The position numbers and the translations under genes were made by a program. A stretch of 64,000 bases of DNA from an uncultured Elusimicrobiales bacterium (lineage in GTDB: Bacteria > Elusimicrobiota > Elusimicrobia > Elusimicrobiales > Elusimicrobiaceae): contig CALUXE010000004.1 in NCBI GenBank assembly GCA_944324675.1, forward strand, positions 1 through 64,000. Direction: 5' to 3'. How positions within the stretch are numbered: the first letter of the stretch is position 1; each line of letters starts with the position of its first letter. Shown here piece after piece: positions 1 through 64,000 of the stretch. The notes under the pieces are model-generated. The model was given only the letters and a program-made list of their open reading frames with translations, was not told the origin of the DNA and did not search any database.

Positions 1-42
1 GAAAAATCCGCCAAAAAGTATATGCTATGGGTTGTAGAAAAG

Positions 43-79
43 AAAATCCCCGTCGGGAGATGACCCGAACGGGGATTTT
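43..79. terminator. bidirectional intrinsic terminator
   Basis: An 11-bp perfect inverted repeat (43-53 with 69-79) has an additional inner CGGG/CCCG stem (54-57/64-67). It has A-rich and T-rich flanks, so it can terminate transcription from both sides, including the tRNA gene on the minus strand. Confidence 0.85.
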
Positions 80-103
80 TGTAAGATAAACAAAACTAAA
101 ATA

Positions 104-190
104 CGGAGAGGGAGGGATTCGAACCCACGGTACGGTTTCCCGCACACTTGTTTTCAAGACAAGCGCCTTAAACCACTCGGCCACCTCTCC
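104..190 (-). tRNA. tRNA-Ser (anticodon TGA)
   Basis: Read on the minus strand, this folds as a class II (long variable arm) tRNA. The acceptor GGAGAGG pairs with CCTCTCC, the anticodon loop is CTTGAAA with anticodon TGA, and the T-arm carries GGTTCGAATCC. The discriminator base is G, as expected for serine tRNAs. The CCA end is not encoded. The terminator at 43-79 lies just downstream. Confidence 0.95.
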
Positions 191-290
191 ATAAAGCCTT
201 ATTTATGTATTTTATCAATTATTTACATTTTTTTACAATTCGTGTTTATTAATGTGGATAGTTAGCGTTTCAGCAATAGCGGGGCAACAA

Positions 291-299
291 TGGTATAAT
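291..299 (+). promoter_or_regulatory. extended -10 promoter of the radical SAM gene
   Basis: TGGTATAAT is a perfect extended -10 (TG at 291-292, TATAAT at 294-299). Only six bases separate it from the ATG at 306, so transcription would start at or next to the start codon, giving a leaderless mRNA. No Shine-Dalgarno sequence is present between them. Confidence 0.6.
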
Positions 300-305
300 A
301 ATCTT

Positions 306-944
306 ATGCGGGAAAAAGCCAAAATAGTATACAGATTTAAGGATAATTTATATATAAATCTTACCAACAGATGCCCAAACGCCTGTTCATTTTGCATTAA
401 GAGCAAGTTTTCCATGGTGTTTGAAGGCTATAACCTTAACTTGGAAGGCAAAGAGCCCTCCGCCGAAGAAGTGCTGGCGGAAATCCGCCGCCAAAGCCAA
501 GAGGGCCCAGTCGGGCAGATAGTTTTCTGCGGATATGGGGAGCCTACAATGCGCCTTGCCGTACTGCTGGAGGTAGCCTCGGTTTTAAAAGAGGATATGG
601 CTTTGGGCAAGTACCCCAAAACGCCGATAAGACTTAATACTTTGGGGCTTGGGAATCTGGTATACGGGCGCGACATAACGGGCGATTTGGCCAAAGTTTT
701 GGACAGCGTCAGCATAAGCATCAATTCCCCCAAAAGAGAACAGTGGCTGGAAGTGGTGCGGCCTCAGCCTCAGTACAGGGAGCGGGGCTATGAAAGCGTT
801 TTGGAATTTATAAGACTGCTGGCCCTAAAAATGCAAGACGTAACTGTAACGATAGTGGACAGGCTTGGCATCGACGTGGAGGAAACGGAGAAACTGGCGC
901 GGAGTTTGGGCGCCAAGTTTAGGGTGAGGGAATTTATCGCATGA
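306..944 (+). CDS. radical SAM protein, TatD-linked family
   Basis: This is a 212-aa radical SAM protein. The cluster motif CPNACSFC (CxxxCxxC) lies near residue 25, preceded by the conserved NLTNRCP context, and a GYGEP-type SAM-binding motif follows. The short length and these motifs match the TatD-linked radical SAM family, whose substrate is unknown. I chose the ATG at 306 over the upstream in-frame ATG at 252, because an extended -10 box lies inside the longer reading and the family starts close to the cysteine motif. It overlaps the next gene by four bases (ATGA), suggesting translational coupling. No tatD gene is visible in this window. Confidence 0.8.
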   Translation: MREKAKIVYRFKDNLYINLTNRCPNACSFCIKSKFSMVFEGYNLNLEGKEPSAEEVLAEIRRQSQEGPVGQIVFCGYGEPTMRLAVLLEVASVLKEDMALGKYPKTPIRLNTLGLGNLVYGRDITGDLAKVLDSVSISINSPKREQWLEVVRPQPQYRERGYESVLEFIRLLALKMQDVTVTIVDRLGIDVEETEKLARSLGAKFRVREFIA

Positions 945-1378
945 GTGAAAGACCTTCGGCTTGGGCCGTTTTATTCTTCAGTTTCGCCTTATGTTTAGGT
1001 GTGGTGATGTTGCTTAATGTTTTCTTTTCCTATTACGATTATTCCTCTGCTTTGCGCGCGGAAAAAAGTAAAACCGCCGAAGCCGCTATAAAGAGCAGGG
1101 AACATAAAATAGACAGTATCGCTTTGCGCAAGGTGCGTTTTACTTTAAACAAGCCCGAGGCCAAGGAAGTGTACGTGGTGGCCAATTTCAGTCTGTGGGA
1201 AGAGCACAAAATCAAGTTGGATAGGCAGAACAACGGTTCTTTCAGCAATTTGATAGTATTGCCGCAGGGCGAGTATAAATATTATTTTGAGGTCGACGGC
1301 AAAGCCGAGCCGGACCCCAACAATACCGATACCGTGGAATACAATGGCAAGAAGGTAAATTTAAGGACGGTTCTGTAA
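941..1378 (+). CDS. membrane-anchored glycogen-binding-fold (CBM48/AMPK-beta-like) protein
   Basis: This is a 145-aa protein with one N-terminal transmembrane segment (about residues 9-30), a short charged linker, and a C-terminal early-set beta domain. The stretch around KVRFTLNKPEAKEVYVVANF, followed by W, the GEYKYYFEVDG signature and a PDP turn, is typical of CBM48/isoamylase N-terminal folds. These fold in starch and glycogen enzymes or act as regulatory modules. Here it stands alone on a membrane tether with no enzyme domain, so any sugar-binding role is inference. It sits between a radical SAM gene and tsaE with minimal spacing, as part of one operon. Confidence 0.65.
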   Translation: MSERPSAWAVLFFSFALCLGVVMLLNVFFSYYDYSSALRAEKSKTAEAAIKSREHKIDSIALRKVRFTLNKPEAKEVYVVANFSLWEEHKIKLDRQNNGSFSNLIVLPQGEYKYYFEVDGKAEPDPNNTDTVEYNGKKVNLRTVL

Positions 1379-1379
1379 T

Positions 1380-1868
1380 ATGGCGGAATTTTACGTTTAC
1401 AATTCCCGATGTGCGGAGGAAACCGCTTCTCTTGGGCAAAAATTGGCCTCCTTGCTGAGCGGCGGGGAAATATTGTTTTTTAAAGGGCCTATCGGTGCGG
1501 GCAAAACGGTAATGGTAAAGGCAGTGGCGAGGTATTTCGGGTTTAAGAAAGAGCCCGCCAGCGCCAGTTTCAGCCTGATGAAGAGATACAAAAACAAGCG
1601 GGGGACTTTATATCACGCCGATTTATTCCGCCTTGAAAGCGGAGAGATGTACAATTTGGGTTTTGAGGAAATGCTGGAGGACGAAGACGGTATTCTCCTT
1701 ATAGAATGGCCCGCGGCGGCGGAAGAGTTTTTCCCCAAGGACAGGCTGGAAATAGAAGTGGTTTTAAAAGGCGGCAATGACCGCGAAATAAAATTCCGCG
1801 CCTGCGGCAAAAGAAGCGGCGCCTTATTGGGAGATTTATGCGAATTGATAAAGAGAGAGAAGAAATAA
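1380..1868 (+). CDS. tsaE: tRNA threonylcarbamoyladenosine biosynthesis ATPase TsaE
   Basis: TsaE is the small P-loop ATPase that cycles the TsaBD complex during formation of t6A at position 37 of ANN-decoding tRNAs. The 162-aa length is normal. A Walker A motif GPIGAGKT is at about residues 36-43, the region with S-x-S-F and YHADLFRL follows, and the LIEWPAAAEEFFP element is characteristic of the family. It is followed by tsaB in overlapping reading frame and then rimI, the classical arrangement. The start is the ATG one base after the upstream stop codon. Confidence 0.93.
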   Translation: MAEFYVYNSRCAEETASLGQKLASLLSGGEILFFKGPIGAGKTVMVKAVARYFGFKKEPASASFSLMKRYKNKRGTLYHADLFRLESGEMYNLGFEEMLEDEDGILLIEWPAAAEEFFPKDRLEIEVVLKGGNDREIKFRACGKRSGALLGDLCELIKREKK

Positions 1869-2545
1869 TTCTAGCCTTAGACAGTACGTCTTCCCCTTTA
1901 TATATGGCGCTATGGCGCGGCGGCAAAATATACCGCGCGCGCAAGGCGGGCATAAAGCAGGAAGAGCTTTTGTTCCCCGCGTTAAATAAACTTTTGGCCA
2001 AGGCGGGGATAAAACTTAAGGACGTTACCCACTTTTTTTATGTGAAGGGCCCCGGCCGTTTTACGGGTATAAGGATAGGGATAACTTTAGCTTCGGTATT
2101 AAGCGAGATGAACGGGGTAAAACCCTCATCGGCTGATTTATTCGAGATTTTAAGAAAGCAGGCGGAAAGTTCAAGAGAGTATAAAAAGTGGCTCGCCGCC
2201 AACCCCGACGGCGTATTGTGCATTATAATACACGCGTTCAGGGAAGAATATTTTTATATGTTTTGCGAGGAAGGCTCTTTGCCCAAGTGGTCTTCTTGGG
2301 AGGAATTGGAAAAAGCTCTTTGCCAAGGCGGGCGTCCGATTTTTGTCTGCGGATGGGATAAAGACGGGACGAGCCTTAAAGATAAACTCCCCAAAGGTTG
2401 CGAATATGCCGGCGGGAAATTAAATGCGGTAAAGGCGGAGACGATGTTTTCGCTTTGCAGGGAGCTTACAGACCGTCAAAGCCGGGAAGAAGTATTGCGT
2501 CCGCTTTATTTAAAGCCCGCGCGTTTTGAGTTATGCGGGAAATAG
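1838..2545 (+). CDS. tsaB: tRNA threonylcarbamoyladenosine biosynthesis protein TsaB
   Basis: TsaB is the inactive ASKHA-fold partner that dimerises with TsaD to make t6A. The N-terminal ILALDSTSSPLYMA strand and the KGPGRFTGIRIG motif (about residues 70-81) are diagnostic. At 235 aa it is of usual size. It overlaps tsaE by 31 bases in another frame and its 3' end overlaps rimI by 13 bases, so translation is probably coupled. tsaD itself is not in the window. Confidence 0.92.
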   Translation: MRIDKEREEIILALDSTSSPLYMALWRGGKIYRARKAGIKQEELLFPALNKLLAKAGIKLKDVTHFFYVKGPGRFTGIRIGITLASVLSEMNGVKPSSADLFEILRKQAESSREYKKWLAANPDGVLCIIIHAFREEYFYMFCEEGSLPKWSSWEELEKALCQGGRPIFVCGWDKDGTSLKDKLPKGCEYAGGKLNAVKAETMFSLCRELTDRQSREEVLRPLYLKPARFELCGK

Positions 2546-2976
2546 TTTTGTCGCTCGCGGAAATCGGCTGCGCGGGCGAATTGGCCGAGATAGCGGCTTC
2601 TTCGGATTTTTGCGCCAAGTGGAGCGGCGCGGATTTTAAAAGCGAGATAGACAATAAATTCGCCAGGATATATACGGCACTTTGCGGAAAGGAAATTGTT
2701 GGTTTTGCTGCGTTTCGTTTATGCGCGGAGGAAGGGGACCTTACCAATTTTGCAGTTAAGGCGCAATACAGAAGGCGCGGAGTGGGCGGTATGCTTCTCT
2801 CAAAAGGCATAGACAGCGCGTCGGCGGAAGGTGTCAAGAGGCTTACTTTGGAAGTAAACGCGGCCAATTGCGCCGCGATAGCTTTATACGAGAAATTTAA
2901 ATTTAAAACGGTCAATGTAAGAAAAAAGTTTTATAATAATTCGCAAGACGCTTTTTTGATGTTGAGGGAGATATGA
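2533..2976 (+). CDS. rimI: GNAT acetyltransferase, ribosomal protein S18-alanine N-acetyltransferase type
   Basis: This 147-aa GNAT protein has the acetyl-CoA loop Q-Y-R-R-R-G-V-G-G (about residues 77-85) and the following LTLEVNAANCAAIALYEKFKF motif typical of RimI. RimI acetylates the N-terminal alanine of ribosomal protein S18 in Escherichia coli. The tsaE-tsaB-rimI order supports the name, although GNAT substrates are hard to fix from sequence alone. The stop codon overlaps the start of the next gene (ATGA). Confidence 0.85.
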   Translation: MREIVLSLAEIGCAGELAEIAASSDFCAKWSGADFKSEIDNKFARIYTALCGKEIVGFAAFRLCAEEGDLTNFAVKAQYRRRGVGGMLLSKGIDSASAEGVKRLTLEVNAANCAAIALYEKFKFKTVNVRKKFYNNSQDAFLMLREI

Positions 2977-4619
2977 GCATAAAGGGGAAGATAATTTTAA
3001 GTTTATTTATTTTTGCGGCTCCGCTGGTATTAAACTGCGCGGATTTAAGCGAGGAAGTAACAATCGGCGAGGCAAGTTCCTCATCGGATAATGAAGGCTC
3101 CGATATCCCAAAGGCTTACGGCGGCGAATTTTATTCCGATTTTATCGAAGCCGCCTATCTGGAGAAAAACGGGCGCCCTCAAGAGGCTTTTGCCATATAT
3201 GAGCGCTTGTATGAAAGCGCTAAAACCGATAAGACGATATTGTATTCGTTGGCGTCCATTTCTTTGGCTCTTAAAGACTCCAAAGCTATGGATAAATACA
3301 TATCGGCCTATTACGCATTGGCGCCGCAAGAGGCGCAGGCTATGTCTTTGCGCGCCGGGCTGTTGTGGAGCCGCGGCGATTTGAAAGGCGCGGCGAAGTT
3401 ATACCGAGAGGCCTTATCAAAAGATCCCGAAGATCCCGAGATAATAACCAAGTATGTGACGCTTATCAGCGCTTTGGACAGCGACGAGGCGGTGGAGTAT
3501 TTGGATTTGCTTGCGAAACAATATCCCGCCATCGGTTCGATGATAGCCCTGAACATCGCCGAGCTATATTTGAAACAAGGCGACAGCGTTTCGGCGGAGG
3601 CCTATCTGAAGAAGTATATATCCTCCAATCCTTATAACATTGAACCTTATACTGTATTGGCCAATATTTACGAAGTGCAGGGTTCGCCCGCCAAAGCGCT
3701 TAAGGTATATCTTGAAATGGAAAAGTACGGATTGGCTTCGGCCGATATATTGGTCAAGATAGGCGCGTACTACGTTTTGGAAGAGAAGAAAGATATAGCT
3801 TTGCAATATTTCAGGCGGGCTAAGGCTTTGGATAATTCTCAGGCGTCGGCGACGGAATTTTTGGTGTTGGACGCTATATCTCGCGGCGATTATGAAGCCG
3901 CGTTTAAACTTTTGACGGAAAGTTCCGCCTATGACTCCGAGCCTTCTTCCCATATAAGGGCGAGCTATTTTCTATCGAAAGCGGGCAAGAGCGCTAAATC
4001 GGCGGAAGTCTTGCGGGAAGCTTACTCCAAATTTCCTCAAGATAACGAAATAGCTTTTTATTATGCGCTTTCCCTTATAGATTTAAAAGACTATAAACAG
4101 GCTGGGGAAATATTGTCCGCTCTTTCGCAAAAGAATCCCGACAACGAAAGCATACTTTTTCACTATTCGTATGTTTTGGAACGGCGGGGCGAATATAAGG
4201 AAATGGAGAAGACTCTAAAGAGGCTTTTGGATATAAACCCCGAAAACGCCGATGTATTGAATTTTTACGGATACTATTTGGTCGACAAAACCCGCCGCGT
4301 GGAAGAGGGCGGGGAATATATCAAGAAGGCTCTCGCGGCCAATCCCGAAGATGCCGCTTTTATAGATTCTATGGCGTGGTATTATTACAAGAAGAAGGAA
4401 TATGAAAAGGCCTATGAGCTGTTGGGCGGCATTCCCCTGGAAGACATGGCGGCGCTTAACGACGCGGAAATATACTTACATTTAGGGCAAACCGCACAAA
4501 GCTTGAAGCTTTGGGAAGACGCCGCCGATTATTATAATAAAGTTTTGGAAATAGAACCGAACAATAAAACGGCAAAAAAGAATTTGAAAAAAGTTACAAA
4601 AAAGTTACAAAAAAAATAA
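2973..4619 (+). CDS. large exported TPR-repeat protein
   Basis: This 548-aa protein has an N-terminal hydrophobic signal (about residues 5-20) ending just before a cysteine at residue 22. That resembles a lipobox but is not canonical (VLNC), so outer-membrane lipidation is only possible. The rest is a long array of tetratricopeptide repeats; the C-terminal ones carry clear NPENADVLNFYGY- and NPEDAAFIDSMAW-type consensus helices. Such proteins usually act as periplasmic or outer-membrane scaffolds. It is the last gene of the tsa operon, coupled to rimI by an ATGA overlap. No more precise role can be given. Confidence 0.8.
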   Translation: MSIKGKIILSLFIFAAPLVLNCADLSEEVTIGEASSSSDNEGSDIPKAYGGEFYSDFIEAAYLEKNGRPQEAFAIYERLYESAKTDKTILYSLASISLALKDSKAMDKYISAYYALAPQEAQAMSLRAGLLWSRGDLKGAAKLYREALSKDPEDPEIITKYVTLISALDSDEAVEYLDLLAKQYPAIGSMIALNIAELYLKQGDSVSAEAYLKKYISSNPYNIEPYTVLANIYEVQGSPAKALKVYLEMEKYGLASADILVKIGAYYVLEEKKDIALQYFRRAKALDNSQASATEFLVLDAISRGDYEAAFKLLTESSAYDSEPSSHIRASYFLSKAGKSAKSAEVLREAYSKFPQDNEIAFYYALSLIDLKDYKQAGEILSALSQKNPDNESILFHYSYVLERRGEYKEMEKTLKRLLDINPENADVLNFYGYYLVDKTRRVEEGGEYIKKALAANPEDAAFIDSMAWYYYKKKEYEKAYELLGGIPLEDMAALNDAEIYLHLGQTAQSLKLWEDAADYYNKVLEIEPNNKTAKKNLKKVTKKLQKK

Positions 4620-4638
4620 AATCTTAAGTACAATATAG

Positions 4639-4726
4639 ATAGGTAAAAGCTGGGCATAAAATCGGAAAGGTTAAAAGCATATTGGAATTATGCCGTTTTT
4701 TTTATTTATTATAGCTTTAAACCTAT
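4639..4726 (+). promoter_or_regulatory. nested inverted-repeat leader upstream of giant protein copy 1
   Basis: Two arms, 4639-4651 (ATAGGTAAAAGCT) and 4713-4726 (AGCTTTAAACCTAT), are complementary over 6+6 bp around a small internal loop. They enclose the terminator hairpin at 4653-4703. A TACAAT -10-like box at 4629-4634 would place a transcript start just before the first arm. The region may therefore be an attenuating 5' leader of the 4764 gene rather than just an operon end. Confidence 0.4.
4653..4703 (+). terminator. intrinsic terminator after the tsa/TPR operon
   Basis: The GGCATAA/TTATGCC stem (4653-4659 with 4688-4694) has a 28-base loop and is followed by G and a run of eight T. 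It closes the upstream operon or attenuates the downstream gene. Confidence 0.6.
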
Positions 4727-4763
4727 AGGCAAGGGAAACCATTATGTCGAGGAACAGAAAGTT

Positions 4764-7700
4764 ATGAGAAAAACTCTAAAGTTTATAACTATTATTGCGG
4801 GTTTATTAATTTTTGGATCGGAGCTTATGGCTCAAACGGCGATGGTAACCCAAAATTTGGTGGTCTATCAGCCGAGTAGTGATAAAGACGATGCCCATTG
4901 CCAAATAACGGATTTGGACGCGGCTTTTAATACCCCTGCCAACAACAGGTCCTATTCTACTGCGACCATACAGCCCGTAAACTCTAGTGACCCGTGGGTC
5001 AATTCCGCTTTGATAGAGTATTCCCAGATAACAATGGGTAATAGAGAGACAGGATATAACTATACCTATCCCAATAGTTGTTTGTCTTTATGCGCGGAAG
5101 TAACCTGCAGCAACCCGGCCAGACTTGTTGAAGGTTCCGATGATTCGGGCACTGGTACCGATACTCGAATATATACGGTAAAGAGCGGGGATTTTCCGAT
5201 ACAGAGCGTATTGTTTGAGATATTCAAATACCAGCAAAACGGCAATCCTTACAATCCCGATTCCACTCCGCCGATAAGGACTATAGCTTTATATCCTACG
5301 GACGGCAACAATATATGCTACGGCGTCGGCGTTCCCAGCAATAGCGTGGAGAACACCTCTGACTGCTGTTCTTCAATAAATTGCGAAGCCCATCCTACAA
5401 ATGCTTGTAATACTACATCTGTAAATTTTTGTAAAGGGGCGAACAATGTTACCGCTACAGCGCAAGCGAATTGTAGGGCCGGCAGAACGGTATTGCATTT
5501 TTGCGCGGCGTGGGACGGCACGTATGAGATAGACGGGGAGTTTGGGCAGAGCAACGGTGATTTTGGATACAGGACGACGATATCAAGCAACTGGCCCGGG
5601 GACGGGGTGAGCACTCCGGAGATAGACATTTCGCACACGATAGTATATCCCGGGGAGAACCAGATTCCGATACAGGTAGACGTAACGAACATACACTCTG
5701 TTAGGAGCACGCCTACGCTGGTAGGGCAGAAGACGGCGGTAACGGCGCAGCCGTACAATATCAATTACAGGATAAGCAAGGACGCTACCGTAACGATAAA
5801 CATATACGATCCATCTGTTGGGATAAATCAGGAAGATCGTCTGTTAGTAAGGAACCTGGTAAACAATTTGCCCAGGGAAGGTGAAGGCTTTCAAGGCGGG
5901 GGAGTAGGCAGCAGCGAAGAGACGATAACGACGATGTCCGAGGCTTGGGACGGCCGGGACAACGAAGGGCGTTTATTGCCGTTTGGCAACTATGTGGTAA
6001 GTTTGAGGGCGACGTCTGTAGACGAGTGGGATCAGCCGGGGAACAACTCTTTCCCGAAATCTGACGTATCTAGAACGGTAATGAGGCAGTTATCATTGGA
6101 TCCATTGAAGATAACGGACATAGAGGCAAAGGGTTTATCGAAGACGAGCACGGCGTACGCGATGCTGAACTACATATTGACGGAAGACGCGACTATCCAT
6201 TTGGAGATATACACGCCGGGCACGACGTTTGAAAGTATCAATATAAATAAGATTTCAGCGAATAATGGGACAGCTTGTACGGACGGTTATTGCAGTTGGA
6301 TGAATGGTGCGTATGCCGCTCCGAAAGTAAAGAACAATAGCGGTTACAAGGTATTTAGTTTGACTGAACAGAAGGCGGGCCGCACGAAGGTAAACAGCAA
6401 ATGGGACGGTATGTGCTGGGGCGACGCGCAGACATGCGCGAATGCGGTGCAGACGGTATTAACGGGGAGTGTCGTTACAGGCGCGGACGCGAGCGGGGTG
6501 ACGGATTACAGCGGAGTGGCATTGCCTGACGGGGACTATGTATACGCGTTATGGGCGGAGATACCCTACAATGACACTATAGATATAAACACGTACAGAT
6601 GGGACGGCGTCAAGACGGCGGTAATAGAGAGCGGGATATTAGGGATAAACAGGGGCTTGCCCGAGCTTACGGTAGGGAGCGTAGGGTATAGCACGATAGG
6701 GTCTAGCCCGGTGGCGCACGGATTGGATCCGTTTATATTTACGTACGCGTTATCAAGGGACGCGTATGTGACGGCGCAGGTATTGACTACGAGCTATGAC
6801 GCGGGGGATAACAGCAGTGTAGGGCCGTATGTAGTGAAGACATTGCTGGACAACGAGATTCAGACATCGGCTAGCGGCGGGAACAAATTATCTTGGGACG
6901 GTATAGACGACAACGGTCGGTACGTGACGCAGGGCAGTTATTTATTTAGGGTAATAGCGCGGGACAGTTTATATCCTACGAAGGTAGTGACGAGCACGGT
7001 AGAGTTTCCGATAGATTTATTTAGGGTAGTGGACGTACAGACGACGAGTTTATTGGAAGACTCGACGTCGCAGGCTACGATCAGCTATGTACTTAGCAAG
7101 AGCATGGACGTAACGCTGAACATATATGACAAGGACGTAGTGATACCGAACGACATAACGGCGGACAATTGGGAGCCGCAGGTATGTCCGGCGGGTACGG
7201 ACATAAGCAGCGGTAAGGTGCAGTGTATATATAGGAAGGGGGATGACGGCCGTATAATAATAGATCCGACGATAGAGCCGATAAAGAGTTTTACTGGCGC
7301 GCGGCAAGGAGAGAGCCGGGTGACGGAGTTTTGGGACGGATACTATGAGGAAGACAGCAGCGGCGGCACTACGCAGGCGATGTATCCGGACGGATTTTAC
7401 CCGTACTATATATATGCTAAGGCGAACGTAGCGGGGAGCAAATATTACAGCACCAAAACTGTCGGCGGGAGCGAAGTATTGGTTCCACAAGATCCTAAAC
7501 AGGACGAGGACAGCGGCTTTTTAAGCTCAATAAACGCTACGGACCAACCAACGGGGTACATAACGATAGCGAGGGGGCCGGTATATTTTACGAAGATCCA
7601 GATAACGCCGAGCAGTCCGAAGCTGGTATACAGTTCGGAGACGATCCAGATACCTACGTACGAGGTATTATTCGGGGTAACAAGGACGGCGAGCGTCCAG

Positions 7701-8867
7701 GTGCAGATAGTATCGTTGAGCGACGGGGCGTGCACGGGCGCGAACGGGAGCGGTCGTGGTACGGTGTGCCGAGTATTGACGAAGACGACGATGGATAATT
7801 TGAGCACGATATATGACGGGAATATAGAGAACAAGCTGTACTGGGACGGTAAAGACGAGCAAGGCAACTACGTAAAGAGCGACGCTTATCAAGTGCGGTT
7901 TATAGCGGAGCCGTATCCGCAGGCTGAAGGGATAGGGCAGACGATAGAGTCCAGGATAATAAACGTAGACAACTTTCAGATATTTGACAGGTACACTACG
8001 GACGTGACGCGGGATAACGGGGGGATAGGGACGTTTGCGTATCAGGTATCGGTTCCGATGAAGGTGGCGATCCAGATATTTAAGCCGGGAACGATGACAA
8101 GCGGAGCGGCGGACGGGACATTGATAGATCCGGCGGATCCGACGGGTCCGGCGATAAACGAGAACAGTATAGACAAGGTATTGGTGAAGGCGATAATAGG
8201 GGTAAGCCCGCACTTAATACCGATAGAGAGGGTATGGGACGGAACGGATTACAGGGGGCAGCAGGTGCCGGACGGCATATATCCGTTCAGGTATGTGAGC
8301 GTATTGGACTCGTACGATATGGACAGCGTAAACGGGTCGATAAGGATAGATCGGGATCAGAGCGATGTAACGACGAAGGTAGCGGACTGGGACAAGTACG
8401 TGAATTTGGAGAACATCATGGTAGTGAACGGGGACAGCTGGTACGCGGACTTGGATTGGAAGAGCGATAAGGTGACGATGTTCTATCCGAACCCGTTGAG
8501 GCAGAGTTACGGACAATTTGAAATAACGAAGGTACCGGCGCCTGGCACGGTAAGCATAAAGATATACAATATAGCGGGCGATTTGGTAAGGGACGGCGGA
8601 TATGAGTGTATGAACGCGCGGGGAGTGACGAGCAGTTTGGAGCAGATAAACAACAGCGGCGGGATAGATCCGGACTGGACGACGAACACTGGCGGAGTGG
8701 GAGAAGTGGAAGGAGGCGGGAACTTTGCGTTAAGGTGCAAATGGGACCGGACGAACAATCACGGGAGGAAGGTAGCGAGAGGATTATACTATGCGATAAT
8801 GGAGCTTAGTCCGACGAGGGGCAATGCGGTGAAGTCGCAGAAGGTAATCAAGATCCTTATACCATAA
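4764..8867 (+). CDS. giant secreted FlgD-Ig-repeat surface protein, copy 1
   Basis: This 1367-aa protein has a signal peptide (cleavage expected after the MAQ region at about residue 24). The N-terminal segment of about 220 residues is cysteine-rich. Seven FlgD-like Ig modules follow, each marked by W-D-G/R...G...G-x-Y. The C-terminal module has a YPNP motif, an IYNIAGDLV strand and a WDRTNNHGRKVARGLYY end, resembling type A sorting domains of type 9 secretion cargo. The protein is identical to the 9068 copy after the signal peptide. It is probably displayed on the surface as an adhesin-like fibre; the function is unknown. It has its own leader upstream and no PorV-like gene directly behind it. 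Confidence 0.85.
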   Translation: MRKTLKFITIIAGLLIFGSELMAQTAMVTQNLVVYQPSSDKDDAHCQITDLDAAFNTPANNRSYSTATIQPVNSSDPWVNSALIEYSQITMGNRETGYNYTYPNSCLSLCAEVTCSNPARLVEGSDDSGTGTDTRIYTVKSGDFPIQSVLFEIFKYQQNGNPYNPDSTPPIRTIALYPTDGNNICYGVGVPSNSVENTSDCCSSINCEAHPTNACNTTSVNFCKGANNVTATAQANCRAGRTVLHFCAAWDGTYEIDGEFGQSNGDFGYRTTISSNWPGDGVSTPEIDISHTIVYPGENQIPIQVDVTNIHSVRSTPTLVGQKTAVTAQPYNINYRISKDATVTINIYDPSVGINQEDRLLVRNLVNNLPREGEGFQGGGVGSSEETITTMSEAWDGRDNEGRLLPFGNYVVSLRATSVDEWDQPGNNSFPKSDVSRTVMRQLSLDPLKITDIEAKGLSKTSTAYAMLNYILTEDATIHLEIYTPGTTFESININKISANNGTACTDGYCSWMNGAYAAPKVKNNSGYKVFSLTEQKAGRTKVNSKWDGMCWGDAQTCANAVQTVLTGSVVTGADASGVTDYSGVALPDGDYVYALWAEIPYNDTIDINTYRWDGVKTAVIESGILGINRGLPELTVGSVGYSTIGSSPVAHGLDPFIFTYALSRDAYVTAQVLTTSYDAGDNSSVGPYVVKTLLDNEIQTSASGGNKLSWDGIDDNGRYVTQGSYLFRVIARDSLYPTKVVTSTVEFPIDLFRVVDVQTTSLLEDSTSQATISYVLSKSMDVTLNIYDKDVVIPNDITADNWEPQVCPAGTDISSGKVQCIYRKGDDGRIIIDPTIEPIKSFTGARQGESRVTEFWDGYYEEDSSGGTTQAMYPDGFYPYYIYAKANVAGSKYYSTKTVGGSEVLVPQDPKQDEDSGFLSSINATDQPTGYITIARGPVYFTKIQITPSSPKLVYSSETIQIPTYEVLFGVTRTASVQVQIVSLSDGACTGANGSGRGTVCRVLTKTTMDNLSTIYDGNIENKLYWDGKDEQGNYVKSDAYQVRFIAEPYPQAEGIGQTIESRIINVDNFQIFDRYTTDVTRDNGGIGTFAYQVSVPMKVAIQIFKPGTMTSGAADGTLIDPADPTGPAINENSIDKVLVKAIIGVSPHLIPIERVWDGTDYRGQQVPDGIYPFRYVSVLDSYDMDSVNGSIRIDRDQSDVTTKVADWDKYVNLENIMVVNGDSWYADLDWKSDKVTMFYPNPLRQSYGQFEITKVPAPGTVSIKIYNIAGDLVRDGGYECMNARGVTSSLEQINNSGGIDPDWTTNTGGVGEVEGGGNFALRCKWDRTNNHGRKVARGLYYAIMELSPTRGNAVKSQKVIKILIP

Positions 8868-8877
8868 TATCGGGACG
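4836..8877 (+). repeat. 4.0-kb direct repeat, unit 1
   Basis: It matches 9179-13220 with a constant offset of 4343 bases and no indel. The only differences I found are at 8843, 8846, 8849 and 8852, all third codon positions. I compared many lines but not every base. The identical protein, and identical shadow reading frames on both strands, support near-perfect identity. Both flanks differ between copies. Confidence 0.95.
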
Positions 8878-8984
8878 CTCCCGCGGAAGCGTTTTAGTAA
8901 AAAGATTTGTTAAGGGCGAAAGAGTATAAATCTATTGACAATGTTTGTTAAAAATTGCGAAAATGGTAAATAACGGATATACTG

Positions 8985-9023
8985 TTTAAACATATACATG
9001 TTTAAATGGTATGCTGTTATAAT
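8985..9023 (+). promoter_or_regulatory. promoter with palindromic operator for giant protein copy 2
   Basis: A perfect 9-bp inverted repeat (TTTAAACAT at 8985-8993, ATGTTTAAA at 8998-9006) lies where the -35 element would be. It is followed by an extended -10, TGTTATAAT (9015-9023). A regulator bound at the palindrome would sit at the -35 position. The start codon is 44 bases downstream. The promoter could serve copy 2, the PorV-like gene and possibly the Tad locus. Confidence 0.55.
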
Positions 9024-9067
9024 ATTTTGTATAGGCGGCTTTATATATTTAATTTGGTAATCATATT

Positions 9068-12000
9068 ATGAATAACAGAAACGATAAAAATGTTTTAAGA
9101 GAAATATCCGGCATATTTGCAAAAGCGGCAATGTTCGCTTTTGCATTGTTTTATGGGGCGCTTTTCGCAAACGCTCAGACGGCGATGGTAACCCAAAATT
9201 TGGTGGTCTATCAGCCGAGTAGTGATAAAGACGATGCCCATTGCCAAATAACGGATTTGGACGCGGCTTTTAATACCCCTGCCAACAACAGGTCCTATTC
9301 TACTGCGACCATACAGCCCGTAAACTCTAGTGACCCGTGGGTCAATTCCGCTTTGATAGAGTATTCCCAGATAACAATGGGTAATAGAGAGACAGGATAT
9401 AACTATACCTATCCCAATAGTTGTTTGTCTTTATGCGCGGAAGTAACCTGCAGCAACCCGGCCAGACTTGTTGAAGGTTCCGATGATTCGGGCACTGGTA
9501 CCGATACTCGAATATATACGGTAAAGAGCGGGGATTTTCCGATACAGAGCGTATTGTTTGAGATATTCAAATACCAGCAAAACGGCAATCCTTACAATCC
9601 CGATTCCACTCCGCCGATAAGGACTATAGCTTTATATCCTACGGACGGCAACAATATATGCTACGGCGTCGGCGTTCCCAGCAATAGCGTGGAGAACACC
9701 TCTGACTGCTGTTCTTCAATAAATTGCGAAGCCCATCCTACAAATGCTTGTAATACTACATCTGTAAATTTTTGTAAAGGGGCGAACAATGTTACCGCTA
9801 CAGCGCAAGCGAATTGTAGGGCCGGCAGAACGGTATTGCATTTTTGCGCGGCGTGGGACGGCACGTATGAGATAGACGGGGAGTTTGGGCAGAGCAACGG
9901 TGATTTTGGATACAGGACGACGATATCAAGCAACTGGCCCGGGGACGGGGTGAGCACTCCGGAGATAGACATTTCGCACACGATAGTATATCCCGGGGAG
10001 AACCAGATTCCGATACAGGTAGACGTAACGAACATACACTCTGTTAGGAGCACGCCTACGCTGGTAGGGCAGAAGACGGCGGTAACGGCGCAGCCGTACA
10101 ATATCAATTACAGGATAAGCAAGGACGCTACCGTAACGATAAACATATACGATCCATCTGTTGGGATAAATCAGGAAGATCGTCTGTTAGTAAGGAACCT
10201 GGTAAACAATTTGCCCAGGGAAGGTGAAGGCTTTCAAGGCGGGGGAGTAGGCAGCAGCGAAGAGACGATAACGACGATGTCCGAGGCTTGGGACGGCCGG
10301 GACAACGAAGGGCGTTTATTGCCGTTTGGCAACTATGTGGTAAGTTTGAGGGCGACGTCTGTAGACGAGTGGGATCAGCCGGGGAACAACTCTTTCCCGA
10401 AATCTGACGTATCTAGAACGGTAATGAGGCAGTTATCATTGGATCCATTGAAGATAACGGACATAGAGGCAAAGGGTTTATCGAAGACGAGCACGGCGTA
10501 CGCGATGCTGAACTACATATTGACGGAAGACGCGACTATCCATTTGGAGATATACACGCCGGGCACGACGTTTGAAAGTATCAATATAAATAAGATTTCA
10601 GCGAATAATGGGACAGCTTGTACGGACGGTTATTGCAGTTGGATGAATGGTGCGTATGCCGCTCCGAAAGTAAAGAACAATAGCGGTTACAAGGTATTTA
10701 GTTTGACTGAACAGAAGGCGGGCCGCACGAAGGTAAACAGCAAATGGGACGGTATGTGCTGGGGCGACGCGCAGACATGCGCGAATGCGGTGCAGACGGT
10801 ATTAACGGGGAGTGTCGTTACAGGCGCGGACGCGAGCGGGGTGACGGATTACAGCGGAGTGGCATTGCCTGACGGGGACTATGTATACGCGTTATGGGCG
10901 GAGATACCCTACAATGACACTATAGATATAAACACGTACAGATGGGACGGCGTCAAGACGGCGGTAATAGAGAGCGGGATATTAGGGATAAACAGGGGCT
11001 TGCCCGAGCTTACGGTAGGGAGCGTAGGGTATAGCACGATAGGGTCTAGCCCGGTGGCGCACGGATTGGATCCGTTTATATTTACGTACGCGTTATCAAG
11101 GGACGCGTATGTGACGGCGCAGGTATTGACTACGAGCTATGACGCGGGGGATAACAGCAGTGTAGGGCCGTATGTAGTGAAGACATTGCTGGACAACGAG
11201 ATTCAGACATCGGCTAGCGGCGGGAACAAATTATCTTGGGACGGTATAGACGACAACGGTCGGTACGTGACGCAGGGCAGTTATTTATTTAGGGTAATAG
11301 CGCGGGACAGTTTATATCCTACGAAGGTAGTGACGAGCACGGTAGAGTTTCCGATAGATTTATTTAGGGTAGTGGACGTACAGACGACGAGTTTATTGGA
11401 AGACTCGACGTCGCAGGCTACGATCAGCTATGTACTTAGCAAGAGCATGGACGTAACGCTGAACATATATGACAAGGACGTAGTGATACCGAACGACATA
11501 ACGGCGGACAATTGGGAGCCGCAGGTATGTCCGGCGGGTACGGACATAAGCAGCGGTAAGGTGCAGTGTATATATAGGAAGGGGGATGACGGCCGTATAA
11601 TAATAGATCCGACGATAGAGCCGATAAAGAGTTTTACTGGCGCGCGGCAAGGAGAGAGCCGGGTGACGGAGTTTTGGGACGGATACTATGAGGAAGACAG
11701 CAGCGGCGGCACTACGCAGGCGATGTATCCGGACGGATTTTACCCGTACTATATATATGCTAAGGCGAACGTAGCGGGGAGCAAATATTACAGCACCAAA
11801 ACTGTCGGCGGGAGCGAAGTATTGGTTCCACAAGATCCTAAACAGGACGAGGACAGCGGCTTTTTAAGCTCAATAAACGCTACGGACCAACCAACGGGGT
11901 ACATAACGATAGCGAGGGGGCCGGTATATTTTACGAAGATCCAGATAACGCCGAGCAGTCCGAAGCTGGTATACAGTTCGGAGACGATCCAGATACCTAC

Positions 12001-13210
12001 GTACGAGGTATTATTCGGGGTAACAAGGACGGCGAGCGTCCAGGTGCAGATAGTATCGTTGAGCGACGGGGCGTGCACGGGCGCGAACGGGAGCGGTCGT
12101 GGTACGGTGTGCCGAGTATTGACGAAGACGACGATGGATAATTTGAGCACGATATATGACGGGAATATAGAGAACAAGCTGTACTGGGACGGTAAAGACG
12201 AGCAAGGCAACTACGTAAAGAGCGACGCTTATCAAGTGCGGTTTATAGCGGAGCCGTATCCGCAGGCTGAAGGGATAGGGCAGACGATAGAGTCCAGGAT
12301 AATAAACGTAGACAACTTTCAGATATTTGACAGGTACACTACGGACGTGACGCGGGATAACGGGGGGATAGGGACGTTTGCGTATCAGGTATCGGTTCCG
12401 ATGAAGGTGGCGATCCAGATATTTAAGCCGGGAACGATGACAAGCGGAGCGGCGGACGGGACATTGATAGATCCGGCGGATCCGACGGGTCCGGCGATAA
12501 ACGAGAACAGTATAGACAAGGTATTGGTGAAGGCGATAATAGGGGTAAGCCCGCACTTAATACCGATAGAGAGGGTATGGGACGGAACGGATTACAGGGG
12601 GCAGCAGGTGCCGGACGGCATATATCCGTTCAGGTATGTGAGCGTATTGGACTCGTACGATATGGACAGCGTAAACGGGTCGATAAGGATAGATCGGGAT
12701 CAGAGCGATGTAACGACGAAGGTAGCGGACTGGGACAAGTACGTGAATTTGGAGAACATCATGGTAGTGAACGGGGACAGCTGGTACGCGGACTTGGATT
12801 GGAAGAGCGATAAGGTGACGATGTTCTATCCGAACCCGTTGAGGCAGAGTTACGGACAATTTGAAATAACGAAGGTACCGGCGCCTGGCACGGTAAGCAT
12901 AAAGATATACAATATAGCGGGCGATTTGGTAAGGGACGGCGGATATGAGTGTATGAACGCGCGGGGAGTGACGAGCAGTTTGGAGCAGATAAACAACAGC
13001 GGCGGGATAGATCCGGACTGGACGACGAACACTGGCGGAGTGGGAGAAGTGGAAGGAGGCGGGAACTTTGCGTTAAGGTGCAAATGGGACCGGACGAACA
13101 ATCACGGGAGGAAGGTAGCGAGAGGATTATACTATGCGATAATGGAGCTTAGTCCGACGAGGGGCAATGCGGTGAAGTCGCAGAAAGTGATAAAAATCCT
13201 TATACCATAA
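9068..13210 (+). CDS. giant secreted FlgD-Ig-repeat surface protein, copy 2
   Basis: This 1380-aa protein is identical to the 4764 product from the QTAMVTQNL residues onward. It carries a different, longer N-terminus: a polar stretch of about 20 residues, then a hydrophobic signal ending FANAQ. The domain layout is the same, with a cysteine-rich head, seven FlgD-like Ig modules and a YPNP sorting-like tail. The stop is followed after 18 bases by the PorV-like gene with no terminator between, so the two are co-transcribed. That makes this copy the one physically tied to a candidate outer-membrane partner. The different promoter and signal peptide suggest different expression or targeting. Confidence 0.85.
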   Translation: MNNRNDKNVLREISGIFAKAAMFAFALFYGALFANAQTAMVTQNLVVYQPSSDKDDAHCQITDLDAAFNTPANNRSYSTATIQPVNSSDPWVNSALIEYSQITMGNRETGYNYTYPNSCLSLCAEVTCSNPARLVEGSDDSGTGTDTRIYTVKSGDFPIQSVLFEIFKYQQNGNPYNPDSTPPIRTIALYPTDGNNICYGVGVPSNSVENTSDCCSSINCEAHPTNACNTTSVNFCKGANNVTATAQANCRAGRTVLHFCAAWDGTYEIDGEFGQSNGDFGYRTTISSNWPGDGVSTPEIDISHTIVYPGENQIPIQVDVTNIHSVRSTPTLVGQKTAVTAQPYNINYRISKDATVTINIYDPSVGINQEDRLLVRNLVNNLPREGEGFQGGGVGSSEETITTMSEAWDGRDNEGRLLPFGNYVVSLRATSVDEWDQPGNNSFPKSDVSRTVMRQLSLDPLKITDIEAKGLSKTSTAYAMLNYILTEDATIHLEIYTPGTTFESININKISANNGTACTDGYCSWMNGAYAAPKVKNNSGYKVFSLTEQKAGRTKVNSKWDGMCWGDAQTCANAVQTVLTGSVVTGADASGVTDYSGVALPDGDYVYALWAEIPYNDTIDINTYRWDGVKTAVIESGILGINRGLPELTVGSVGYSTIGSSPVAHGLDPFIFTYALSRDAYVTAQVLTTSYDAGDNSSVGPYVVKTLLDNEIQTSASGGNKLSWDGIDDNGRYVTQGSYLFRVIARDSLYPTKVVTSTVEFPIDLFRVVDVQTTSLLEDSTSQATISYVLSKSMDVTLNIYDKDVVIPNDITADNWEPQVCPAGTDISSGKVQCIYRKGDDGRIIIDPTIEPIKSFTGARQGESRVTEFWDGYYEEDSSGGTTQAMYPDGFYPYYIYAKANVAGSKYYSTKTVGGSEVLVPQDPKQDEDSGFLSSINATDQPTGYITIARGPVYFTKIQITPSSPKLVYSSETIQIPTYEVLFGVTRTASVQVQIVSLSDGACTGANGSGRGTVCRVLTKTTMDNLSTIYDGNIENKLYWDGKDEQGNYVKSDAYQVRFIAEPYPQAEGIGQTIESRIINVDNFQIFDRYTTDVTRDNGGIGTFAYQVSVPMKVAIQIFKPGTMTSGAADGTLIDPADPTGPAINENSIDKVLVKAIIGVSPHLIPIERVWDGTDYRGQQVPDGIYPFRYVSVLDSYDMDSVNGSIRIDRDQSDVTTKVADWDKYVNLENIMVVNGDSWYADLDWKSDKVTMFYPNPLRQSYGQFEITKVPAPGTVSIKIYNIAGDLVRDGGYECMNARGVTSSLEQINNSGGIDPDWTTNTGGVGEVEGGGNFALRCKWDRTNNHGRKVARGLYYAIMELSPTRGNAVKSQKVIKILIP

Positions 13211-13220
13211 TATCGGGACG
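9179..13220 (+). repeat. 4.0-kb direct repeat, unit 2
   Basis: This is the partner of 4836-8877. Identity starts exactly at the codons after the signal peptide and ends ten bases past the stop codon, apart from four clustered synonymous differences at 13186-13195. Recombination between the units would delete or invertibly exchange signal peptide and promoter contexts. Confidence 0.95.
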
Positions 13221-13228
13221 ACAGATTT

Positions 13229-14215
13229 ATGAAAAACAATAAATATATTAAGCTTTTAACGATAGTGACAATATTTTCCCTGCTTGGCGTCTGGGCGGAA
13301 GCCGCGGGCCCTTATGAAAGAGCAGGCACCAGCGCTAGTGCTTTTTTGAAACTCGGCACCGGCGCGCCTGAAGCCCAAGCTTTGGGCAATGCCTATACGG
13401 CGCTTTCAAGCGGGGCGCAGGCATTGTTTTGGAACCCTGCGGGTATAGCCACCAGCACCACTAGAGAAATACAGGTTTCCCATATGCAGTGGTTTGAGGG
13501 CGTTGGCGACAGCGCCGTAGGTTATATCCAACCGATAGGCAAAACTGTTCTGGGTGTAAGTTTAAGGTATATGCGTTTATCCGGAGACGACCTTAACCCC
13601 AGAGATCCGGGCGGCATACCTTACGATATTACGGGCGACGCGATACGGGACTTTGTGGCGGCGGTTTCTTTGGGAAGGACCTTCTTCGGCGTATTGGACA
13701 TAGGCGGTACTGCCAAGTATATCAATGAAGACAACGTCGGCGTAAAACATATCAATCCCGCATTTGATATCGGCGGTAAACTGAGAATATCCAACAACAG
13801 ATTTGTGATAGGCGTTATGGGACAGAACCTCGGAGATCCGGACGAAGTGCCCTCGGCTATCAGAGGCGGCGCCGCGATAAACACCAAATATTTTACGATA
13901 TCGGGCGAAATCGTGGATTATGTTGACGATAAATTGAGATACGGCGTCGGCCTTGCGATACATATTCCCGAGGAGCTGGTGCAAGTTGCCTCTTTTGACA
14001 TAAGGGTAGGTTACTATAACCGTGAGAACACGGGCTGGGCTGAAGAGGGCGACATAGCCGAAAAGATCGGCTTGGAAACGACTTCAAAGGTAACTTTGGG
14101 TTTCGGTTTTTACAGCAGCGAAGTCCTCGGATATGGATTGGGTCTTGACTACGCGATGATGCCTTCGGGCGCATTGGGTACGGCCCATCAATTGGCGGTT
14201 AGATTGCAGTTCTAA
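13229..14215 (+). CDS. PorV/PorQ-family outer-membrane barrel protein
   Basis: This 328-aa protein has a signal peptide (about residues 1-25). The next segment, with AFLKLGTGAPEAQALGNAYT and then ALFWNPAGIA, is the hallmark of the PorV/PorQ (FadL-like, UPF0164) family. The rest alternates short amphipathic strands and ends with an aromatic residue (VRLQF), as outer-membrane barrels do. In Bacteroidota PorV shuttles type 9 cargo by binding C-terminal sorting domains. Its place 18 bases behind a protein with such a domain suggests an analogous partnership here; this is inference. The Tad locus starts 30 bases downstream. Confidence 0.82.
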   Translation: MKNNKYIKLLTIVTIFSLLGVWAEAAGPYERAGTSASAFLKLGTGAPEAQALGNAYTALSSGAQALFWNPAGIATSTTREIQVSHMQWFEGVGDSAVGYIQPIGKTVLGVSLRYMRLSGDDLNPRDPGGIPYDITGDAIRDFVAAVSLGRTFFGVLDIGGTAKYINEDNVGVKHINPAFDIGGKLRISNNRFVIGVMGQNLGDPDEVPSAIRGGAAINTKYFTISGEIVDYVDDKLRYGVGLAIHIPEELVQVASFDIRVGYYNRENTGWAEEGDIAEKIGLETTSKVTLGFGFYSSEVLGYGLGLDYAMMPSGALGTAHQLAVRLQF

Positions 14216-14244
14216 AGCAGTAAAGGCGCTGCGGGGCGGCTGGT

Positions 14245-14409
14245 ATGAAAAGAAACAAAAGAGGACAGGCTGCGGTTGAGTATATACTGACTACGGCGGC
14301 GTTATTTGTAGTGTTTGTTCTTTTTTATAAGTATTACAGCTGGGTGGTGCCGCAACAATTTGAGCAGGGAGCCAAGATAATACTCTCTGTTTATGAGCTT
14401 GAAAATTAG
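14245..14409 (+). CDS. short Flp-like (class III) prepilin
   Basis: This 54-aa gene encodes a basic leader MKRNKRG followed by QAAVEY and about 18 hydrophobic residues. It is the prepilin-peptidase type G|Q-x-x-x-E-Y motif of Flp and TadE families. The glutamate at mature position 5 is present. It lies between the PorV-like gene and a second Flp gene, in the same direction. The remainder (KYYSWVVPQQFEQGAKIIL) is a short amphipathic tail. It is either a minor pilin or an alternative major pilin. Confidence 0.75.
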   Translation: MKRNKRGQAAVEYILTTAALFVVFVLFYKYYSWVVPQQFEQGAKIILSVYELEN

Positions 14410-14446
14410 TTTATAAGATGTTTTTATATTTCCGGAGGAGTTGTTT

Positions 14447-14659
14447 ATGATGAGAATGATTGCTAAAATGCACTTGGCTTACGCCAATGCGATCGAGACG
14501 GTCAGAAATAAAAAAGGCCAAAATACCATCGAATATCTGTTCATGCTCGGCATTATAGTGGTGGTGGTAGGTATAGTCGGCGGTTTGATTAAAACCTTTA
14601 TGCCTGAACTTTTCGACAGCGTAAAAGCGAAGATTATGGGAGAAGCGGGCAATCTGTAA
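14447..14659 (+). CDS. flp: Flp/Fap-type major pilin candidate
   Basis: This 70-aa prepilin has a long basic leader of about 24 residues ending NKKG, then QNTIEYLFMLGIIVVVVGIVGG, a perfect class III prepilin signature with Glu at +5. The ATG at 14447 is preceded by a strong GGAGGAG (14434-14440), six bases away; this is the strongest ribosome-binding site in the cluster and fits an abundant subunit. The upstream TTG at 14441 is less likely. No prepilin peptidase (TadV/CpaA) is in the window, so processing would need an enzyme encoded elsewhere. Confidence 0.85.
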   Translation: MMRMIAKMHLAYANAIETVRNKKGQNTIEYLFMLGIIVVVVGIVGGLIKTFMPELFDSVKAKIMGEAGNL

Positions 14660-14666
14660 TTTGACG

Positions 14667-15137
14667 ATGATAAAGAAACGTGATGGCCAAACGGTAATAG
14701 AGTTGATATTGATTCTGCCGGTATTCTTGATGATAATATTTGTCGTTTTGGAACTGGGGAATATGGCCTATCGCATGATTTTGGCGCATCACGTTTCTTA
14801 TGAGCTTGCGAGAGTAGGGTCTTTGGTGGGGGTGAGGAAGCACAGCGATAACACCGACAGCCAAAGAATAAACAGTAAAATGAAGGAAGCTCTTAACAAG
14901 ATGTTTGGTCAGCGCGGAGCGCAGAATATGCAATTTTCCGCGGTTCTGCAAAAGACCAGCAATGATCCGCAAGTAAAGAATCACGCTAATGAAGACTTGG
15001 TAGTGACGTTTGTATACAAAGTGCAGTTGTTGTTTCCTCTGACGAGTTATATTTTTGCCGATGAGCCCAAGCGTTTGGGCATAAAGAGGATAAAGGCGAC
15101 GGTAAGAATGCCGGTGGAGCGGCCGTTGCTTAATTAG
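14667..15137 (+). CDS. tadE: TadE-like minor pseudopilin
   Basis: This 156-aa protein has a short leader MIKKRDG, then QTVIELILILPVFLMIIFVVLELGN, the TadE/TadF motif with Glu at +5, and a soluble C-terminal domain. TadE-family pseudopilins are required for Flp fibre assembly. I prefer the ATG at 14667, six bases into the open frame that begins with TTG at 14661. It is separated by seven bases from the Flp gene. A GCCGC/GCGGC hairpin without a T-run follows the stop. Confidence 0.85.
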   Translation: MIKKRDGQTVIELILILPVFLMIIFVVLELGNMAYRMILAHHVSYELARVGSLVGVRKHSDNTDSQRINSKMKEALNKMFGQRGAQNMQFSAVLQKTSNDPQVKNHANEDLVVTFVYKVQLLFPLTSYIFADEPKRLGIKRIKATVRMPVERPLLN

Positions 15138-15223
15138 ACGCGGGGCCGCCATAGAGCGGCTATTAAGGAATAAGAAGTTAAAACGGATTTTTATTATATA
15201 GGCAGTTTTTAAAGGAGCTTTAC

Positions 15224-15982
15224 ATGAACAAAAAGAATATTATGCTTCCGGTAGTGATAGCTATAGCGGCGGCTTTAATATATTATTTTGTGCTTTACAT
15301 GGCGCAGGGTAAGATAAGAGAAACTTCCAAAATGGAAAAGGTGGCTGTAGCCGCGGTGGATTTGCCTGAGGGAAAAATGATAGTAAGAGGCAATATAAAA
15401 GAGATAGACATTCCCACTGCCTATATTCAGAAAGACGCTTATGTAATATCTAGGGGAGCGAATTTGAGCGACATAGAAAATTTGGTTACGAAAGTGGCCA
15501 TAGCGCGCGGCAATCAAATAACGAAGCCGTCGGTAACCAGTTTGAGCCCCGAATCGGGCATAAGTTTAAAGGTAATGCCGTCATACAGGGCATTTATATT
15601 GCCGGTCGATACGAACGTTTCGAGCTTAATAAAGCCGGAAGACAAAGTCGACGTGTTGCTTACTTTTGACGCCATGATAAAGAACGGCGGCGGCAAGGAA
15701 AAGATGACGGCGACGATTTTGCAGGATATACCGGTTCTCGGCGTTGGCGGGAACTTGGGGCAGGGCATGGATTCCGCTTCCAGAGCGGCGAACGCGGAGC
15801 GGGAGGCTAACAATGCGGCGTTTTCGGACAGGTCGGTATTAAGCTTGTCGGTATCGCCTGTGGAAGCGCAGTATTTGGCCTTGGCGCAGGAAGAAGGCGT
15901 GATTACGGTTATCGTAAGGTCTAACGGCGACAGGAAGGTATTGCCGATAGAGATATCCAGCTTCTCCAAGCTGTTCAGTTAA
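15224..15982 (+). CDS. cpaB: Flp pilus assembly protein CpaB/RcpC
   Basis: This 252-aa protein has an N-terminal transmembrane segment (residues 7-27) and a SAF domain (about 40-110, with VAAVDLPEGKMI and ITKPSVTSL). A periplasmic domain typical of CpaB/RcpC follows, ending in the SPVEAQYLALAQEEG helix. CpaB acts in the periplasm with the secretin during Flp pilus biogenesis. AAAGGAG lies seven bases before the ATG. It stands between tadE and the secretin, as in many tad loci. Confidence 0.88.
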   Translation: MNKKNIMLPVVIAIAAALIYYFVLYMAQGKIRETSKMEKVAVAAVDLPEGKMIVRGNIKEIDIPTAYIQKDAYVISRGANLSDIENLVTKVAIARGNQITKPSVTSLSPESGISLKVMPSYRAFILPVDTNVSSLIKPEDKVDVLLTFDAMIKNGGGKEKMTATILQDIPVLGVGGNLGQGMDSASRAANAEREANNAAFSDRSVLSLSVSPVEAQYLALAQEEGVITVIVRSNGDRKVLPIEISSFSKLFS

Positions 15983-16016
15983 AGGAATTTAAAATTATTT
16001 AAGGGATTATACAAAT

Positions 16017-16760
16017 ATGAAAAATCAGAAATATGTTTTAAAAGCTTTAACAATGATCTTAGCCTTTACGGCGCTGGCAATAAGCGCGGAAGCTAAGAAG
16101 ACGGAGTTGGTAGCCGTCAGCGCCGATATCGTAGAAATTAGCGGCTCCTTGACGACCTCTAAAGGCTTTGCGTGGAACCAGCTGCTGGATTTCAGCGAGA
16201 AAGAAATTCCGGGGATATTCTCGATAGGCGAGTTTGAGAGGAAGTCTTTGCTTACCACTCGTTTAAAACTTATGGAAAATGAGGGAAAGGCGCAAATACT
16301 TTCCAACCCGAAAGTTATAGCGCGCTCCAACACCAGCGCCAACTTTTCCGCGGGCGGGCAAATACCTTATCCCGTGGTAAGCGACAGGAACGTCGGCACG
16401 GAAATGAAGGAATACGGCGTTAAATTGGACGTAATGCCCACGATTATACCGGAAAGGAACAATATAATAATAGTGCAGTTGGAAATAGAGCTTTCCAACC
16501 CGGATTATTCCAGAAGTTTGACGATTAACGGTTCCACTGTTCCTTCAATGACGAAGAGATTTTTGAGATCCGAGGTCGAGCTCAACAGCGGCGAGACTTT
16601 GGTTATAGGCGGTTTAAAGAGCAGCACCAGAAGCGTCGCGGAAGACAGAGTGCCGATACTGGGCAAAATCCCCCTTATAGGATTGCTTTTCAAGAATAAG
16701 GATATAACGGAAGAACAAAGGTCTTTATTCTTGTTCATAACGGTAGAGATCGTGGAGTAA
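16017..16760 (+). CDS. minimal Tad secretin (CpaC/RcpA-like)
   Basis: This 247-aa protein has a signal peptide (cleavage near residue 26) and then essentially only one N-domain-like segment. It ends with the secretin C-domain: KAQILSNPKVIARSNTSANFSAGGQIP, GVKLDVMPTI and the terminal VPILGKIPLIGLLFK hallmark. RcpA/CpaC proteins are normally about 450-550 aa with BON and N modules, so roughly half is missing. It could be a genuine mini-secretin, or the N-modules may be supplied by another protein. There is no sign of a frameshift upstream within the 34-base gap to cpaB. Confidence 0.82.
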   Translation: MKNQKYVLKALTMILAFTALAISAEAKKTELVAVSADIVEISGSLTTSKGFAWNQLLDFSEKEIPGIFSIGEFERKSLLTTRLKLMENEGKAQILSNPKVIARSNTSANFSAGGQIPYPVVSDRNVGTEMKEYGVKLDVMPTIIPERNNIIIVQLEIELSNPDYSRSLTINGSTVPSMTKRFLRSEVELNSGETLVIGGLKSSTRSVAEDRVPILGKIPLIGLLFKNKDITEEQRSLFLFITVEIVE

Positions 16761-16764
16761 TAAT

Positions 16765-18984
16765 ATGGAAGAAACGCAGGGATTGTCCGGCTCACCAAGA
16801 GTAATAGCGTTTACCGGCCCGAAAGAGGGCGTAGGCAAAACGACGCTTGTGTTAAATTTGGCCATAGCTTGGGCTGAAATGCAAAAAAGGCCCGTGCTGA
16901 TAGTTCCTTTGGACCCTTTGGCCAGGCAGGAACATGGCTTTTATCTGGGAATAAGGAAGCCGGTAACGGTGGTAGATCTCGTGCGGGCGCTGGGCTCGGG
17001 CGCGATAGCGATAGCGGGCGGTCTTTTAAGAGGAAAAGTTTCGATGACTCAAGTGGGGGTAGGAGTTTTGCCTTTGGGTTCCACCAGACAGGAAGTATCG
17101 TTGATATCCCCTAAAATATTGCTGCCGATGCTTTCGAGGCTGCAGCAGACTTTTGACATATTTCTTGACGTCGATTCCAGTTTTCCCATGGAATCGTTCG
17201 CTTTTGATATAGCCGATAAGATTTTTTGGGTTACGAATTGTACCCGTTCACATTTAAATACCGCGGTATCGATGTTTACCGATTTTAAGGAAATGCATTT
17301 TCCTATTGACCGTATCGACATAATTTGCAATCAATACAATTTGCCCGGCGCCATAGACCACGAAGAGGTAAACCAATTCTTTATAAAACTCGGGCGCGAG
17401 CCGATAGTGTATCTTACTTGGGAGGAAAGCGTTTTCGAGTCCTCCAACAAGAGGGAAATAGAGATTTTGGTCAACCGCAGCTCCCTTTGGGTTCAGGAAG
17501 GTTTAAAACCTATTCTGAAGGTTATAGAAGATACCTCTACGATAGAGAAGAACTGGTCGACGGTAGTTCCCGACAGTGAATTTGTTTCGGCCGCCAAAAA
17601 CATATGGGAGGCCGCGCCTATATTGACAGGAAACGTGAAAGGGCCCAACCATTTTGATTCCGGCGATACTGAGCTGTCTTATTGGGATTCTTTAAAGCAG
17701 CAAGTGCATAAAGACGTTATTAAGACTTTGGAAGTAGAGCGTATAGTAATAAGCGAAGAAGGCTCCCAAAACGAACAGACCAGGAAACGAGTTTCCGTAA
17801 TTATAGACGAAGTTCTGCGCAAGAAGGCGAATGTACAGCTTTCGCGCGACCAAAAGATAAGGTTTATAAACGAATTATTGGACGAAATTTTGGGATTGGG
17901 GCCATTAGAGGCCTTGATGAGGGATCCGTCCGTCACGGAAATCATGGTAAACGCTTATGACAAGATTTTTATCGAGCAGAAAGGCAAGTTGACGCTTACG
18001 CGCTATAAATTCCGCAACAATGACCAAGTGGTGCAAGTGATAAAGAGGATAGTGGCGCCGTTGGGCAGGCGTATAGACGAATCCGTACCGTTGGTGGACG
18101 CGAGATTGAAAGACGGTTCCCGCGTAAACGCGATCATAGCGCCTTTGGCGGTTTCGGGCCCCTCGCTGACGATAAGGCGTTTCTCCCAAAAGCCGTTCGG
18201 GCCGGAAGATTATTATCGTTTTGGTACGATTGACCGGGATACGATGTACTTTTTGGAGAGCTGCGTTAAACTGAGAAAGAACATTATTATATGCGGCGGT
18301 ACCGGTACCGGTAAAACTACATTTTTAAACGCTTTATCCAGTTATATTCCCGAGAACGAGCGTATCGTTACGGTGGAAGATACGGCGGAGTTGAGGCTTC
18401 AGCAGGAGCACTGGGTTTCTTTGGAAAGCAGGCCGGCGAACATCGAGGGAAAAGGCGAGATAACGATTAAGGATTTGGTAAAGAACTGTCTGCGTATGAG
18501 GCCCGACCGAATAGTGGTCGGCGAGTGCCGCGGCGCGGAAGCTTTGGATATGTTGCAGGCGATGAACACGGGCCATGAAGGTTCTTTGGCTACGATTCAC
18601 GCCAACACTCCTCGCGACGGACTTACGCGTCTTGAGGCTATGTGCATGATGGCAAGCGCGGACTTGCCGATATGGGCTATCAGGGAGATGATTTCCTCGG
18701 CCGTAAACTTGGTGGTGCAGCTGTCCAGATTTTCCGACGGGAGTAGGAAGGTTACCTATGTAACGGAGATATGCGGGCAGAAAGACGGGGTAATACAAAG
18801 CAGGGATTTATTCCGCTATGTACAGACGGGCGTAAACAAAGATGGCAAGGTGGAAGGTACATTTGCGCCTACGGGCGATTTGCCGACATTCTTCCCCGAG
18901 TTTAAGGCAAAGGGTATAGATGTTCCCGAAGCTACTTTTGAGAGGAAAGAATCGGCGGCCAAAACGGAAGAGGCGGCCGCGTAG
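16765..18984 (+). CDS. TadZ-TadA fusion: MinD-like localiser joined to Flp pilus ATPase
   Basis: In this 739-aa fusion, residues 1-260 form a MinD/CpaE-like P-loop domain (GPKEGVGKT at 18-26). Residues about 310-690 are the CpaF/TadA secretion ATPase, with Walker A GGTGTGKT at 511-518, the VEDTAEL Asp box, Walker B with RMRPDRIVVGECRG, and the His box ATIHANTPRDG. TadA powers pilus assembly and TadZ recruits the machine to its site. In studied systems these are separate proteins encoded side by side, so here localisation and motor are covalently coupled. An acidic/alanine tail closes the protein. It is four bases from the secretin gene. Confidence 0.92.
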   Translation: MEETQGLSGSPRVIAFTGPKEGVGKTTLVLNLAIAWAEMQKRPVLIVPLDPLARQEHGFYLGIRKPVTVVDLVRALGSGAIAIAGGLLRGKVSMTQVGVGVLPLGSTRQEVSLISPKILLPMLSRLQQTFDIFLDVDSSFPMESFAFDIADKIFWVTNCTRSHLNTAVSMFTDFKEMHFPIDRIDIICNQYNLPGAIDHEEVNQFFIKLGREPIVYLTWEESVFESSNKREIEILVNRSSLWVQEGLKPILKVIEDTSTIEKNWSTVVPDSEFVSAAKNIWEAAPILTGNVKGPNHFDSGDTELSYWDSLKQQVHKDVIKTLEVERIVISEEGSQNEQTRKRVSVIIDEVLRKKANVQLSRDQKIRFINELLDEILGLGPLEALMRDPSVTEIMVNAYDKIFIEQKGKLTLTRYKFRNNDQVVQVIKRIVAPLGRRIDESVPLVDARLKDGSRVNAIIAPLAVSGPSLTIRRFSQKPFGPEDYYRFGTIDRDTMYFLESCVKLRKNIIICGGTGTGKTTFLNALSSYIPENERIVTVEDTAELRLQQEHWVSLESRPANIEGKGEITIKDLVKNCLRMRPDRIVVGECRGAEALDMLQAMNTGHEGSLATIHANTPRDGLTRLEAMCMMASADLPIWAIREMISSAVNLVVQLSRFSDGSRKVTYVTEICGQKDGVIQSRDLFRYVQTGVNKDGKVEGTFAPTGDLPTFFPEFKAKGIDVPEATFERKESAAKTEEAAA

Positions 18985-18996
18985 AAAGGACAAGCC

Positions 18997-20601
18997 ATGA
19001 AATTCCTAAAAAAGTTTTTGATAGCAGTTTTGATAAGCGGGACTTCTGCCGTCGCTTTGCATGCGCAGGGCATATTTACCGCAAACCAAAGCGACAGGAT
19101 AGCCTGCGCCAAAGAACGGCTATACGCGCTATACAATTTTTTGGACGCGTCTAAGCCTACCGATCAAAAAACTTTTGAGCCTGTGGCCTGCGGCAGCGGG
19201 GCCAAAGCCGTTCCCATGCCTAAATATCTTGATAAGCTGCTGCCGGAAATGGATATGAAAAGACTATGGCAGGTATCGGCGGGCGAAGGCGGCGCAATGG
19301 AGTATTACAGCGAAGCGGAGATGTGGCGCCAGCCGATAGGGCTTATCTTCAACTTTTTGGAATTGATGGAGCAGATAAACAGCGGCGGGGCTTATACTAC
19401 GGCCGACACGATAGAGCGTATAACTAAATTTAAGACGCAGATGATAGTGTATATCGACAGATTAAAGAGCCGCCCCTCAAATTATGAGCTGCGCGACAGT
19501 ATGGAAGGCCGCGGCCGTTCAATGATAGCAACGTTGGATTTAATAGACGCGGAGATGGGCAGCGTATTGGAATCGTTTAAGGTTTCGCCGTGGCTGTGGC
19601 GGAGTAGATTTAGAAAAGCAGTGATGGGAGTAGTTACATTATCCAACAGTCTGTACGGGGATATGGTAACGACCAAGCCTTTGGTAATGCCTGACCCAAA
19701 GAGTAAGCATAGCACCAATGATATAGCGATAACGATATTTATGCTGTTGGGTACGATATCCGTATTTATAAGCGGGTATATGCTGATTTCGGACAGGAAC
19801 GATCAAATATCCAAGGCCATAGGCCAGTATATGCAAAAGAGCTCTTTATGGGCGGAGGACTACAGCAGGCAATTCTTGGATATAAACGTAAAGTACATAG
19901 TATTGGGGACCTTGTTTTTCTTCTGCGTATTGGGCGCGCTGTTTGGCATGGGCGCCGGCGGATTTACCGGAGTGTTGATGTTTGCGGTATTTTTCGCGAT
20001 GGGTTTGACTTTTGGGTTGAAAATGCCGGGGATAATATTGGGCATATTGAAGAAACGCCGCGGCGAGAAAGTGAACGCCCAGCTGATGGACGCTTTAATA
20101 TTGCTGTCGAATTCTTTGAAATCGGGTATGGATATAGTCCAGGGCTTTGATATGGTATCAAGGGATTTAAAGCCGCCGATATCGGACGAATTTTCTTTGG
20201 TAATCAAAAACTACAAATTGGGCGCTCCGTTTGAGAAAGCTTTGGAAGGTATGGAAGACAGAATAGAATCAAGGCTGCTTTCGTATATGGTAAAGGCGAT
20301 AGTATTGCAGAGGCAAGTCGGCGGCAACTTAACGAAGATTTTTGAAAGGATAGTGGAAAATATAAGGGAAGAGAGCAAGCTGGAGGAGAAACTTCAGGCG
20401 ATGACGGCTCAGCAAAGGATACAGGCGATAGTCGTCGGTGTTATGCCGTGGGTAATGGTAGGCGTAATGTTTATGTTCCAGCCCGACACTATGATAAACT
20501 TCTATACTTCCACAATAGGCATAGTAGTGTTATTTATGTGTATAGTGTGGATAGGCATCGGTATCAAGTTGGTAAACAAATTAGGGGAAATAAAGGTATA
20601 G
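18997..20601 (+). CDS. tadB: TadB-like inner-membrane platform protein with extra N-terminal domain
   Basis: This 534-aa protein has a cleavable-looking signal (residues 1-23, ending ALHAQ), then about 220 residues with no recognised motif, predicted periplasmic. A transmembrane segment lies near residues 246-266, two more near 305-350, and then the T2SSF/GspF-type domain (LLSNSLKSGMDIVQGFDMV and LQRQVGGNLTKIFERI). It ends in two helices. Typical TadB is about 300 aa and lacks a secreted N-domain. It probably forms the platform with TadC for the TadA motor. The N-terminal addition is unusual. Confidence 0.85.
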   Translation: MKFLKKFLIAVLISGTSAVALHAQGIFTANQSDRIACAKERLYALYNFLDASKPTDQKTFEPVACGSGAKAVPMPKYLDKLLPEMDMKRLWQVSAGEGGAMEYYSEAEMWRQPIGLIFNFLELMEQINSGGAYTTADTIERITKFKTQMIVYIDRLKSRPSNYELRDSMEGRGRSMIATLDLIDAEMGSVLESFKVSPWLWRSRFRKAVMGVVTLSNSLYGDMVTTKPLVMPDPKSKHSTNDIAITIFMLLGTISVFISGYMLISDRNDQISKAIGQYMQKSSLWAEDYSRQFLDINVKYIVLGTLFFFCVLGALFGMGAGGFTGVLMFAVFFAMGLTFGLKMPGIILGILKKRRGEKVNAQLMDALILLSNSLKSGMDIVQGFDMVSRDLKPPISDEFSLVIKNYKLGAPFEKALEGMEDRIESRLLSYMVKAIVLQRQVGGNLTKIFERIVENIREESKLEEKLQAMTAQQRIQAIVVGVMPWVMVGVMFMFQPDTMINFYTSTIGIVVLFMCIVWIGIGIKLVNKLGEIKV

Positions 20602-20604
20602 AAT

Positions 20605-21495
20605 ATGAACTTGGGCGCATATACTGTAATAATGTTGGTGGTGGCGGTGTTCGGGGCGGTAGCTGTAATGGTGGCCGTGCTCAGGATTTTATCCCCTTCG
20701 GAAGATAAGGCCGACATAGCGGATTTGGAGGCTAAGCAAATAAAATCCACTTCCAGCTTCGCCAAGCTGCGCCCGCAGGAACGTTTTTTGGATCGTATTG
20801 CGCTCTTCGTCCTGAACACGTTTAAGCTGCAAAAACCACTGGAAGAGATGTATATGCTGATGGGCAGTCCGGCAAAGCCCCAGCCCGTGGATATATTATA
20901 TTATAAGATATACTGCGCGATAGGCTTGCCGATACTCTTGATGTTGGTGTTTAAAACGCCGATACTTATAATAACGGTGCCTTTGGGTTTCTATTTGCCG
21001 GATTTGAAATACAAAGGGGAAATACAAAAACGTCAGCAGGAGATGTTGGGTAATTTCGCTACTACGGTAGACCTGACGGCATTGATAATAGAATCGGGTT
21101 TGGACTATATGACCGCTTTTGAAAGGATAATAAAGATAGCCAAGCAAAAGACATTGCTTGAAGAGGAAATAGAGAAAACTTTAAACGAGACGAAACTGGG
21201 GTATTCCAGGCGCGAGGCTTTGGAACGTTTGGCCGCGCGGACCGGCGTACAGGACATAAGGTCATTTGTAGGGTTGATAGTACAATCTGACGAATTGGGG
21301 ACAAGTTTGGTCGATTTGCTTAGGAATTTTTCTACGGACTTGAGGTTCAGAAGGTTGAATAAGGCCGAGAAATTGGCGGCGCAGGCCTCCACGAAAATGT
21401 TGATACCGTTGTTTATATTTATATTTCCGGTGGTTTTCATTTTGATAATTGCGCCGATGGTGGCAGATTTTACTAGGGGCGGGATGCCCTTTTAA
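20605..21495 (+). CDS. tadC: TadC-like inner-membrane platform protein
   Basis: This 296-aa protein has an N-terminal transmembrane helix (7-27), paired helices near 95-130, and a T2SSF domain with ATTVDLTALIIESGLDYMTAFERI and LVQ-type SDELGTSLVDLLRNF signatures. A C-terminal hydrophobic pair ends PVVFILIIAPMV. Length and topology match TadC. It starts three bases after tadB and precedes a TPR gene, the normal tad order. Confidence 0.9.
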   Translation: MNLGAYTVIMLVVAVFGAVAVMVAVLRILSPSEDKADIADLEAKQIKSTSSFAKLRPQERFLDRIALFVLNTFKLQKPLEEMYMLMGSPAKPQPVDILYYKIYCAIGLPILLMLVFKTPILIITVPLGFYLPDLKYKGEIQKRQQEMLGNFATTVDLTALIIESGLDYMTAFERIIKIAKQKTLLEEEIEKTLNETKLGYSRREALERLAARTGVQDIRSFVGLIVQSDELGTSLVDLLRNFSTDLRFRRLNKAEKLAAQASTKMLIPLFIFIFPVVFILIIAPMVADFTRGGMPF

Positions 21496-21507
21496 GAGGA
21501 ACCGTTT

Positions 21508-22869
21508 ATGAAAAGAATATTATATATATTACCCATATTTGCGATTATGGCGCTTAGTCTTAACGCGGCGGATAGGCCGCTTAGAGAGCGGGGAAAAGAG
21601 GCCGGGATGCTTTTGGATTTGCAGAAGATATCTTTGGGCACGATTTCCAACGTGGAACAGAAGAAGCAGTATCTATCCACCGTACAGCTTGAGAAGCAGC
21701 GCATACAAAACTATACCCTTAGAATGGTATACGAGAACGCGTACGCTTTATACAGACGAGGGGACTATCAGAGGGCGCACGAACTTGCCAATGTTATTTT
21801 GAGCATAGATCCAAGTTTGACCAAAGCGCAGACTTTATCTAAAGAGGCGGGGCGTATGGCGACGTACGGGACCTTGTCGGAAGACGAGATAGTCAATATG
21901 AAGTATGAAGAAGGCATAAACTTGTACAAACACGGGCGATTGGTAGAGGCGCAGGGCAAATTTGAGGAAATATTGGTGCTCAGGCCGAACGAGAGCAAAG
22001 CTAAAGATTGGGTGAGAAGGATAGAAAACGAAATAGCCGAAGAACACACCCGCCGCGGTTATTACGCCTATAAGAACGGGGATTATAACGAGGCTTTAAA
22101 CCAGTGGTACAGCGTGCTTATAATAAAGAAAGAGGATGCGGGGCTTACGGCTAAGATAGCGGAAGTCGAGGCCGAGATGAAACGTGAAGAAAACGAAAAG
22201 ATTTTAAACAAGGCGTTTAACTTGTATTCGCAAGGCAAGCTGATACCGGCGTATAGAGAATTTGAAAAATCTTTGGAGATACAGCCCGGGGAGCAGCAAA
22301 CTCAGAAGTTTACGATGCAGCTAAAGGAGGAAATCGCCAAAGGTTATTTTGAGGCGGGCAACAAGGCCTATCGCAGTAAGAGATATAATACGGCGGTGGC
22401 TAATTGGAAAGAAGCGAAAAATTGGGGATACAATCAAAATGACGTCTCTATGAACATCAAGGCTGCGGAAGCCGCCAAGTTAAGAGCGGCGGCGCAAGCC
22501 AATAAGGTGGAGCGGAAACCTCAGCCGGAACCTATAGTGGAACCGCAGGAAGTCCCCGTAGCGATACCGGAGCCTATACCCACGAGCAATCTGGGCGGGG
22601 AGGATACTTCTCAGCCTATAGCGCAGCCGCAGGAAGCGGCAGCGAGCGATTTCCCTACTTCGACCTTAACGCAGCAGCCGGGTATGATATCCGAGGACGC
22701 CAGGCAGGCTTCCAACGAAAGGTATCTTATAGGGTTGAAATATTACTCCGACGGCGATTATGAAAGGGCAAAATCGGAATTTCAGGCGGCGTTGCAGCTT
22801 AATCCGGAAAATTCGGACGCGGCTTTGGGTTTAAAAAATATAGAGGCCAAGCTGAACAGCGGCAGGTAA
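21508..22869 (+). CDS. exported TPR protein of the Tad locus (TadD-like position)
   Basis: This 453-aa protein has a signal peptide (cleavage near residue 20), an N-terminal helical region and several TPR pairs (about 70-310). A proline/glutamate-rich linker (about 330-385, with PQPEPIVEPQEVPV) precedes one last TPR with YYSDGDYERAKSEF. In tad loci the TPR lipoprotein TadD supports secretin assembly. This protein occupies that slot but lacks a lipobox and is longer, so function is inferred from context. Confidence 0.75.
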   Translation: MKRILYILPIFAIMALSLNAADRPLRERGKEAGMLLDLQKISLGTISNVEQKKQYLSTVQLEKQRIQNYTLRMVYENAYALYRRGDYQRAHELANVILSIDPSLTKAQTLSKEAGRMATYGTLSEDEIVNMKYEEGINLYKHGRLVEAQGKFEEILVLRPNESKAKDWVRRIENEIAEEHTRRGYYAYKNGDYNEALNQWYSVLIIKKEDAGLTAKIAEVEAEMKREENEKILNKAFNLYSQGKLIPAYREFEKSLEIQPGEQQTQKFTMQLKEEIAKGYFEAGNKAYRSKRYNTAVANWKEAKNWGYNQNDVSMNIKAAEAAKLRAAAQANKVERKPQPEPIVEPQEVPVAIPEPIPTSNLGGEDTSQPIAQPQEAAASDFPTSTLTQQPGMISEDARQASNERYLIGLKYYSDGDYERAKSEFQAALQLNPENSDAALGLKNIEAKLNSGR

Positions 22870-22873
22870 GGAT

Positions 22874-23995
22874 ATGATAAAGAAGATAAGCATACGATGG
22901 TTTTTGTGGTTTTCGCTTGTAGCGGGATATGCGCTTATTTTAGGCGCGCTTTTATATTTCAATTTATTTAAAAGGGTTTTTGACACCAATTTGCAAAATC
23001 ATATAGTCAATATCGTAAGGACGAACGCCAATGTTTTAATAGAAGGTTTGGTGGGGCGCGATTTGATTACGATACCGGAAGTCGATTTAATATCGTCTTG
23101 GCCTAGGCACGACAACAGGATATCGAATATAGTTTATTTTAACGGGAACGGCACGATAAGATGGCATAAGGACGCGGGCAAGATAAGGATGTCTTTGGCA
23201 GAGTACCATCGCGGCGGGAACTTGGATACCGACGCCGTGTTGGAAGCCTTAAAGATGGGGGTGCCGCGGGTAATACTTAAAGACGACGGCTATTCCTATG
23301 AGATAGCGATACCGTTGAAAGCCAAGGACGGGAAAGTAGCGGGCGTAATAAGTTTCGACGTGTCAAGAGATCAAGTGAAATCGGAGATAAACAGGGCTTT
23401 GGTGAATTATTTGGCAGGCTCGATATTGATTTTTATCTTGATGGGCATTGTTCTTTATATATTCGTAATAAAGAACGTTACAAAACCGATACTTGCGCTT
23501 ACCGACAGTATAGAAAATATCTCTACCAAGAGTTTTCAGCTGGACTTTATGGAGCGCAATGACGAAGTAGGCGAATTGGCCAGAGCCGTACAAAGATTTT
23601 TAGGCAAGGTTAAAAAAGAGCTTGAGGAACGCGAGATATTGGATAAGAGCCGTCATCACTACGAGCAGGAATGGTGGTCTTCGGTCTTGGCGATAACGAT
23701 ACCCAAAGGCAGCAGGGCTTTGGTGGTGGACGAGAACAACAATGTCATGCACGCCAATTTTGAACTCGCGATAAAGAAAGAGGGGCCGATACATTTATTG
23801 GATATTTTTGGCGGGACGCAGCAGGATATAGTGCATATAGTGGGGCAGGCGATGGACAATCCCGGCAAGATATTCCGCGCGAAGACGCAAAGCGGCGGCC
23901 GAGCGTTTGGAATAAAGACTTTACAGCTTTCTTCTAAAGGCGGGATAGTCAGGACCGTAATTGTGCTGGAGCCTTTGCCCGCGGTAAAGAAGTGA
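22874..23995 (+). CDS. membrane receptor with cache-like sensor and HAMP, no kinase domain
   Basis: This 373-aa protein has a transmembrane helix (12-32), an extracytoplasmic sensor domain (about 35-170, ending in GKVAGVISFDVS), a second helix (about 178-200), a HAMP domain (KPILALTDSIENIS...NDEVGEL, about 205-260), a coiled coil and a PAS-like C-terminus (ALVVDENNNVMHANFEL). It has no HisKA, HATPase, GGDEF or MCP module. It could feed a signal to the kinases encoded downstream, or act directly on the pilus machine. Both readings are inference. Confidence 0.75.
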   Translation: MIKKISIRWFLWFSLVAGYALILGALLYFNLFKRVFDTNLQNHIVNIVRTNANVLIEGLVGRDLITIPEVDLISSWPRHDNRISNIVYFNGNGTIRWHKDAGKIRMSLAEYHRGGNLDTDAVLEALKMGVPRVILKDDGYSYEIAIPLKAKDGKVAGVISFDVSRDQVKSEINRALVNYLAGSILIFILMGIVLYIFVIKNVTKPILALTDSIENISTKSFQLDFMERNDEVGELARAVQRFLGKVKKELEEREILDKSRHHYEQEWWSSVLAITIPKGSRALVVDENNNVMHANFELAIKKEGPIHLLDIFGGTQQDIVHIVGQAMDNPGKIFRAKTQSGGRAFGIKTLQLSSKGGIVRTVIVLEPLPAVKK

Positions 23996-24015
23996 GAGAA
24001 TTTTAAGGAGAATAT

Positions 24016-24324
24016 ATGAAGCTTGAAATAAAAAACATAAACTTGGGTACGGTAGTGTTCTCAGTCTATCCGCTTGTACTTTTTGTACTGAGCTTTTTAA
24101 ACGCCATATTCGCTGTTGGCGATTTAAGCGACTATACAATAATGCAGAAGATAATGCAGGTTGTATTATGGACTTTGGCTCAAACTTTAACGTTGGTTGT
24201 AATATCGTTGGCGTTGGCGTTTGTATATAATCTTCTCTGCGCGTTCGGCATAAGGGGAATAAGATTTGATATAGAAGAAGCCGGAGCCTCTACCGAAGGA
24301 ACGGAAGAAAGCGAGGCCCAGTAA
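24016..24324 (+). CDS. small two-helix inner-membrane protein
   Basis: This 102-aa protein has two long hydrophobic segments (about 13-37 and 50-80) and a short acidic C-terminal tail. An N-terminal phrase KNINLGTVVFSVYPLVLFV recalls small bacterial membrane proteins of DUF3566-like layout, but I do not claim membership. AAGGAG precedes the ATG. It is encoded between the HAMP receptor and the thioredoxin-fold gene, so it may be an accessory of either. Confidence 0.65.
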   Translation: MKLEIKNINLGTVVFSVYPLVLFVLSFLNAIFAVGDLSDYTIMQKIMQVVLWTLAQTLTLVVISLALAFVYNLLCAFGIRGIRFDIEEAGASTEGTEESEAQ

Positions 24325-24344
24325 TTTTAGGAGGAGTAAATTAA

Positions 24345-25286
24345 ATGAAAATCGGCAGGATATTGACTTTCGTCTTGTTTTGGGGATTGATTAGCGTCGG
24401 GGTTGCCAATGCGGCTTCGGCTAAAAAGGCTTCCAAGAGCAAGCCCGTAACGATAACGGTAATAGAAATGACGGGCAACGCTAACGGCGGCGCCGACGAA
24501 GCGTTAAACGAGGGGCTAAAACAATTCATCGGCGGGGAAGTGGAGATTGTCAAAGTAGACAGAGAGCAAGCTCTTAAAGACGCTAAATATAAAGGGTTAA
24601 ACTTGGATTATATGCCTTTGTATTTGGTGGAGAAAACGAAGGTTACGGAGGAGAAATTCGCCGAACCCATAAAATACGGCCAGCTGCCTACGACTGATGA
24701 CTTTATCGTTTTCGAAAAACAAACCAGACACGGCGTATACGCCAATAAAGAGGCGCAGCCCAATCAGCTTGAGATTTTCGTAATGTCCCAATGCCCTTAC
24801 GGCGTTTTGGCGGAAAACAGGATAATAGACGCGATGAAACTTGAAAGACTGCCCAAAGACGTAAACGTAAATATCAGATATATCGTCAGCGAAGGCAGAA
24901 ACGGCCAGCAGTTCAGCAGTCTGCACGGCGCGGCGGAATGGGAAGAAAACGTAAGGCAGCTGATAATCAAAAAGAGATATCCGAAGAAATTCTGGAAATA
25001 TCTTGAGATAAGAAATAAAAATTATCAATCCAGCTTATGGGATCAGGCTGCCGAACAAGCCGGCATCAATCCGAAAGTATTCAGGAAATACTGGGACGAA
25101 GGAGTTGAAATGCTTAAGGAAGAAATTAAGCACGCCGAGGAATATAACGTGAATGCCTCCCCCACCGTAATTTGGGAAGGCAGAGTGGTAACCGACATGA
25201 ACAGCCTGTCTTCCATTCCCGGTTTTGAAGGTTTGGCGCAAACTTACGGAGCCGCGCCTCAAGGAGCTCCCGCCGGTCAGTGCTAA
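24345..25286 (+). CDS. periplasmic thioredoxin-fold (DsbA-like) protein with single active-site cysteine
   Basis: This 313-aa protein has a signal peptide (cleavage near residue 24), an N-terminal domain, and a thioredoxin/DsbA-type domain from about residue 145. It includes LEIFVMSQCPYGVLAENRI, a long helical insertion and the cis-proline loop NASPTVIWEG. The usual CxxC is CPYG, so only one redox cysteine is present in the motif; a lone cysteine ends the protein. It could act as a monothiol isomerase or reductase for the many cysteine-containing pilus and surface proteins here. The gene ends in the terminator at 25308-25339. Confidence 0.75.
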   Translation: MKIGRILTFVLFWGLISVGVANAASAKKASKSKPVTITVIEMTGNANGGADEALNEGLKQFIGGEVEIVKVDREQALKDAKYKGLNLDYMPLYLVEKTKVTEEKFAEPIKYGQLPTTDDFIVFEKQTRHGVYANKEAQPNQLEIFVMSQCPYGVLAENRIIDAMKLERLPKDVNVNIRYIVSEGRNGQQFSSLHGAAEWEENVRQLIIKKRYPKKFWKYLEIRNKNYQSSLWDQAAEQAGINPKVFRKYWDEGVEMLKEEIKHAEEYNVNASPTVIWEGRVVTDMNSLSSIPGFEGLAQTYGAAPQGAPAGQC

Positions 25287-25307
25287 ATCGGTAAGAATTT
25301 TAAACAT

Positions 25308-25339
25308 ATTGGGGCATAAGGATATTATGCCCCAATTTT
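25308..25339 (+). terminator. intrinsic terminator inside the Tad region
   Basis: A perfect 12-bp stem (25308-25319 with 25325-25336) has a 5-base loop and is followed by TTTC. It separates the pilus-assembly block from the two-component block. Confidence 0.85.
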
Positions 25340-25357
25340 CATAATAAAGAGATAGAT

Positions 25358-27196
25358 ATGAAAAGCGGACATTTAAGGAATACCGTCTTAGCTGTGGTGA
25401 TAGTGGCGGCTTTGTTGCCTGCGCTGCTGGTAATATTTTATATGGCGCAGGTGGGCGGTATAATGCTCAAAAACGAGCAGAGGGAACGTTTTGAGATGTT
25501 CAATAACCGCTTTTCCAACGAGGTGTCCTCTTACATTTCCCAAAACGAGAAACTGATAGAAACTTTCCTTGAGATACGGGCGGCTGGTTATGTGGATGAC
25601 GAAAACTACGCCAAGCTGGTGGAAGTGTTCTTGGCGAAGAACAAATCCGTAATCGGCATATCTTTTTTGGACAATAACGGCCAAGAAAATTCCTATTATG
25701 GGATGCGCCCTAAAATAAGCTATAACGATATCCTGCCTGAAATACTGACGAAAACCATAGACGGCAAGGAGATATATATAGGTTCCTTAAACAAGAATCC
25801 TTCGCGCGGGATAATATCCTTGACGATGTCTTTTCCCGACAGCTATAAAGATTTAAACAGAGCGGTGGTGGTTCAGTTTGATCTTGAGGTTTTGGCCCAG
25901 ATGATAGAACCTTCGGTTTCCAAGGAGGATCTGACGCTGATATTCACCAAGAACGGTTTTTTGATATTTTCCAGCACCGGCGGACTGAGTACGGAATTAG
26001 ACGATGCCTATGATTTACAGATAAGCCAGCTTGTCAATTTGGCGAGCAACGGCAATTACGGGTTTGTTGACATCAGGGATTACAGCGGCGTTTTGAGCAA
26101 ACTGCCCACTAGTGACTGGATGGTCTTTACGGGAAAGCTGAGCAGCGAGCTTAGGTTGCCGATAATGGCGTATTTGGAGAGTTATCCGATATTGCTTGCC
26201 GGCGTAATAGTATTGGCCTTTTTGGTATTGTTGATTTTGAGTTTGTATTTGACAGGAATAATATTGCGTCCAATTAAGGATATGACCAAAGCGGTGGTAA
26301 TAGTTGAACAGGGGGACGCCGAGTTGCCGGTATTGCCTGCGCCGGACAATGAGATAGGGACCTTGTCAAAAGCTTTTGCGAGGATGTTGGATACAATTAA
26401 AATACAATTTGACGAGATGCGACAGGAAAGGAAGGATTTGGAGGAGTTAAATCAATCCTTGGAATTGCGGGTTGGCAGCAGGACCAAAGAATTAAGGACG
26501 GCGCTGAACGAACTGATAAAAAAAGAGCGCTTGGCAGCGATAGGGCAAATGGCCTCGATAGTCAGCCACGAGATAAAGAATCCTTTGGCGGTAATAAAGA
26601 ACGCGGTATATTTGATAAAAGCGCGTTTGGGCGATAATGCGGAACCGAGAATTCTTAAGAATATTTCCGTAATAGACCAGGAGATTTTACAGGCCAACGG
26701 CATAATAGAGGAAATTTTGGGTTATGCCAGAAGCCGCGAGCAGATACTGACCGTGATAGATTTGAGCTTATATATAAAAGAGATAATGGCCTCTTATCCT
26801 ATACCAGGAAACATAAAAGTGGTTACGGAATACAGTCCGCTGCCGCTTCCCGTCAGGATAGACGCGGAGGAAATAAAGCAGGCGGTTCGCAACATTATAG
26901 GCAACGCCGTTGAGGTTATGCCTGAGGGCGGGCAATTGACGATAAAGACGTTTTGGGTAGATAATTACGCTTGCGCTCTAAGCATAAGGGACAGCGGGCC
27001 CGGTATTCCCAAGGAAATAAGGGAAAATATTTTCGCGCCGTTTTTCACCACTAAAGCGCGCGGCACGGGCCTTGGCTTGGCGGTGGTGAAGAAGGTCGCG
27101 GGGCGCAACAATGTGCAGATAGAGCTTGTAAGCGAAGAAGGGAAAGGAACGAAGATCAGCATGATATTTAAGACTCATAGGGAAGAAGGGAAATAG
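25358..27196 (+). CDS. membrane sensor histidine kinase
   Basis: This 612-aa kinase has a first transmembrane helix (about 9-30), a double-cache-like extracytoplasmic domain (35-270), a second helix (about 275-300) and a HAMP region. HisKA follows with phospho-acceptor H404 in [14 protein letters not shown], then HATPase with N box [17 protein letters not shown]1 DSGPGIP and G2 [11 protein letters not shown]. It is probably the input of the two regulators that follow within 10 bases each. The signal is unknown. It starts after the terminator at 25308-25339. Confidence 0.9.
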
Positions 27197-27200
27197 CGAT

Positions 27201-28316
27201 ATGGAAGATAAACAGGAAAAGATACTTGTAGTAGATGACGACGACAACTTGCGCGGCACGCTAAGCGAGCTTTTGGAGATTGAGGGCTATGACGTCTACC
27301 AGGCCGGCAGCGCGAAGGAATGTATGAGTCTGGTAAAGAATGATTTTTTCAACGTGATACTGATGGATTATAATTTGGTTGACGGCACGGGTTTGGACGT
27401 GGTAAAGCAGATAAGGCAATTTAATACCAGGTCGCAGATAATAATGATAACTGCGCACGCTTCGCTAAACGCCGTGGTTAAGGCAATACAGGAATCGGTA
27501 TACGATTTTTTGATAAAGCCGGTCGATTTTGATTATTTAAAGCGCACCATAAAAATGGCTTTGGAGAAATTCTATTTGGAGCAAAGCAACAGGAAGCTGG
27601 TGGAACAGTTGAAAGCGACAAACGCGGATTTGAGCAATCTTAATAGTATGAAGAGCAGATTTTTCTCGATAGTGTCACATGATTTATCCAACTCTCTTAT
27701 GGCTTTGAAGATGAGCTATGACATGCTTCAAAAGACGATAAAAAACCCCGACGACAACCAAAAGAAGAAGATGCAGTATATGAACGAGAGTTTGGGACAG
27801 ATATTTCTTTTGGTTAAGGACCTGGTGGATTGGGCGGCCATAGAAAAAGGGAAGCTTCGTCTGGAAAAAGCGGAATTTGATTTGACTTCCTCTATAAGAA
27901 GCGCTTTTGAGGTTTTCAAGGAAAAGGCGAAGCTGAAAGATATATATATGAGCTTTGAGGGTGAGGAAGACATAAAGGTATACGGCGACGCCAAGAGAAT
28001 AAGGCAGGTAATATCGAATATAACCGAGAACGCGATAAGGCATACTCCGCAAAACGGATTGATAAAGATAAGCGTAGTGAAAATTGACGCCAAAAATGCT
28101 AAAGTGTCTGTTAAGGACAGCGGCGCGGGGATAAACCCTGAAGATACAAAGGAGCTGTTTAAAAGTTTTTATCAGAAAGGCGCGGGCGGCCGTTTGGGAC
28201 TTGGCCTTTCGATAGCGCAGGACATAGTTTTGAATCACGAAGGGAAGATATGGGCCGAAAGTGAAGGCGAAGGATGCGGCGCCACTTTCAATTTCACGCT
28301 GCCCGTCATAAATTAG
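27201..28316 (+). CDS. receiver-histidine kinase hybrid (soluble)
   Basis: This 371-aa protein has an N-terminal receiver domain with D56 as phospho-acceptor (VDDDDN at 11-16, MDYN at 55-58, K near 108). A coiled linker leads to a HisKA-like segment with FFSIVSHDLSNSLMALK and a HATPase domain ending GGRLGLGLSIAQDIV. It has no membrane helix. A phosphorelay from the 25358 kinase through this protein to the 28326 regulator would fit the gene order but is inference. It begins five bases after the kinase gene. Confidence 0.9.
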   Translation: MEDKQEKILVVDDDDNLRGTLSELLEIEGYDVYQAGSAKECMSLVKNDFFNVILMDYNLVDGTGLDVVKQIRQFNTRSQIIMITAHASLNAVVKAIQESVYDFLIKPVDFDYLKRTIKMALEKFYLEQSNRKLVEQLKATNADLSNLNSMKSRFFSIVSHDLSNSLMALKMSYDMLQKTIKNPDDNQKKKMQYMNESLGQIFLLVKDLVDWAAIEKGKLRLEKAEFDLTSSIRSAFEVFKEKAKLKDIYMSFEGEEDIKVYGDAKRIRQVISNITENAIRHTPQNGLIKISVVKIDAKNAKVSVKDSGAGINPEDTKELFKSFYQKGAGGRLGLGLSIAQDIVLNHEGKIWAESEGEGCGATFNFTLPVIN

Positions 28317-28325
28317 GAGAAATAT

Positions 28326-28991
28326 ATGCCAGCCAAGAAAAAAACAGTAAAAGTTCTTATAGCTGACGACCAGACGCTTTTCCGGGAAGGGATAAAAGAC
28401 GTCCTTACCGGAGAGAAGTGGATAGAGGTAGTCGGCGAAGCGGCTGACGGAGAGGAAGCCGTTTCTCTTACCAAGAAGTTAAAACCGGAAGTAGTTTTGA
28501 TGGACATCAAACTTCCGAAACTTGACGGGATAGCCGCTACAAGGCAAATAAAGAAGAATCAGCCCGAAGTAAACATATTGATGTTATCTAGCTTTGAGGA
28601 TGAGGCTCATGTAATGGAAGCGATACAAGCGGGAGCCAACGGCTATTTGTCAAAGATGCTGCCCGCGGCGGAATTGGTGAACTCGATACGGACGTTTACC
28701 TCCGAAGGTTTGATGATACCGCAGCAGCTGATGGGTAAATTGCTGCAAGGTTTAAGGAAGATGGGCGACGGCAACGCTCCGACGCAGGCTACTTTGACAA
28801 AGACGGAGATAAGGGTCTTGGATTTGCTTGGCCACGGAATGAGCAATAAGGAACTCGCCTTGGAACTAGGCTGCAGCGTAAAGACGATAAAGAACCATTT
28901 AAACAGCGCTTTTCACAAATTGGACGTTACCAGCAGAACGGAAGCGGTGGTAAAGGCTATAAAACTTGGGATAATATCTTCCGACAGGTAA
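28326..28991 (+). CDS. NarL/FixJ-type response regulator
   Basis: This 221-aa regulator has a receiver domain (DD at 14-15, phospho-acceptor D60 in LMDIKLP, K near 108). A LuxR-type helix-turn-helix (about 153-215) carries LTKTEIRVLDLLGHGMSNKELALELGCSVKTIKNHL. It probably controls transcription of pilus or leader-controlled genes in this locus. Candidate targets visible nearby are the similar promoters at 30817, 32395 and 37257, but no shared inverted repeat is evident at all three. Confidence 0.92.
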   Translation: MPAKKKTVKVLIADDQTLFREGIKDVLTGEKWIEVVGEAADGEEAVSLTKKLKPEVVLMDIKLPKLDGIAATRQIKKNQPEVNILMLSSFEDEAHVMEAIQAGANGYLSKMLPAAELVNSIRTFTSEGLMIPQQLMGKLLQGLRKMGDGNAPTQATLTKTEIRVLDLLGHGMSNKELALELGCSVKTIKNHLNSAFHKLDVTSRTEAVVKAIKLGIISSDR

Positions 28992-28997
28992 ACTGAG

Positions 28998-29168
28998 ATG
29001 ATAAAGAACGCTATAAGAACGATAAGCAATAACAGAGGACAGCAGACGGTGGAGTTTTTGCTGATGCTGGGCTCGGTGATTACTTTCGTGCTGGCGTTCA
29101 TAGTGACGTTTCATAAGGAAATAGCAGGCGGTTTCTTTACCATAATAGGGAGCATATTGGGGGGCTAA
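28998..29168 (+). CDS. short Flp/TadE-like prepilin
   Basis: This 56-aa gene has a leader with NNRG followed by QQTVEFLLMLGSVITFVLAFIV, the G|Q-x-x-V-E-F class III prepilin motif with Glu at +5. Its stop codon abuts the start of the next gene (TAA then ATG). It opens a second cluster of pilin-like genes, 14 kb from the first, right behind the response regulator. Confidence 0.75.
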   Translation: MIKNAIRTISNNRGQQTVEFLLMLGSVITFVLAFIVTFHKEIAGGFFTIIGSILGG

Positions 29169-30245
29169 ATGTCGTTCGGCTTTTATTCCATAAGGAACAA
29201 AAAAGCGCAGATAGTATTGCCGGCTATATTGTTGATACCTACGATATTGCTTGTGATATATCTTTTGTTTGAAACGGCAAAACTCTCCAGGGAAAAAATT
29301 CGCCATCAATTCGCGTTGGATACGGCGGCGTTCACGGAGTTGACTTCCGCCTCGCAATACTTAAACGCTACGGCTTACGTAAACGGGGCGTTTCCGTTTA
29401 GGCTTTTTAGGGAGAATTTGGCGCCCGAAGAACCGGCATTTCCTCTTAAAGGGCAGGAAAACAAAGAACTTAGCGTGTACGAGTTGTTTTACAGGGGGGG
29501 AGCTTTCCCCGCGTTGGGCGACGCTGGAGAGTGGAACAGCGAGCCCAAGGACAGCGATACGGAGTGGGAATTGAAATTCTATACGGAAGAATCCCCGGAG
29601 CGTTCCTCTTGGAACAGCGCGTCGCCGCCCAATGTTGACGAAGGTGCCTTTTACCCGATAATGTCTAAGCAATACGCGGACGAATACGCTATCGGCTGGA
29701 ATCCTGACGCCGTGAAGTTATATGTTTTGATATATTACTTTTTGAGCCAAATATACGAAGACCAAAAGAACGTTTATCTGCGTTTGAGCAAAGAAGGAGA
29801 GTTTTTCCGCAAGGGGTATTATCTGAACGCGGGGGACTGCAAGATGAGCGAATGCGGGCGGGAAGGCGCCAAAGTTTTTAAGAGTTATATAGCCGATACG
29901 GAACCCGTATACATAAAGAAAATAAAATTCTATTTTGTTGACCCCGGGGACGGCACATCAGAGGCCATGGAGATACCCTTCGATTTGGAAGAAGAAGATA
30001 TGTTCGACGGCAAATTGTTTCAGTACGCTTATGTCGGCCGCGGTTATATGGGCAAGCTAAAGCGTCTGTATAAGGGTTTGGACATAACGCAGTCTTTCAG
30101 GGCTCCGAGTAATTATTTTAATGTGGATTTGAACAAATTTAATCCGCGCAATCACGTTAAGGTGGCGCTGCAATGCACTAAGGAGGATAACAACTGCGTG
30201 TGGCCCAATCCTACGCCTAAGTATCAAGTGAGGATATTCCCGTGA
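29169..30245 (+). CDS. large pseudopilin-like protein (TadG/TadE position)
   Basis: This 358-aa protein has an N-terminal basic stretch and then KKAQIVLPAILLIPTILLVIYLLFE, a TadE/TadG-like hydrophobic segment, followed by a long extracytoplasmic domain. The prepilin motif is degenerate (A instead of G before Q, no E at +5), so it may stay anchored rather than be cleaved. The domain contains three cysteines in pairs near CKMSEC and CTKEDNNC. No family was recognised beyond the segment. It overlaps the next gene by four bases (GTGA). Confidence 0.65.
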   Translation: MSFGFYSIRNKKAQIVLPAILLIPTILLVIYLLFETAKLSREKIRHQFALDTAAFTELTSASQYLNATAYVNGAFPFRLFRENLAPEEPAFPLKGQENKELSVYELFYRGGAFPALGDAGEWNSEPKDSDTEWELKFYTEESPERSSWNSASPPNVDEGAFYPIMSKQYADEYAIGWNPDAVKLYVLIYYFLSQIYEDQKNVYLRLSKEGEFFRKGYYLNAGDCKMSECGREGAKVFKSYIADTEPVYIKKIKFYFVDPGDGTSEAMEIPFDLEEEDMFDGKLFQYAYVGRGYMGKLKRLYKGLDITQSFRAPSNYFNVDLNKFNPRNHVKVALQCTKEDNNCVWPNPTPKYQVRIFP

Positions 30246-30796
30246 GAATATTTGACAGGATAAGAAACAGAAAGGGACAGGCGACTACGGAAGTGGTATT
30301 GTTGTTTCCGATATTTTTTATATTGACTTTATTTATCATTAAGATATACGGCTTGCTGATAATAGTGCAGAAGACGGAGATAGCCTCTTTTTACGCGGCT
30401 CGGCGCTGGCAGCTTGAGAGCCACCGCGCGATAAAATATGCGGATGGCTGGGATAATATATTTTTGAAGAAGGACATTGAAAAGAAAGTAAAGGATTATA
30501 TCGGATTTAATAACGCGGCGATGCGAAAATTTTTATCTTTAAAGAGCGTGGAATTGGAAGTGGAACGCACGAATGTATGGAATAACGTCACTTTAAAGGT
30601 TAGCACTTATCCCCCCAATATCCCGTTTTTATGTTCCTACGACATCAGGCAAGTATGCAAGAAGCCTTACGGCTTGGCTTGTGAGCGCGGTTATAATTTT
30701 ATATGCAAACGCGGCGGTTCGATAGAAGTAATAAAGAGGGTCCCCAACAGGGACAGGCCGATATCCTTTAGATTGCCGATGTCAAATCCGAACTGA
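30242..30796 (+). CDS. TadE-like pseudopilin
   Basis: This 184-aa protein has a leader ending RNRKG, then QATTEVVLLFPIFFILTLFII, the TadE-family motif with Glu at +5. Its C-terminal domain contains four cysteines (CSYDIRQVC, ACERGYNFIC). Start is GTG at 30242, coupled to the upstream gene by a GTGA overlap. It closes the pilin-like triplet before the first RNA-leader gene. Confidence 0.78.
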   Translation: MRIFDRIRNRKGQATTEVVLLFPIFFILTLFIIKIYGLLIIVQKTEIASFYAARRWQLESHRAIKYADGWDNIFLKKDIEKKVKDYIGFNNAAMRKFLSLKSVELEVERTNVWNNVTLKVSTYPPNIPFLCSYDIRQVCKKPYGLACERGYNFICKRGGSIEVIKRVPNRDRPISFRLPMSNPN

Positions 30797-30816
30797 TATT
30801 TGCGAACTTCCTGCGG

Positions 30817-30845
30817 TTGACAAATATGAGGTTTGATTGTAAACT
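30817..30845 (+). promoter_or_regulatory. sigma70-type promoter P1 of the unknown-protein cluster
   Basis: TTGACA (30817-30822), a 17-base spacer and TAAACT (30840-30845). The spacer closely resembles that of the promoter at 32395. Start of transcription is expected near 30852, directly before the conserved leader. Confidence 0.75.
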
Positions 30846-30852
30846 TATGGTA

Positions 30853-30926
30853 GGTACGTTTGTACTATAAAGAGCTCCGTGTTTGAGGGTGTGGATTCGG
30901 AAAACGCCGCGCCGGTCATCAGGGGC
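30853..30926 (+). ncRNA. candidate structured cis-regulatory RNA leader, copy 1
   Basis: A hairpin GGTAC/GTACT (30853-30857/30862-30866) is followed by ATAAAGA. An outer stem GCTCC/GGGGC (30874-30878/30922-30926) encloses the conserved strands GTGTTTGAG (30879-30887) and CGGTCATCA (30913-30921). These flank an apical stem GTGTGG/CCGCGC (30889-30894/30907-30912). A T-run follows at 30931-30936. The same architecture recurs at 32431-32506 with a different apical stem sequence, which supports a conserved fold. I do not recognise it as a known riboswitch class. Confidence 0.6.
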
Positions 30927-30968
30927 AAGATTTTTTGTATAAGAATTTAAATTTTAGAGGATAAGAAT

Positions 30969-32300
30969 ATGGCGGTAGTATTAAAGAGCAAGAACGGCGG
31001 AGTGAAGAAAAGTCCCGTAAGCGCTTGGCTGGGGTACGGAGCGGTGGCGGTATTTGGTTTGGCGATAATATCTACGGCTTTTATGGGCGGCGGGAAAGCG
31101 CCGGATCCTATGGATTCGGCATATAGCTATTCCGATTTTAAAGATTTGGCGGATATGCCGTTTTCCAACGAGGAGGCCGAAGCGCAGCTCTTATCAAGCG
31201 TAAGGTACGGCGACATAGCTAAGAACGATTTGATAAACGCTTTGTTCTCGGAAGAGAGTAAAGCCGAGCGGCAAGCGGAGGACGCGTTAAACGGCGTGCC
31301 TGAGCCGCCGGACGAGGAATATGCCGAAGCGGCAAAAGAGAAAGAGAAGATAAGAAGCGCTAAGGAGCTCTATCGGCGCAGCAGAGAGGCCGCAAAGAAC
31401 GCCGTGGCTCAGAGAACCTCTAAAGGCTCTTTAAGTTCTTCCAGCGTGGCGCGCGCCACGGGCGGGGGGAGCGGGGTCAGCGCGACTCTTTGGCGGGCCG
31501 ATGATAAGAACAACCAATCTTCCGGGGCGGCGAGTGTAAACGGCAGGGGCGGCGGCTCGCTAAGCAATCAGTTGGCGCAGGAATTGAAGAAAAGCGGGCG
31601 CGGCGGCGGATTTATGTCGGCTTATGATAAGAGCCGCGCGGCGGCCAACGTTCAGGATTTGGAAGCGGCTCACGCTTTGGCGGCGGACGCTTTCCAGAAC
31701 TCGGGCGATTTGGAGGGCGATTTAAAAGGCGATTTGGAAGATATGGCCGCGGAGCTGGATTTAAATAAAGCCATTGGGGCCATAGACAAAGAAAAGGGAG
31801 TGGCGAACACCTTGGACGATAAACTTTCCAAAGCTAAGGACAAAGCAGACAAAAAGACTAATAGGGAATATAAATGCGACGGCTCTATGCTGAACGGCAA
31901 GATAAACGCCGGCTGTATTGCGGGAGAGTTTATGAATGCCCTTTTGGATATGGGTACGCGGGCTTTGTCCTCTTTGTTTCAGGGAAGCAACGGGGAGTTG
32001 AGCCCCATGGAGCAAGCCAATAAGAACTCTAAGATAGAAGAACTTAATCAACAAATAGCGGAATTGGAATCCAGAGGCAATTTGGGAATTTATGATAGAA
32101 CCTTGTTAAACCAGTTAAAAAGGGATAGCGCCTATCTCAATACTAACGGGGTAGAGGGTTTTAGTAAAGATTATATGAAAAACCGGAGTGACAATCTTAA
32201 CAGAGCTAAGCAGCAGGAAGAGGCAGCCGCCCGGCGAAGGAGTTCTAACCACGACTCATGGCAGACTCCTCGTTGGGATGATTTGTTGGATTTGCCTTAG
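30969..32300 (+). CDS. unknown membrane-anchored Gly/Ser/Ala-rich protein A
   Basis: This 443-aa protein has one transmembrane helix (about 20-39). Residues 58-118 match protein B (32549) closely, including DIAKNDLIN and ERQAEDALNGVP-type blocks (here AERQAEDALNGVP). Then come basic helical and low-complexity Gly/Ser segments, a lysine/aspartate-rich stretch, a cysteine pair near residue 300-317 and a charged C-terminus. No known domain was recognised. It is preceded by its own promoter and RNA leader, and follows pilin-like genes. It is probably an envelope protein with an N-terminal anchor. Confidence 0.7.
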   Translation: MAVVLKSKNGGVKKSPVSAWLGYGAVAVFGLAIISTAFMGGGKAPDPMDSAYSYSDFKDLADMPFSNEEAEAQLLSSVRYGDIAKNDLINALFSEESKAERQAEDALNGVPEPPDEEYAEAAKEKEKIRSAKELYRRSREAAKNAVAQRTSKGSLSSSSVARATGGGSGVSATLWRADDKNNQSSGAASVNGRGGGSLSNQLAQELKKSGRGGGFMSAYDKSRAAANVQDLEAAHALAADAFQNSGDLEGDLKGDLEDMAAELDLNKAIGAIDKEKGVANTLDDKLSKAKDKADKKTNREYKCDGSMLNGKINAGCIAGEFMNALLDMGTRALSSLFQGSNGELSPMEQANKNSKIEELNQQIAELESRGNLGIYDRTLLNQLKRDSAYLNTNGVEGFSKDYMKNRSDNLNRAKQQEEAAARRRSSNHDSWQTPRWDDLLDLP

Positions 32301-32394
32301 TAACGTTCTAAGATCCATGATTAAGGCTTTTCAAACCTATAAGAGGGCGTTCGCATTTTTGACGGGAAGCGGTTGAAATATATTGTTTACGCCA

Positions 32395-32423
32395 TTGACA
32401 AATTAGAGGTTTATTGGTAGACT
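32395..32423 (+). promoter_or_regulatory. sigma70-type promoter P2 of the unknown-protein cluster
   Basis: TTGACA (32395-32400), a 17-base spacer and TAGACT (32418-32423), with sequence similarity to the 30817 promoter in the spacer and downstream. Start is expected near 32430. Confidence 0.75.
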
Positions 32424-32430
32424 TTAGATA

Positions 32431-32506
32431 GGTACCGGGTGTACCAATAAAATAGCTCCGTGTTTGAGGATATTCCGGCGGTAATGGGGTATCGGTCATC
32501 AGGGGC
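32431..32506 (+). ncRNA. candidate structured cis-regulatory RNA leader, copy 2
   Basis: A hairpin GGTAC/GTACC (32431-32435/32441-32445) comes first. The outer stem GCTCC/GGGGC (32455-32459/32502-32506) encloses conserved strands GTGTTTGAG (32460-32468) and CGGTCATCA (32493-32501). The apical stem is ATATTCC/GGGGTAT (32470-32476/32486-32492). An alternative stem CCGGC/GCCGG (32475-32479/32505-32509) followed by TTTTATT could act as a terminator, so switching between two folds is conceivable. Confidence 0.6.
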
Positions 32507-32548
32507 CGGTTTTATTGTATAGATGGTTTATATTTTAAGAGGTAAAGC

Positions 32549-33568
32549 ATGTCTATAATTATCAGGAGCGCCGGAGTTAAGAGAGGCGGCGAAAAGAACC
32601 AAATATATACATGGGCGGCATGTATAATGGTATTGGTTTTTGCCGTTTCTATAGGCGTTGCCGTAAAAAGCGCCGACAAACAGAGCCCGTCGGAAGCCGC
32701 CTATCGGAGGCAAGCCTTTGATTTGGGCAATATGCCGTTTGACGACGACAGCGCCGAGGCGTATTTGCTGGCCTCAAACAAATATAACGATATAGCGAAG
32801 AACGATTTGATAAACGGACTGTTTTCCCCGACTCAGAAACAAGAGCGTCAAGCGGAAGATGCCTTGAACGGTGTTCCTCTCCCGCCGGACGACGATTACA
32901 AAGCCGCTCAGGAAGAAAAGGCGGCAAAGAAAATAAGGGCAGATTTGGCCGATAAAAGGAAGAAAGAGGCCCGCGCCAAGATTTCCGGCTTGGCGACTTC
33001 AAAAGGGACTTTGAATAGAGGCTCCATGGCGAGCGTATCCGGCGGCGGGGGGGGAAGCAGGGGTACGCTTTCCAATGTCGGGGCAGGTTCGGCGAATGTC
33101 CGGCCAGGTTCAAAGATGAGTCAAACGCAGGCCGCTTTGATAAGCCAGGTAAAAGGTGGCAGGGCGATGGGTTTTCAGCATGCGGCGATGGCCAGCGCGC
33201 AAGCGGCCAATAGCGGTAATTTGGAGGCCGCGGCGGGCGGTTCGGTAGATGCTTTCCAAAAGGGAAATACGGATGCCGGCAAAGAATTTTTGGAAAGCGA
33301 TTTGGAAAAAGATTCAAGCGCGTTGAATATTGATGAAGAAGATCTTAAGGATAAACTGGAGCGCGCGGGCACCAGCGAGGAACTGGAGGGATTGGACGCC
33401 AAGCTGGAGGATTTAAAGAAAAAGAAAGAAGACGAAGAAGAAACCTGCGACAGCAGCATGTGGAATAATCTTACCAACGGTAAAGGGGAATGTTTTTGGA
33501 GCGATGTAATTGATAAAGCTATCGGCGCTATGATAGGCAATTTTATCGGCGGGATATTCAAGGCATAA
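32549..33568 (+). CDS. unknown membrane-anchored Gly/Ser/Ala-rich protein B, paralogue of A
   Basis: This 339-aa protein has one transmembrane helix (about 21-40). Residues 58-117 are homologous to protein A (KYNDIAKNDLING, QERQAEDALNGVP, PPDDDY). A Gly/Ser-rich middle and an acidic/lysine coiled segment (about 245-300) follow, then a cysteine pair and a C-terminal hydrophobic helix (AIGAMIGNFIGGIF). The paralogy extends into the promoter and RNA leader, so the whole unit was duplicated. It is shorter than A at the C-terminus. Function unknown. Confidence 0.7.
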   Translation: MSIIIRSAGVKRGGEKNQIYTWAACIMVLVFAVSIGVAVKSADKQSPSEAAYRRQAFDLGNMPFDDDSAEAYLLASNKYNDIAKNDLINGLFSPTQKQERQAEDALNGVPLPPDDDYKAAQEEKAAKKIRADLADKRKKEARAKISGLATSKGTLNRGSMASVSGGGGGSRGTLSNVGAGSANVRPGSKMSQTQAALISQVKGGRAMGFQHAAMASAQAANSGNLEAAAGGSVDAFQKGNTDAGKEFLESDLEKDSSALNIDEEDLKDKLERAGTSEELEGLDAKLEDLKKKKEDEEETCDSSMWNNLTNGKGECFWSDVIDKAIGAMIGNFIGGIFKA

Positions 33569-33587
33569 CTAAAAAAGGAGTCTTAAT

Positions 33588-35063
33588 ATGAAAACCATAT
33601 TAAATAAAATAGGAGCGGTGTCAAAGCCCGTAATATTCGGAGCGGCGTTGGGAGTTGCCACCGTTGCGGTTGGTATAGGAGTGGCTACCAACTTGATGAG
33701 TGACGGGCCTAAAGGAGTATCGGGGCGCGTATTGGGGCAATACAGCGCGGATAGCGCTTCGGTAGGCTCAGGCGGCGGATACGACGCTTTTTCCAAGGAG
33801 GCTTTAGAGCAGCAAATGGCTGCGGCTCAAGCCGCGCGGGAAGGCGGTACGGCTTTGGATTATTTGGGCGCTGCCGGCAGAAACAGATTTGCTTACGGCG
33901 ATAACGCCGGTTCATATGAAGGGGGAGTGGTAGACCCTATGGCCATGAACAATGCCGCTTATGAAGGAGTGGAAAGCGGAGCCAATGCCGGTATGCCTTC
34001 GGATGTGAAGGCCGCGATGAATCAATTTAACGCTACGGCGGCCGCGGTAAGCTCCCAAGCGGGCAAAGGCGGAACGGAAGAATACGGCACCCGGCTTAAC
34101 AAACTGAGCAGAAGCAATATGTCGGGCGGCGCTTCCGCTTCGGGCGGTTTTGGGGGCGGCGGCTCTCACAATATGGGGGCTATTATGGGGGCGGCGGCGG
34201 CTTCCGATAAGGCGGCCCTCCAGACGGTTCCCTCGGTAAATATGGGAGATAGGCCTGAGGGTAATATAAGCGGCGTCGCCGGAGCGAAACACGGGCGTTT
34301 GGGCGCCATGGGCGGCAACAATTCAAGAGGGGCTACTGGCGGCAACGGCGGCAGCGGCCAAGCTTATTTTACCAGCACGATAGGGGAATTGGTATCCGCG
34401 CAGAAATATTCCGCTTTAGGCAAAGGAACCGTATACGGCGATGCGGAAAAAGGTTTTGTTGAGGCTTCGGCTGCTTTTGACGGCAGCGGCGACGCGGGGG
34501 AAGGGGTCCAAATAACGGGCAGTACTCCTATGATAGACAAGGCGGCGGCTCTTGATAGAGAAGCTACAAAAATAAACAACAAGAACAACACCGGCGGGAT
34601 AGACACGAACGTAACGCCGGACGTGGAGTCTTTTAGCAAAGCTCGAAAGGAATTAATGTTGGCGACTATCGCCATGCTCGGGACCATGTTGGCTATAGCT
34701 ACGGCAATATCCTTTATTAAGGGGACGGACGTTTGGAGTTGGATTGCCAAGGCGGCATTGCTCGCCGCGGGTATAGTGGCCGTTTGGGCTATTTACGGCG
34801 CTTGGATGCTTAAGAACATACAACTCTTGCAGGATAATAGCCAATATATCAAAAACGGCGCGGGCATATGGCCTTGGTTGGCGCCGACTATTGCCGGTAT
34901 AGCTACGGCCGTGATGGGTATTGCCATGGTTGGCAAGGTGTCGGAAGGGATTCGGAATTTTGTTAAGAATATTGGTAAAAACTTTACTGAGAGGATCAAA
35001 AAATTCGCGAGTTTGTTTCAAGCGCCTGCGAAACCCCCAACCCCACCTACTAAACTGGTTTAA
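33588..35063 (+). CDS. unknown multi-pass, Gly/Ala-rich membrane protein
   Basis: This 491-aa protein has an N-terminal transmembrane helix (about 13-35) and a long Gly/Ala/Ser/Asn-rich region (about 45-310) with GRLGAMGG and a following QKYSALGKG segment. Three C-terminal transmembrane helices (about 355-380, 383-405, 425-447) lie before a basic, proline-rich tail. The GRLGA[MF]GG phrase and the QKY segment recur in the 35670 protein. It starts 20 bases behind protein B with an AAAAAGGAG site. The multi-pass end makes it a candidate membrane base for this set. Confidence 0.68.
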   Translation: MKTILNKIGAVSKPVIFGAALGVATVAVGIGVATNLMSDGPKGVSGRVLGQYSADSASVGSGGGYDAFSKEALEQQMAAAQAAREGGTALDYLGAAGRNRFAYGDNAGSYEGGVVDPMAMNNAAYEGVESGANAGMPSDVKAAMNQFNATAAAVSSQAGKGGTEEYGTRLNKLSRSNMSGGASASGGFGGGGSHNMGAIMGAAAASDKAALQTVPSVNMGDRPEGNISGVAGAKHGRLGAMGGNNSRGATGGNGGSGQAYFTSTIGELVSAQKYSALGKGTVYGDAEKGFVEASAAFDGSGDAGEGVQITGSTPMIDKAAALDREATKINNKNNTGGIDTNVTPDVESFSKARKELMLATIAMLGTMLAIATAISFIKGTDVWSWIAKAALLAAGIVAVWAIYGAWMLKNIQLLQDNSQYIKNGAGIWPWLAPTIAGIATAVMGIAMVGKVSEGIRNFVKNIGKNFTERIKKFASLFQAPAKPPTPPTKLV

Positions 35064-35115
35064 GTTGGGATAGGAATATATTCATTAGTTAAAGAAGCGG
35101 TTTAAAGGGGTTGTT

Positions 35116-35619
35116 ATGAAAGATGAAATTATGGGAATATTGGTTATTTTTGGCATTTTGTTTATCTCTTGGACTATTTGCTTTTTTGTGCAAGACATAA
35201 TGATAAACAGAGACATTAAGGAAATTAAAGCCAACTATGAAGCCGAATTAAGGGAACAAGGCCTTTTGCCCAAGAAAGAAAGTCCCCGTTCCAGGACGGA
35301 TATATATATTCCTGTAGACAGGACTGGGCAAGCCAACAGGCAAGACAGTACGGCGATGTTCTTAAAGTCAGCGCAGGACGCTTTCGGCTCCAAGGAGCAA
35401 GGCGGGCTGCAGACTGTCGACTACGGTTCCCAGGTTGACGAATATCGGCAGAAAGTTAATGCCGTTAAGAGGGCTGAAGCTCAAAAGCTGCAGCGGCAGA
35501 GGGCGCAGCAAGAGTCTCTGAGCGGAGGTGCCAACAGATCTTCGCGGCCTCAAGGCGGGGCTGCGGGTTCGGACGGCTCAACCACGAGAATTAACAAATT
35601 GAGGACTTCCAGCCTATAA
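35116..35619 (+). CDS. small membrane-anchored coiled protein of the unknown cluster
   Basis: This 167-aa protein has an N-terminal transmembrane helix (about 6-28) and a charged linker. A segment FLKSAQDAFGSKE faintly resembles the AQDSYADSK stretch of the 37354 protein. A basic/glutamine-rich helix (about 110-137) and a Ser/Gly-rich tail follow. No recognised domain. It lies between two larger family members in the same direction. Confidence 0.62.
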   Translation: MKDEIMGILVIFGILFISWTICFFVQDIMINRDIKEIKANYEAELREQGLLPKKESPRSRTDIYIPVDRTGQANRQDSTAMFLKSAQDAFGSKEQGGLQTVDYGSQVDEYRQKVNAVKRAEAQKLQRQRAQQESLSGGANRSSRPQGGAAGSDGSTTRINKLRTSSL

Positions 35620-35669
35620 AGTTTTAAAGGCGGTAAAATTCAAAGGCCGCCGGGAAAAAGGGTAATGGT

Positions 35670-37202
35670 ATGAAAAACAAAAACATAGTCAGAGACAGAA
35701 ACAAGAAACCTCCTTTCTATAAAAATAAGAAGGGGGTATTGGCGGTGATTTTGTTGCTTTTGCTGTTCTTTCTTACGGTAATAACTATGCCTATGTCGGA
35801 AATACCTTTGCTCGGCCGCATGGGGGTAATGTTTGGGCTTACCGATGAATCCATGCGGGCTTTGACCTTGTCCGATTTCGCGGCGTATACATTCGGGATA
35901 GAGGGCGGCGGCCGTTTGGCCTCAGTACGAAACGGACAATATTCCGTATATGAGAGCAGTGGGGGCCTTTCCCCGTTCGCCCTGCAGAGTTCCAACCGTC
36001 TTTTGGACGCGCAAGAGGCTTACAGAAAGGAATTTGAGAAGATGGGCAGATATAGCGCCATAGCGGGATCGGCCTCGGGATTGAATTTGGAAGATCCGGA
36101 AGGCATCGTCTATCAGATGGGAATGAACGGGGTAAGCCCGTATATCGATGGGGAGACTGGGGCCGCGGCGGCGGACGCATACGGACAGCCTTTTGTTAAA
36201 CCTTTTGACGAGATGGCTTTGGAACAAGCCTACGCGGGCAGTTATGGCGGCAAGCGGGACGGCAAGGGGAATATTATCTTATCGGGCAGCGATAAGACGA
36301 AGATTTTGAAGCCGTCGGACTTGGGGGAAATAAAATCCGCCAGAAGCGACGAGAACAGCATGTATTTTCAATCTTTGGATAAACAAAGCAAGAAATTGCA
36401 TGGCGGCCGTTTGGGAGCGTTTGGCGGCATAAACGCAATGACCAGCAGAATAAGAACAAGCGTTTCTTCCGGGCGGCAAATGGGAGCCTTTGGCTTTTCC
36501 GGCCGACAGATGGGGCGCGTATATTATTTGAGCGCCACCGCTAAGAGCCAAAAATACAATGATGTCGCGAAGAATGTCGTAGAAGCCGCGTGGGACGGCG
36601 GAGAGATAGAGGAAGAGGATTTGTTGGCCGTAGGAGAGGAAACCGAAAAAACGGTAGACTCTTTGGAACCGCCTTCTACGATAATAGGCAAAGCGACGAG
36701 AGCCATGGATGCGTGTGCGGCGGCGCGCGTAGCTTACAATCAGGCTTTAAACGAAACGGGCGCGGCTTATAGGGAGCTGGAAGCCCTGATGCTGCAAGCG
36801 GGTATAGACTCGGGGTCCAATACGGGAGTGCCGGGATCTTGCAGCGCGAATTGGCCTAAAGGCTCAGCTCTGTCGAAAGCCAAACGCCAAGAATGGAATT
36901 CGTATATAGAGGCGATGAAAACGACTTGTAATGAGCTTCGCAATATCGGCGGGGATTATGCGGGGCAATGCGGGCTTAACTATGAAACCACGGTGTCTTG
37001 CGGCAAACTTGACGAAGCTAAGGCGAAAGGAAAGACTTGGGGCGGGAATGTCTGGACTTTGTTGACCGAGTTTAAGAAGTGCAAGAATAATTCCATAGAC
37101 ACCAACGGCAAGAGTTTGAAGTTGGATAGGGTCAATAGCATACTCGAAGACGTCCGCAAAGGCGCGGGCTTAGACGGGACGGTAACGGAAGATTTCTTTT
37201 AA
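35670..37202 (+). CDS. unknown membrane-anchored protein with Y-x-D-V-A-K element
   Basis: This 510-aa protein has a transmembrane helix (about 22-40) and a long soluble region with repeated GR[LQ]GAFG-type phrases (246-275). SQKYNDVAKNVVEAAW (293-308) matches the element of proteins A and B. The C-terminal helical domain carries five cysteines (about 345-470). No known domain was recognised. It belongs to the same co-directional group, and a fresh promoter follows it at 37257. Confidence 0.68.
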   Translation: MKNKNIVRDRNKKPPFYKNKKGVLAVILLLLLFFLTVITMPMSEIPLLGRMGVMFGLTDESMRALTLSDFAAYTFGIEGGGRLASVRNGQYSVYESSGGLSPFALQSSNRLLDAQEAYRKEFEKMGRYSAIAGSASGLNLEDPEGIVYQMGMNGVSPYIDGETGAAAADAYGQPFVKPFDEMALEQAYAGSYGGKRDGKGNIILSGSDKTKILKPSDLGEIKSARSDENSMYFQSLDKQSKKLHGGRLGAFGGINAMTSRIRTSVSSGRQMGAFGFSGRQMGRVYYLSATAKSQKYNDVAKNVVEAAWDGGEIEEEDLLAVGEETEKTVDSLEPPSTIIGKATRAMDACAAARVAYNQALNETGAAYRELEALMLQAGIDSGSNTGVPGSCSANWPKGSALSKAKRQEWNSYIEAMKTTCNELRNIGGDYAGQCGLNYETTVSCGKLDEAKAKGKTWGGNVWTLLTEFKKCKNNSIDTNGKSLKLDRVNSILEDVRKGAGLDGTVTEDFF

Positions 37203-37256
37203 ATAGACGGATTGTAAAGCGGCGGACGGGGCGCTATTTATTACATTAAAAACAAG

Positions 37257-37285
37257 TTGACAGGGGTATTAAATTGTAGTGTAAT
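37257..37285 (+). promoter_or_regulatory. sigma70-type promoter P3 before the 1285-aa protein
   Basis: TTGACA (37257-37262), a 17-base spacer and TGTAAT (37280-37285). The 5' leader of about 60 bases lacks the conserved RNA element seen at the two upstream promoters, and ends with AGAGGAGG before the ATG at 37354. Confidence 0.7.
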
Positions 37286-37353
37286 GGTGGAAAGCGAGTC
37301 GGGCCAGATAGATTTGCAGTTGCTGTAAAGAATAAATGTAAAGAGGAGGCACT

Positions 37354-40300
37354 ATGCCAAATAAGGATAGCTTTACGTTTAGCGATAAGTTAAAGAAGAG
37401 TAAATCTCTTCCATTATCCAAACGTATTCCCTCCCGTGTAGGAGGAGACGGCAAAGCCAAGCGGACTTTAATTCAAAGAGCCCAAAGGGATTTGCCATTT
37501 ATAATAGTGGCCGTAGCGGCTTTATTGCTGCTGCCATTATTGAGCCGCCACGGCGGCACTGACGGGGCCGGTTTTGAAGGCTCGGGTTACGACGATTTTG
37601 TAGGGCAATCCCTGTATGACTATCCGTCTTCCGGCGACGGTGAAATCGTCCCCAGCACGGGCTATAGAGATCCTATGGACTACATTATAACCAATCGCAG
37701 CGGAATGGATACTCCCAGCTTAAGCGATAGCTATGATTCCGAGGATCCCTCCTTATACATATCGCGTGCGCAGGATTCTTATGCGGACTCCAAACCTCAA
37801 AGAGAGATATATAAGGATGTGGCAAAGCCCGGCATTCGAAACGCGGTACAGCGCAAAGCTACGGCGATAGGGGCGTTTAGGAACCGCGCGATGAGTTTCG
37901 GCGGATCCACTTCCGGCTTGAGCCGCAACCTGGCGATAGGCGGCGCTCCCACGACTGCGGGCGCGGCCGCGGCCAGAGTCGGCGTAAGGCCTGTAGCCTT
38001 GCAGCCTCTGACTTCAGGCGGCAAAGGCAGGGTGCTTACCGGCGAGGGTTTATATGCCGAGGCTGCCCGTTCTTTAGGCGCTTTGAACCAAGGTTCGGCC
38101 AAACAGGCTTTGTTTGAAGCTCAGCTTCGCGATGTCGACGGCACCCCTTTAGGCGCGCCCGGCGACTCGAGAAGGGCCGCCGCCAGAATAGGCTCTCAGG
38201 GCAGGGTCCCCGACCACAAGTTTGGATACACCAATGAACGTCCTTGGTGGTGGGATATGATGAATGAGCGTTCCCAGAAGATGTGGGAGCTTTGGAATTA
38301 CAACTGGCAGAAAGCTTTATCCGATTCGCTGATAAAAGTATCCACCAACTTGGCGATGTGTCTTTTGACGGGTTCTCAAGACGGTTCCGTAGAGAAATTT
38401 TTGGGCGTCAAAGGCGGGTCTAAGGATATATGCTGTCTTGTCGACGGCAAAGAAATTTGCGCCGGCGACATTGGCGATTATACGTCTTCCACCAGCGGGT
38501 CGGGCGACAGTAAAGAAACGACTAATAATTCCTTCTCGTCCATACAAGCTTTTTGCGAGTCGCACGAATCCAAAGTATATGTTTCCGAATCCGGGGCTAA
38601 GAACTTCTTGCAGGCCAGGCTCGAGTGTATGGGCTTGAAAGCGGGAAAAATGGCTTGGGCTTCAGGCACTAACTATGCGGCTTCTTGCGCGAACGTAAAT
38701 AAAACCCCCATGGTGTATAAAGCAAGCGCGAGGCGTAAAGCCGACGGCAAAGTAAGAAGCGGAAAACAGGAAAAGGTTGTGGTATACGTTAAAGCCAAAC
38801 CTAGAGACAAAAGCGTCGATACCGGCACTAAAGACAACGAGTTCGTTATAGCCTTGGAAAAAACTAATGAATTCACTTTAAGCCAATCACAGCTTGAGGC
38901 TATTAACAAAAACTGCGAGATTACAAGAGTAGGTTCTTTCGCGGCCAAGAACTCAAAAAGAAAAATCGGCAAGAAAGTCGGCCAGTATAACGACCTTAAC
39001 GATGACTCGGATTCCAAGAAGGTTAAGGAGGACGACGACGCGATAGAAAAGAGAATCGCCGAACTTGAAAGCGAATTGAGAAGAACAAATAACGAGAAAG
39101 AGCGAACGGAATTGAACCGCGAGTTGACTCTATTAAAAAAAGGGAGATATACACCTGAAGCCGAAAGCGAAAACGCCGAAGAAGAAGAGAATAACGAAAC
39201 GGAAGCAATGATAAACTCTTATGTAAGAGGCCAGGTGGCCGCGCAGTATAACTATTGTACGGGCGGCAATACCAAACCGGCGAAATTCATTGATGAAGAC
39301 GACATCATGAAAGACCTCAGGGTAAAGGCTGAAATAAATGATGTCTGCCCGATATGGTATTCCGAAGGTACGATAAATGATCGCACCGTTAACGGCCTAA
39401 CCTGCAATACTCAGCAGAGCGGGGTTGACTTTGTTGAAATAGACAAATTGTCCAGGTCTACTTTCTCGGTTACCGTTAATAATCCTAAAGACTACATCTA
39501 CGCGATATTCTTGGAAGAGGTTCAGAGCGCGCAAGACCAGAACGGCAAGTCGGGCGTTATCGTCAAGCATTATGTAAAAGATACGGCGGAAGAAACGTCC
39601 TCCGGCAATGATATGGTCCATTCCAATGTAACGATGGGCGAAGATGGCAGAATAACTTCGGCGACCTATACCGTACCTTATTACAGAGCGGGCAAAGCTC
39701 CGGAGAGTACTCAGAGCAATACGGTAGGCTCCGTACCCGGCAACGGTAAAGTGTTCTGGTTGATGACCAATAAGGAAACGCCGATCGTAAAGGCAGGGCA
39801 CGTATTTGAGGGGAAAGTCCTTTCCGAGATAAATGCGGAAGATCTTATCGGCCCTACGGCCGGCCATAAAGAGGGAGAATGCTTCTACTCGTGGGGTTGC
39901 AACGGATCGGAATGCCCGGATAAGGCTCCTATTGCGACATTATGCAAAGATGGCGAGAAGATCTATAGAGCCTCAAAGTATAACGATTATTACTTTAAGC
40001 ATAATACCACGCCAATGACTGAGCAAGAAATTAATGATTATGCTAAGAGTCATGCGGAATATGATATAGGGGCTTTTAAGAATAAATTACCGTCGTGTAA
40101 TTCCATATGTAAACATAAAGAAGGCGTATATGGCATATTGGGAGGAACTGACGAAGAAAAGGCCCTACAACTAGAACTAGATTCTTCCATAGTGGCGCAG
40201 GAAATCTTGAACAATTGCCCTTCCTGCAATCCGCAGGAAGACAATTCAACCCCCGAAGAAGCAGCCCTTGCTCGTAACGACGAGAACAACTATGAGCATG

Positions 40301-41211
40301 ACAGGTATTTTAATAGTAAGTTAGATTTGGGCAACTGCGAATTTACTATTAACTCCCAATTTGCCGTGAATCGTTTCATGGTATTTAAGAATGATTCCAA
40401 GGTAAAGGCCGAAATCGCCGGCAAATTTAGCAATCATGAGATGATAAAGTGTTTGACTAGAATAGGCGGCGTTACCCTAAATATTGAGGGATCTGCCAGT
40501 GCAAGCGGCGATGATCCGAGCAAAAACCAGGCCCTCTCTGAAGCTAGGGCAACAAGAGTAGCGGAAGAGATAATTGTCTTTATGAAGCAGCATATAAATT
40601 TAAAAAATCTTAGAATCTGCTATAAATATAATGATGGTTATGGCACAAAAGAGGGCTGGACTACCGACGAGACGGCTGGCGGAGAGAATGCAAGCGGACA
40701 CGATCTGGAAACCGAATCCGAAAAGGCTTATCTTGAAGGATTTAAGAAGGCACATCCCGAAGGTAATTGTGTTCAAACGAATGATGAGATTTACTTTGCG
40801 GACCAGGAGATGCAGAGGCAGGAATTGGTAGGGAAAGTGAGGGAGGTGCAATTAACCACCGCAGTCAAGAAGTTTATAGACTCTAAAAATAATTCGGGAA
40901 CGGAGTATTATGAATGCGTGAGAAGATCAACTCCTCAGGATATAAGAGCATGCATTGACAGAGCAACCGAAAAAGATGCGAAGAATATTCCCGACACTTG
41001 GACAGAAGAAGATAAGGCAAGTTATGAAGAATATAATCAGGCTTTAAACACCCTGAAATATTTTATAAATGCTACTTATCTTCCCGCTCTGGAAAGGATA
41101 TCTTATCTTGAGATATACATTCAAGGGAAAGGGGTTGATTCCCGTTCTAAGGGGGCGGAAGAAGAATATCAATCCATAAAGGGTTGGGTTACTGTACCCT
41201 CTAAACAATAA
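37354..41211 (+). CDS. giant membrane-anchored protein with possible OmpA-like C-terminal domain
   Basis: This 1285-aa protein has a basic N-terminus, a transmembrane helix (about 48-63) and a disordered region. YKDVAK (153-158) is followed by an AIGAF phrase related to its neighbours. Then comes a long cysteine-containing region with a coiled charged segment (about 560-620). Near residue 1045, VTLNIEGSASASGDDPSKNQALSEARATRVAE resembles the core of OmpA-like peptidoglycan-binding domains (G-x-A-S...N-x-x-L-S-x-x-R-A). If so, this could fix the assembly to the cell wall. The family's closing NRRVE motif is not clear. Terminator at 41235-41277. Confidence 0.65.
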   Translation: MPNKDSFTFSDKLKKSKSLPLSKRIPSRVGGDGKAKRTLIQRAQRDLPFIIVAVAALLLLPLLSRHGGTDGAGFEGSGYDDFVGQSLYDYPSSGDGEIVPSTGYRDPMDYIITNRSGMDTPSLSDSYDSEDPSLYISRAQDSYADSKPQREIYKDVAKPGIRNAVQRKATAIGAFRNRAMSFGGSTSGLSRNLAIGGAPTTAGAAAARVGVRPVALQPLTSGGKGRVLTGEGLYAEAARSLGALNQGSAKQALFEAQLRDVDGTPLGAPGDSRRAAARIGSQGRVPDHKFGYTNERPWWWDMMNERSQKMWELWNYNWQKALSDSLIKVSTNLAMCLLTGSQDGSVEKFLGVKGGSKDICCLVDGKEICAGDIGDYTSSTSGSGDSKETTNNSFSSIQAFCESHESKVYVSESGAKNFLQARLECMGLKAGKMAWASGTNYAASCANVNKTPMVYKASARRKADGKVRSGKQEKVVVYVKAKPRDKSVDTGTKDNEFVIALEKTNEFTLSQSQLEAINKNCEITRVGSFAAKNSKRKIGKKVGQYNDLNDDSDSKKVKEDDDAIEKRIAELESELRRTNNEKERTELNRELTLLKKGRYTPEAESENAEEEENNETEAMINSYVRGQVAAQYNYCTGGNTKPAKFIDEDDIMKDLRVKAEINDVCPIWYSEGTINDRTVNGLTCNTQQSGVDFVEIDKLSRSTFSVTVNNPKDYIYAIFLEEVQSAQDQNGKSGVIVKHYVKDTAEETSSGNDMVHSNVTMGEDGRITSATYTVPYYRAGKAPESTQSNTVGSVPGNGKVFWLMTNKETPIVKAGHVFEGKVLSEINAEDLIGPTAGHKEGECFYSWGCNGSECPDKAPIATLCKDGEKIYRASKYNDYYFKHNTTPMTEQEINDYAKSHAEYDIGAFKNKLPSCNSICKHKEGVYGILGGTDEEKALQLELDSSIVAQEILNNCPSCNPQEDNSTPEEAALARNDENNYEHDRYFNSKLDLGNCEFTINSQFAVNRFMVFKNDSKVKAEIAGKFSNHEMIKCLTRIGGVTLNIEGSASASGDDPSKNQALSEARATRVAEEIIVFMKQHINLKNLRICYKYNDGYGTKEGWTTDETAGGENASGHDLETESEKAYLEGFKKAHPEGNCVQTNDEIYFADQEMQRQELVGKVREVQLTTAVKKFIDSKNNSGTEYYECVRRSTPQDIRACIDRATEKDAKNIPDTWTEEDKASYEEYNQALNTLKYFINATYLPALERISYLEIYIQGKGVDSRSKGAEEEYQSIKGWVTVPSKQ

Positions 41212-41234
41212 ACTCTTAACTTAATAGAAGTTCA

Positions 41235-41277
41235 AAATCGGCTCTGTTTTTAATTACAGAGCCGATTTGTTATTTTT
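41235..41277 (+). terminator. intrinsic terminator ending the unknown-protein cluster
   Basis: A perfect 13-bp stem (41235-41247 with 41256-41268) has an 8-base loop and is followed by GTTATTTTT. Confidence 0.9.
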
Positions 41278-41341
41278 GGGATTATTTAGATTGGGTTCAA
41301 CGAGGATTTCCCTTTACTTTTATAATTACAATCTTGGCAAA

Positions 41342-41350
41342 TGATATAAT
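41342..41350 (+). promoter_or_regulatory. extended -10 promoter with leaderless start
   Basis: TGATATAAT (TATAAT at 41345-41350) lies six bases before the ATG at 41357 with no Shine-Dalgarno sequence between. The spacing is identical to that of the 306 gene. Confidence 0.6.
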
Positions 41351-41356
41351 TTATCT

Positions 41357-43234
41357 ATGTTTAAGGCGCGTGAGTGTAAGATATATATACTGCTTTTTGC
41401 CCTGGCTTTCGCCGCGGGGCAGCTCAACGCCGCATTGCCCAAATTCTTGGGCGGCAGCGGTATCGGCGTAAGCGGAAACAAGGCCAATTTGGAGGGCAAA
41501 TATCCCACTTTTTGGGATAATCTGATGATAAATCAATCCTATACCAATATGTATCAGGGCATAAGGGAGTTGAGCGTATCAAAATATAAAGAGGCTTCCC
41601 AGTCTTTTGCGAAGGCGGTAATAAAAAATCCCGATGATCCTTACCCCCATATATTTTTGGGCGCCGCTCTTTATTGGCAGGGGCAGGTGGACCAGGCGAT
41701 GTCGGAATATCGCGCGGCTTTAGAACTAGACCCGGAAAATGCGCACGCGCACCAGCTTATGGGCATAGCTTACGCTTGGAAGGGCGACATTAATTCAGCC
41801 TTGGAAAGTTTTAAAAAGACCGTCGAGATTGATCCCGACCGCCCCGACAGCCAGATGAATTTGGGCTCCACTTACGCCGCCTTGGGCAATTACGACGAAG
41901 CTCTTTTCCACTTCCGCAACGCCGTGCGCTTGGATAAAAACCACCCTTTGTACCACTATCAGCTTGGCTCGCTCTACGAGGTTATGGGGCGGGATAATTT
42001 GGCTGAGGACTCTTTTAAAAAAGCTTTGCGCCTTTACCCGAATTATGAAGAAGCCCTGCTCGCTTTGGCCGTGCTTGGCGAGAAGCAGGGCTCCTCTACC
42101 AAGGCCGAACTGAATTACAGAAAAGCGCTCAAAATAAAACCGGGCGACAGCGTGGCGCGTTTTCGTCTGGCCAATTTATTGGCGCGCGAAAACAGAAAAG
42201 ACGAAGCGGTGGAATTTATCAGCCGCGCCTTTTTGATATCGCCGCTTTCCGATGAGGGGTTGGCTCTTTCCCTTTCCTATTCCGGCGGGAATGAAGGGGC
42301 GGGGAATTCTTCAGCCTCGGCGGGCGATTCAAACGGGGGGCCAAATGCAGACTCTTTAAAATCCGATGGCGCGGCGCAATCTCTTGCGGAGAATTCCAAA
42401 GCCAATTTGCCCAATACCGCTGCCGATTTAAAAATGCCGCCGCCCGATAAACAGCTCGATAGCTTCAAAAAACGGCTTGAACGCATACCCGCCGATAAAC
42501 CGCTTAATATAGATTTGGAAATTCAGCTTGAGCCTAAACTAAAACCCTCGGATTTATTTGACGCGCCCCCCGAAGAAGGCGGCGTGCCGATAGCTCCGCC
42601 ATCAATGCTGCAAGCCTCTTGGGAGGCGGCCGACAATCAGGCTTTGACGCGCTCGTTCAGCCGTTCCTTCGCTCTTAGGCCATCTGCCGAGGAAGAACGC
42701 AAAGAGTATATAGAAAGGATTTTTAACGGCCTTAACGACGTATTGAACAACGCTTCCAAAGAGTATGACGTAAAAATGTCTATACGCGGCGGCGCGGCGG
42801 TAAACGACAGCTCTACGCTGAGAAATCAATCCAAATCCAATTCCAAGGCGGCGTATAATCCGTATATGGTGGGTAATGATATGGGGCTTTGGGTCGCGGG
42901 CAAAGGCTGGGTTAAATACGTAAAAGAAGTCGGGCCGGAAGTTGCCGCCAGATTAAGCGGGGGCGACGGACGCGATTATATGATAGCAGGCCTTTCCGCT
43001 TTAACTTTGGGTGAAGGCAAAGAAGCCTTGCTCTCTTTTACTCAAGCCTATGACACCGCTGAAAAAGAGGGGAATAAAACCCTTATGGAAATGGCACTTT
43101 TGGGAAGAGGAACGGCCTATATAATACTCGGCGGGGAAGATGAAGCTCTTAAAGAGTATGAAGCCGTCTTAAAACTTAACCCCGAAAATAAAATAGCTTT
43201 GGAAAATAAAAATATATTGTTGAGCGAAAAATAA
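41357..43234 (+). CDS. exported TPR-repeat protein
   Basis: This 625-aa protein has a signal peptide (cleavage near residue 25, LNAALP) and at least eight consecutive TPR units (about 60-290), several with the full consensus such as DPENAHAHQLMGIAYAWKGD. A low-complexity linker, an unassigned central region and a final TPR close the protein (NPENKIALENKN). Two bases separate it from rsmA, so they share a transcript. It is probably a periplasmic scaffold; the specific role is unknown. Confidence 0.8.
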   Translation: MFKARECKIYILLFALAFAAGQLNAALPKFLGGSGIGVSGNKANLEGKYPTFWDNLMINQSYTNMYQGIRELSVSKYKEASQSFAKAVIKNPDDPYPHIFLGAALYWQGQVDQAMSEYRAALELDPENAHAHQLMGIAYAWKGDINSALESFKKTVEIDPDRPDSQMNLGSTYAALGNYDEALFHFRNAVRLDKNHPLYHYQLGSLYEVMGRDNLAEDSFKKALRLYPNYEEALLALAVLGEKQGSSTKAELNYRKALKIKPGDSVARFRLANLLARENRKDEAVEFISRAFLISPLSDEGLALSLSYSGGNEGAGNSSASAGDSNGGPNADSLKSDGAAQSLAENSKANLPNTAADLKMPPPDKQLDSFKKRLERIPADKPLNIDLEIQLEPKLKPSDLFDAPPEEGGVPIAPPSMLQASWEAADNQALTRSFSRSFALRPSAEEERKEYIERIFNGLNDVLNNASKEYDVKMSIRGGAAVNDSSTLRNQSKSNSKAAYNPYMVGNDMGLWVAGKGWVKYVKEVGPEVAARLSGGDGRDYMIAGLSALTLGEGKEALLSFTQAYDTAEKEGNKTLMEMALLGRGTAYIILGGEDEALKEYEAVLKLNPENKIALENKNILLSEK

Positions 43235-43236
43235 TT

Positions 43237-44025
43237 ATGCGTAAATACGGACAGCACTTTTTGGTAAATAAAGGAATAATAGATAAAATAGCCGATACGG
43301 TTATAGACAATATGGAAGGCTCTTTGACGGAAATAGGCCCCGGCAAAGGGGCGATAACGCAGGCTCTGCTTGAGCGCGGCGTCAATGATTTTACTTTGGT
43401 GGAAATAGACCCGGAAATGGTAACCTACCTAAAGGAGAATTTGCCCTCTTACGCGCAAGTGTGTATAAAAAACAATGATTTTTTAAAGGACGATCTTTCC
43501 TGGCTGCCTGATGGCCCCGTCACTTTTGTCAGCAATTTGCCGTATATAGACGCGGCCGATATTCTGCTTAAAGTATTGGCTTTGCCCAATTTTCAGGCGG
43601 CCGTTTTTATGTTCCAGCGCGAGCAGGCCCAACGCTTAAGCGCGAAAGTCGAAAGCAAGCATTACGGCCCTTTGTCGGTGATATTTCAGGCTTCAGCCTC
43701 GTGCAGGAGTGTTTGCAGGGTGAGCCCGGGCAGTTTTAACCCTCCGCCGAAAGTGGACAGCGAAGTGCTTTTGATAAAGCCCGAAGGCCAAATAACTTTC
43801 AAAAACCAAAAGCATAAAGAAGATTTTACCGTTTTGGTAAAAGCGGTATTTGCCTACCGAAGGAAAACAGTTTTAAATGCCTTGTGCGAGGTATATAAAA
43901 AAGATAAGGAACTGCTTGCCAAAACCCTGCAGAAAGCGGGCGTAAAGATATCTGCCCGCGCGGAGGAACTTACCCCGCGCAAATATGCCGATTTGGCCTC
44001 CGCGCTTGACGGCGTCATCTTTTAG
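43237..44025 (+). CDS. rsmA: 16S rRNA dimethyladenosine transferase RsmA (KsgA)
   Basis: RsmA dimethylates two adjacent adenines in helix 45 of 16S rRNA late in 30S assembly. The 262-aa protein shows GQHFLVNKGIIDKIA at the N-terminus, the SAM motif TEIGPGKGAITQALL and the catalytic motif SNLPY (NLPY, residues about 98-101). A KTVLNAL-type C-terminal region follows. Size and motifs are normal. Its 3' end overlaps that of the convergent serC by 11 bases. Confidence 0.95.
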   Translation: MRKYGQHFLVNKGIIDKIADTVIDNMEGSLTEIGPGKGAITQALLERGVNDFTLVEIDPEMVTYLKENLPSYAQVCIKNNDFLKDDLSWLPDGPVTFVSNLPYIDAADILLKVLALPNFQAAVFMFQREQAQRLSAKVESKHYGPLSVIFQASASCRSVCRVSPGSFNPPPKVDSEVLLIKPEGQITFKNQKHKEDFTVLVKAVFAYRRKTVLNALCEVYKKDKELLAKTLQKAGVKISARAEELTPRKYADLASALDGVIF

Positions 44026-45169
44026 ATTTTTTAAGTTCTTTATAGATAAAATCCAGAGTCAGGCAGAGTTTCTCAAACTGCCCGATTCCTTTTGTATCTA
44101 CGAAGGGGAAGCACCCTATCCTTAAAGAATTCTCTTTTATTGAGGAATATTTTTCTATCCCGTCAATCAGGTTGGTTTTTTTTGTCTGCGCCAGCGCGCG
44201 GTTGATTTGTTCGTCTTTGATGTCCTTATCGGTAATTTCAAGCGTAAGAGTTGTGTAAGAACGATATTTCGCGTCTTTTATAAGCGGCTCAAGCCAGGTG
44301 CTTTTTTTGACATAGTTTAAAATGGCGGCGGCATGCGCTTTGGATAGCTTTTGCATATTCTTTATTCCGCCGAGCTTCAGCATAAATTCGCACGCTTGGG
44401 CTATGGCCCATATCGTAGTATTGCAAGGAGTATTGAAAGGCTGATATGCTTGCGCTTTTTTTACGGCGTGCGCGAGATTTAAGAAATACGGGATATTGCC
44501 GTCGTTTTCTTTGGATAAAGCCCTTTCCGCGGCCTTGGGGCTTAGGAATATTACGCAGGTGCCGCCCGGCGCGCCGAAGGCTTTTTGCGCGCCGAACAAC
44601 ATTATGTCAAAGCATTTGGGCAGAACTCTTGCGCCCGCGCAGGAAGTGGCGTCCCAAGCGATAAGGGTATTTTTGCCTTTATCTTTATAAATTGATTCCA
44701 GCAAAGAATCGGGCAGTGCTATGCCGTTTGAAGTTTCGTTCGGGGTAAGCAGAAGCAAAGAAGCTTTAGTATCAAGACGCTTTGCCGAGGACGGATTTTT
44801 ATAATCAAAATCCACGAATTCTTTTTTTACTTTTGGTGGAAGGCTGCGGCATATTTTCTCGTTCCACAGTGTGGAAAAAGCTCCGAAGCTAAGCCCTGAT
44901 ATATGTCCGTCGTTTAAAGTCCAAACGACGGCATCCATCGCCGCCGTAGCGCCGCCTGGGAAAAATACGACCAAATAATCCTGCGGCAAATTAAATAATT
45001 TCCTTAGGTTTACGGCTGTTTTTTTGTAAAGGTTTTCCGTTATGAATGGGGTGCGGTGCCTTCTTTCGAACATAGTCTCGCTTAGAGGCGTTTCGCGCAC
45101 GGCTTCAAGCCCTTGCGCGGGCCCCGCCGCGAAAGTGGAGGAAGGCAAAATCCTTTTGGGTATCTTCAT
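44015..45169 (-). CDS. serC: phosphoserine aminotransferase-like class V aminotransferase
   Basis: This 384-aa PLP enzyme has the N-terminal FAAGPAQG (substrate phosphate-contacting GP), FFPGGATAAMDAV, WDATSC (Asp to PLP nitrogen) and GAQKAFGAPGG with the Schiff-base lysine. RRHRTPFI sits where SerC has its SHRS-type loop. SerC makes phosphoserine from 3-phosphohydroxypyruvate. The family assignment is firm, but some close class V relatives use other substrates. It is one base from ftcD on the same strand, so the two form an operon. Confidence 0.85.
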   Translation of the reverse strand: MKIPKRILPSSTFAAGPAQGLEAVRETPLSETMFERRHRTPFITENLYKKTAVNLRKLFNLPQDYLVVFFPGGATAAMDAVVWTLNDGHISGLSFGAFSTLWNEKICRSLPPKVKKEFVDFDYKNPSSAKRLDTKASLLLLTPNETSNGIALPDSLLESIYKDKGKNTLIAWDATSCAGARVLPKCFDIMLFGAQKAFGAPGGTCVIFLSPKAAERALSKENDGNIPYFLNLAHAVKKAQAYQPFNTPCNTTIWAIAQACEFMLKLGGIKNMQKLSKAHAAAILNYVKKSTWLEPLIKDAKYRSYTTLTLEITDKDIKDEQINRALAQTKKTNLIDGIEKYSSIKENSLRIGCFPFVDTKGIGQFEKLCLTLDFIYKELKKSKR

Positions 45170-45170
45170 A

Positions 45171-46175
45171 TTAAGAATTCATTGATTTAAGTTTAAATTC
45201 CAATATGCGTTCATTCATATTGAAGGGCGATATTTCGTTAAGACCCAGGTTTTCCACCGCTTCGTTTATTACGTCTTTCATCGGCATGCCGAGCGTTATT
45301 TTGCCCTTCTTGTTTAAATAGAACTTGGCCGTATCGAGCATAAGATCTTTGGGGACAAGCCCTATAATCTCGCTGCCCGTAACTTTTACGCCGCGCTTTT
45401 TGGCTTCCGCCACGCAGGTTTCGTAGACGACATACAGCGGGGTTCTTTTATAGTCTTCCAAATTCATTGATACTTGGCATTTGCCGTATTCTTCTATATA
45501 CCACCCTATCGCTTTTACGGCTTTTAGTATCCCCATGCCGCTGTGGTTTTTGCCGCTTTCCCTGATGACGGCGGCGATCTCTTTGGCTATATTGACTTCT
45601 TTTGTGTCAAGATTGACATTATAGGCTATAAGGCAGTTCCTGGCGCCGATGCATATCGCGCCGGATTTTTTTACTACTGCGTCGTAGGTGTCGGTGCCGA
45701 AGTCCGGCGGCGTATTTTGCAGTTTTATGGCCAAGTGTTCGTATTCGCCGCTGCGGATATAGGACAAATCTTTCCTGGCCAAACTGCTGGCGGCGTATCC
45801 GTAGAGGTATACCGGTATACCCAGTTCTCCGCCGACTTGCTCGCCTAGTTCCCGCGCTATTTCCACGCAGTCCTGAATATCGGCTTTGGCTATCGGTATA
45901 AAAGGGCAGACGTCCACGCAGCCCAGACGCATATGCTTGCCGTGGTGATTGGACATATCGATAAGTTCATAGCTTTTCTTTATGCAGGTAAAGGCGGCCT
46001 TTTTAACTTCCTCGGGCGCTCCCGCGAAAGTTATTACCGTACGGTTTACGTCATATCCGCTTTCCGCACCCAAAAGCTGTATGTTGGCGCTTTTCTTTAC
46101 CGTATCTATTATCGCTTTGATTATTTTTTTGTCCCGTCCCTCGGATATGTTGGGGACGCATGCTATCGTTGACAT
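45171..46175 (-). CDS. ftcD: glutamate formimidoyltransferase
   Basis: This 334-aa protein matches the formiminotransferase N- and C-subdomains: the CVPNISEGRD start, GYDVNRTVITFAG, NHHGKHMRLGCVDVCPF with the catalytic His region, and PDFG. The cyclodeaminase domain of the animal fusion is absent. It transfers the formimino group of formiminoglutamate to tetrahydrofolate in histidine degradation or feeds one-carbon pools. AGAGG precedes the ATG and a TATAAT lies about 30 bases upstream on the minus strand. Confidence 0.92.
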   Translation of the reverse strand: MSTIACVPNISEGRDKKIIKAIIDTVKKSANIQLLGAESGYDVNRTVITFAGAPEEVKKAAFTCIKKSYELIDMSNHHGKHMRLGCVDVCPFIPIAKADIQDCVEIARELGEQVGGELGIPVYLYGYAASSLARKDLSYIRSGEYEHLAIKLQNTPPDFGTDTYDAVVKKSGAICIGARNCLIAYNVNLDTKEVNIAKEIAAVIRESGKNHSGMGILKAVKAIGWYIEEYGKCQVSMNLEDYKRTPLYVVYETCVAEAKKRGVKVTGSEIIGLVPKDLMLDTAKFYLNKKGKITLGMPMKDVINEAVENLGLNEISPFNMNERILEFKLKSMNS

Positions 46176-46268
46176 CTTTATACCTCTTTAAATATCTTAA
46201 TCCATAAATTATATATAATTTGGAGTTTTTGCAGAATAAGGCCCCTCAATCGATAAAAGAGTTATATT

Positions 46269-47138
46269 TTATTCTTTTACAATCCAAAAACCGCTTTCTC
46301 GGCCTCTGGGGTGGCAGGGCGCAAAGACGTTTTGCAATGATTCTGGGTGGTACTTTCTTAAATAGGCACTTGGGAAAACGGGTTTATAGCCGCCGCCGTT
46401 AAGAAGTATTGCGAGGCAGGCCTGCTCGTTGAAGGACCACCAATCCCAATCCTCGTCATGGGGATAGGCGTCGGGCAGAAAAATATCGTGGAAATGTATG
46501 TATACGCCTTTAGGCAAAGCGGGCAGTACTTGCAGGAAAATAGTTTCCAGATCGGTGCCGGGCATAAACAAGTGGGAGGCGTCTATAAATAGGATATCGT
46601 TTCGCTTCAAATCGCAGAGCAGAGAAAGAGGCACTTTATCCAAAGTGCAGTTAAAAAATTTTGAGCATAGTTTCGCCTCGCCGTGCAATTCCTTGGGGTT
46701 GACGGAATAAATTAAAGTGGAAAGATTTTCGTCTTTGACGGCCTGCGCCAGAAAGCGGGTGGAAAAGCCGGTGCCTACTTCCACTATCTTGGCAGGTTTT
46801 AACATCCGCGTTAAAACGTAAGCCGCGGCGCCGTCTATGCCGCAGAACCAGTCCTGATTAAAGCGCGGCGCCAGCGGCGTCAGCTTGGAGCTCTTTTTAA
46901 AAGTTTGCAGAACATTGTTGTATTTTTCCATTTCCGAGCATAATTTTTTAAACTCTTTAAGATTTGCGTCCAGCAAGCTTTTTATATTTTTTAAAGGATA
47001 TAAATCTTTTTTAGAGCAATCGTCGTTTGCGTAGGGATAGGGAATATAATAGCCGTATTTTTTGCCCGGCAGACCAAGCCGCTTTAAGACGGTGGAAAAC
47101 CCTTGAAGGCAGCGTTTTATAAGTTTTGTTTTTTTCAT
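46269..47138 (-). CDS. class I SAM-dependent methyltransferase, substrate unknown
   Basis: This 289-aa protein has a basic N-terminus. The SAM motif I IVEVGTGFSTRFLAQ lies near residue 130, an ILFIDASHLF strand follows, and then a GVYIHFHDIFLP segment. This is the catechol-O-methyltransferase-like architecture seen in Methyltransf_24 proteins, often linked to surface-glycan or small-molecule methylation. I chose the ATG at 47138 (MKKTKLIKRC); the reading frame also offers a TTG seven codons upstream. It is oriented with ftcD but 93 bases away. Confidence 0.78.
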   Translation of the reverse strand: MKKTKLIKRCLQGFSTVLKRLGLPGKKYGYYIPYPYANDDCSKKDLYPLKNIKSLLDANLKEFKKLCSEMEKYNNVLQTFKKSSKLTPLAPRFNQDWFCGIDGAAAYVLTRMLKPAKIVEVGTGFSTRFLAQAVKDENLSTLIYSVNPKELHGEAKLCSKFFNCTLDKVPLSLLCDLKRNDILFIDASHLFMPGTDLETIFLQVLPALPKGVYIHFHDIFLPDAYPHDEDWDWWSFNEQACLAILLNGGGYKPVFPSAYLRKYHPESLQNVFAPCHPRGRESGFWIVKE

Positions 47139-47176
47139 AATAAATCCGTAGCGGCGCAAAATAATATTATTTATTG

Positions 47177-47249
47177 TATAATTTAAGTGAGGAGAAAATC
47201 CTCTACGTCTCTTTGAGACTTAAAGTTAATTAACAAGGAAGTAAATGTA
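47177..47249 (+). promoter_or_regulatory. promoter and hairpin-containing leader of the cold-shock gene
   Basis: TATAAT at 47177-47182 is followed by an mRNA leader of about 60 bases with two small hairpins, GAGGA/TCCTC (47189-47193/47199-47203) and GTCTC/GAGAC (47207-47211/47215-47219). AAGGAAG lies before the ATG. Structured leaders are common on cold-shock mRNAs. Confidence 0.55.
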
Positions 47250-47453
47250 ATGGCAAACGGAAAAGTAAAGTGGTTTAATGATCAAAAAGGTTATGGTTTC
47301 ATAACCCCTGAAGACGGTTCAAAAGATCTTTTTGTTCACTATCAGGAAATACAAGGCGACGGTTTCAAAACCTTAGCCGAAGGTCAGGAAGTAACCTTTG
47401 AAGTCGTAGAATCCGAAAAGGGTCCTAAGGCTGTAAAAGTCTCAAAGAAATAA
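47250..47453 (+). CDS. csp: cold-shock domain protein
   Basis: This 67-aa OB-fold RNA chaperone has both RNP motifs intact: KGYGFITP (RNP1) and LFVHYQEI (RNP2; most family members have VFVHFS). The WFN and VTFEV strands are conserved. It is the usual length for bacterial CspA-family proteins. It is monocistronic between a promoter and a strong UUCG-capped terminator. It binds single-stranded RNA to melt structures. Confidence 0.96.
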
Positions 47454-47470
47454 AACGCTTTTATGACTAA

Positions 47471-47504
47471 AACCTCAGCAGCCTTCGGTTGCTGAGGTTT
47501 TTTT
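47471..47504 (+). terminator. UUCG-capped terminator of the cold-shock gene
   Basis: AACCTCAGCA/TGCTGAGGTT (47471-47480/47490-47499) encloses C(TTCG)G at 47483-47488 and is followed by a T-run to 47504. Confidence 0.93.
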
Positions 47505-47541
47505 GCGTGATATAAAGTTTAAGATGTAAGGTGTAGTTTGT

Positions 47542-48921
47542 ATGAAAGACATATTAAAAATAGTAAAGAGTGACAAACCCGGTTCCGTAGGACTGTTGCT
47601 TAGGATAGCCGTACCTTTGATAATCACGACGTCTTCGGCCAGTATAATGCAGTTTACCGACAGGATGTTTCTTTCGTGGTATTCGGCCGACGCTTTGGCG
47701 GCGTGTCTGCCCGCGGGTTTGATTTCTTTTTCCATGGTATCCTTTTTTATGGGTACCTGCGGTTATACCAGCGTATTCGTGGCCAATTATTATGGCCAGC
47801 GCCGTTACGCCCGCTTGAGCGTGGCTCTGTGGCAAGGCGTATTGGTGGGTGCTTTTTTTGGTTTGGTTATTGCGGCTTTGGTGCCGCTGGGCCTGTTTTT
47901 TATAGATTTATCTTCGCATGCGCCGGAAGTTAAAGAATTGGAAAAACAATACTTTACTATACTTACGCTCTTTGGCGGATTTACAATTGTGAACAATGCT
48001 TTAGCGGGGTTTTTCAGCGGGCAGGGCAAGACGGGCATTACTATGTTGGTCAACTTGGCTGGCAATGTGCTTAATATAGGTTTGTCTTACGCAATGATAT
48101 TCGGCAAATGGGGCTTTCCTCAGATGGGTATAAAAGGGGCGGCATGGTCCACCGTAATAAGCGGAGCAAGCGTGACTTTAATATTTTTTGCCATTATTTT
48201 TAATCCCAAAATAAACAATAAATTTAAACTGGGCAGGCTGTTCGGTTTTAACAAGCAGGCGGCGTGGCGGCTTATCAAGTACGGAATGCCGAACGGATTT
48301 GGGTTCTTTATGGATATATTTTCCTTTTCGGTATTTGCGTTTTTTGTGGGGAATATAGATAAAATATCCTTAGCCGCGAGCAATATAGTAATGACTCTTC
48401 AGTCCATAGTGTTTATGCCGCTTATGGGCTTGGCGATAGCGACGCAAATACTTATGGGGCAATATGTTGGGCGCAAACAGCCGGACTTGGGCGTAAAGAC
48501 GACGCTTACCGCCCTTAAAACTGGTGCTTTTTACGTAATATGCATAACGGCGGGTTTTTATTTCTTTCCGCATTTCTTTACGGGTTTTTTTGAGGGGAAT
48601 GTCTTGACGGAAGATATGGTTCTTATTCAAAAACAGACTGTCCCTCTTTTGCACCTTTTGTGTCTATTTACCTGGGGCGATTTGACTTATCTGTGCTTTG
48701 GTGACGCTATAAGGGGTGCCGGCGATACCAAATTTCATATGAAAGCTATGATATGCTGTGCGGCTATGCTGGTTCTGGGCAGTTGGTTTATCGTAGGTGT
48801 TATGGGTATGGGTATAGTTGCGGCGTGGAGTTGGATAACGTCTTATGCCTGGCTGACGGGTATAATTATGGGGTGGCGGTTTTTCAGCGGCAGATGGCGC
48901 AATATAGACATTACCAAATAA
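47542..48921 (+). CDS. MATE-family efflux transporter
   Basis: This 459-aa protein has twelve predicted transmembrane helices. The N-terminal PLIITTSSASIMQFTDRMFLSW motif and the pseudo-repeat in the second half (FMPLMGLAIATQILMGQYVG) are characteristic of NorM/DinF MATE transporters. These export cationic drugs or metabolites against Na+ or H+. The substrate cannot be predicted. It stands alone between two terminators. Confidence 0.9.
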   Translation: MKDILKIVKSDKPGSVGLLLRIAVPLIITTSSASIMQFTDRMFLSWYSADALAACLPAGLISFSMVSFFMGTCGYTSVFVANYYGQRRYARLSVALWQGVLVGAFFGLVIAALVPLGLFFIDLSSHAPEVKELEKQYFTILTLFGGFTIVNNALAGFFSGQGKTGITMLVNLAGNVLNIGLSYAMIFGKWGFPQMGIKGAAWSTVISGASVTLIFFAIIFNPKINNKFKLGRLFGFNKQAAWRLIKYGMPNGFGFFMDIFSFSVFAFFVGNIDKISLAASNIVMTLQSIVFMPLMGLAIATQILMGQYVGRKQPDLGVKTTLTALKTGAFYVICITAGFYFFPHFFTGFFEGNVLTEDMVLIQKQTVPLLHLLCLFTWGDLTYLCFGDAIRGAGDTKFHMKAMICCAAMLVLGSWFIVGVMGMGIVAAWSWITSYAWLTGIIMGWRFFSGRWRNIDITK

Positions 48922-48938
48922 AAATATATTTAATCCAA

Positions 48939-48970
48939 AAAATAACCCGCCATTTTGGGCGGGTTATTTT
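48939..48970. terminator. bidirectional terminator between MATE gene and bioY
   Basis: A perfect 13-bp stem (48939-48951 with 48958-48970) with A-rich and T-rich arms serves both convergent genes. Confidence 0.92.
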
Positions 48971-48988
48971 ATTCCGTAAAAATTATTT

Positions 48989-49495
48989 TTACCAACGTTT
49001 TACTTTTTTTGTTATATATGTAGCCAAACATACTTTGAACAAACCGCCCATCAGGAAGGGGACGAAACCCAAAGCGAAAGCATGCTCTATAAACAAAGAG
49101 AGCCAAAGGCTCCCCATAGTAAGCACCAAAAGCTCGCCCGCGGTAAAAGCCAAGAAAGCGGTAAAAACATTTTTGACTATTTTAGCTTCAAACAGATAGC
49201 CTACAAGGTAGGCGGCAACGGCAAAGCCCAGTAAATAACCAGCGGTAAACATCCCGACGTTAAGAACGGGCAGCCCCATTACGCCCAGCGCTATATAGGT
49301 TATTACGGAGAGCGCGCCTTTTTTGCCCAAAGCCGCGCCGACAAGCATACAGGCCAAAGTCTGCAGCGTTACGGGCACGGGGGTAAAAGGCAGGAATAAA
49401 GCTATTTTCGCCAACAAAGCTATAAATAAGGCCCCGCCTATAATGGCGGAGATTTCCTTAGAAATTATATTTTTGATCGTCTTTACAAGTTCCAT
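48989..49495 (-). CDS. bioY: biotin transporter substrate-binding protein BioY
   Basis: This 168-aa membrane protein has six hydrophobic segments. The diagnostic FTPVPVTLQTLACMLVGAALGKKGALS segment is followed by YIALGVMGLPV and a glycine-rich FTAGYLLGF. BioY is the S component of energy-coupling-factor biotin uptake. The A and T components are not encoded nearby, so it would share an ECF module or work alone. AAGAGG precedes the ATG. A TATAAT on the minus strand lies in the divergent spacer with the 49550 gene. Confidence 0.94.
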   Translation of the reverse strand: MELVKTIKNIISKEISAIIGGALFIALLAKIALFLPFTPVPVTLQTLACMLVGAALGKKGALSVITYIALGVMGLPVLNVGMFTAGYLLGFAVAAYLVGYLFEAKIVKNVFTAFLAFTAGELLVLTMGSLWLSLFIEHAFALGFVPFLMGGLFKVCLATYITKKVKRW

Positions 49496-49549
49496 TTTCG
49501 TTTTCCTCTTGCTAAATGCTCTTTAGTATATTATATAATAAATATAAAT

Positions 49550-51112
49550 ATGAAGACCAGGCGCATTTTTAAATCAATTATTTATGCGGCGTTGTTGCTT
49601 GGCTTGTCTCCGCTGGGCGGGAAAGCCGCCTTGTTTTCCGCGCCCGATAAGGCGTTTACGATAGATTTGCCTGCTGGGTGGAAAACCTCCGCCAAGGAAG
49701 GCGCGGTGGTATACGCGCAGCGCGGAAAGGCAAGTTTCAGGATAGACTCGCTTGAAAAATGCGCCGACGTCAAGTGCCTTGAAGACGCGATAAACAAAGA
49801 TATCGCGGCCACTAAAAAGAAGAAATATAAAATAATCGTCAATACCTATACGGGCGAGACCATAAAAAAGACAGAATTTTCCACTTCCGATCCTTTGCTT
49901 TCTTTTAATTTTACGGGTAACGGGTCAGAGTTTACGCACGGATATTTTTTGGCGGATTCCCAAGGATATAAAGTGGAAATAAAAGGTTTGCCGTATGTGG
50001 AAGCCGATTTGATACTTTCTTTTATTTCACCCGCGCCCAAACCCGTGGCACTTGCGGGCGCCGACACCGCCGCCGAACTTACGGATTTGCAGATGGGCGA
50101 TATATCGATAGACGAACAACCGATAGTAGATGAGGATATGTCAGCGCTGTTAAATGATGAATCGTTGGAGGAAGCGCCTAAAGACTTAAAGCCTACGCCC
50201 AAACTGCAGGCTGGCGAGGCGAAGGTCAAATTCAGCCTGAATACCGGCGGTTGGCCTGGGGTATTGCTTGTCGCGGTAATGCTCTACCTTTTGCTTTTGA
50301 CATGCGTTGTCGCCCTTAGATTATTTTTCCCCGCAAAATCGATACGTCTGCATTCCAATCCCCGGTCTTCCTATCCCATCAGGGGGAAGCGTTTTTACGG
50401 TTCGCCCGATTTGTTTTTCAGATTTTACGACAACCAAGGCAATAATTTTATAGCTACGGCGCCCAGATGGGGCGGGATATTTACGGGCTTGGGTTTTTTG
50501 TGCGCTTTATTTTTCTTTTTGCTAAGGGTGTTTTTAATATTTATAATTACGGGCAATTATATGAATTTGCACCCCGTGGTGATAAACACGGCGCTGTCAT
50601 TGTGCTCGTTGTTTTCCGTTTTCGGAATGTTGATATTCTGCGCGGGTTTGCTGACGTCGTTTATATTCGGGGCGAAATTTTACTTTTACGGAGACAACGG
50701 CAAGCCGGCGTTCCGCTGCGTACAACAGGGGTTCTCTTTGCTTAAAGAGGAATACGCGGTCGCCGACCAAAGCAATGCCGTTATATTTCGCATAAGCAGG
50801 GATCGCTTCCGACTGAGCAGGAAATGGACGCTATATAACGGGGAAGAAATAATCGCCCTTATACAGGAATCTTCGCTGTGGCGTTCCGTTCTTCGCAAAT
50901 GTTTCGGGCATTTGAGCGGCCTTCTGCGGGCCGATTATGTTTTGCAGGGGCGGGTAGACTCTAAGGGAACGATAAAGTACGACAAAAATATTTTTTCCAG
51001 ATTGACCTGTGAGATAGACAAACCCGAAGCGATAAACAGCAAGACTTTGATAATCGCTTGCGCCGTCATAGCGATGCGCGATAGGGATAAATGGTATCCT
51101 TGGGTAAATTGA
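49550..51112 (+). CDS. membrane protein with exported N-domain, function unknown
   Basis: This 520-aa protein has a signal peptide (about 1-27) and an N-terminal domain of about 140 residues beginning FSAPDKAFTIDLPAGWK, typical of PsbP/DUF1795-like exported domains. An acidic linker and three to four transmembrane helices (about 232-258, 310-335, 350-385) follow. A C-terminal beta-rich domain with KWTLYNGEEIIALIQ and a final IIACAVIAMRDRDKW faintly recalls tubby/LURP-one-like folds; this is low confidence. A TATAAT at 49534-49539 lies ten bases before the ATG. It is followed by dacB. Confidence 0.7.
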   Translation: MKTRRIFKSIIYAALLLGLSPLGGKAALFSAPDKAFTIDLPAGWKTSAKEGAVVYAQRGKASFRIDSLEKCADVKCLEDAINKDIAATKKKKYKIIVNTYTGETIKKTEFSTSDPLLSFNFTGNGSEFTHGYFLADSQGYKVEIKGLPYVEADLILSFISPAPKPVALAGADTAAELTDLQMGDISIDEQPIVDEDMSALLNDESLEEAPKDLKPTPKLQAGEAKVKFSLNTGGWPGVLLVAVMLYLLLLTCVVALRLFFPAKSIRLHSNPRSSYPIRGKRFYGSPDLFFRFYDNQGNNFIATAPRWGGIFTGLGFLCALFFFLLRVFLIFIITGNYMNLHPVVINTALSLCSLFSVFGMLIFCAGLLTSFIFGAKFYFYGDNGKPAFRCVQQGFSLLKEEYAVADQSNAVIFRISRDRFRLSRKWTLYNGEEIIALIQESSLWRSVLRKCFGHLSGLLRADYVLQGRVDSKGTIKYDKNIFSRLTCEIDKPEAINSKTLIIACAVIAMRDRDKWYPWVN

Positions 51113-51130
51113 AACTTGAGGGGTCTCTTT

Positions 51131-52621
51131 ATGAAGTTCGCCATTTTGCTGCTAAGTTTTACCGCTCTGTCCACCTTTGCTTTTGCCGATTGCGACGGAT
51201 GCGGGGAAATTTATTCCGTTTTCGAAGATAGACCCGTTTTAAAAGACGCCCAGTTTTCCGCCTATGCGAAGTATGTCGGCGGGGAAGATATAGTAAGCAT
51301 AAATCCGACCATGCGTTTGGCGCCGGCGAGCGTTTTAAAACTTTTCACTACGGCCGCGGCCTTGGATTTGCTGGGGCCGGATTTCACTTTCGAAACCCAA
51401 ATATATTACGACGGCGAGATTAGGGGTAAAAAACTTTTGGGCGACGTATATATAAGAGGCGCGGGCGACCCAACCTTAGGTTCGCCCCGCTTGGCTTTTG
51501 TGCCGGATTTGCCCGTTTTGACGGAAAGCTGGGTAGCTCAGTTTAAAGAGGCCGGCATAAACAAAATACAAGGCAATATCTACGCCGACAACAGTATATT
51601 CAGCGGGGTTATGCTTCCGTGGCGTACCAGCTATCAAAATATAGGCAACTATTACGCCGCGCCGAGCGACGGCCTGAGCGTGAGGGATAATTCCTACGAG
51701 ATATATTTTAAGCCCGTATCGGAAGACGGAGCTCCGGCGGAAATACTTAAAACCGAGCCGGAAATGTCCGGCTTTAGCTTGCAAAGCAGGGTAAAGGGGC
51801 TGGCGTCTTTAAAGTCGGAAGATACGTTTGTCAATTTTGTCCCCGCCAGTTCGGAGGCGAGGATATTTGGGGCGATACCTCTTACCGAAAATCCCGTAAA
51901 AATATCCGCCGCTATGCCCAGCCCCGCGGCGTTTATGGCCAATTATTTGAAACATTCCCTAGAAAAGAACGACATTCAGGTTAAAGGTACGGCACTGTTA
52001 AAGGCGCCCGAAAGTTATGACGGCAAAAAATTGCTTATAAGTTATTTTTCCCCGCCGCTTAAAGACATAGTGGTCTACACAAACAAACGCAGTTTTAATT
52101 TATACGCCGATACTCTTATAAGGGTTATAAGCGCTTATAAAGACGGGGAGGGAAGCTCCGGCGAGGGCGTGCGCAAGGTAAAGGAATTTTTGGAAAGTTT
52201 GGGCTTGGATACGGCCAATTTCGACGTATTTGACGGCAGCGGCTTGGCGCGGGACAATATCATAGACTGCAAGATAATGGTGGAAATGCTGGAAAAAGTT
52301 TTGGACAAGCCTTACGGCGACGTATTTTTGAACAGCCTTCCCGTGGCCGGCGATCCAAACGATAACGGAACGATGTCTAAACGCCTTAGATACAGCAGCG
52401 CGGCGTATGAAGCTTTTGTAAAGACCGGATCTTTGGACAGGGTCCGATCGGTGGCGGGCTATACGAAAGACCATAACGGCAGGCGCATAGCGTTCTGTTC
52501 GATAGTAAACAACTATTCCGGGCGCATGCGCGAGGTGGACGAAGTGCACGACGATTTTATAGGCGGGCTTTCGGACCTCGGCCTTAACAAAAAACCGCAG
52601 GCTCGCCGCGCGGGCAAATAA
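51131..52621 (+). CDS. dacB: D-alanyl-D-alanine carboxypeptidase/endopeptidase (PBP4, family S13)
   Basis: This 496-aa protein has a signal peptide (cleavage near FAFAD). It contains the three penicillin-binding motifs: S-x-x-K in APASVLKLFTT, S-x-N in RSFNLYAD and K-T-G in FVKTGSLDRV. The order and spacing, with a large insert between the first two, match class C PBP4/DacB. It trims or cleaves peptidoglycan cross-links in the periplasm. The ATG at 51131 has GAGGGG eight bases upstream and is preferred to the TTG at 51116. Confidence 0.93.
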   Translation: MKFAILLLSFTALSTFAFADCDGCGEIYSVFEDRPVLKDAQFSAYAKYVGGEDIVSINPTMRLAPASVLKLFTTAAALDLLGPDFTFETQIYYDGEIRGKKLLGDVYIRGAGDPTLGSPRLAFVPDLPVLTESWVAQFKEAGINKIQGNIYADNSIFSGVMLPWRTSYQNIGNYYAAPSDGLSVRDNSYEIYFKPVSEDGAPAEILKTEPEMSGFSLQSRVKGLASLKSEDTFVNFVPASSEARIFGAIPLTENPVKISAAMPSPAAFMANYLKHSLEKNDIQVKGTALLKAPESYDGKKLLISYFSPPLKDIVVYTNKRSFNLYADTLIRVISAYKDGEGSSGEGVRKVKEFLESLGLDTANFDVFDGSGLARDNIIDCKIMVEMLEKVLDKPYGDVFLNSLPVAGDPNDNGTMSKRLRYSSAAYEAFVKTGSLDRVRSVAGYTKDHNGRRIAFCSIVNNYSGRMREVDEVHDDFIGGLSDLGLNKKPQARRAGK

Positions 52622-52630
52622 TGATATAAT
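52622..52630 (+). promoter_or_regulatory. extended -10 promoter of the pyrR leader
   Basis: TGATATAAT (TATAAT at 52625-52630) lies immediately after the dacB stop codon. It is followed by AAGGAGG and the leader ORF at 52652. Confidence 0.65.
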
Positions 52631-52651
52631 AAAACATTAAGGAGGCCGCTG

Positions 52652-52717
52652 ATGAAAAACAAAAAATATGACCGTATTTTGCTTGTGGGGAAGAAAGCTT
52701 TGGCCTCTTTATTTTGA
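52652..52717 (+). CDS. 21-aa leader peptide ORF upstream of pyrR
   Basis: This is a short ORF of 21 codons (MKNKKYDRILLVGKKALASLF) with the strongest possible ribosome-binding site (AAGGAGG, nine bases before the ATG). It ends one base before the attenuator-like hairpin. The position between promoter and terminator hairpin is that of a transcription-attenuation leader. The peptide has no run of one amino acid, so any sensing could rest on coupling of translation and transcription instead. Whether it is translated is untested. Confidence 0.5.
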   Translation: MKNKKYDRILLVGKKALASLF

Positions 52718-52752
52718 AAAATCCGCAGCTTTTACAGGGCGGTTTTATTTTT
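52718..52752 (+). terminator. attenuator-like terminator before pyrR
   Basis: AAAATCCGC (52718-52726) pairs with GCGGTTTT (52739-52746) with one bulged base, followed by ATTTTTG. It sits between the leader ORF and pyrR, so it would reduce pyrR transcription unless prevented from forming. Confidence 0.55.
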
Positions 52753-52766
52753 GAGGGAGAATCGTT

Positions 52767-53309
52767 ATGCAGAAAGATATAGTAAGCGAAGCTTTGATGA
52801 GCAGGATTTTGGACAGGATAGCCAATGAAATCCTTGAAAGATACGAGGATACCAAAGACTTGTGCCTTATTGGGATAAAGACGCGCGGCGTACATATCGC
52901 TAAGAGGCTTCAGGATAAAATAGAGAAATTTTCCGGCGTAAAACTGCCCTTGGGCGAGCTGGACATAACCCTTTACCGCGACGATTTAACCACGGTAGCC
53001 GAAGACCCTCAAATGAAAGCGGCCAATATCGGTTTTGACATTAACGGCAAGAATGTTGTTATAGTCGACGACGTTCTATATACCGGGCGCACCGTCCGCT
53101 GCGCGCTGGACGCTATAATGGACTGCGGCCGCCCGCGCAAAGTGGAGCTTATGGTATTGGTGGACAGGGGCCACAGGGAAATACCGGTAATGGCCGATTA
53201 TGTCGGCAAATACGTGGTTACCGCCGACGATGATATTATACACGTGCACATCAAGGAGCACGATGGCGACGATAGAATAGTGCATAATATCGGCGGGCAG
53301 AAGAAATAA
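52767..53309 (+). CDS. pyrR: PyrR: pyr mRNA-binding attenuator / uracil phosphoribosyltransferase
   Basis: This 180-aa phosphoribosyltransferase-fold protein has the PRPP-binding motif VVIVDDVLYTGRTVRCALDA, the GIKTRGVHIAKRL segment and the LYRDDL hood element of PyrR. PyrR regulates pyrimidine operons by binding leader RNA in response to UMP/PRPP, and has weak uracil phosphoribosyltransferase activity. No pyr biosynthetic genes follow; the gene ends in a terminator. Its own leader and attenuator suggest autoregulation, which is inference. Confidence 0.92.
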   Translation: MQKDIVSEALMSRILDRIANEILERYEDTKDLCLIGIKTRGVHIAKRLQDKIEKFSGVKLPLGELDITLYRDDLTTVAEDPQMKAANIGFDINGKNVVIVDDVLYTGRTVRCALDAIMDCGRPRKVELMVLVDRGHREIPVMADYVGKYVVTADDDIIHVHIKEHDGDDRIVHNIGGQKK

Positions 53310-53361
53310 AACGACGATTTGCCTCCCTGACATCCTACGGAATTTCAGCGGGATAGAAAAG

Positions 53362-53390
53362 AGAACCGCCTTTTTAAGGCGGTTCTGTCC
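53362..53390. terminator. terminator after pyrR
   Basis: AGAACCGCCTT/AAGGCGGTTCT (53362-53372/53376-53386) is a perfect 11-bp stem with a 3-base loop and a short T-containing tail. Confidence 0.85.
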
Positions 53391-53437
53391 TTTAAATATT
53401 TAGCGCGCGCGACCTGAAATTGATAAAATATCGGTAT

Positions 53438-54349
53438 ATGGAAAATAATGGCGAACAAAAATTCAAAAGCGGTTTTGCCGTAATGGCGGGGCTTGCCAAT
53501 GCCGGTAAATCCACGTTGTTAAATCGGTTCGCGGGGGTAGCGCTTTCCCCCGTTACGCACAAACCGCAGACGACCAGGCAAAACATTTTGGCGATATGCG
53601 AGGGCGAGGATTATCAAATAGTGTTTGTCGATACGCCCGGCTTTCTGCATGCGGAATACAAATTGCAGCAGATAATGCTCAATTCGCTCAATCAGGCTAT
53701 AAACGAGGACGCCGACTTGGTTATTTTCGTTTATGACCCTGCTGCGCCGATGGCTCGGCATACGCCGCTGATAAAGAAACTAAAAGGATTATACTGCCCG
53801 CTGTTTTTGGTTGTAAATAAGGTTGATTTGATAAAGGACAAAGACGAGCTGGACAGAATAGTAAAGGCGCTGTCGTGCGAGCTTAAATTCAAGAAAGTAT
53901 TTTTGGTAAACGCCAAGAAGGGCGAAGGCGTCAAAGATTTGGAACGCGCGGTTGTGGACTATATACCGTACGGCCCCGCCTATTTCCCAAAAGGCCAGCT
54001 TACCGACCGCTGGGAACGTTTTTATATAGGGGAATTTATAAGAGAACAGATTTTTCTTCAGTATGGGGAGGAAATACCATACAGTACATACGTAGAAGTG
54101 GAGAAGTTTACCGAGGACTTGGGCGACAAAAATTACATCAGCGCGGTAATACATGTGGAACGGGAACGCCAAAAGCCGATTATTATAGGCAAAGGCGGCG
54201 GCGCCATAGCAAAACTGAGGGAGTCCGCCCAACGCAGAATAAACGACTTTTTGGGAATGAAATATCGCCTTCAGCTGCACGTCGCCGTTACTCCGAACTG
54301 GCGGCAAAGCGTAAAATATCTTAAACGGTTTGGGTACATAAATGATTAA
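53438..54349 (+). CDS. era: GTPase Era
   Basis: This 303-aa GTPase has G1 GLANAGKSTLLN, G3 DTPG, G4 NKVD and a C-terminal KH domain with KPIIIGKGGGAIAKLR. Era assists 30S maturation by binding the 3' end of 16S rRNA, next to the RsmA target. The start is the ATG at 53438 (MENNGEQKFKSG). A TAAAAT at 53424-53429 lies eight bases upstream and there is no Shine-Dalgarno, another candidate leaderless start. It overlaps the next gene by eight bases. Confidence 0.95.
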   Translation: MENNGEQKFKSGFAVMAGLANAGKSTLLNRFAGVALSPVTHKPQTTRQNILAICEGEDYQIVFVDTPGFLHAEYKLQQIMLNSLNQAINEDADLVIFVYDPAAPMARHTPLIKKLKGLYCPLFLVVNKVDLIKDKDELDRIVKALSCELKFKKVFLVNAKKGEGVKDLERAVVDYIPYGPAYFPKGQLTDRWERFYIGEFIREQIFLQYGEEIPYSTYVEVEKFTEDLGDKNYISAVIHVERERQKPIIIGKGGGAIAKLRESAQRRINDFLGMKYRLQLHVAVTPNWRQSVKYLKRFGYIND

Positions 54350-55175
54350 CAGCAGCAAAATAAAAGCGCTTATCGATTTAATGGACAAGGAGCCTTCTTT
54401 GAAGCCGCGCCTTCAGGCGACATTGGCGCAGTTTATAAGGCAAGATCCGTTAAAGTTTAAGAATGTTCTTGAGGAAAGCTACGGCGCGAATATACCCGGA
54501 TACATTAAAGACATACTGATAAACATAAAACGGGAGGAGCGGGCCGTTGGGTTTAAAGGGTATTTTGGAGCGGGCGGCGCTTCTTTGCTGAAGGGTATGC
54601 TTCTTATAGCGGGAATAATAAACCCTTATTTGAGCGAGAGGCAAGCCCTGGCCAAATTTGAACTTTTAAAGAGGGATTTGGCCGCCGAAATGGATTGCGG
54701 TTTTGACATATTTCATAAGGCGGAGGTATTGTCACAATACTTTTTTGTCCGCGGGAAATACCGCCTTGAGAGTTTAAACTCGGGCGTAAAGGTTTTAAGT
54801 CTGCCCGATATAATATCAGACGGCGGGGCGAGCAGTTTCGCGATGGCGGCTTTATATTGCTGCGCGGCGGAATGTTTTGAAGTAAAGGCAGATATGTTTG
54901 ACGCGGGAGGCAAAGTTATGGTAAGGCTGCGCGACAAATACTCCTACGAGCCCGTATATGTAGACGTTTTCGCGGGCGGGCGGTTCGTCGGTGAAGACGA
55001 GTGCGGCATTTATGCTTCCGCGCACGGATTTTCCTGGAGCGGCGCTCTGATTACCCCGCTTACAAGCAAACAAATAATTAGACGATTCTTGGCGAATTTG
55101 ATATACGTCTATTCCAAAAACGGGGAAAACGGAGCTTTGTCGATTGTCCGCAAAAGCCTTAGCTTCGCGGAGTAA
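54342..55175 (+). CDS. SirB1-like (transglutaminase-core-2) protein
   Basis: This 277-aa protein has an N-terminal helical half. From about residue 125 a region with FFVRGKYRLESLNSGVKVLSLPDIISDGG, then a helix, then VRLRDKYSYEPVYVDVFAGG reproduces the order of SirB1/Transglut_core2 proteins: N-S-x-L...P...S, then an H-F-L-x-R-like strand, then I-D-P-F-x-G-G. The usual histidine in the HFL strand is not evident, so catalysis is unlikely. Coupled to era by overlap. Assignment moderate, role unknown. Confidence 0.55.
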   Translation: MINSSKIKALIDLMDKEPSLKPRLQATLAQFIRQDPLKFKNVLEESYGANIPGYIKDILINIKREERAVGFKGYFGAGGASLLKGMLLIAGIINPYLSERQALAKFELLKRDLAAEMDCGFDIFHKAEVLSQYFFVRGKYRLESLNSGVKVLSLPDIISDGGASSFAMAALYCCAAECFEVKADMFDAGGKVMVRLRDKYSYEPVYVDVFAGGRFVGEDECGIYASAHGFSWSGALITPLTSKQIIRRFLANLIYVYSKNGENGALSIVRKSLSFAE

Positions 55176-55184
55176 GGAGTATTT

Positions 55185-56078
55185 GTGAAGGACATAACTT
55201 TCGCGATAGGGCATACGCCGCTTATCAAAATAAACAAGAGTTTGCCGGCGAATATTTATATAAAAGCGGAGAAGTTTAATCCTTTCTCCAGCAGCAAAGA
55301 CCGCGCCGCGCTGTATATGATAAACTCCGCTTTGAAAGAAGGCCATCTTAAAGACGGCGGGGTTATAGTGGAGCCTACCAGCGGCAATACGGGTATAGCT
55401 TTGGCGGGGCTGGGGCGTTTAAAGGGATTTAGGGTAATTTTGTGTATGCCCGAGAGCATGAGCGAGGAGCGGCGTAAATTACTTAAACTTTTGGGGGCGG
55501 AACTTGTCCTTACGCCCGCGGCGCAAGGGATGAGCGGCGCCATAGCAAAGGCTAAAGAGATTGTGAAAGAAACGCCCGGCGCATATATGCCGGATCAATT
55601 TTCCAATAAAGCCAATGCTCTTTCCCATTACGAAACCACCGGGCCTGAGATATATAAGGATTTGGACGGCAAAATCGATATACTGGTAGCCGGGGTAGGC
55701 ACCGGCGGTACGATAAGCGGTACGGCAAGATATCTTAAAGAAAGAAATGCCAAGACGAAAGCCGTCGCCGTAGAACCGTTGGAGAGCGCCGTCCTTTCCG
55801 GCGGGCGCGGCGGTCCGCACGCAATACAAGGGATAGGGGCAGGCTTTGTGCCCGCTCTATTTGACGCAGGTCTTATCGATGAGATTTTGCCAATATCAAG
55901 CGAAAAGGCTTTTATCGCCGCGCGCGAGCTGCGTCTTGAGCAAGGCCTGTTTTGCGGGATATCTTCGGGCGCGGCTTATGCCGCGGCTTTGGATTTGGCC
56001 GCTAGGCCCGAAAACAAAGGTTTGAACATCGTAGCTATAGCGCCGGACGGCGGCGACAGATATTTAAGCGTACTTTAA
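55185..56078 (+). CDS. cysK: cysteine synthase (O-acetylserine sulfhydrylase)
   Basis: This 297-aa PLP enzyme has the Schiff-base lysine in NPFSSSKDRAA, the substrate loop PTSGNTGIALAG, phosphate-binding GTGGTISGTARYL and the C-terminal SSGAAYAAAL. It forms cysteine from O-acetylserine and sulfide. Start is GTG at 55185 with AAGGAG six bases upstream. It follows the SirB1-like gene by nine bases and precedes the 56088 gene, in one operon with era. Confidence 0.93.
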   Translation: MKDITFAIGHTPLIKINKSLPANIYIKAEKFNPFSSSKDRAALYMINSALKEGHLKDGGVIVEPTSGNTGIALAGLGRLKGFRVILCMPESMSEERRKLLKLLGAELVLTPAAQGMSGAIAKAKEIVKETPGAYMPDQFSNKANALSHYETTGPEIYKDLDGKIDILVAGVGTGGTISGTARYLKERNAKTKAVAVEPLESAVLSGGRGGPHAIQGIGAGFVPALFDAGLIDEILPISSEKAFIAARELRLEQGLFCGISSGAAYAAALDLAARPENKGLNIVAIAPDGGDRYLSVL

Positions 56079-56087
56079 GGAGGAATG

Positions 56088-57269
56088 ATGAAAACAGTTT
56101 TAGCCTTGTTGTTTATGAGTGTTTCTTTTACCGCTTTGGCTCAGGATTATTATCTTACCGAAGATCGCAACAAACATCCTTTGAGGGTTTCTTCCGTACA
56201 AGACATAAATAAAGTTCTGAAGGATCAAGGCAAAGCCGACAAGTACCAGCCCCTAATTCTCACGCAGAACGCCAGCGAGGCGCTGTTTCTTTTGGTGCCG
56301 GCCAGTCTGAATGTCCGTAAGGGGGAGAAAGGCTTTTTGGTCAGCAATTACGATATTGAGGCCAACGCCGAAGACGTCAATGACGGTTTTGACATCAATA
56401 TATCTTTGCGCGACGAGGCGGAAGACATAAAAGCCAGAATAGCGGAATATTCTCTTGAGAGCGGGGAGAAAGTGAAGCCCTTGTTTTCCAAGAAGATGTA
56501 CGGGCGGATAATGTATGAAGTCTGCACTTTCGATATGGGGGAATTAAGCTCGATAATTTTGACGGCTCCTTTTAACGGGAAATTTGTCGAATTGAATTAT
56601 ATGACGCCCAAAAAGACGCAAAACGATCCGTTGGAAGGCAAAAAGACAGATATAGCTAATAAGAAAGGAGAGGCCGCCTTGGGGATAGCCGCTTCCAGCT
56701 TGAACAAAGCGCTGCTCGGAAAGGGCGCGCCTAAAGGGGGGGAAATATCGTCAGATGTCGAAGGCGCTCAAGGCGGCAAGAAAGAACGTCCGGCGCCGGA
56801 ACTTTCGGACTGGATGGTAAAGAAATTATCCCCGCGCAATTTGCAAGCCTCGTTCAACATAAACGAAGGGGAAGAAGTATATTCTTACGTTATTGTTCTG
56901 CCTGAGGAATCCTCGCCCAAGCCTCAGGATGAAAAAGAAGGCCGAATAACTATCAAGGAAGAAGCGGACGCAATCATGTGGCTTGAGCCCGTTTATAAAA
57001 ACAGTAAGAATTTTAACGACGAAATGACGGATAAATACGCACCCGAAAAGAATTTCACCCAGAATCCCGGCCGTAAAATAAAGAGGGGCGGAAAAGATAT
57101 AAGTTTTGTGAAGAAGACGGCGCTTAACGTCAATTCTTACAGCTATTTCTTTAATGAAGGCGGGCGGAAGTTTGTGCTTTCGTTTATAGCGCCATCTTCG
57201 GAGCTGAAGGATTACGAGATATTGTCGGGAGAAGTTTTAAACGGATTTAAAAGCGTCAAAAGATTTTAG
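56088..57269 (+). CDS. exported protein of unknown function
   Basis: This 393-aa protein has a signal peptide (cleavage near FTALAQD, residue 19), a first beta-rich half (about 40-180) and a Lys/Gly-rich linker. A second half mentions WLEPVYKNSKNF and ends SGEVLNGFKSVKRF, an ending common to small exported DUF1795/PsbP-like domains. I do not recognise the family. AGGAGG lies just upstream; the start could also be the ATG three bases earlier. Last gene of the era operon, before a strong terminator. Confidence 0.7.
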   Translation: MKTVLALLFMSVSFTALAQDYYLTEDRNKHPLRVSSVQDINKVLKDQGKADKYQPLILTQNASEALFLLVPASLNVRKGEKGFLVSNYDIEANAEDVNDGFDINISLRDEAEDIKARIAEYSLESGEKVKPLFSKKMYGRIMYEVCTFDMGELSSIILTAPFNGKFVELNYMTPKKTQNDPLEGKKTDIANKKGEAALGIAASSLNKALLGKGAPKGGEISSDVEGAQGGKKERPAPELSDWMVKKLSPRNLQASFNINEGEEVYSYVIVLPEESSPKPQDEKEGRITIKEEADAIMWLEPVYKNSKNFNDEMTDKYAPEKNFTQNPGRKIKRGGKDISFVKKTALNVNSYSYFFNEGGRKFVLSFIAPSSELKDYEILSGEVLNGFKSVKRF

Positions 57270-57285
57270 CTTTAAGGCTGCGATA

Positions 57286-57322
57286 AAAAACGGCCCGAGC
57301 TTCAATAGATCGGGCCGTTTTT
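57286..57322. terminator. bidirectional terminator
   Basis: A perfect 13-bp stem (57286-57298 with 57310-57322) has an 11-base loop, with A-run and T-run flanks. It serves the 56088 gene and the convergent qmcA gene. Confidence 0.93.
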
Positions 57323-57337
57323 ATTGTCAAATGCGGA

Positions 57338-58321
57338 TTATTGCGGTTTTGCCGCGGTGTTGGAAACGATTTCCTTAACCGCGCCTACAGCCCCTAAGAT
57401 GCCGGTGGCCTCATAGGGCATATAGACCAGTTTATTGTCTTTGCCGTCAACCATTTTTTGCAGAGCCTCAATATACTTGATGGAAATTAAATAATTAGCG
57501 GGATTGGCGATATTATTTAAGTTGTCTCTGACTATTTTAATCGCTTCCGCTTCGGCTTGCGCTACTTTTACTTTTGCCTCCGCCTCGCCTTCTGCCGATA
57601 GTATTTTGGCCTGTTTTAAACCTTCGGCTTTATTTATCGCGGCTTCTTTTTCGCCTTCGGCCTGCAGGATTTGCGCGCGTTTTGTTCCTTCCGCTTCCAA
57701 TATTACGGCGCGGCGTTCCCTTTCGGCCCGCATTTGTTTTTCCATAGCGTCGCGTATGGCGGGCGGCGGCGTGATATCTTGGAGTTCCACGCGATTGACT
57801 TTTACTCCCCATTTGTTGGAGGCTTCGTCAAGAATGGCTCTTAATTTTGCGTTTATCGTTTCGCGCGATATTAAGGTCTGGTCCAGCTCGAGCTCGCCGA
57901 TGACGTTCCTCAAAGTCGTCTGGGTAAGTTTTTCTATCGCGGTAGGCAGAGAGGTAACCTCATAGACGGCTTTGAGCGGGTCGGTGATTTGGAAGTATAT
58001 CAAAGCGTTTATTTGTATGCTTACGTTGTCTTTGGTGATAACGTCCTGGCGGGGGAAGTCGTAGACTGTTTCCCTAAGGTCGATGCGGTCTATCATAACC
58101 AGATAGGAGATCAGTCTTCCCGCGGTATCGCGGGAGTATTTCCATTCTATTTTTCTTGGTTTGTCCAGCAGCGGGATAATAAAGTTCGGCCCCGAGGTGA
58201 GAGTGGTATTGTATTTACCCAATCTTTCCACTATCATAACTTCCGCCTGTTGGACTATTCTTATGCCGAATATGAAAAATATAACGGCAAGTACCACAAG
58301 TGCTATAAGTACGCTTTCCAT
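57338..58321 (-). CDS. qmcA: SPFH/band-7 membrane protein (QmcA/paraslipin type)
   Basis: This 327-aa protein has an N-terminal transmembrane helix (2-22), an SPFH domain (about 25-190, with VERLGKYNTTLTSGPNF and VELQDITPP), and a long coiled coil rich in AEAEGEKEA-type heptads (about 205-265). It forms large oligomeric rings in the membrane, thought to organise proteases or microdomains. It overlaps nfeD at TAATG; the nfeD-SPFH pair is a conserved two-gene unit. Confidence 0.92.
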   Translation of the reverse strand: MESVLIALVVLAVIFFIFGIRIVQQAEVMIVERLGKYNTTLTSGPNFIIPLLDKPRKIEWKYSRDTAGRLISYLVMIDRIDLRETVYDFPRQDVITKDNVSIQINALIYFQITDPLKAVYEVTSLPTAIEKLTQTTLRNVIGELELDQTLISRETINAKLRAILDEASNKWGVKVNRVELQDITPPPAIRDAMEKQMRAERERRAVILEAEGTKRAQILQAEGEKEAAINKAEGLKQAKILSAEGEAEAKVKVAQAEAEAIKIVRDNLNNIANPANYLISIKYIEALQKMVDGKDNKLVYMPYEATGILGAVGAVKEIVSNTAAKPQ

Positions 58322-58749
58322 TATTTATTCTCCTTTTTTACGAAAAGTTTTATTCCGTCTACTTTATAAACTTTAACTTTGTCGCCCTGAGAGAGTTTTT
58401 CCTCGCAGAAGAGTTCCCACAAGTCCCCGTCGTTTTTCGCGTAGTATTTCCCCGTTTGTCCGTTTGTTTGGCTTACGGTAAGCTCTTTCCCAATCAAGGC
58501 CTCCATATTGCTTTTGAACCCTTCTCCTTTCTTGTTAAGGTATTTAAGCACCAGCGGCCTAAGGGTAAAGAATAGGATAAATATCGTCGCGGCAACGGCT
58601 GCCAGCTGCCAATATGTTCCCAAACCAAGCCAGCTTAGAAGAGCCGCAACCATTGAAGCTATAGCGAAACAAGTAAGTGAAAAGTCCATTGTAAATATCT
58701 CGCCTATAAGCAAGACAATGCCCAAAATAAGCCAATAATGAGCAGGCAT
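58321..58749 (-). CDS. NfeD-family membrane protein
   Basis: This 142-aa protein has three to four transmembrane helices (about 5-25, 28-45, 48-72) and a C-terminal NfeD OB-fold (about 85-140, with GKELTVSQTNGQTGKYY and GDKVKVYKVDGIKLFV). It is the short NfeD1b-type form without a ClpP-like domain. It pairs with the SPFH protein encoded next to it. CGGAGGG lies four bases before the ATG. Confidence 0.9.
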   Translation of the reverse strand: MPAHYWLILGIVLLIGEIFTMDFSLTCFAIASMVAALLSWLGLGTYWQLAAVAATIFILFFTLRPLVLKYLNKKGEGFKSNMEALIGKELTVSQTNGQTGKYYAKNDGDLWELFCEEKLSQGDKVKVYKVDGIKLFVKKENK

Positions 58750-58784
58750 AAACCCTCCGTTTGTAAATGTAGATTACGAAAGAT

Positions 58785-58813
58785 TATACAAATATTTAAT
58801 CTTATGCTACAAT
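58785..58813 (+). promoter_or_regulatory. promoter of the secreted protease operon
   Basis: TATACA (58785-58790), a 17-base spacer and extended -10 TGCTACAAT (58805-58813). The leader of about 35 bases carries GGAGGAG five bases before the ATG at 58855. Confidence 0.65.
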
Positions 58814-58854
58814 GGAAATATATTTTTGTATTCATCCTTGTAGGAGGAGTGTTG

Positions 58855-61800
58855 ATGCTTTTATCCAAAAAACAGTTATGTGCGTTTTTGGCTGCCGTTT
58901 TTTTAATGCAGCAAAGCGCTTTCGCATCGCCGTTGGAAACGGCGCGGGCTTTGGATGTGCGTCGTTTCCCCATAGTCAAGACGGATTTGGAAGAGCCCGT
59001 TAAACTTGAAAGTTCAGAATTGGAAAAACTTGAAAAGTTTAATAAGAAGACCGATTCCTCTTGGCAAATAAGAATGAACGCCAAGACCAAGAAACCGCGC
59101 TCGCTGGTCGGCGGGCGGAGCTTAAAAGTCGGTTTAAGCGAGAAGAACGCCTTGAAATTCATCAAAAGCAATAAAGACTTTTTGGGTGTAGATGAGGACG
59201 ACCTTAAACTTTTAAGAGCCCCTTTAAAATCAGAAGTCGGCACCCACTATTATTTTAGGCAATACTATAAGAATTTACCCGTGGAAAACGCCTACGTAAA
59301 AGTAAACGTCGACAAGGGCGGCGCTTTGCTGAACTATCAATCCACCTATATCCCCGATTTGGATATAGACACCAAGGAAAGCGTATCGGCCGCCAATGCT
59401 TCGGGCGTAGCCGCTCAGGATGCGGGCGGCAAGGCTTTGGCGGCGGCCGAAAAAGTCGTTTACGTAATTCCCGGCAGCGGCGAAGCCAAACTTGCCTGGA
59501 AGGTGCTTGTTCAAGGTGGGGATAATGCCCCTGCTAAATGGGATTACTATGTTGACGCGCAAAGCGGTGCGGTATTAAACAGGATAAGCAAATTGTTGTA
59601 TGCGGCGCGCAATGCCCAGTTTTCCATAAACATCAACCCGGTATATCCCCAAGCGCCGGGGATATCGACGCAAACTTTGCCGTTGACGGATATGTATGTC
59701 TATTCTTTCAACCTTGCGGGTACGCCTCAGGCTCCTCAGATTACGGATGCGAGCGGACAGGTGCTTACCAGCGGGAGAATGTGGACTACTTTTTCCGGTC
59801 CGTATTTTACAGTCACCAATGAGGCCGCTTTGACAAAATATTATGTTGAGGCCGATCCGAGCGAGACAATTAATGACGTCTGGACGCCCTTTGCCAAAGG
59901 GCCGACTTGGAATACCTACAGCGCTTGTGATAATGCCGGGGAATATCCGGTGTTTTCTTATCCGCAAATTACGAACTTCAACATCGGCGCTATGAATATG
60001 GCGGGGGAAATAAGCGATAAGAAATTCCTCTTTTTGGGCAGCCAGCTGCCGTCAAATAGAATCTTGGGCGCCTATATAGGGAGTTTTAATTCTCTTAACG
60101 GGCCGCTTATATCAAATTATAATCCTAATCAAATAATGAGCATCTCGTCCTATCCTTCAAATTATACTCCCGGCTCTAACGATTATTCCATAAATAACTT
60201 TATGAAGTTGTGTGTTCCCTCAAGTGCGCCTTCAAGATATACTTCCACCAATACCGCGGCTTTGCAGGTGTCTTTGGCCAATGATAATATTCAAACGCCG
60301 GAGGCCGTCGCTTTTTATAACCTTAACGCGGCTCGTTCGTATTTCGTGGATTTGGCCGGCCCCAATTTTGATCTTAACGACCATATCCCCGTAATGGTAA
60401 ACGCTTCGGGCTCGAGTTACGGCAGCTACGGCGACGGCATGCAAAACGCTTTTTATGATTTGGACGCCAATGTCATTTTAATAGGACAGGGGCGATATGA
60501 TCCCGTAAAGAGCCAATACATCAATTTGGCGCTGGAGAGCGCCATAGTCCGCCACGAATACGTGCACGCGGTAATGAACAAGATATGGCCTATAATATAC
60601 TTTGACGAGGGTGCCGCCATATCTGAGGCGGTGTCAGATTATTTCGCTTTGTCTTCCCTTACCGATTCTTCCGGCCAGCCGTATACCTCCATAATAGGCG
60701 GTTATGTGGCCAACGGCAGCGGCGAGGGTTCTTTGCGTAATTTAGACGGTACCAATACTTATAGCCCGCAGCAATGGACAGCCAACGGCGCGCCTATGGG
60801 CCAGCATGCGAACAGTCTCTTCTTAAGCCAGGCTCTGTGGGATTTAAGAAAGACGGGTTCCTCAGTGTCGGCCCGGGCGGATAGTTTGGTTTGGAACGCC
60901 CTTATGTTCTTCCCTGACAGCTTGCTGGAGTTCAGAGACGCTATGGTGTCGGTAGCTACGGTGCAAGGGGGGGCGGGCAGCGCTTTGGTAAGCGCCGTTG
61001 AGGCCGCCTTTGACGCGCACGGGCTGACTTACGATAATATCATAACCGCCAACGGCGATATCTATGAACCCAACAACGGTCCAGGCGCCGCGGCCGATAT
61101 AGATATAGCTTCGATAGTCAGCAGAGAGCTTCAGGCTAAGATAAATCCCGCCAGCGACATGGATTATTACAGCGTTTCCTTGCCGGAAGGCGAATTTAAA
61201 GCCGTGCTCACCATGCCTAAAATACGCGAAGGCATGTATATGCCTTTGGGTATGCTTTTACTCGACGCCAATATGCAAACGGCGGTGGATTTGATAATTC
61301 CTCCTGACGTGCCGGACGATCAGCAGGGCCTTACGGGCATTACGACCGCTTATGAAACCACGACGCTGACATTTAACGCCCCTTCCTTGCTTAGCGGCAA
61401 TACCGGACGCTATATCTTGGGCGTTTATAAACTTTCCAACGGTTATTATCCCGCTACGGTGGAGGAAGATACCGGCGGATACAAGCTTAATTTTACGTTT
61501 GCTTCGGGAAGCAATATAGGAGGAGTACAAACGCAGGTTGACAGCTTTGACGATGGCCAGGCCATAACATTTACGGCTCCGTTCGCCACCACCGTTAACA
61601 GCGGCCTCAGCGCCACGTTGACCTCTTTGGGCCTTGGGGACTGGTCTCCGTCCGCTTACGAATTTTTCCATTCCGCAAGATTGTTGGATTCCGATATGAA
61701 CCCGATACCGGGCGCGAATACGGTAGACGCCAACTATCTGGCTATTCCAATGAATTTATCCGTAAGCAACAATACCTTAAGCGGCGAAGTTACGATACAA

Positions 61801-62253
61801 AACGGATTTTCGGCGCTTGGCTACAATTTGGTGTATTTGCAGATATTCGGCAAACTGCGCTCAAATGAAGCCTATGAGGACGCGCCGGACCCGGACTATA
61901 GGGAGAACTACGGTGTAGTCTCTTTGGGGATATCAAACCCGATAGTCACCAAATCTGTCAGCGGGGAGGAAGTCTTTATAAAGGATTCGGTATTCAACCC
62001 CATAATCGGCGGCAAGCTAAAGATGGAGATAGTGCCGAAATCGGACGGCAATATAAAGGTGCAGGTCTTTACCATAGACGGCTTGCTTGTCAAGACGATA
62101 AAAGACGGTAATGTCCAAAACAATATAACGCAGGTAATCGAGTGGGACGGCCGAAACGGCGGCGGCAATATAGTCGCCAGCGGCGTCTATCTGCTGCGCG
62201 TAGACGGCGCGGGGATAGACCGGAAGCTTAAGAAAATAGTGGTGGTGAAATAA
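58855..62253 (+). CDS. secreted thermolysin-type (M4-like) metalloprotease with sorting-like C-terminal domain
   Basis: This 1132-aa protein has a signal peptide (to about residue 23, SAFAS) and FTP/PepSY-type propeptide domains (about 85-240). The zinc site H567-E568-Y-V-H571 has E591 in SEAVSDYF, and a HANS motif follows as in thermolysin. Next come a PPC-like beta domain near residue 735 (EPNNGPGAAADID then DMDYYSVSLPEG), another beta region and a C-terminal FlgD/type A sorting-like module (IKVQVFTIDGLLVK, then WDGRN, ASGVYLLRV, KKIVVVK). The ATG at 58855 is chosen for its GGAGGAG site and signal peptide. Two bases separate it from a PorV-like gene. Confidence 0.88.
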   Translation: MLLSKKQLCAFLAAVFLMQQSAFASPLETARALDVRRFPIVKTDLEEPVKLESSELEKLEKFNKKTDSSWQIRMNAKTKKPRSLVGGRSLKVGLSEKNALKFIKSNKDFLGVDEDDLKLLRAPLKSEVGTHYYFRQYYKNLPVENAYVKVNVDKGGALLNYQSTYIPDLDIDTKESVSAANASGVAAQDAGGKALAAAEKVVYVIPGSGEAKLAWKVLVQGGDNAPAKWDYYVDAQSGAVLNRISKLLYAARNAQFSININPVYPQAPGISTQTLPLTDMYVYSFNLAGTPQAPQITDASGQVLTSGRMWTTFSGPYFTVTNEAALTKYYVEADPSETINDVWTPFAKGPTWNTYSACDNAGEYPVFSYPQITNFNIGAMNMAGEISDKKFLFLGSQLPSNRILGAYIGSFNSLNGPLISNYNPNQIMSISSYPSNYTPGSNDYSINNFMKLCVPSSAPSRYTSTNTAALQVSLANDNIQTPEAVAFYNLNAARSYFVDLAGPNFDLNDHIPVMVNASGSSYGSYGDGMQNAFYDLDANVILIGQGRYDPVKSQYINLALESAIVRHEYVHAVMNKIWPIIYFDEGAAISEAVSDYFALSSLTDSSGQPYTSIIGGYVANGSGEGSLRNLDGTNTYSPQQWTANGAPMGQHANSLFLSQALWDLRKTGSSVSARADSLVWNALMFFPDSLLEFRDAMVSVATVQGGAGSALVSAVEAAFDAHGLTYDNIITANGDIYEPNNGPGAAADIDIASIVSRELQAKINPASDMDYYSVSLPEGEFKAVLTMPKIREGMYMPLGMLLLDANMQTAVDLIIPPDVPDDQQGLTGITTAYETTTLTFNAPSLLSGNTGRYILGVYKLSNGYYPATVEEDTGGYKLNFTFASGSNIGGVQTQVDSFDDGQAITFTAPFATTVNSGLSATLTSLGLGDWSPSAYEFFHSARLLDSDMNPIPGANTVDANYLAIPMNLSVSNNTLSGEVTIQNGFSALGYNLVYLQIFGKLRSNEAYEDAPDPDYRENYGVVSLGISNPIVTKSVSGEEVFIKDSVFNPIIGGKLKMEIVPKSDGNIKVQVFTIDGLLVKTIKDGNVQNNITQVIEWDGRNGGGNIVASGVYLLRVDGAGIDRKLKKIVVVK

Positions 62254-62254
62254 T

Positions 62255-63358
62255 ATGAAAAATATAAAGAGATATTTGACTTCATTGGTTTTTACCGCCG
62301 TTTTGGCGGCTTCCGCATACGCTCAGGACGCGGGCAGTACGGCCTTGCCTTTTCTTAAAATGGATATGGGCGCGCGCTATTACGGTATGGCGGGCGCGGC
62401 CACGGCGTATGCCGACGATGTTACCGGTATGACGTTCTATAATCCGGCGGCTTTGGGTATGGTTGAATCGTTCCAGCTTGCGGGTACGGTATCGGAAGCG
62501 CAGCTGGATATGAAATATCATTACGGCGGTCTGGCTTTCCCGGTAGGGTTTTTGAGCATATTCGGCAATAATCCTTTGAATATCGCCGTTTCGGGTTATA
62601 TGTTTGACAAGGGAAATACGGACGATATTTACAGCAGATCCATCGGCGACGACTGGTCGTTCACGTTCAGTATCGGCGAACATATCGGTACGACGCCTTG
62701 GGAAGTCTTTGGCTCTTCGGTGGACTTGGAGCATTACTTCGGCATAACGGGAAAGTATTTGCGTTCGGAACTGGCGAAACCTATTGAGGGCAATGTTTCG
62801 GGCGACGCTTTCGCTTTCGACGCGGGCTATACGGCGGTATTGGATAAGCATTTCGGCGTAGGCGTAGCGCTTAAGAACTTGGGTACGGACATAAAGTATA
62901 TAGAAGAATCCGACCCCCTTCCCGCGACATTGTCCGCGGGTATGTTCTTCGTGCCGGTGGACGTGGAAAATATTTATTGGGCCGTCAGCGGCGATTTTAT
63001 AGCTTACTTGAAAGAGAAAGAGAACAGAGTCCGCATCGGTACGGAAATGTATCTGTTCGACTTGTTGGCCGTACGCGGCGGCGTGAAGCTGATGGAGGAG
63101 ATAAGGGAAGAATGGAGCCTTGGTTTCGGCCTTAAGCTCTTTGGCTTCGAAATTGACGTGGGTACGATATTAAATCCGCAGCTTAACGACGATAAACTTT
63201 ATCAGGTGAGCTTGGCCTATAAATTCCCTGTTAAGAAGAAGGATTCTTACAGCGCCAAGGAAGGCAATCGCAACGATTATCAAGAGTATAAAAAGAAACA
63301 GGAAGAAAGCGCCTTTGAAAGAGCCCAGCGCAACTCCAACCCTTTGATATACCAATAA
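62255..63358 (+). CDS. PorV/PorQ-family outer-membrane protein, second paralogue
   Basis: This 367-aa protein has a signal peptide (to about residue 23). PFLKMDMGARYYGMAGAATAYADD and then MTFYNPAALGM are the PorV/PorQ hallmarks, followed by barrel-like alternating strands to VSLAYKFPV. A charged tail of about 45 residues (SYSAKEGNRNDYQEYKKKQEE) follows, which the 13229 paralogue lacks. It starts two bases after the protease gene, so it is translated from the same mRNA. It is probably the outer-membrane partner of that protein by analogy with PorV. Confidence 0.82.
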   Translation: MKNIKRYLTSLVFTAVLAASAYAQDAGSTALPFLKMDMGARYYGMAGAATAYADDVTGMTFYNPAALGMVESFQLAGTVSEAQLDMKYHYGGLAFPVGFLSIFGNNPLNIAVSGYMFDKGNTDDIYSRSIGDDWSFTFSIGEHIGTTPWEVFGSSVDLEHYFGITGKYLRSELAKPIEGNVSGDAFAFDAGYTAVLDKHFGVGVALKNLGTDIKYIEESDPLPATLSAGMFFVPVDVENIYWAVSGDFIAYLKEKENRVRIGTEMYLFDLLAVRGGVKLMEEIREEWSLGFGLKLFGFEIDVGTILNPQLNDDKLYQVSLAYKFPVKKKDSYSAKEGNRNDYQEYKKKQEESAFERAQRNSNPLIYQ

Positions 63359-63383
63359 TCGTTTGATAAAATATAAAAGCTTT

Positions 63384-63415
63384 AAATCCCTCGGGCAAAA
63401 CTCGGGGGATTTTAT
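63384..63415 (+). terminator. terminator of the protease-PorV operon
   Basis: AAATCCCTCG/CGGGGGATTT (63384-63393/63403-63412) has one G-T pair and is followed by TTATT. Confidence 0.8.
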
Positions 63416-63420
63416 TGGAT

Positions 63421-63540
63421 ATGGAAAGCCCGTTTTTACTCCGAGGAGTATTTACCTTGTCTTTGCAAGGGCCTTCGAGAGCGATATAAATACGCCTGCG
63501 AAACCCAAGAGAGTTTATTTGGTTTTGCTAGTGAAATGAT
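63421..63540. other. spacer with several hairpins, no supported gene
   Basis: Between two terminators lie CCTTG/CAAGG and an 8-bp stem GCGAAACC/GGTTTTGC (63498-63505/63521-63528). A 22-codon reading frame at 63421 has no ribosome-binding site. No gene could be supported; a small RNA is possible but unproven. Confidence 0.3.
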
Positions 63541-63582
63541 TGTTTAAATTAAAAGGCCAAGAAATAAGAACGGAAGAAATAA

Positions 63583-63603
63583 AAAGCGCCGCGAAAGCGG
63601 CGC
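63583..63603 (-). terminator. intrinsic terminator of rnpB
   Basis: On the minus strand GCGCCGC/GCGGCGC (63603-63597 with 63592-63586) has a TTTC loop and is followed by TTTTTATTT. Confidence 0.88.
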
Positions 63604-63918
63604 GCTGAACTATACCCCGGATTCTGTACGCTTGCGCGCGCAGACCATTTATCTATGCGGCCTACTCTGCCTTAACATACGGGCCGTATATCGGCATATT
63701 TGGCCTTGCTCCGAGCGGGGTTTACCTTGCCGCAGGCGTTGCCGTCTGCGCGGTAAGCTCTTGCCTTACCATTTCACCCTTACCCTTGCGGGCGGTATCT
63801 TTTCTGTTGCACTTTCCGTCGAACGGGGATATGGCCCCGCCCTCCCGCGCTTTCGCGCGGCGCTCTGCCCTGGGAGTCCGGAAGTTCCTCCGCTTTTACG
63901 CGGCGGTCTGCCGTTCAG
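63604..63918 (-). ncRNA. rnpB: RNase P RNA (bacterial class A)
   Basis: This is the catalytic RNA that matures tRNA 5' ends. On the minus strand the 5' P1 arm CTGAAC (63917-63912) pairs with the 3' GTTCAG (63610-63605). The conserved core GAGGAACTTCCGGACTCC (a variant of the usual GAGGAAAGTCCGG) lies near the 5' end. GTGCAACAGAAA and the J-region GGTAAGGGTGAAA follow, and ACAGAATCCGGGGTATA lies near the 3' end. Length of about 315 bases is normal for a compact type A molecule. The exact ends are estimated from P1. Confidence 0.93.
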
Positions 63919-63927
63919 TACTTATAT

Positions 63928-63957
63928 TTTATAAATTATTTAGATCGAAAAGTTCAA
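63928..63957 (-). promoter_or_regulatory. promoter of rnpB
   Basis: On the minus strand TTGAAC (63957-63952), an 18-base spacer and TATAAA (63933-63928), placed about ten bases before the RNA 5' end. It overlaps the end of the upstream reading frame. Confidence 0.5.
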
Positions 63958-64000
63958 GTTGTATCGGGCTTTTCTTGTCTTTCTTTCCGCTGGCTTCTTT
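63929..64000 (-). CDS. C-terminal end of a gene running off the right edge
   Basis: A frame open from the window edge runs for 23 codons to TAA at 63931-63929 and ends ...SGKKDKKSPIQLELFDLNNL. The QLELF pentapeptide matches the sliding-clamp-binding consensus QL[SD]LF in four of five positions, and such motifs often sit in C-terminal tails of replication and repair proteins. A lysine-rich flexible stretch before it supports a tail. It is too short for identification, and it could be chance in AT-rich sequence. Confidence 0.4.
   Translation of the reverse strand, partial: KEASGKKDKKSPIQLELFDLNNL

What the first reader, a model, noticed from the sequence alone, without database searches (positions are those of the whole stretch)
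4836..13220. Near-perfect 4-kb tandem duplication of a giant surface protein with swapped signal peptides and promoters
Two proteins of about 1345 identical residues sit head-to-tail, with identical DNA but entirely different signal sequences, leaders and 3' contexts. Identity starts at the mature N-terminus. This points to very recent duplication or continuing gene conversion that spares the targeting and control ends. It resembles silent/expressed cassette arrangements used for surface variation, although here both copies have full expression signals.
Basis: partly seen in the sequence, partly recalled or inferred. Interest (0 to 1): 0.8.

Follow-up and report, generated by a model that had tools for sequence, protein, structure and literature searches.

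The report
Duplicated, homogenised giant surface-protein gene
A gut Elusimicrobiota bacterium carries two back-to-back copies of a giant secreted-protein gene whose mature parts are the same but whose export signals differ; relatives carry similar copies that appear to keep overwriting one another, a known kind of gene evolution seen here in a little-studied phylum.

Summary
Window 4836-8842 and 9179-13185 are 4007 identical nt, followed by four synonymous differences and 25 further shared nt. Signal peptides and flanks differ.

The identical block is probably one collapsed graph path walked twice. Tandem linkage is credible; perfect identity and exactly two copies are not proven.

The gene is the family-wide Elusimicrobiaceae gene upstream of a PorV-like gene and a Tad locus. 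It encodes a variable N-terminal head with a Cys-rich insert, then a conserved FlgD-Ig body.

Extra copies recur in relatives. Two contigs of one MAG carry different heads at different loci but end in the same 119-mer. One MAG has three copies at three loci. In another, two copies form a mosaic of 100% blocks and 78-96% patches. Head and body trees conflict for this genome.

Best reading: a small paralogue family whose bodies, and here also heads, are homogenised by gene conversion, as in Helicobacter bab/hop genes. Silent-cassette variation is not supported. New member of a known kind.

The parts
2973..4619 (+). TPR-repeat protein, ancestral upstream neighbour of the giant gene in the genus
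   Evidence: Pfam TPR; found upstream of the giant gene in genus genomes
4764..4829 (+). signal peptide A (MRKTLKFITIIAGLLIFGSELMA|QTA), unique to copy A; G008's TPR-side gene has a 72.7% nt similar one
   Evidence: sequence; comparison with G001 and G008; cleavage site inferred by eye
4764..8867 (+). copy A, giant secreted FlgD-Ig protein, 1367 aa
   Evidence: ORF; Pfam FlgD_ig 60.6 bits
4830..5504 (+). copy A variable head (mature 1-225), with the Cys-rich hypervariable insert at about mature 166-219
   Evidence: identity profiles, insert lengths and Cys counts across the genus
4836..8842 (+). 4007-nt block identical to 9179-13185
8843..8852 (+). patch with four synonymous third-position differences from copy B
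8868..8877 (+). 10 nt after copy A's stop, shared with copy B and matching the ancestral gene-porV intergenic
   Evidence: same 10 nt in G001, first six in G017
8878..9067 (+). unique AT-rich spacer; sigma-70-like sites at 8935-8964 and 8955-8983 (not above chance as a set)
   Evidence: GC; scan; no full-length relative in 17 genus genomes
9068..9172 (+). signal peptide B (MNNRNDKNVLREISGIFAKAAMFAFALFYGALFANA|QTA), unique to copy B
   Evidence: sequence; cleavage site inferred by eye
9068..13210 (+). copy B, giant secreted FlgD-Ig protein, 1380 aa
   Evidence: ORF; Pfam FlgD_ig 60.5 bits
9179..13185 (+). second copy of the 4007-nt block
13229..14215 (+). PorV/PorQ-family outer-membrane protein (UPF0164), 18 nt downstream of copy B; ancestral downstream neighbour
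   Evidence: Pfam PF03687; NCBIfam PorV_fam 77.8 bits, cut-off 90; synteny

Best explanation
The ancestral locus is TPR - giant gene - porV. In the window's lineage the giant gene became a direct tandem repeat: copy A keeps the ancestral 5' side (TPR, signal peptide A), copy B keeps the ancestral 3' side (porV), and a new spacer with signal peptide B lies between them. The protein is Sec-exported and probably outer-membrane-associated and adhesin-like: a variable head with a Cys-rich insert on a body with FlgD-Ig-type domains, working with the PorV-like protein encoded next door (inferred). Across Elusimicrobiaceae it forms a small paralogue family, tandem or dispersed, whose bodies are kept alike by homologous gene conversion while heads usually diverge. 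In the window's genome the latest conversion also covered the head and ended at the signal-peptide border, where homology ends, so both copies deliver the same mature protein under different leaders. Shown: two copies in the assembly, paralogues with shared bodies in relatives, mosaic identity, head/body tree conflict. Inferred: gene conversion as the mechanism, surface location, adhesin-like role.
For: Exact block with sharp borders. Synteny across the family. L127/L129: two contigs of one MAG at different loci, heads 74% and inserts 40% identical, ending in exactly the same 119 nt, the k in their contig names. L138/L139: bodies a mosaic of 100% nt blocks (aa 462-582, 700-760, 940-1000) and patches of 78-96%; heads 33-64% aa. 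UBA1202: three copies at three loci, 94-97% nt identical just past the head where the copies overlap. Tree conflict: body joins G000 with G001 (100/98); head joins G001+G008+G017 (100/98) without G000. Contig breaks in the gene: 9 of 15 genus genomes vs 3.4 expected (P=5e-4); 22 of 57 family loci vs 9.5 expected (P=3.5e-6). porV-side contigs of G011 and G014 start exactly 141 and 55 nt before the end of the stop codon, lengths equal to assembler k values.
Against: Several relatives show one uninterrupted copy (G017, G010, G007, G002, G006, G013), and the one-contig genome G018 has a single head. Excess breaks and mosaics in MAGs can also come from mixed strains. In G011 the gene contig shows no incoming fork, so a full second copy is not required there. 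Copy identity in G000 may be partly imposed by the assembler.
Confidence: 0.62

Rival explanations
1. A very recent simple tandem duplication in this lineage, with a rearranged spacer, and no continuing conversion: the copies have just not had time to diverge.
For: Identity is (nearly) total over 4007 nt including synonymous sites. Other genus genomes show single contiguous copies. Copy A carries 10 nt of the ancestral gene-porV intergenic after its stop, as a duplication breakpoint would leave.
Against: Four differences clustered in 10 nt next to 4007 identical nt are not what uniform drift gives. The head tree puts G000 outside G001+G008+G017 although the body puts it with G001. Paralogues with shared bodies occur in other species. 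A simple duplication does not explain the unrelated signal peptide and spacer.
Confidence: 0.22
2. Assembly product: a loop in a k=77 short-read graph, or a mixture of strains, makes two copies look identical or creates the duplication.
For: G000 contigs overlap by exactly 77 nt in seven pairs, so a 4-kb exact repeat cannot have been spanned by reads. Bulge removal could have merged differences (general knowledge of de Bruijn assemblers).
Against: The spacer is unique, gap-free and joins repeat end to repeat start, so both junctions had to be covered by reads; a spacer leaving and re-entering the same repeat implies at least two tandem units or a circle. Outer flanks match conserved synteny on both sides. 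Relatives assembled independently show paralogues.
Confidence: 0.12
3. A dedicated antigenic-variation system: paralogues act as donors of new heads to an expressed copy.
For: The head insert is hypervariable (52-276 aa, 31-42% identity in most cross-species pairs, Cys-rich). The head of G000 seems replaced relative to its body.
Against: In the window both heads are the same, so there is no variant to donate. Copies found have their own signal peptides; no silent cassettes, no recombinase, no repeat-flanked head cassette found. No within-species data.
Confidence: 0.1

Closest known systems
Helicobacter pylori babA/babB and homA/homB
   Same: Duplicated surface-protein genes in which one part diverges and the 3' segment is more alike within a strain than between strains, read as concerted evolution by gene conversion (PMC3960876). 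Here too heads diverge and bodies match within a genome.
   Different: Different phylum and unrelated protein (giant FlgD-Ig protein linked to a PorV-like gene). In the window the copies are tandem and the head is identical as well. No strain-level data.
Helicobacter pylori hopJ/hopK
   Same: Whole genes similar within a strain but different between strains, ascribed to concerted evolution (PMC3120642); closest to the fully homogenised pair in the window.
   Different: hopJ and hopK carry separate locus numbers (HP0477, HP0923) and so are not adjacent; here the two are tandem with different signal peptides.
Type IX secretion substrates with a C-terminal domain and PorV
   Same: C-terminal part weakly matches the PorZ C-terminal region, and a PorV/PorQ-like protein is encoded next door.
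   Different: PorV_fam match is below its cut-off; no SprA_N over its cut-off and no C25 peptidase found in the genus, with controls that did not ring.

Membership tests
Concerted evolution of duplicated surface-protein genes (H. pylori bab/hop type) | at least two genomic copies in one genome | tested here: met
   two in G000; two each in the L127/L129 and L138/L139 genomes, three in UBA1202; assembly-dependent
Concerted evolution of duplicated surface-protein genes (H. pylori bab/hop type) | copies more alike within a genome than between species | tested here: met
   G000 A/B 100% over 4007 nt vs 83-89% body nt to G001; L138/L139 blocks of 100%
Concerted evolution of duplicated surface-protein genes (H. 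pylori bab/hop type) | mosaic tracts with sharp borders | tested here: met
   (L138/L139); head/body tree conflict for G000; strain mixing not excluded
Concerted evolution of duplicated surface-protein genes (H. pylori bab/hop type) | copies exchange sequence within one strain lineage (several isolates) | not testable with these tools
   one genome per species held
Silent/expressed cassette antigenic variation | silent, truncated or promoterless donor copies | tested here: not met
   the only two copies in G000 both have a start codon and a signal peptide
Silent/expressed cassette antigenic variation | different variants among copies of one genome | tested here: not met
   identical in the window; differing heads do occur in L127/L129 and UBA1202
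Type IX secretion substrate | recognised type IX C-terminal domain | tested here: inconclusive
   FlgD_ig and a weak PorZ C-terminal match far below cut-off
Type IX secretion substrate | genome encodes the SprA translocon and PorU sortase | tested here: inconclusive
   SprA_N over cut-off in 0 of 18, Peptidase_C25 in 0 of 18 genomes; control genomes silent too

The most novel reading that the evidence does not exclude
A family-wide head-swapping and body-homogenising system in gut Elusimicrobiota: paralogues of one giant PorV-linked protein trade Cys-rich hypervariable heads between loci by conversion, with locus-specific signal peptides and leaders left in place, so that a cell can deliver one mature protein in two expression contexts or several heads on one conserved body.
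Probability: 0.25. Interest if true: 0.62.

Novelty: new member of a known kind. Interest (0 to 1): 0.42.

Why it matters
Gut Elusimicrobiota are almost unstudied at the cell surface, and no paper on this protein was found in the library searched. The gene is conserved across the family next to a PorV-like gene and a Tad locus, and its N-terminal head is among the fastest-changing parts of the locus, which points to an interaction with host, phage or neighbours. Because the copies are alike, the gene is broken or lost in many short-read MAGs, so its diversity is systematically under-reported. Long reads would make it a test case for gene conversion in commensals.

Tried and rejected
Looked for a third copy in the genome: only two. 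Looked for the spacer in 17 genus genomes: only the 35-nt gene tail and short chance-level pieces. Promoter and terminator scans around both copies gave no hits clearly above shuffles; the one terminator call lies inside the copy B signal-peptide coding region and is not credited. Signal for type IX secretion: SprA_N and Peptidase_C25 not found, but controls silent, so not used as proof of absence. Structure of mature 1-480: mean pLDDT 67, insert disordered, best PDB matches at TM about 0.19, so no fold assigned. Plexin/PSI likeness of the Cys-rich insert: one sub-threshold match in one of four inserts, rejected. Tip overlap of the window's own contig start: none. Papers on the protein: none found. 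One row of the 8-row C-terminal profile A2 (G004) was completed by guess in its first two residues, which the contig does not hold; the profile served only as a search query.

Full report
WHAT IS THERE. Two ORFs, 4764-8867 and 9068-13210, encode proteins of 1367 and 1380 aa that share 1345 identical mature residues. The DNA is identical over 4007 nt (4836-8842 and 9179-13185). After it come four third-position differences in ten bases (8843, 8846, 8849, 8852), all synonymous, then 25 identical bases that include the stop and ten bases beyond. The 5' border lies at the apparent signal-peptidase site (A-QTA): the two signal peptides and upstream regions are unrelated. The 190-nt spacer is AT-rich.

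THE ASSEMBLY. The genome (1.40 Mb, 17 contigs, 99.7% complete) is a short-read-type assembly: seven pairs of contig ends overlap by exactly 77 nt, the signature of a de Bruijn graph with k=77. Short reads cannot span a 4-kb exact repeat, so the two identical blocks are most likely one graph path traversed twice. What the assembly does support is the loop: repeat end joined to a unique gap-free spacer, joined to repeat start, between two flanks that match the conserved order. That implies at least two tandem units. It does not fix the copy number, and single-base differences between copies may have been merged. This is inference from how such assemblers work, not a tool result.

THE GENE. It is a family-wide gene of Elusimicrobiaceae. 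In the genus the order is tsaE-tsaB-rimI-TPR-giant gene-porV-TadE-CpaB, and outside the genus giant gene-porV-TadE-CpaB holds in nearly every contig long enough to show it. The body carries FlgD-Ig matches. The neighbour matches the PorV/PorQ family below the curated cut-off (77.8 vs 90 bits). SprA_N and C25-peptidase searches found no type IX translocon or sortase in the genus, but the control genomes did not ring either. The first 225 mature residues form a head: a scaffold of about 165 residues with many invariant positions and a Cys-rich insert of 52-276 aa that is mostly 31-42% identical between species while the body is 76-83% identical in the same full-length pairs. AlphaFold gave a beta-rich model of low confidence (mean pLDDT 67) with the insert disordered, and no useful PDB match.

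RELATIVES SHOW THE SAME KIND OF PARALOGY. In JAISDW (L127/L129, the same as G015) two contigs with different upstream genes carry different heads and end in exactly the same 119 nt; the contig names show k119. Two genes thus feed one body node. In CAMECJ (L138/L139) the two copies can be compared over about 1,050 aa before they merge in the same last 55 nt: heads 33-64% identical, bodies a mosaic of blocks with 100% nt identity and patches of 78-96%. L139 has only about 360 nt of upstream sequence, so for this pair a second strain in the bin cannot be excluded. UBA1202 has three copies with different neighbours, 94-97% nt identical just past the head. The gene is also where assemblies break: 9 of 15 genus genomes against 3.4 expected from contig numbers (P=5e-4), and 22 of 57 family loci against 9.5 expected from contig lengths (P=3.5e-6). 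In G011 and G014 the porV-side contig begins exactly 141 and 55 nt before the end of the stop codon, i.e. the graph forks at the stop; G004, G008 and G001 are within a few bases of such a distance. By contrast six genus genomes show one contiguous copy, and the one-contig genome G018, of the size of E. minutum Pei191 (identity inferred from size only), has a single head.

RECOMBINATION IN THIS LINEAGE. The body tree joins G000 with G001 (100/98), with G017 outside. The head tree joins G001, G008 and G017 (100/98) and leaves G000 outside. At the nucleotide level the G000 head is 68-70% identical to G001 and G008, while those two are 83% identical to each other; G000's signal peptide A region, in contrast, is still 73-76% similar to G008's. 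The simplest reading is that the ancestral head behind signal peptide A was replaced, with the border at the signal-peptide junction, and that the same head now sits in both copies. The two versions of the four synonymous sites recur in the porV-side copies of G001 (copy A-like) and G008 (copy B-like), as expected if variants move between copies.

MECHANISM. Most likely: duplication of the giant gene at the TPR-porV locus, with a new leader and signal peptide of unknown origin between the copies, and later homogenisation of the mature coding part by homologous gene conversion, which stops where the signal peptides cease to match. A simple very recent duplication is the main rival for the window taken alone; the relatives and the tree conflict favour conversion. 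Assembly artefact explains part of the perfect identity but not the spacer loop or the relatives. A dedicated antigenic-variation system is possible but unsupported: the window's heads are the same and no silent donors were found. A 4.3-kb direct repeat should also lose a copy by recombination, so copy number may vary among cells; this is a prediction.

COMPARISON. The closest known cases are Helicobacter pylori babA/babB and homA/homB, where the 3' segment evolves in concert while the 5' part diverges (PMC3960876), and hopJ/hopK, similar within and different between strains (PMC3120642). The present case works like these; within-strain exchange, the last defining feature, could not be tested. 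I file it as a new member of that kind of evolution, in a new phylum and an unrelated protein family.

VERDICT. Observation confirmed, interpretation partly supported, interest moderate. The lasting points are the conserved, fast-changing head of a PorV-linked giant protein and the fact that its paralogues are hidden by short-read assembly.

Noticed in passing
window 58738-62253: 1171-aa protein with thermolysin-type propeptide and peptidase M4 domains and a C-terminal FlgD_ig match just below its cut-off: a second exported protein that may use the same kind of C-terminal domain.
   Followed up: no
L213:1-80, L212:1-90 and several other contig tips of the genome: Many contig tips share a dispersed element (GGTTGACTTG, a run of about 12 T, GATAAAGT ...) just upstream of type IV pilin-like genes (MLKKKGFTLIE...); it seems to break the assembly like a repeated leader.
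   Followed up: partly
window 2973-4763 against G001 (L060): The TPR gene is 98.5% identical to G001, but the following intergenic region falls to about 62% and porV is 89%: a recombination border seems to lie just after the TPR gene.
   Followed up: partly
L068 (G015 contig C126): In G015 the TPR gene is followed by unrelated genes instead of the giant gene, whose two copies lie on other contigs, so the locus has been rearranged there.
   Followed up: partly
window 37354-41211 and 35670-37202: A 1285-aa and a 510-aa ORF with no Pfam or NCBIfam match.
   Followed up: no

What the first reader, a model, noticed from the sequence alone, without database searches (positions are those of the whole stretch)
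12816..14215. Sorting-type C-terminal domain directly followed by a PorV-like protein (first instance)
Copy 2 ends in a YPNP...IYNIAGDLV...G-x-Y module like type A sorting domains of type 9 secretion. The next gene is a PorV/PorQ-family barrel. In Bacteroidota PorV binds such domains. The same gene order recurs at 58855-63358. No PorK/L/M/N/SprA gene is visible, so this may be a reduced or different export route.
Basis: partly seen in the sequence, partly recalled or inferred. Interest (0 to 1): 0.72.

Follow-up and report, generated by a model that had tools for sequence, protein, structure and literature searches.

The report
Type-9-like secretion pair in Elusimicrobiota
A gut Elusimicrobiota bacterium carries surface proteins with a type 9 secretion tag, each tagged gene followed by its own carrier barrel, and its genome also encodes a distant SprA-type export pore, so a secretion machinery described only in Bacteroidota and related phyla seems to exist well outside them.

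Summary
Both tandem cargo genes (4764-8867, 9068-13210) end in an Ig-like domain resembling the T9SS type A sorting domain. A 14-strand PorV-family barrel follows 18 nt after the second, and the order recurs at 58738-63358. The window lies in an Elusimicrobiota genome (1.4 Mb). The pairing is not chance. All 22 readable relatives have the tag just upstream of the PorV1 orthologue. In nine relatives 40 of 87 sorting domains have a PorV-like gene directly downstream, against 0.2 expected, 3 upstream and 0 on the opposite strand. SprA and PorV are lost together (neither in 10 genomes, Fisher p=2e-11, not corrected for phylogeny). GldL, GldM and the PorU protease domain were not detected, but those tests lack sensitivity or a positive control. 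Best reading: a divergent type-9-like system in which each cargo has a dedicated PorV-type carrier or anchor, as Bacteroidota type B cargo has PorP/SprF. I found no paper reporting T9SS genes in Elusimicrobiota.

The parts
4764..8867 (+). Cargo copy 1 (1367 aa): Sec-type signal peptide by eye, FlgD_ig-like repeats, C-terminal sorting domain about 8484-8864
9068..13210 (+). Cargo copy 2 (1380 aa), body identical to copy 1 in protein, different signal peptide
12827..13207 (+). C-terminal sorting domain of copy 2: YPNP, IYNIAGDLV (beta3-beta4 loop motif with conserved Gly), GLYY, KVIKILIP end; predicted Ig-like beta-sandwich
13229..14215 (+). PorV-family outer-membrane barrel PorV1 (328 aa), 14 strands predicted
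14661..21495 (+). Tad/Flp pilus genes downstream (TadE, RcpC, secretin, T2SSE ATPase, two T2SSF); a Flp-pilin-like ORF follows PorV1 in most relatives
58738..62253 (+). Second cargo: M4/thermolysin-like metallopeptidase (FTP, PepSY, HEYVH at residue 606) ending in a CTD (about 62020-62250, ...KKIVVVK)
62255..63358 (+). Second PorV-family barrel PorV2 (367 aa)

Best explanation
The locus encodes cargo and cognate carrier of a divergent type-9-like export system. Cargo crosses the inner membrane by Sec; the C-terminal Ig-like tag enters the pore of a SprA-type outer-membrane translocon encoded elsewhere; the PorV-type barrel made from the next gene docks at the SprA side opening, binds the tag and carries the cargo out sideways. 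With no PorU-like sortase detected and a private barrel per cargo, the barrel probably stays bound and anchors the cargo at the surface, as PorP/SprF does for type B cargo in Bacteroidota. Shown here: the genes, their homology and predicted folds, the conserved order, and the joint loss of SprA and PorV. Inferred: physical docking, surface exposure, anchoring. Unknown: the energy source.
For: PorV1 profile hits only PorV of the SprA complex significantly (6h3i_F, E=1.8e-13); model of 14 strands, pLDDT 82, best solved match PorV, Z=30. CTD profile and model match T9SS CTDs first. SprA homologue: TIGR04189 E=8.5e-37; alignment profile finds only SprA in the PDB, E=1e-19, in colinear stretches. 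Conserved pairing. SprA/PorV co-loss in 217 genomes: both 199, neither 10, Fisher p=1.8e-11; three of the four SprA-only genomes show only weak partial SprA matches. Mechanism of SprA, PorV and CTD from PMC10994853; dedicated downstream shuttles from PMC12618676 and PMC9143113.
Against: All three components score below curated cut-offs (TIGR04189 126 of 200 bits; NF033709 77.8 of 90; TIGR04183 under 23 in the window). GldL, GldM and C25 protease not detected. Four genomes have PorV without a detected SprA. The co-loss test ignores phylogeny and most losses are in one family. FadL transporters are structurally almost as close to the PorV1 model (Z=29.1). No experimental data.
Confidence: 0.7

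Rival explanations
1. A complete orthodox T9SS: motor, ring and sortase are present but too diverged for the profiles used.
For: SprA itself is near the limit (about 77-140 bits over 2319 positions); at that divergence a 250-residue GldL would be invisible.
Against: GldM profile (524 positions) gave nothing in 40 genomes; no C25 match, though without positive control.
Confidence: 0.35
2. The PorV-like barrels act only as surface anchors or receptors and cargo leaves by another route, for example the neighbouring Tad secretin.
For: The first pair is fixed beside a Tad/Flp pilus locus across the order.
Against: The second pair and the dozens of pairs in relatives are not beside this Tad operon as far as read; SprA is lost together with PorV.
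Confidence: 0.12
3. The barrels are FadL-type small-molecule channels, or accessory barrels of the BAM complex, and the C-terminal domains are FlgD-type Ig repeats with no export role.
For: FadL and a Bacteroidota BAM-associated FadL-type barrel align at Z=25-29; the CTD profile also matches FlgD (E=1e-4).
Against: By sequence only PorV is significant; CTDs sit at C termini with PorV-like genes directly downstream far above chance; a real FadL-like gene exists apart.
Confidence: 0.1

Closest known systems
Bacteroidota type 9 secretion system, type A route (SprA/Sov, PorV, TIGR04183 CTD)
   Same: SprA homologue, PorV-family barrel and type-A-like CTD; beta3-beta4 motif IYNIAGDLV parallels the pattern described for RgpB, and the KxxxxK-like C terminus
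   Different: Different phylum outside FCB; many PorV paralogues, each beside a cargo gene, instead of one shared PorV; GldL/M and PorU not detected; SprA shorter (about 1800 against 2403 aa)
Type B CTD with cognate PorP/SprF shuttle
   Same: Carrier gene directly downstream of the cargo gene and many pairs per genome (PMC12618676, PMC9143113)
   Different: CTD is type-A-like and the barrel is PorV-family; TIGR04131 not matched
FadL/TodX family (PF03349)
   Same: 14-strand barrel with N-terminal plug and NPA motif
   Different: PorV1 has no significant sequence match to FadL; PorV2 only 17 bits, cut-off 29.7

Membership tests
Type 9 secretion system | SprA/Sov translocon | tested here: met
   Homologue in G000 and 203/217 phylum genomes; unique PDB match SprA E=1e-19; 126 bits, below the 200-bit equivalog cut-off
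Type 9 secretion system | PorV-family carrier barrel | tested here: met
   PorV_fam 77.8 and 89.0 bits (cut-off 90); profile to PorV 1.8e-13; 14 strands; Z=30
Type 9 secretion system | Type A CTD with Ig-like fold at cargo C terminus | tested here: met
   Profile and model match PorU CTD first; PorZ and NucA CTDs listed. Homology only: TIGR04183 cut-off missed in the window, passed by CTDs in 27 of 40 relatives
Type 9 secretion system | GldL/GldM (PorL/PorM) motor | tested here: inconclusive
   No GldM match, no convincing GldL match in 40 genomes; no true positive control; sensitivity low
Type 9 secretion system | PorU C25 sortase | tested here: inconclusive
   PF01364 nothing, but control rang nowhere
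Type 9 secretion system | GldK/GldN (PorK/PorN) ring | not tested
Type 9 secretion system | CTD- and PorV-dependent surface display | not testable with these tools
   Needs experiment
Type B CTD / PorP-SprF pairs | TIGR04131 type B CTD | tested here: not met
   No match among 36 CTDs scanned at E up to 0.05
Type B CTD / PorP-SprF pairs | Carrier gene directly downstream of cargo | tested here: met
   40/87 against 0.2 expected
FadL/TodX transporters | Sequence match to PF03349 | tested here: not met
   PorV1 no match at E up to 1; PorV2 17 of 29.7 bits

The most novel reading that the evidence does not exclude
Elusimicrobiota run a type-9-type translocon with no GldLM-type motor and no PorU sortase, each cargo using a private PorV-type carrier that becomes its permanent anchor: a simpler or older branch of type 9 secretion outside the FCB phyla.
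Probability: 0.25. Interest if true: 0.85.

Novelty: new variant of a known kind. Interest (0 to 1): 0.68.

Why it matters
Type 9 secretion is described as a Bacteroidota (at most FCB) trait; a 2024 paper says its genes are absent from other phyla (PMC11285876) and a 2016 survey found it only in Bacteroidetes (PMC4793230). A near-universal SprA, PorV and CTD set in Elusimicrobiota changes that distribution, gives a comparison for what the core of the system is, and makes the question of how the pore is powered testable in a lineage where the usual motor was not detected. It also predicts the surface proteome of a phylum common in animal guts.

Tried and rejected
PF18962 search of the own genome gave no match at E<=0.001: that model is too strict here. 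The third own-genome PorV_fam hit (C2:28.6-29.7 kb) looks like a FadL-type protein by its sequence, not a third PorV. The best GldL hit (G032:C4, 21 bits) is a coiled-coil protein resembling RmuC by eye, not a motor. The cargo-PorV fusion in G032 (L052:6168-8999) was considered as Rosetta-stone evidence but set aside: it keeps the PorV signal peptide and lacks the last CTD residues, so a deletion or assembly error is as likely. phmmer with the single SprA-like sequence found nothing; only the alignment profile did. Literature searches for Elusimicrobiota or Endomicrobia with T9SS or PorV returned no relevant report; only an open-access library was searched.

Full report
Setting. The window is G000:C4:1-64000 of a 1.4 Mb, 99.7% complete genome. 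The SprA homologue found below is 98% identical to that of an uncultured Elusimicrobiales MAG, and all the informatively named hits of that scan are Elusimicrobiota, so the organism is a gut-type Elusimicrobiota.

Observation. Two tandem genes (4764-8867, 9068-13210) encode proteins identical after the signal peptide. Both carry FlgD_ig-type repeats and a C-terminal YPNP...IYNIAGDLV...GLYY...KVIKILIP module. By curated models the module is sub-threshold (TIGR04183 14.7-20.8 bits, cut-off 23). A profile of 36 relatives has PorU's own CTD as best match among solved structures (E=2e-5), followed by FlgD. The AlphaFold model (pLDDT 79) aligns best to the PorU CTD (Z=9.6), with the PorZ CTD and the NucA CTD from the translocon complex further down; other Ig-like folds score closely (Z about 9), so fold alone is not decisive. 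The motif around the beta3-beta4 loop with its glycine corresponds to the motif shown to matter in Bacteroidota CTDs (PMC11285876).

PorV1 (13229-14215) starts 18 nt after the cargo stop. It matches PorV_fam at 77.8 bits (cut-off 90). A 37-sequence profile finds PorV of the F. johnsoniae SprA complex (E=1.8e-13) and nothing else significant. The model has 14 strands, and its best solved match is PorV (Z=30.4 and 30.2), only slightly above FadL-type channels (Z=29.1), so the family call rests mainly on sequence.

Second instance. 58738-62253 is an M4-type metallopeptidase with HExxH and a CTD ending KKIVVVK; PorV2 follows at once. Close PorV2 orthologues occur in only some same-genus genomes, but all 15 PorV2 hits read, including nine from the second family, have an upstream gene ending in a CTD-like module.

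Pairing is not chance. For PorV1, all 22 relatives whose upstream gene is readable show the CTD, and a Flp-pilin-like ORF downstream in most shows that the pair is a fixed part of a Tad pilus locus across the order. In nine genomes with many paralogues, 40 of 87 CTD places have a PorV-like gene directly downstream on the same strand; random placement predicts 0.2, only 3 have one upstream and none lies opposite within 1.5 kb. The lists used were truncated, so this is a lower bound.

The missing pore is present. TIGR04189 (SprA) matched all 40 relatives and G000. The G000 gene is L050:9105-14540 (C2:137104-142539), 1812 aa, near LptF/LptG and ComF genes; most relatives share this neighbourhood. 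NCBIfam gives only SprA (126 bits, cut-off 200), Pfam nothing convincing. The profile of 22 homologues matches only SprA in the PDB (E=1e-19) in colinear stretches.

Co-occurrence. In 217 phylum genomes SprA and PorV are each found in 203; both in 199, neither in 10, SprA only 4, PorV only 4 (Fisher p=1.8e-11). Three of the SprA-only genomes have only weak partial SprA matches. Most losses fall in one family (f12) with genomes of 0.6-2.2 Mb; within it p=8e-6, within one genus p=1e-3. Phylogenetic dependence was not corrected.

Missing pieces. GldM: nothing in 40 genomes. GldL: nothing convincing. Peptidase C25: nothing, but the control rang nowhere. GldK and GldN were not searched. Given how faint SprA is, these are not proof of absence.

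Mechanism. From PMC10994853: PorV docks at the SprA side opening, the CTD binds PorV loops inside the pore, and the pair leaves sideways. From PMC12618676 and PMC9143113: type B cargo uses a private PorP/SprF barrel encoded directly downstream, which also anchors it. The Elusimicrobiota arrangement combines a type-A-like tag and a PorV-family barrel with the private-partner genetics of type B. Hence the proposal of cognate PorV-type carriers that double as anchors. Genes, homology, order and co-loss are shown; binding, export, anchoring and energy source are inferred or unknown.

Known or new. A 2016 survey found T9SS only in Bacteroidetes (PMC4793230); a 2024 paper allows other FCB phyla but states absence elsewhere (PMC11285876). 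No paper in the open library connected Elusimicrobiota with T9SS. Automatic annotation may already label some of these proteins as PorV/PorQ family or T9SS sorting domain, since several pass NCBI cut-offs.

Noticed in passing
4764-8867 and 9068-13210: The two cargo genes differ by 4 nt over about 4,030 nt but have different signal peptides. Contigs of several same-genus relatives end within about 180 nt of PorV1, as a repeat would cause, so the duplication may be common; recent duplication or gene conversion.
   Followed up: partly
L052:6168-8999 (-): In relative G032 cargo and PorV form one open frame; the last CTD residues are missing and the PorV signal peptide is retained inside.
   Followed up: partly
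L050:9105-14540 and homologues L053, L058-L077: The SprA homologue sits in a largely conserved LptF/LptG - SprA - ComF neighbourhood.
   Followed up: partly
relatives, e.g. G025:C6:189665-189931, G024:C20:113856-114101: Sorting domains also occur in giant open frames (up to 13,077 aa) and in 180-200 aa frames, the latter mostly without a PorV neighbour.
   Followed up: no
12728-13207 and homologues (A3): The CTD insert in the family carries a conserved cysteine pair (YECM ... LRCKWD), possibly a disulfide.
   Followed up: no
37354-41211: A 1285-aa protein with no Pfam match at E up to 0.001.
   Followed up: no
L015:8499-9776: A FadL-like protein is the only other PorV_fam-like hit of the genome; no CTD gene was seen among the ORFs read beside it.
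   Followed up: partly

What the first reader, a model, noticed from the sequence alone, without database searches (positions are those of the whole stretch)
16017..16760. Mini-secretin for a Tad pilus
The protein keeps the C-domain motifs, including VPILGKIPLIGLLF, but at 247 aa lacks most N-modules of CpaC/RcpA. Either the channel is unusually short or a separate protein supplies the periplasmic ring.
Basis: partly seen in the sequence, partly recalled or inferred. Interest (0 to 1): 0.55.

Follow-up and report, generated by a model that had tools for sequence, protein, structure and literature searches.

The report
Tad pilus secretin without periplasmic domains
Bacteria of the phylum Elusimicrobiota, many of them from guts, encode the outer-membrane gate of one kind of pilus as a stripped-down barrel without the usual periplasmic domains, which makes it testable whether those domains are needed to push a pilus out of a cell.

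Summary
Observation confirmed. Window 16017-16760 encodes a signal peptide plus a complete secretin C-domain, with no N-domain, BON or S-domain tail, inside a Tad operon. It is no local truncation: 124 of 133 distinct relatives have at most 50 aa of open frame before the model start, and the order CpaB, mini-secretin, TadZA holds in 10 of the 11 class families read, not in f6. In the class, 168 of 172 genomes with CpaB have a mini-level match, 0 of 17 without. In an unrooted tree the minis are one clade (0.975) and split off with CpaC-type secretins (0.945). The RcpA-type N-domain PF13629 is over cut-off in 0 of 294 genomes. CpaB, the known periplasmic ring protein, keeps its fold but lacks the C-terminal linker and hairpin that contact the secretin N-domain. 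Best reading: a short outer-membrane barrel served by the CpaB ring; how the two meet is inferred. New variant of a known kind. Whether other phyla have it was not settled.

The parts
16017..16760 (+). mini-secretin, 247 aa: signal peptide plus secretin C-domain only
16017..16094 (+). signal peptide, residues 1-26
   Evidence: read by eye; helix 2-23 in the model
14441..14659 (+). Flp-like pilin (class III signal peptide), TTG start as listed
   Evidence: PF04021 24.4 bits against cut-off 23.7
14661..15137 (+). TadE-like pilin
   Evidence: PF07811
15224..15982 (+). CpaB/RcpC, 252 aa, without the C-terminal linker and hairpin
15935..15979 (+). C-terminal tail of CpaB (KVLPIEISSFSKLFS), conserved in most class families
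16765..18984 (+). TadZ-TadA fusion (ParA-like plus T2SSE ATPase)
18997..20601 (+). TadB with about 230 extra N-terminal residues
20605..21495 (+). TadC
   Evidence: T2SSF
21508..22869 (+). exported-looking TPR protein in TadD-like position, no lipobox cysteine seen

Best explanation
This is the outer-membrane channel of the Elusimicrobiota Tad pilus, reduced to the membrane-embedded secretin C-domain. Shown here: an N-domain-less secretin, one clade through the phylum sample, encoded in the window and most class families directly after CpaB and before the TadZ-TadA motor. Inferred: it is exported, oligomerises into a double barrel of roughly 13-15 subunits, inserts by its amphipathic loop (VPILGKIPLIGLLF, role recalled) and does so without a lipoprotein pilotin; the periplasmic part of the conduit is the CpaB ring, as in P. 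aeruginosa RcpC. The RcpA N-domain and the RcpC linker and hairpin that meet in P. aeruginosa are both missing here, so the two rings must meet differently: most likely CpaB sits directly under the barrel, touching it through its short conserved tail, or the TPR protein bridges them.
For: Domain content. Conserved short length: 21 class proteins; 27 of 32 genomes of other classes and odd families; 124 of 133 distinct domains. Gene order in 10 of 11 class families read. Co-occurrence with CpaB, 168 of 172 against 0 of 17 (recounted). Tree: minis 0.975, with CpaC-type 0.945. Fold: the 40 PDB chains at E below 1e-12 are secretins or chains of secretin complexes by title; the resolved RcpA chain 8odn is itself 244 residues, TM 0.64 both ways. 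The profile match to RcpA ends at residue 371 of 426 (tag, if any, included), so the S-domain side has no counterpart. PF13629 over cut-off in 0 of 294 genomes, Caulobacter control positive. CpaB match to the RcpC chain ends at 208 of 280; no canonical hairpin. RcpC ring and its linker/hairpin contact with the RcpA N-domain: PMC12307814 (passages).
Against: No experiment and no complex prediction. N3 is cited as required for pore assembly of bacterial GspD in PMC8134430 (passages). In the other classes the mini is mostly not beside CpaB, and neither is it in class family f6. The CpaB tail motif is missing in the class genomes G067 (f6) and G226 (f11) and altered in a second CpaB of G291; other classes have a helix-like end or none. 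Four class genomes have a CpaB match without a mini (G228, G240, G251, G261), as has G029 outside it. A Photobacterium CpaB (267 aa) is short too although its secretin has the N-domain. The midpoint root of the tree falls between the minis and all other secretins, so loss inside the Tad lineage depends on the rooting. The AF2 model is moderate (pLDDT 77, pTM 0.52).
Confidence: 0.6

Rival explanations
1. A separate, sequence-divergent protein supplies a periplasmic ring in place of the N-domain, as CpaI or the mitochondrial GspDN proteins do. Candidates: the TPR protein, the TadB extension, the HAMP-domain protein, or an unknown gene elsewhere.
For: Precedents: CpaI in Caulobacter (PMC13170226, passages) and split GspDN (PMC8134430, passages). 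TPR genes lie near the mini in several other-class loci (L100, L101, L105, L227, L228, L229, L233, L234). The TPR protein matches the TPR part of the Amuc_1098 secretin family (2.5e-6). TadB carries a new N-terminal extension in most class loci.
Against: PF13629 over cut-off in 0 of 294 genomes, five sub-threshold hits; BON in 0 of 13 genomes of the genus searched; Secretin_N in the own genome only in the other secretin. The TadB extension is absent outside the class and in f6 and f11, while the mini is present there. TPR similarity may be generic, and no TPR hit lies near the mini in L223-L225 and L235-L237.
Confidence: 0.26
2. The mini-secretin does not serve the Tad pilus alone or at all: it mixes with a full-length secretin or exports another cargo, for instance the large FlgD-like-repeat protein encoded upstream.
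For: The FlgD-like gene and a PorV-family gene stay upstream of the pilin gene in class loci; every one of the 32 genomes except G023, G129, G001, G008, G121 shows a further, longer secretin or fragment in that listing.
Against: Position between CpaB and TadZA, co-occurrence with CpaB, tree position with CpaC-type secretins; five genomes show the mini as their only listed match.
Confidence: 0.1
3. Truncation, pseudogene or assembly error.
For: One relative, G269, has the gene split over two frames.
Against: Same length across the phylum sample and 46-74% identity between the window protein and 20 class relatives.
Confidence: 0.01

Closest known systems
RcpA/CpaC, Tad pilus secretin (P. aeruginosa 8odn; CpaC of Alphaproteobacteria)
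   Same: C-domain, Tad operon partners, joint group in the tree (0.945)
   Different: no PF13629 N-domain (present in 5 of 5 plasmid-borne secretins scanned), no N3/BON, about 55 C-terminal residues of the RcpA chain without counterpart
PilQ, GspD, HofQ secretins
   Same: C-domain fold and sequence
   Different: these carry several N-domains (recalled; frames 433-654 aa) and fall outside the mini plus CpaC group
Mitochondrial GspD of jakobids, heteroloboseans and relatives (PMC8134430, passages)
   Same: N-domains missing; pores formed by a truncated C-domain
   Different: [quoted passage not shown] other system, other lineage
CpaI of Caulobacter (PMC13170226, passages)
   Same: shows that an RcpA-N-like domain can be a separate protein bridging CpaC and CpaB
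   Different: no PF13629 protein was found in the own genome or over cut-off in the phylum sample

Membership tests
Secretin superfamily (PF00263) | complete C-domain above cut-off | tested here: met
   141.8 bits against 27.5, profile 2-169 of 169
RcpA/CpaC Tad secretin, narrow sense | C-domain groups with CpaC-type secretins | tested here: met
   unrooted split 0.945; the group also holds two unannotated plasmid secretins and one from a T3SS locus; rooting untested
RcpA/CpaC Tad secretin, narrow sense | N-terminal PF13629 domain | tested here: not met
   absent; 0 of 294 genomes over cut-off
RcpA/CpaC Tad secretin, narrow sense | N3 or BON domain before the barrel (P. aeruginosa RcpA lacks N3 itself, PMC10499894, passages) | tested here: not met
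   none found
RcpA/CpaC Tad secretin, narrow sense | C-terminal S-domain for the TadD pilotin | tested here: not met
   window protein ends at the last position of PF00263; RcpA match ends at 371 of 426
Tad pilus system | CpaB, TadA, TadB, TadC, pilin genes together | tested here: met
Tad pilus system | outer-membrane multimer passing a pilus | not testable with these tools
   needs experiment
CpaI-like separate N-domain | PF13629 protein elsewhere in the genome | tested here: not met
   whether PF13629 itself detects CpaI was not tested, though Caulobacter as a whole is positive

The most novel reading that the evidence does not exclude
A whole phylum extrudes Tad pili through a secretin with no periplasmic vestibule at all: a bare outer-membrane barrel docked directly on the CpaB ring, in most of the class by a short tail peptide, showing that secretin N-domains and pilotin binding are dispensable for pilus passage and barrel assembly.
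Probability: 0.38. Interest if true: 0.72.

Novelty: new variant of a known kind. Interest (0 to 1): 0.56.

Why it matters
Secretins are usually described as needing N-domains for assembly and for coupling to the inner membrane. Here both sides of that contact, the secretin N-domain and the CpaB linker and hairpin, are missing together in a phylum-wide lineage, which gives a natural minimal system to test what the N-domains are for. One member, Elusimicrobium minutum, is cultivable (recalled).

Tried and rejected
Fused N-modules in relatives: long frames (up to 684 aa) were followed up. Of the nine distinct minis with more than 50 aa of extra frame, six (L039, L040, L042, L044, L045, L046) run open through the overlapping CpaB gene in another frame, one (L047) runs on from CpaB in the same frame for want of a stop, and two (L208, L213) carry about 60-70 aa more, unexplained. 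Other long-frame rows (G110, G124, G199, G239, G282) were judged from coordinates only or, for G124, not checked.

TadB extension as replacement ring: dropped as a general answer because other classes and class families f6 and f11 lack it. BON: present in three order relatives (G025, G078, one weak hit in G084), none in the 13 genus genomes.

A regex census of the 80 named loci missed 43 of 80 and was replaced by a profile census. Dropped there: identical domains, and for the tree minis at or above 75% identity to one kept (39 of 133 kept). The bit-score split was not clean (canonical CpaC also scored high), so the yardstick and full-length rows were set apart by locus. The 133 are distinct domain sequences, fragments included, not genomes; several genomes enter by two routes.

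CpaB tail count: 63 of 66 distinct tails match a loose pattern that I wrote after seeing the tails, so the count describes and does not test. Left out of it: proteins whose model match ended early, and a locus list that held not only other classes but also the class genomes G067 and G226, which lack the motif, and a second CpaB of G291 in altered form (L111). Of the three misses, two carry the motif shifted or slightly altered and one is the stop-less frame of L047.

Mini-secretins outside Elusimicrobiota: not answered. The 8 plasmid loci fetched all hold longer secretins (405 aa or more as frames or annotated genes); two of them (Caballeronia, Novosphingobium) are unannotated and were judged by frame.

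Papers: the listings of searches showed no description of this short secretin; most hits were not opened. Tad systems in Elusimicrobia are noted in PMC6668835 (passages); Tad-like regions of E. proavitum and E. minutum in PMC8809381 (passages). An earlier count said 13 families; the right number is 8 (f1, f2, f7, f8, f10, f12, f13, f14).

Full report
What is there. The ORF at 16017-16760 encodes 247 aa: a signal peptide followed at once by the secretin C-domain. Pfam sees Secretin at residues 86-247, to the last profile position. The preceding CpaB gene ends at 15982, so no N-module can hide upstream. The operon is Flp-like pilin, TadE, CpaB, mini-secretin, TadZ-TadA fusion, TadB, TadC, TPR protein. 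The genome (G000, 1.40 Mb, 17 contigs) has one other secretin, 532 aa, with a Secretin_N domain, on contig C1.

Who has it. The 80 best of 503 relatives in the genome scan are mostly titled Elusimicrobi-, some are unnamed MAGs and one is titled Micrarchaeota. G032 is a single contig of 1,643,562 bases, the size I recall for Elusimicrobium minutum Pei191; G023 (1,588,979 bases) I recall as Endomicrobium proavitum. In 20 fetched regions from 19 genomes of 8 class families the order CpaB, mini, TadZA, TadB, TadC holds as far as the contigs reach (L047 and L053 end in or after TadZA). Two more families (f5 L242, f11 L239) show it too, while f6 does not (L107, L240, L241). Families f3, f4 and f9 have no CpaB match in the genomes listed. 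A profile search of 32 genomes, chosen by me from other classes and odd class families, gave minis in 27 (frames 234-335 aa, the split copy of G269 apart; best E 3.9e-42 or lower), while the longer secretins (frames 352-774 aa) reach 1.4e-30 at best; three short fragments score lower still. Without a mini: G030, G051, G122, G039, G029. Over all loci, 133 distinct mini domains were found; 124 have at most 50 aa of open frame before the model start. The other nine are explained in Tried and rejected.

Link to the Tad machine. The class sample has 189 genomes; 172 have a CpaB match at E 0.001 or better and 168 of these a mini-level match (E 1.7e-34 or lower; the next value is 1.4e-22); none of the 17 without CpaB has one (recounted). 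The exceptions are G228, G240 and G261, with weak CpaB matches (2.3e-9 to 2.7e-5), and G251 with a strong one (3.7e-18). Outside the class the mini is mostly not next to CpaB, but in several loci near TPR, TadA-like, TadE-like or pilin-like genes.

Origin. A FastTree of HMM-aligned C-domains puts 39 minis in one clade (0.975) and splits them off together with CpaC-type secretins (0.945) from GspD, HofQ and the 8 full-length Elusimicrobiota secretins used. The CpaC side also holds two unannotated plasmid secretins and one from a T3SS locus. The tree is unrooted; the midpoint falls between the minis and everything else, the sampling is small and the alignment was made to the mini profile. So one loss of N-domains inside the Tad lineage is the simplest reading, not a proof. 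A single-sequence search scores PilQ slightly better than RcpA; the profile scores RcpA better than PilQ, and an Acidithiobacillus secretin (8jvb) best.

Where the periplasmic domains went. Five plasmid-borne secretins scanned, three of them next to cpaB genes, all carry PF13629. In 294 Elusimicrobiota genomes that domain is over cut-off in none, with five sub-threshold hits, while the Caulobacter control is positive. BON is absent from 13 genomes of the genus. So neither a fused nor a recognisable separate RcpA-type N-domain was found; a strongly diverged one cannot be excluded.

The partner. In P. aeruginosa, RcpC (CpaB) forms a dodecameric periplasmic ring whose C-terminal linker and hairpin meet the RcpA N-domain (PMC12307814, passages). 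The window's CpaB keeps the RcpC fold (model pLDDT 91; best fold match 9gzr, E 2.8e-11, TM 0.42-0.55, rmsd about 10), but the similarity to the RcpC chain ends at residue 208 of 280, and the class proteins stop some 13-17 residues later. In most class families that end is conserved, of the kind [ML]EI[AS][ST]FxKLF; it is missing in G067 and G226 (limits in Tried and rejected). CpaB proteins of other classes end in a helix-like stretch or stop early. The Photobacterium CpaB is also short although its secretin has the N-domain, so a short CpaB alone does not predict a mini-secretin.

The other end. The mini stops where the C-domain stops; the RcpA chain has about 55 more residues, in the region where TadD binds according to PMC10499894 (passages). 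The TPR proteins of the class loci show, by eye, signal peptides without a lipobox cysteine at the cleavage site. This fits loss of the pilotin contact too, by inference.

Structure. AF2 on 39 minis gives a mostly beta monomer, pLDDT 77, pTM 0.52. The 40 PDB chains matched at E below 1e-12 are secretins or chains of secretin complexes by title; the resolved RcpA chain (244 residues) aligns over 240 columns, TM 0.64 both ways, rmsd 7.6.

Mechanism. Most likely the mini-secretin is the pilus channel, a bare barrel, with the CpaB ring beneath it. How the two connect is open: the CpaB tail in most of the class, or the TPR protein, are the leads. Precedents exist for truncated C-domain secretins in mitochondria (PMC8134430, passages) and for a separate N-domain protein in Caulobacter (PMC13170226, passages).

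Novelty. The listings of the paper searches named in Tried and rejected showed no description of this variant, though Tad systems in Elusimicrobia are known. It is a secretin and sits with the Tad lineage, but it fails the N-domain and S-domain tests for an RcpA/CpaC protein in the narrow sense; I file it as a new variant.

Noticed in passing
window 4764-8867 and 9068-13210: Two tandem FlgD-like-repeat genes 99.88% identical over 4048 bp (5 mismatches) but with different signal peptides: recent duplication, gene conversion or assembly artefact.
   Followed up: partly
window 13229-14215: PorV/PorQ-family gene (NF033709, 77.8 bits, under the cut-off of 90) between the FlgD-like gene and the pilin gene, kept in class relatives; the FlgD-like protein has a weak T9SS-sorting-domain-like end.
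   Followed up: no
window 16765-18984: TadZ and TadA form one fused protein here and in the class; frames of about 590-730 aa with TadA matches are common in other classes too.
   Followed up: partly
window 18997-20601: TadB has a signal-peptide-like start and about 230 extra N-terminal residues, conserved in most class loci but not in f6, f11 or other classes.
   Followed up: partly
window 22874-23995: Membrane protein with a HAMP domain and no recognised output domain, kept beside the Tad genes in the class: perhaps a pilus-linked sensor.
   Followed up: no
L047:8871-10424: In one second-copy Tad locus (G274) both stop codons between CpaB and the mini-secretin are absent, giving one 517-aa open frame.
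   Followed up: partly
L184: A contig of a MAG titled Micrarchaeota carries a mini-secretin of Elusimicrobiota type, probably a mis-binned contig.
   Followed up: no
L230, L233, L234 (other-class loci): Beside the mini-secretin lies an ATPase frame of about 360-410 aa that matches only the TadA half of the TadZ-TadA fusion.
   Followed up: no
L208 and L213 (f16, f18): Minis with about 60-70 extra residues between signal peptide and C-domain, of unknown nature.
   Followed up: no
G269:C271:31184-31916: Mini-secretin split over two frames: pseudogene or sequencing error.
   Followed up: no

What the first reader, a model, noticed from the sequence alone, without database searches (positions are those of the whole stretch)
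30969..41211. Undescribed family of membrane-anchored proteins sharing a Y-x-D-[IV]-A-K element
Five co-directional proteins (30969, 32549, 33588, 35670, 37354) each have an N-terminal anchor and Gly/Ala/Ser-rich regions. They share a short element: RYGDIAKN, KYNDIAKN, KYSALGKG (weak), KYNDVAKN and YKDVAKPG. It is usually preceded by a small hydrophobic/serine stretch, and 33588 and 35670 also share GRLGA[MF]GG. A sixth, 35116, has the same anchor-plus-tail plan. They follow Tad pilin genes and end in one terminator. I know of no family with this plan. A cell-envelope assembly, with the element as a docking motif, is the strongest candidate here for a new system.
Basis: partly seen in the sequence, partly recalled or inferred. 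Interest (0 to 1): 0.85.

Follow-up and report, generated by a model that had tools for sequence, protein, structure and literature searches.

The report
Conserved Tad-linked envelope gene cluster
These six genes belong to an undescribed set of membrane-anchored envelope proteins found throughout one order of Elusimicrobia bacteria, often beside their Tad pilus genes and headed by a new structured RNA in the mRNA leader, but the short YxDIAK motif that drew attention is not what unites them.

Summary
Six co-directional, membrane-anchored ORFs with Gly/Ala/Ser-rich regions follow a TadG/TadE-like pair and end at one terminator. They form five classes: A (30969 and 32549, paralogues), B (33588), C (35116), D (35670) and E (37354). 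Pfam and NCBIfam give only sub-threshold hits. The Y-x-D-[IV]-A-K element is not the shared feature: orthologues keep it in 9/26 A, 0/31 B, 4/17 D and 1/13 E. What is conserved is the cluster A-(B,C)n-D-E, in two families of the order. A third family, outside the order, has B, D, E and an A-position gene right after tadG-tadE. D carries six conserved cysteines. E ends in an OmpA-like region. A different short element (TxI[GN]xL) recurs in A, B, C and E. In the sister family the cluster lies away from Tad, and in E. minutum the genes are dispersed yet kept. Function remains inferred.

The parts
28998..29168 (+). Flp-type pilin-like ORF, 56 aa (NNRGQ/QTVEFLLMLGSV)
   Evidence: sequence read directly; immediately upstream of the TadG-like gene
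29169..30245 (+). TadG-like pseudopilin gene
   Evidence: N-terminal pilin-like segment; syntenic with TadE in all three families; no Pfam hit
30242..30796 (+). TadE-like pseudopilin gene
   Evidence: Pfam TadE E=0.001, 19.6 bits, just below cut-off
30817..30845 (+). sigma-70-like promoter TTGACA-17-TAAACT before A1
   Evidence: same arrangement in orthologues
30870..30940 (+). R1 leader RNA, copy 1
   Evidence: 69.3 bits; consensus structure and covariation
30969..32300 (+). class A protein, paralogue 1 (443 aa)
   Evidence: profile A4
32395..32423 (+). sigma-70-like promoter TTGACA-17-TAGACT before A2
32451..32520 (+). R1 leader RNA, copy 2
   Evidence: 69.3 bits
32549..33568 (+). class A protein, paralogue 2 (339 aa)
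33588..35063 (+). class B protein (491 aa): N-terminal anchor, Gly/Ala/Ser-rich middle, C-terminal membrane segments
   Evidence: alignment A3; hydropathy
34089..34121 (+). shared element in B (TRLNKLSRSNM)
   Evidence: matrix trained on A and E, shuffle P 0.005
35116..35619 (+). class C protein (167 aa): anchor plus coiled-coil-like tail
35584..35616 (+). shared element at the extreme C-terminus of C (TRINKLRTSSL)
   Evidence: held-out test, 0 of 500 shuffles
35670..37202 (+). class D protein (510 aa), six conserved cysteines, the most widely detected member
37354..41211 (+). class E protein (1285 aa), conserved cytoplasmic tail and anchor, large Cys-rich periplasmic region
   Evidence: alignment A1
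37861..37893 (+). shared element in E (TAIGAFRNRAM)
40399..40680 (+). OmpA-like region of E (residues 1016-1109)
   Evidence: NCBIfam YiaD/OmpA E=0.015; Pfam OmpA in 3 of 13 orthologues, best E=0.0039, and in the E. minutum copy E=0.0038; all below cut-offs
41235..41268 (+). terminator-like hairpin (13 bp) after E
41357..43234 (+). TPR protein, frequent downstream neighbour of E, then ksgA; possible extra component
   Evidence: follows the cluster in L065, L067, L069, L071 and follows relocated D in E. minutum

Best explanation
The six ORFs encode subunits (classes A, B, C, D, E) of one inner-membrane-anchored envelope complex associated with the Tad pilus machine of class Elusimicrobia. Shown: conserved gene order across three families, retention as a set when dispersed, N-terminal anchors, six conserved cysteines in D, and an R1 leader RNA on nearly all A genes detected in the window's family and on E in the two g2 genomes where E has moved. 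Supported but weak: the OmpA-like region in E and the short element shared by A, B, C and E. Inferred: each subunit has a short cytoplasmic tail, one anchor and a flexible Gly/Ser-rich periplasmic tether. The subunits come together in the periplasm through short elements and disulfide-bonded helical parts. E holds the assembly to the cell wall through its OmpA-like end. Together they brace the Tad platform and pseudopilins, doing work that the short (247 aa) secretin of this locus cannot. R1 sets expression of the set, most likely as a protein-bound or attenuating leader.
For: Gene order: A-(B,C)n-D-E in the window's genus and in genus g6; A-B-B-D-E in eight sister-family loci from five genera, one cut at the start of the stretch read; TadG, TadE, an A-position ORF, B-type ORFs, D, E in three genomes of a family outside the order. 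D is found in 121 of 295 phylum genomes, nearly all genomes of the order plus five in that third family. Retention when dispersed: E. minutum keeps A+B, D and E at three loci and Tad at a fourth. Tad link: cluster directly after tadG-tadE in loci of the window's genus, g4, g5 and g6; Tad in 42 of 42 genomes. Disulfides: six conserved Cys columns in D (16-17 of 17), five positions kept when the sister family is added; a DsbA-like gene at 24345, syntenic in relatives. OmpA-like region of E. Shared element: held-out C proteins score at P 0-0.004 in six of eleven. R1: 77 of 80 A genes; 77 of 80 strong hits before A, 2 before E; covariation score 0.547 against 0.229 shuffled, collapsing when slid. 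Secretin: PF00263 at 86-247 of 247 aa.
Against: No structure or solved homologue supports the fold: predicted models are poor (mean pLDDT 51 and 53) and no Foldseek hit reaches E 0.001. OmpA hits are all below curated cut-offs. In the sister family and part of the window's genus the cluster is away from Tad, and E. minutum has it dispersed. Profile similarity between classes is weak (A-B E=1.8e-4 and A-E E=4.7e-4, both under 50% probability) and composition bias is high. The shared element was found by eye before it was tested, and is not detected in some C proteins, most g6 B proteins or class D. No expression, interaction or localisation data exist here.
Confidence: 0.48

Rival explanations
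1. A-E form an envelope complex that is independent of Tad (for example a wall-tethering, shape or transport assembly); its place beside tadG-tadE is historical.
For: In the sister family the cluster sits beside dnaX-recR-like, murC-like or other genes, not Tad. In part of the window's genus, in g2 and in G024 it is elsewhere. It is kept in nearly every genome of the order, including small 1.1-1.5 Mb ones.
Against: Adjacency to tadG-tadE recurs in two separate lineages of the class. Every one of 42 genomes tested has Tad, so the two have not been seen apart; but since Tad is universal in the sample this test has little power.
Confidence: 0.3
2. Some of these proteins, E above all, are surface-exposed or secreted adhesin-like cargo of the Tad machine rather than machine parts.
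For: E diverges very fast after its N-terminal third. Foldseek gives weak beta-sandwich and adhesin-repeat resemblances (best E 0.0016, nothing below 0.001). Low-complexity Gly/Ser regions.
Against: Strongly conserved N-terminal cytoplasmic tail and anchor in E and anchors in all classes; no signal-peptidase or prepilin site was recognised by eye; the OmpA-like end suggests the periplasm.
Confidence: 0.1
3. The similarity among the ORFs is mostly compositional (Gly/Ala/Ser-rich) and they are unrelated genes that happen to be neighbours.
For: High bias scores in cross-class HMM hits; weak profile-profile probabilities.
Against: Conserved gene order across families and retention after dispersal do not depend on composition; D has conserved cysteines; the A family is recognised at up to E 1e-132.
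Confidence: 0.05
4. R1 is only an intrinsic terminator or attenuator hairpin and not a regulator with a partner.
For: A U-rich run follows the hairpin in the aligned copies; in the 32451 copy an alternative terminator-like stem exists (32491-32510).
Against: Unpaired bases of the internal loops are nearly invariant (UU opposite one base; G opposite GG) in 30 sequences while the outer and inner stems covary. The U run starts 3-5 nt after the stem, which is poor for termination (inference). The alternative stem was not found in the other window copy.
Confidence: 0.3

Closest known systems
Tad (Flp) pilus accessory and platform genes (RcpB/CpaD, TadD, TadE/F/G)
   Same: Located with tadG/tadE-like, CpaB (RcpC), CpaE-CpaF fusion, TadB and TadC genes; membrane-anchored, envelope-facing.
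   Different: No sequence match to any Tad accessory family above cut-off in Pfam or NCBIfam; several Gly/Ser-rich anchored subunits and an OmpA-like one are not part of Tad models known to me. Tad systems in Elusimicrobia were reported in PMC6668835; the passages read there name no such genes.
OmpA-like wall-anchored inner-membrane proteins (MotB, TssL-type)
   Same: E has an N-terminal anchor and an OmpA-like C-terminal region.
   Different: OmpA hits are below cut-offs; E is far larger and Cys-rich; the rest has no similarity found. The comparison with MotB and TssL is from memory.
Autoregulatory or attenuator mRNA leaders (compared as a kind, for R1)
   Same: A short structured element in the 5' leader, usually one or two per genome, upstream of one operon.
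   Different: No Rfam 15 family matches, even at E<=5, beyond what looks like chance; family-restricted; binding partner unknown.

Membership tests
Tad pilus machine components | Encoded in or next to a Tad locus | tested here: inconclusive
   Adjacent to tadG-tadE in several genera of f1 and in f8, not in the sister-family loci examined, part of g1, or g2
Tad pilus machine components | Homology to a known Tad component (RcpB, TadD, TadF and so on) | tested here: not met
   No Pfam or NCBIfam match above cut-off for 30969-41211
Tad pilus machine components | Needed for pilus assembly | not testable with these tools
   needs gene removal
OmpA_C peptidoglycan-binding proteins (class E) | Match above the OmpA family cut-off | tested here: not met
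   Pfam OmpA best E 0.0039 in 3 of 13 members; 18 bits against 27.2 in the E. minutum copy
OmpA_C peptidoglycan-binding proteins (class E) | Conserved motif resembling hhxhxGxxx..N..LS..RA | tested here: inconclusive
   Read by eye in the window copy (LNIEGSASASGD...NQALSEARATRV) and some orthologues; the model shows strand-helix-strand there at low confidence
   9/26 A, 0/31 B, 4/17 D, 1/13 E
Any Rfam family (R1 RNA) | Score above a gathering threshold | tested here: not met
   none at gathering in the window beyond RNase P and a tRNA; best hits around R1 have E 0.67 and 4.5, far below gathering scores
Structured cis-regulatory RNA | Compensatory base changes supporting one fold | tested here: met
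   17 pairs, 9 with changes on both sides, 96.3% of cells paired; score 0.547 against 0.229 shuffled and at most 0.184 when slid
Structured cis-regulatory RNA | Shown to change expression of the downstream gene | not testable with these tools
   needs reporter or in vitro transcription assays

The most novel reading that the evidence does not exclude
A-E are a new kind of envelope-spanning assembly of class Elusimicrobia, built from several anchored, disulfide-bonded subunits tethered to the wall, and its expression is governed by a new RNA element (R1) that responds to the state of that assembly and can stay with its genes when the operon breaks up.
Probability: 0.15. Interest if true: 0.85.

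Novelty: new variant of a known kind. Interest (0 to 1): 0.62.

Why it matters
The cluster is kept in nearly every sampled genome of an order that includes very small gut genomes, yet no curated Pfam or NCBIfam family names any member. If it belongs to Tad, it would show how a machine with a short secretin crosses a diderm envelope, and would give Tad a new accessory set. The R1 RNA gives an independent handle: its near-complete restriction to A (and relocated E) genes makes it a marker of this regulon and a testable regulator in a little-studied phylum with a cultivable member.

Tried and rejected
YxDIAK as the uniting motif: rejected by orthologue counts. Homology of A's N-terminal element with D's element: the best A-D profile alignment joins only the anchors. 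AlphaFold models of D (17 rows) and of E residues 284-1285 (6 rows): low confidence; Foldseek gave only insignificant matches; a PDB sequence profile search with E gave nothing. Known riboswitch or leader for R1: no Rfam match. R1 in the sister family: one weak hit (24.6 bits, G052) that is not at the cluster, treated as chance. GspL similarity of 35116 (NCBIfam E=0.002, 17 of 65 bits): treated as anchor plus coiled-coil noise. LAT, DUF630 and capsid-type hits on 30969, 35670 and 37354: far below cut-offs, ignored. Literature: few papers on Elusimicrobia with Tad, pili or riboswitches, and none listed appeared to describe this.

Full report
WHAT IS THERE. The window lies in a 1.4 Mb genome of the family Elusimicrobiaceae or close to it. 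A TadB search named relatives as Elusimicrobiales and Elusimicrobium. The relative G018 is a single contig of 1,643,562 bp, the size I recall for E. minutum Pei191; that name rests on memory. A Tad locus runs from a TadE-like ORF (14661) through CpaB/RcpC (15224), a short secretin (16017, 247 aa, PF00263 at 86-247), a CpaE-CpaF fusion (16765), TadB (18997), TadC (20605) and a TPR protein (21508). After a DsbA-like gene (24345) and regulators come a 56-aa Flp-type ORF (28998), a TadG-like ORF (29169) and a TadE-like ORF (30242). The six ORFs of the finding follow, then a terminator-like hairpin at 41235-41268, a TPR protein (41357) and ksgA (43237).

FIVE CLASSES. Iterated HMM searches over relatives sort the six ORFs into A (30969, 32549), B (33588), C (35116), D (35670) and E (37354). 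All have one hydrophobic anchor near the N-terminus; B has three more segments near the C-terminus. D has six cysteine columns kept in 16-17 of 17 sequences; in an alignment that adds the sister family, E. minutum and g5, five cysteine positions are invariant or nearly so. E has an almost unvarying cytoplasmic tail and anchor, then diverges quickly. Its end looks OmpA-like: NCBIfam YiaD/OmpA E=0.015 on the window copy, Pfam OmpA in 3 of 13 orthologues (best 0.0039) and in the E. minutum copy (0.0038). All of these are below curated cut-offs.

THE MOTIF. Y.D[IV]AK is far above shuffles in classes A and D but is lost outside the closest species and never occurs in B. In E it is peculiar to the window copy. 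It is not a family motif. A different element, T-x-[IVL]-[GN]-x-[LF]-x3-[SGA]-[MLV], precedes the Gly-rich stretch in A and E, in many B proteins, and ends several C proteins. A matrix trained on A and E only finds it in held-out C proteins of the window's genus (window C: 0 of 500 shuffles reach its score; 6 of 11 C proteins at P<=0.004) and not in neighbouring Tad genes. It is not detected in D, in the remaining C proteins or in most g6 B proteins. In g5 and two sister-family genomes an [ILM]PR[LM] element takes a similar place in several cluster proteins (4 of 8, 3 of 6, 2 of 6; at most 1 of 500 shuffles as high), but in a third (G052) it is absent. I found these patterns by eye before testing them, so only the held-out results count as tests. 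Profile comparisons give weak support for A-B (E=1.8e-4) and A-E (4.7e-4) similarity over the linker and a following helix, and weaker for B-D (0.005).

HOW WIDE. A is found in 82 of 295 phylum genomes, 75 of them in the window's family. D is found in 121 of 295: nearly all genomes of both families of the order and five genomes of family f8, outside the order but in the same class. In eight sister-family loci from five genera the order A-B-B-D-E is intact (L155 starts inside A), usually with a further anchored Gly/Ala-rich ORF upstream. In three f8 genomes TadG, TadE, an FtsH-like ORF (clear in one), an A-position ORF, several B-type ORFs, D and E follow one another; the A-position ORF was not matched to A by profile. 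In the window's family the cluster follows tadG-tadE in loci of the window's genus, g4, g5 and g6 (g5 classes assigned by eye and by the D profile). It is elsewhere in other species of the window's genus, in g2 and in G024. Two separate lineages sharing the position makes Tad linkage probably ancestral; this is inference from synteny, not a tree test.

RETENTION WHEN BROKEN UP. In G018 A+B lie at 711.5 kb, D at 772.7 kb (followed by the TPR protein and ksgA), E at 646.3 kb and TadB at 1301 kb. In G014 and G002 E alone has moved. The set is still complete, which supports functional linkage beyond operon neighbourhood.

THE LEADER RNA. Both A genes of the window follow a TTGACA-17-TA(A/G)ACT promoter and a hairpin with conserved internal loops. 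An alignment of 30 leaders from genera g1, g2, g4 and g6 gives one fold: outer stem RCUCY/RGAGY with compensatory G-C to A-U and C-G to U-A changes, invariant UGA/UCA, a variable inner stem, and near-invariant unpaired bases. 96.3% of cells pair; the covariation score is 0.547 against 0.229 shuffled and at most 0.184 when slid. A covariance model finds 83 hits in 74 of 295 phylum genomes, 80 of them strong (at least 42 bits) in 73 genomes. Of these, 77 lie 11-723 nt upstream of the A match, 2 upstream of relocated E genes in the two g2 genomes G018 and G023, and one at a contig edge; 77 of 80 A genes have it. The 30 training copies match by construction, so the test is the rest and the E copies. 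G014, G002 and G011, where E is also apart, have only one R1. Rfam 15 has no match. A U-rich run 3-5 nt after the stem may or may not terminate transcription. Because most genomes have one or two copies upstream of one operon, I favour autogenous or attenuation control over a metabolite riboswitch; this is inference.

FUNCTION. The gene order, anchors, cysteines, DsbA-like neighbour and OmpA-like end together favour an inner-membrane-anchored periplasmic assembly fixed to the wall. The Tad link, plus a secretin with only about 85 residues before its Secretin domain, suggests the assembly spans or braces the Tad machine. An independent envelope complex is the main rival. Structure prediction did not help: both models were poor and structure searches found nothing significant.

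NOVELTY. No described family was found above cut-off in Pfam or NCBIfam, and no paper found in the open library describes the cluster or R1; subscription literature was not searched. I class it as a new variant of a known kind (an undescribed accessory set of Tad-bearing envelopes) rather than categorically new, because its function is still inferred.

Noticed in passing
window 4836-8842 and 9179-13185: A 4,007-bp block is repeated exactly in tandem, giving two nearly identical ~1370-aa proteins that differ only at the signal-peptide end. Recent duplication or an assembly artefact.
   Followed up: partly
window 16017-16760: The Tad secretin is only 247 aa, with the Secretin domain at 86-247; ORFs of similar length sit at the same place in sister-family loci (240 aa in L044, L058, L059). 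Typical secretins are much longer (from memory).
   Followed up: partly
window 30870-30940 and 32451-32520: The R1 leader RNA, not in Rfam 15, before each family-A gene; in the two g2 genomes also before relocated E.
   Followed up: yes
L088:3826-5436, L148:1115-2839: An FtsH-like AAA protease ORF directly after tadE in a sister-family genome and in family f8, in f8 between tadE and the cluster.
   Followed up: no
L084:15427-16749, L086:10089-11339, L087:14080-15507: In three sister-family genomes one anchored Gly/Ala-rich ORF stays right after tadE while A-E lies elsewhere; it weakly resembles the ORF upstream of A (E=0.001, high bias).
   Followed up: partly
window 41357-43234: A TPR protein and ksgA follow the cluster in several species and follow relocated D in E. 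minutum; it may be another component.
   Followed up: no
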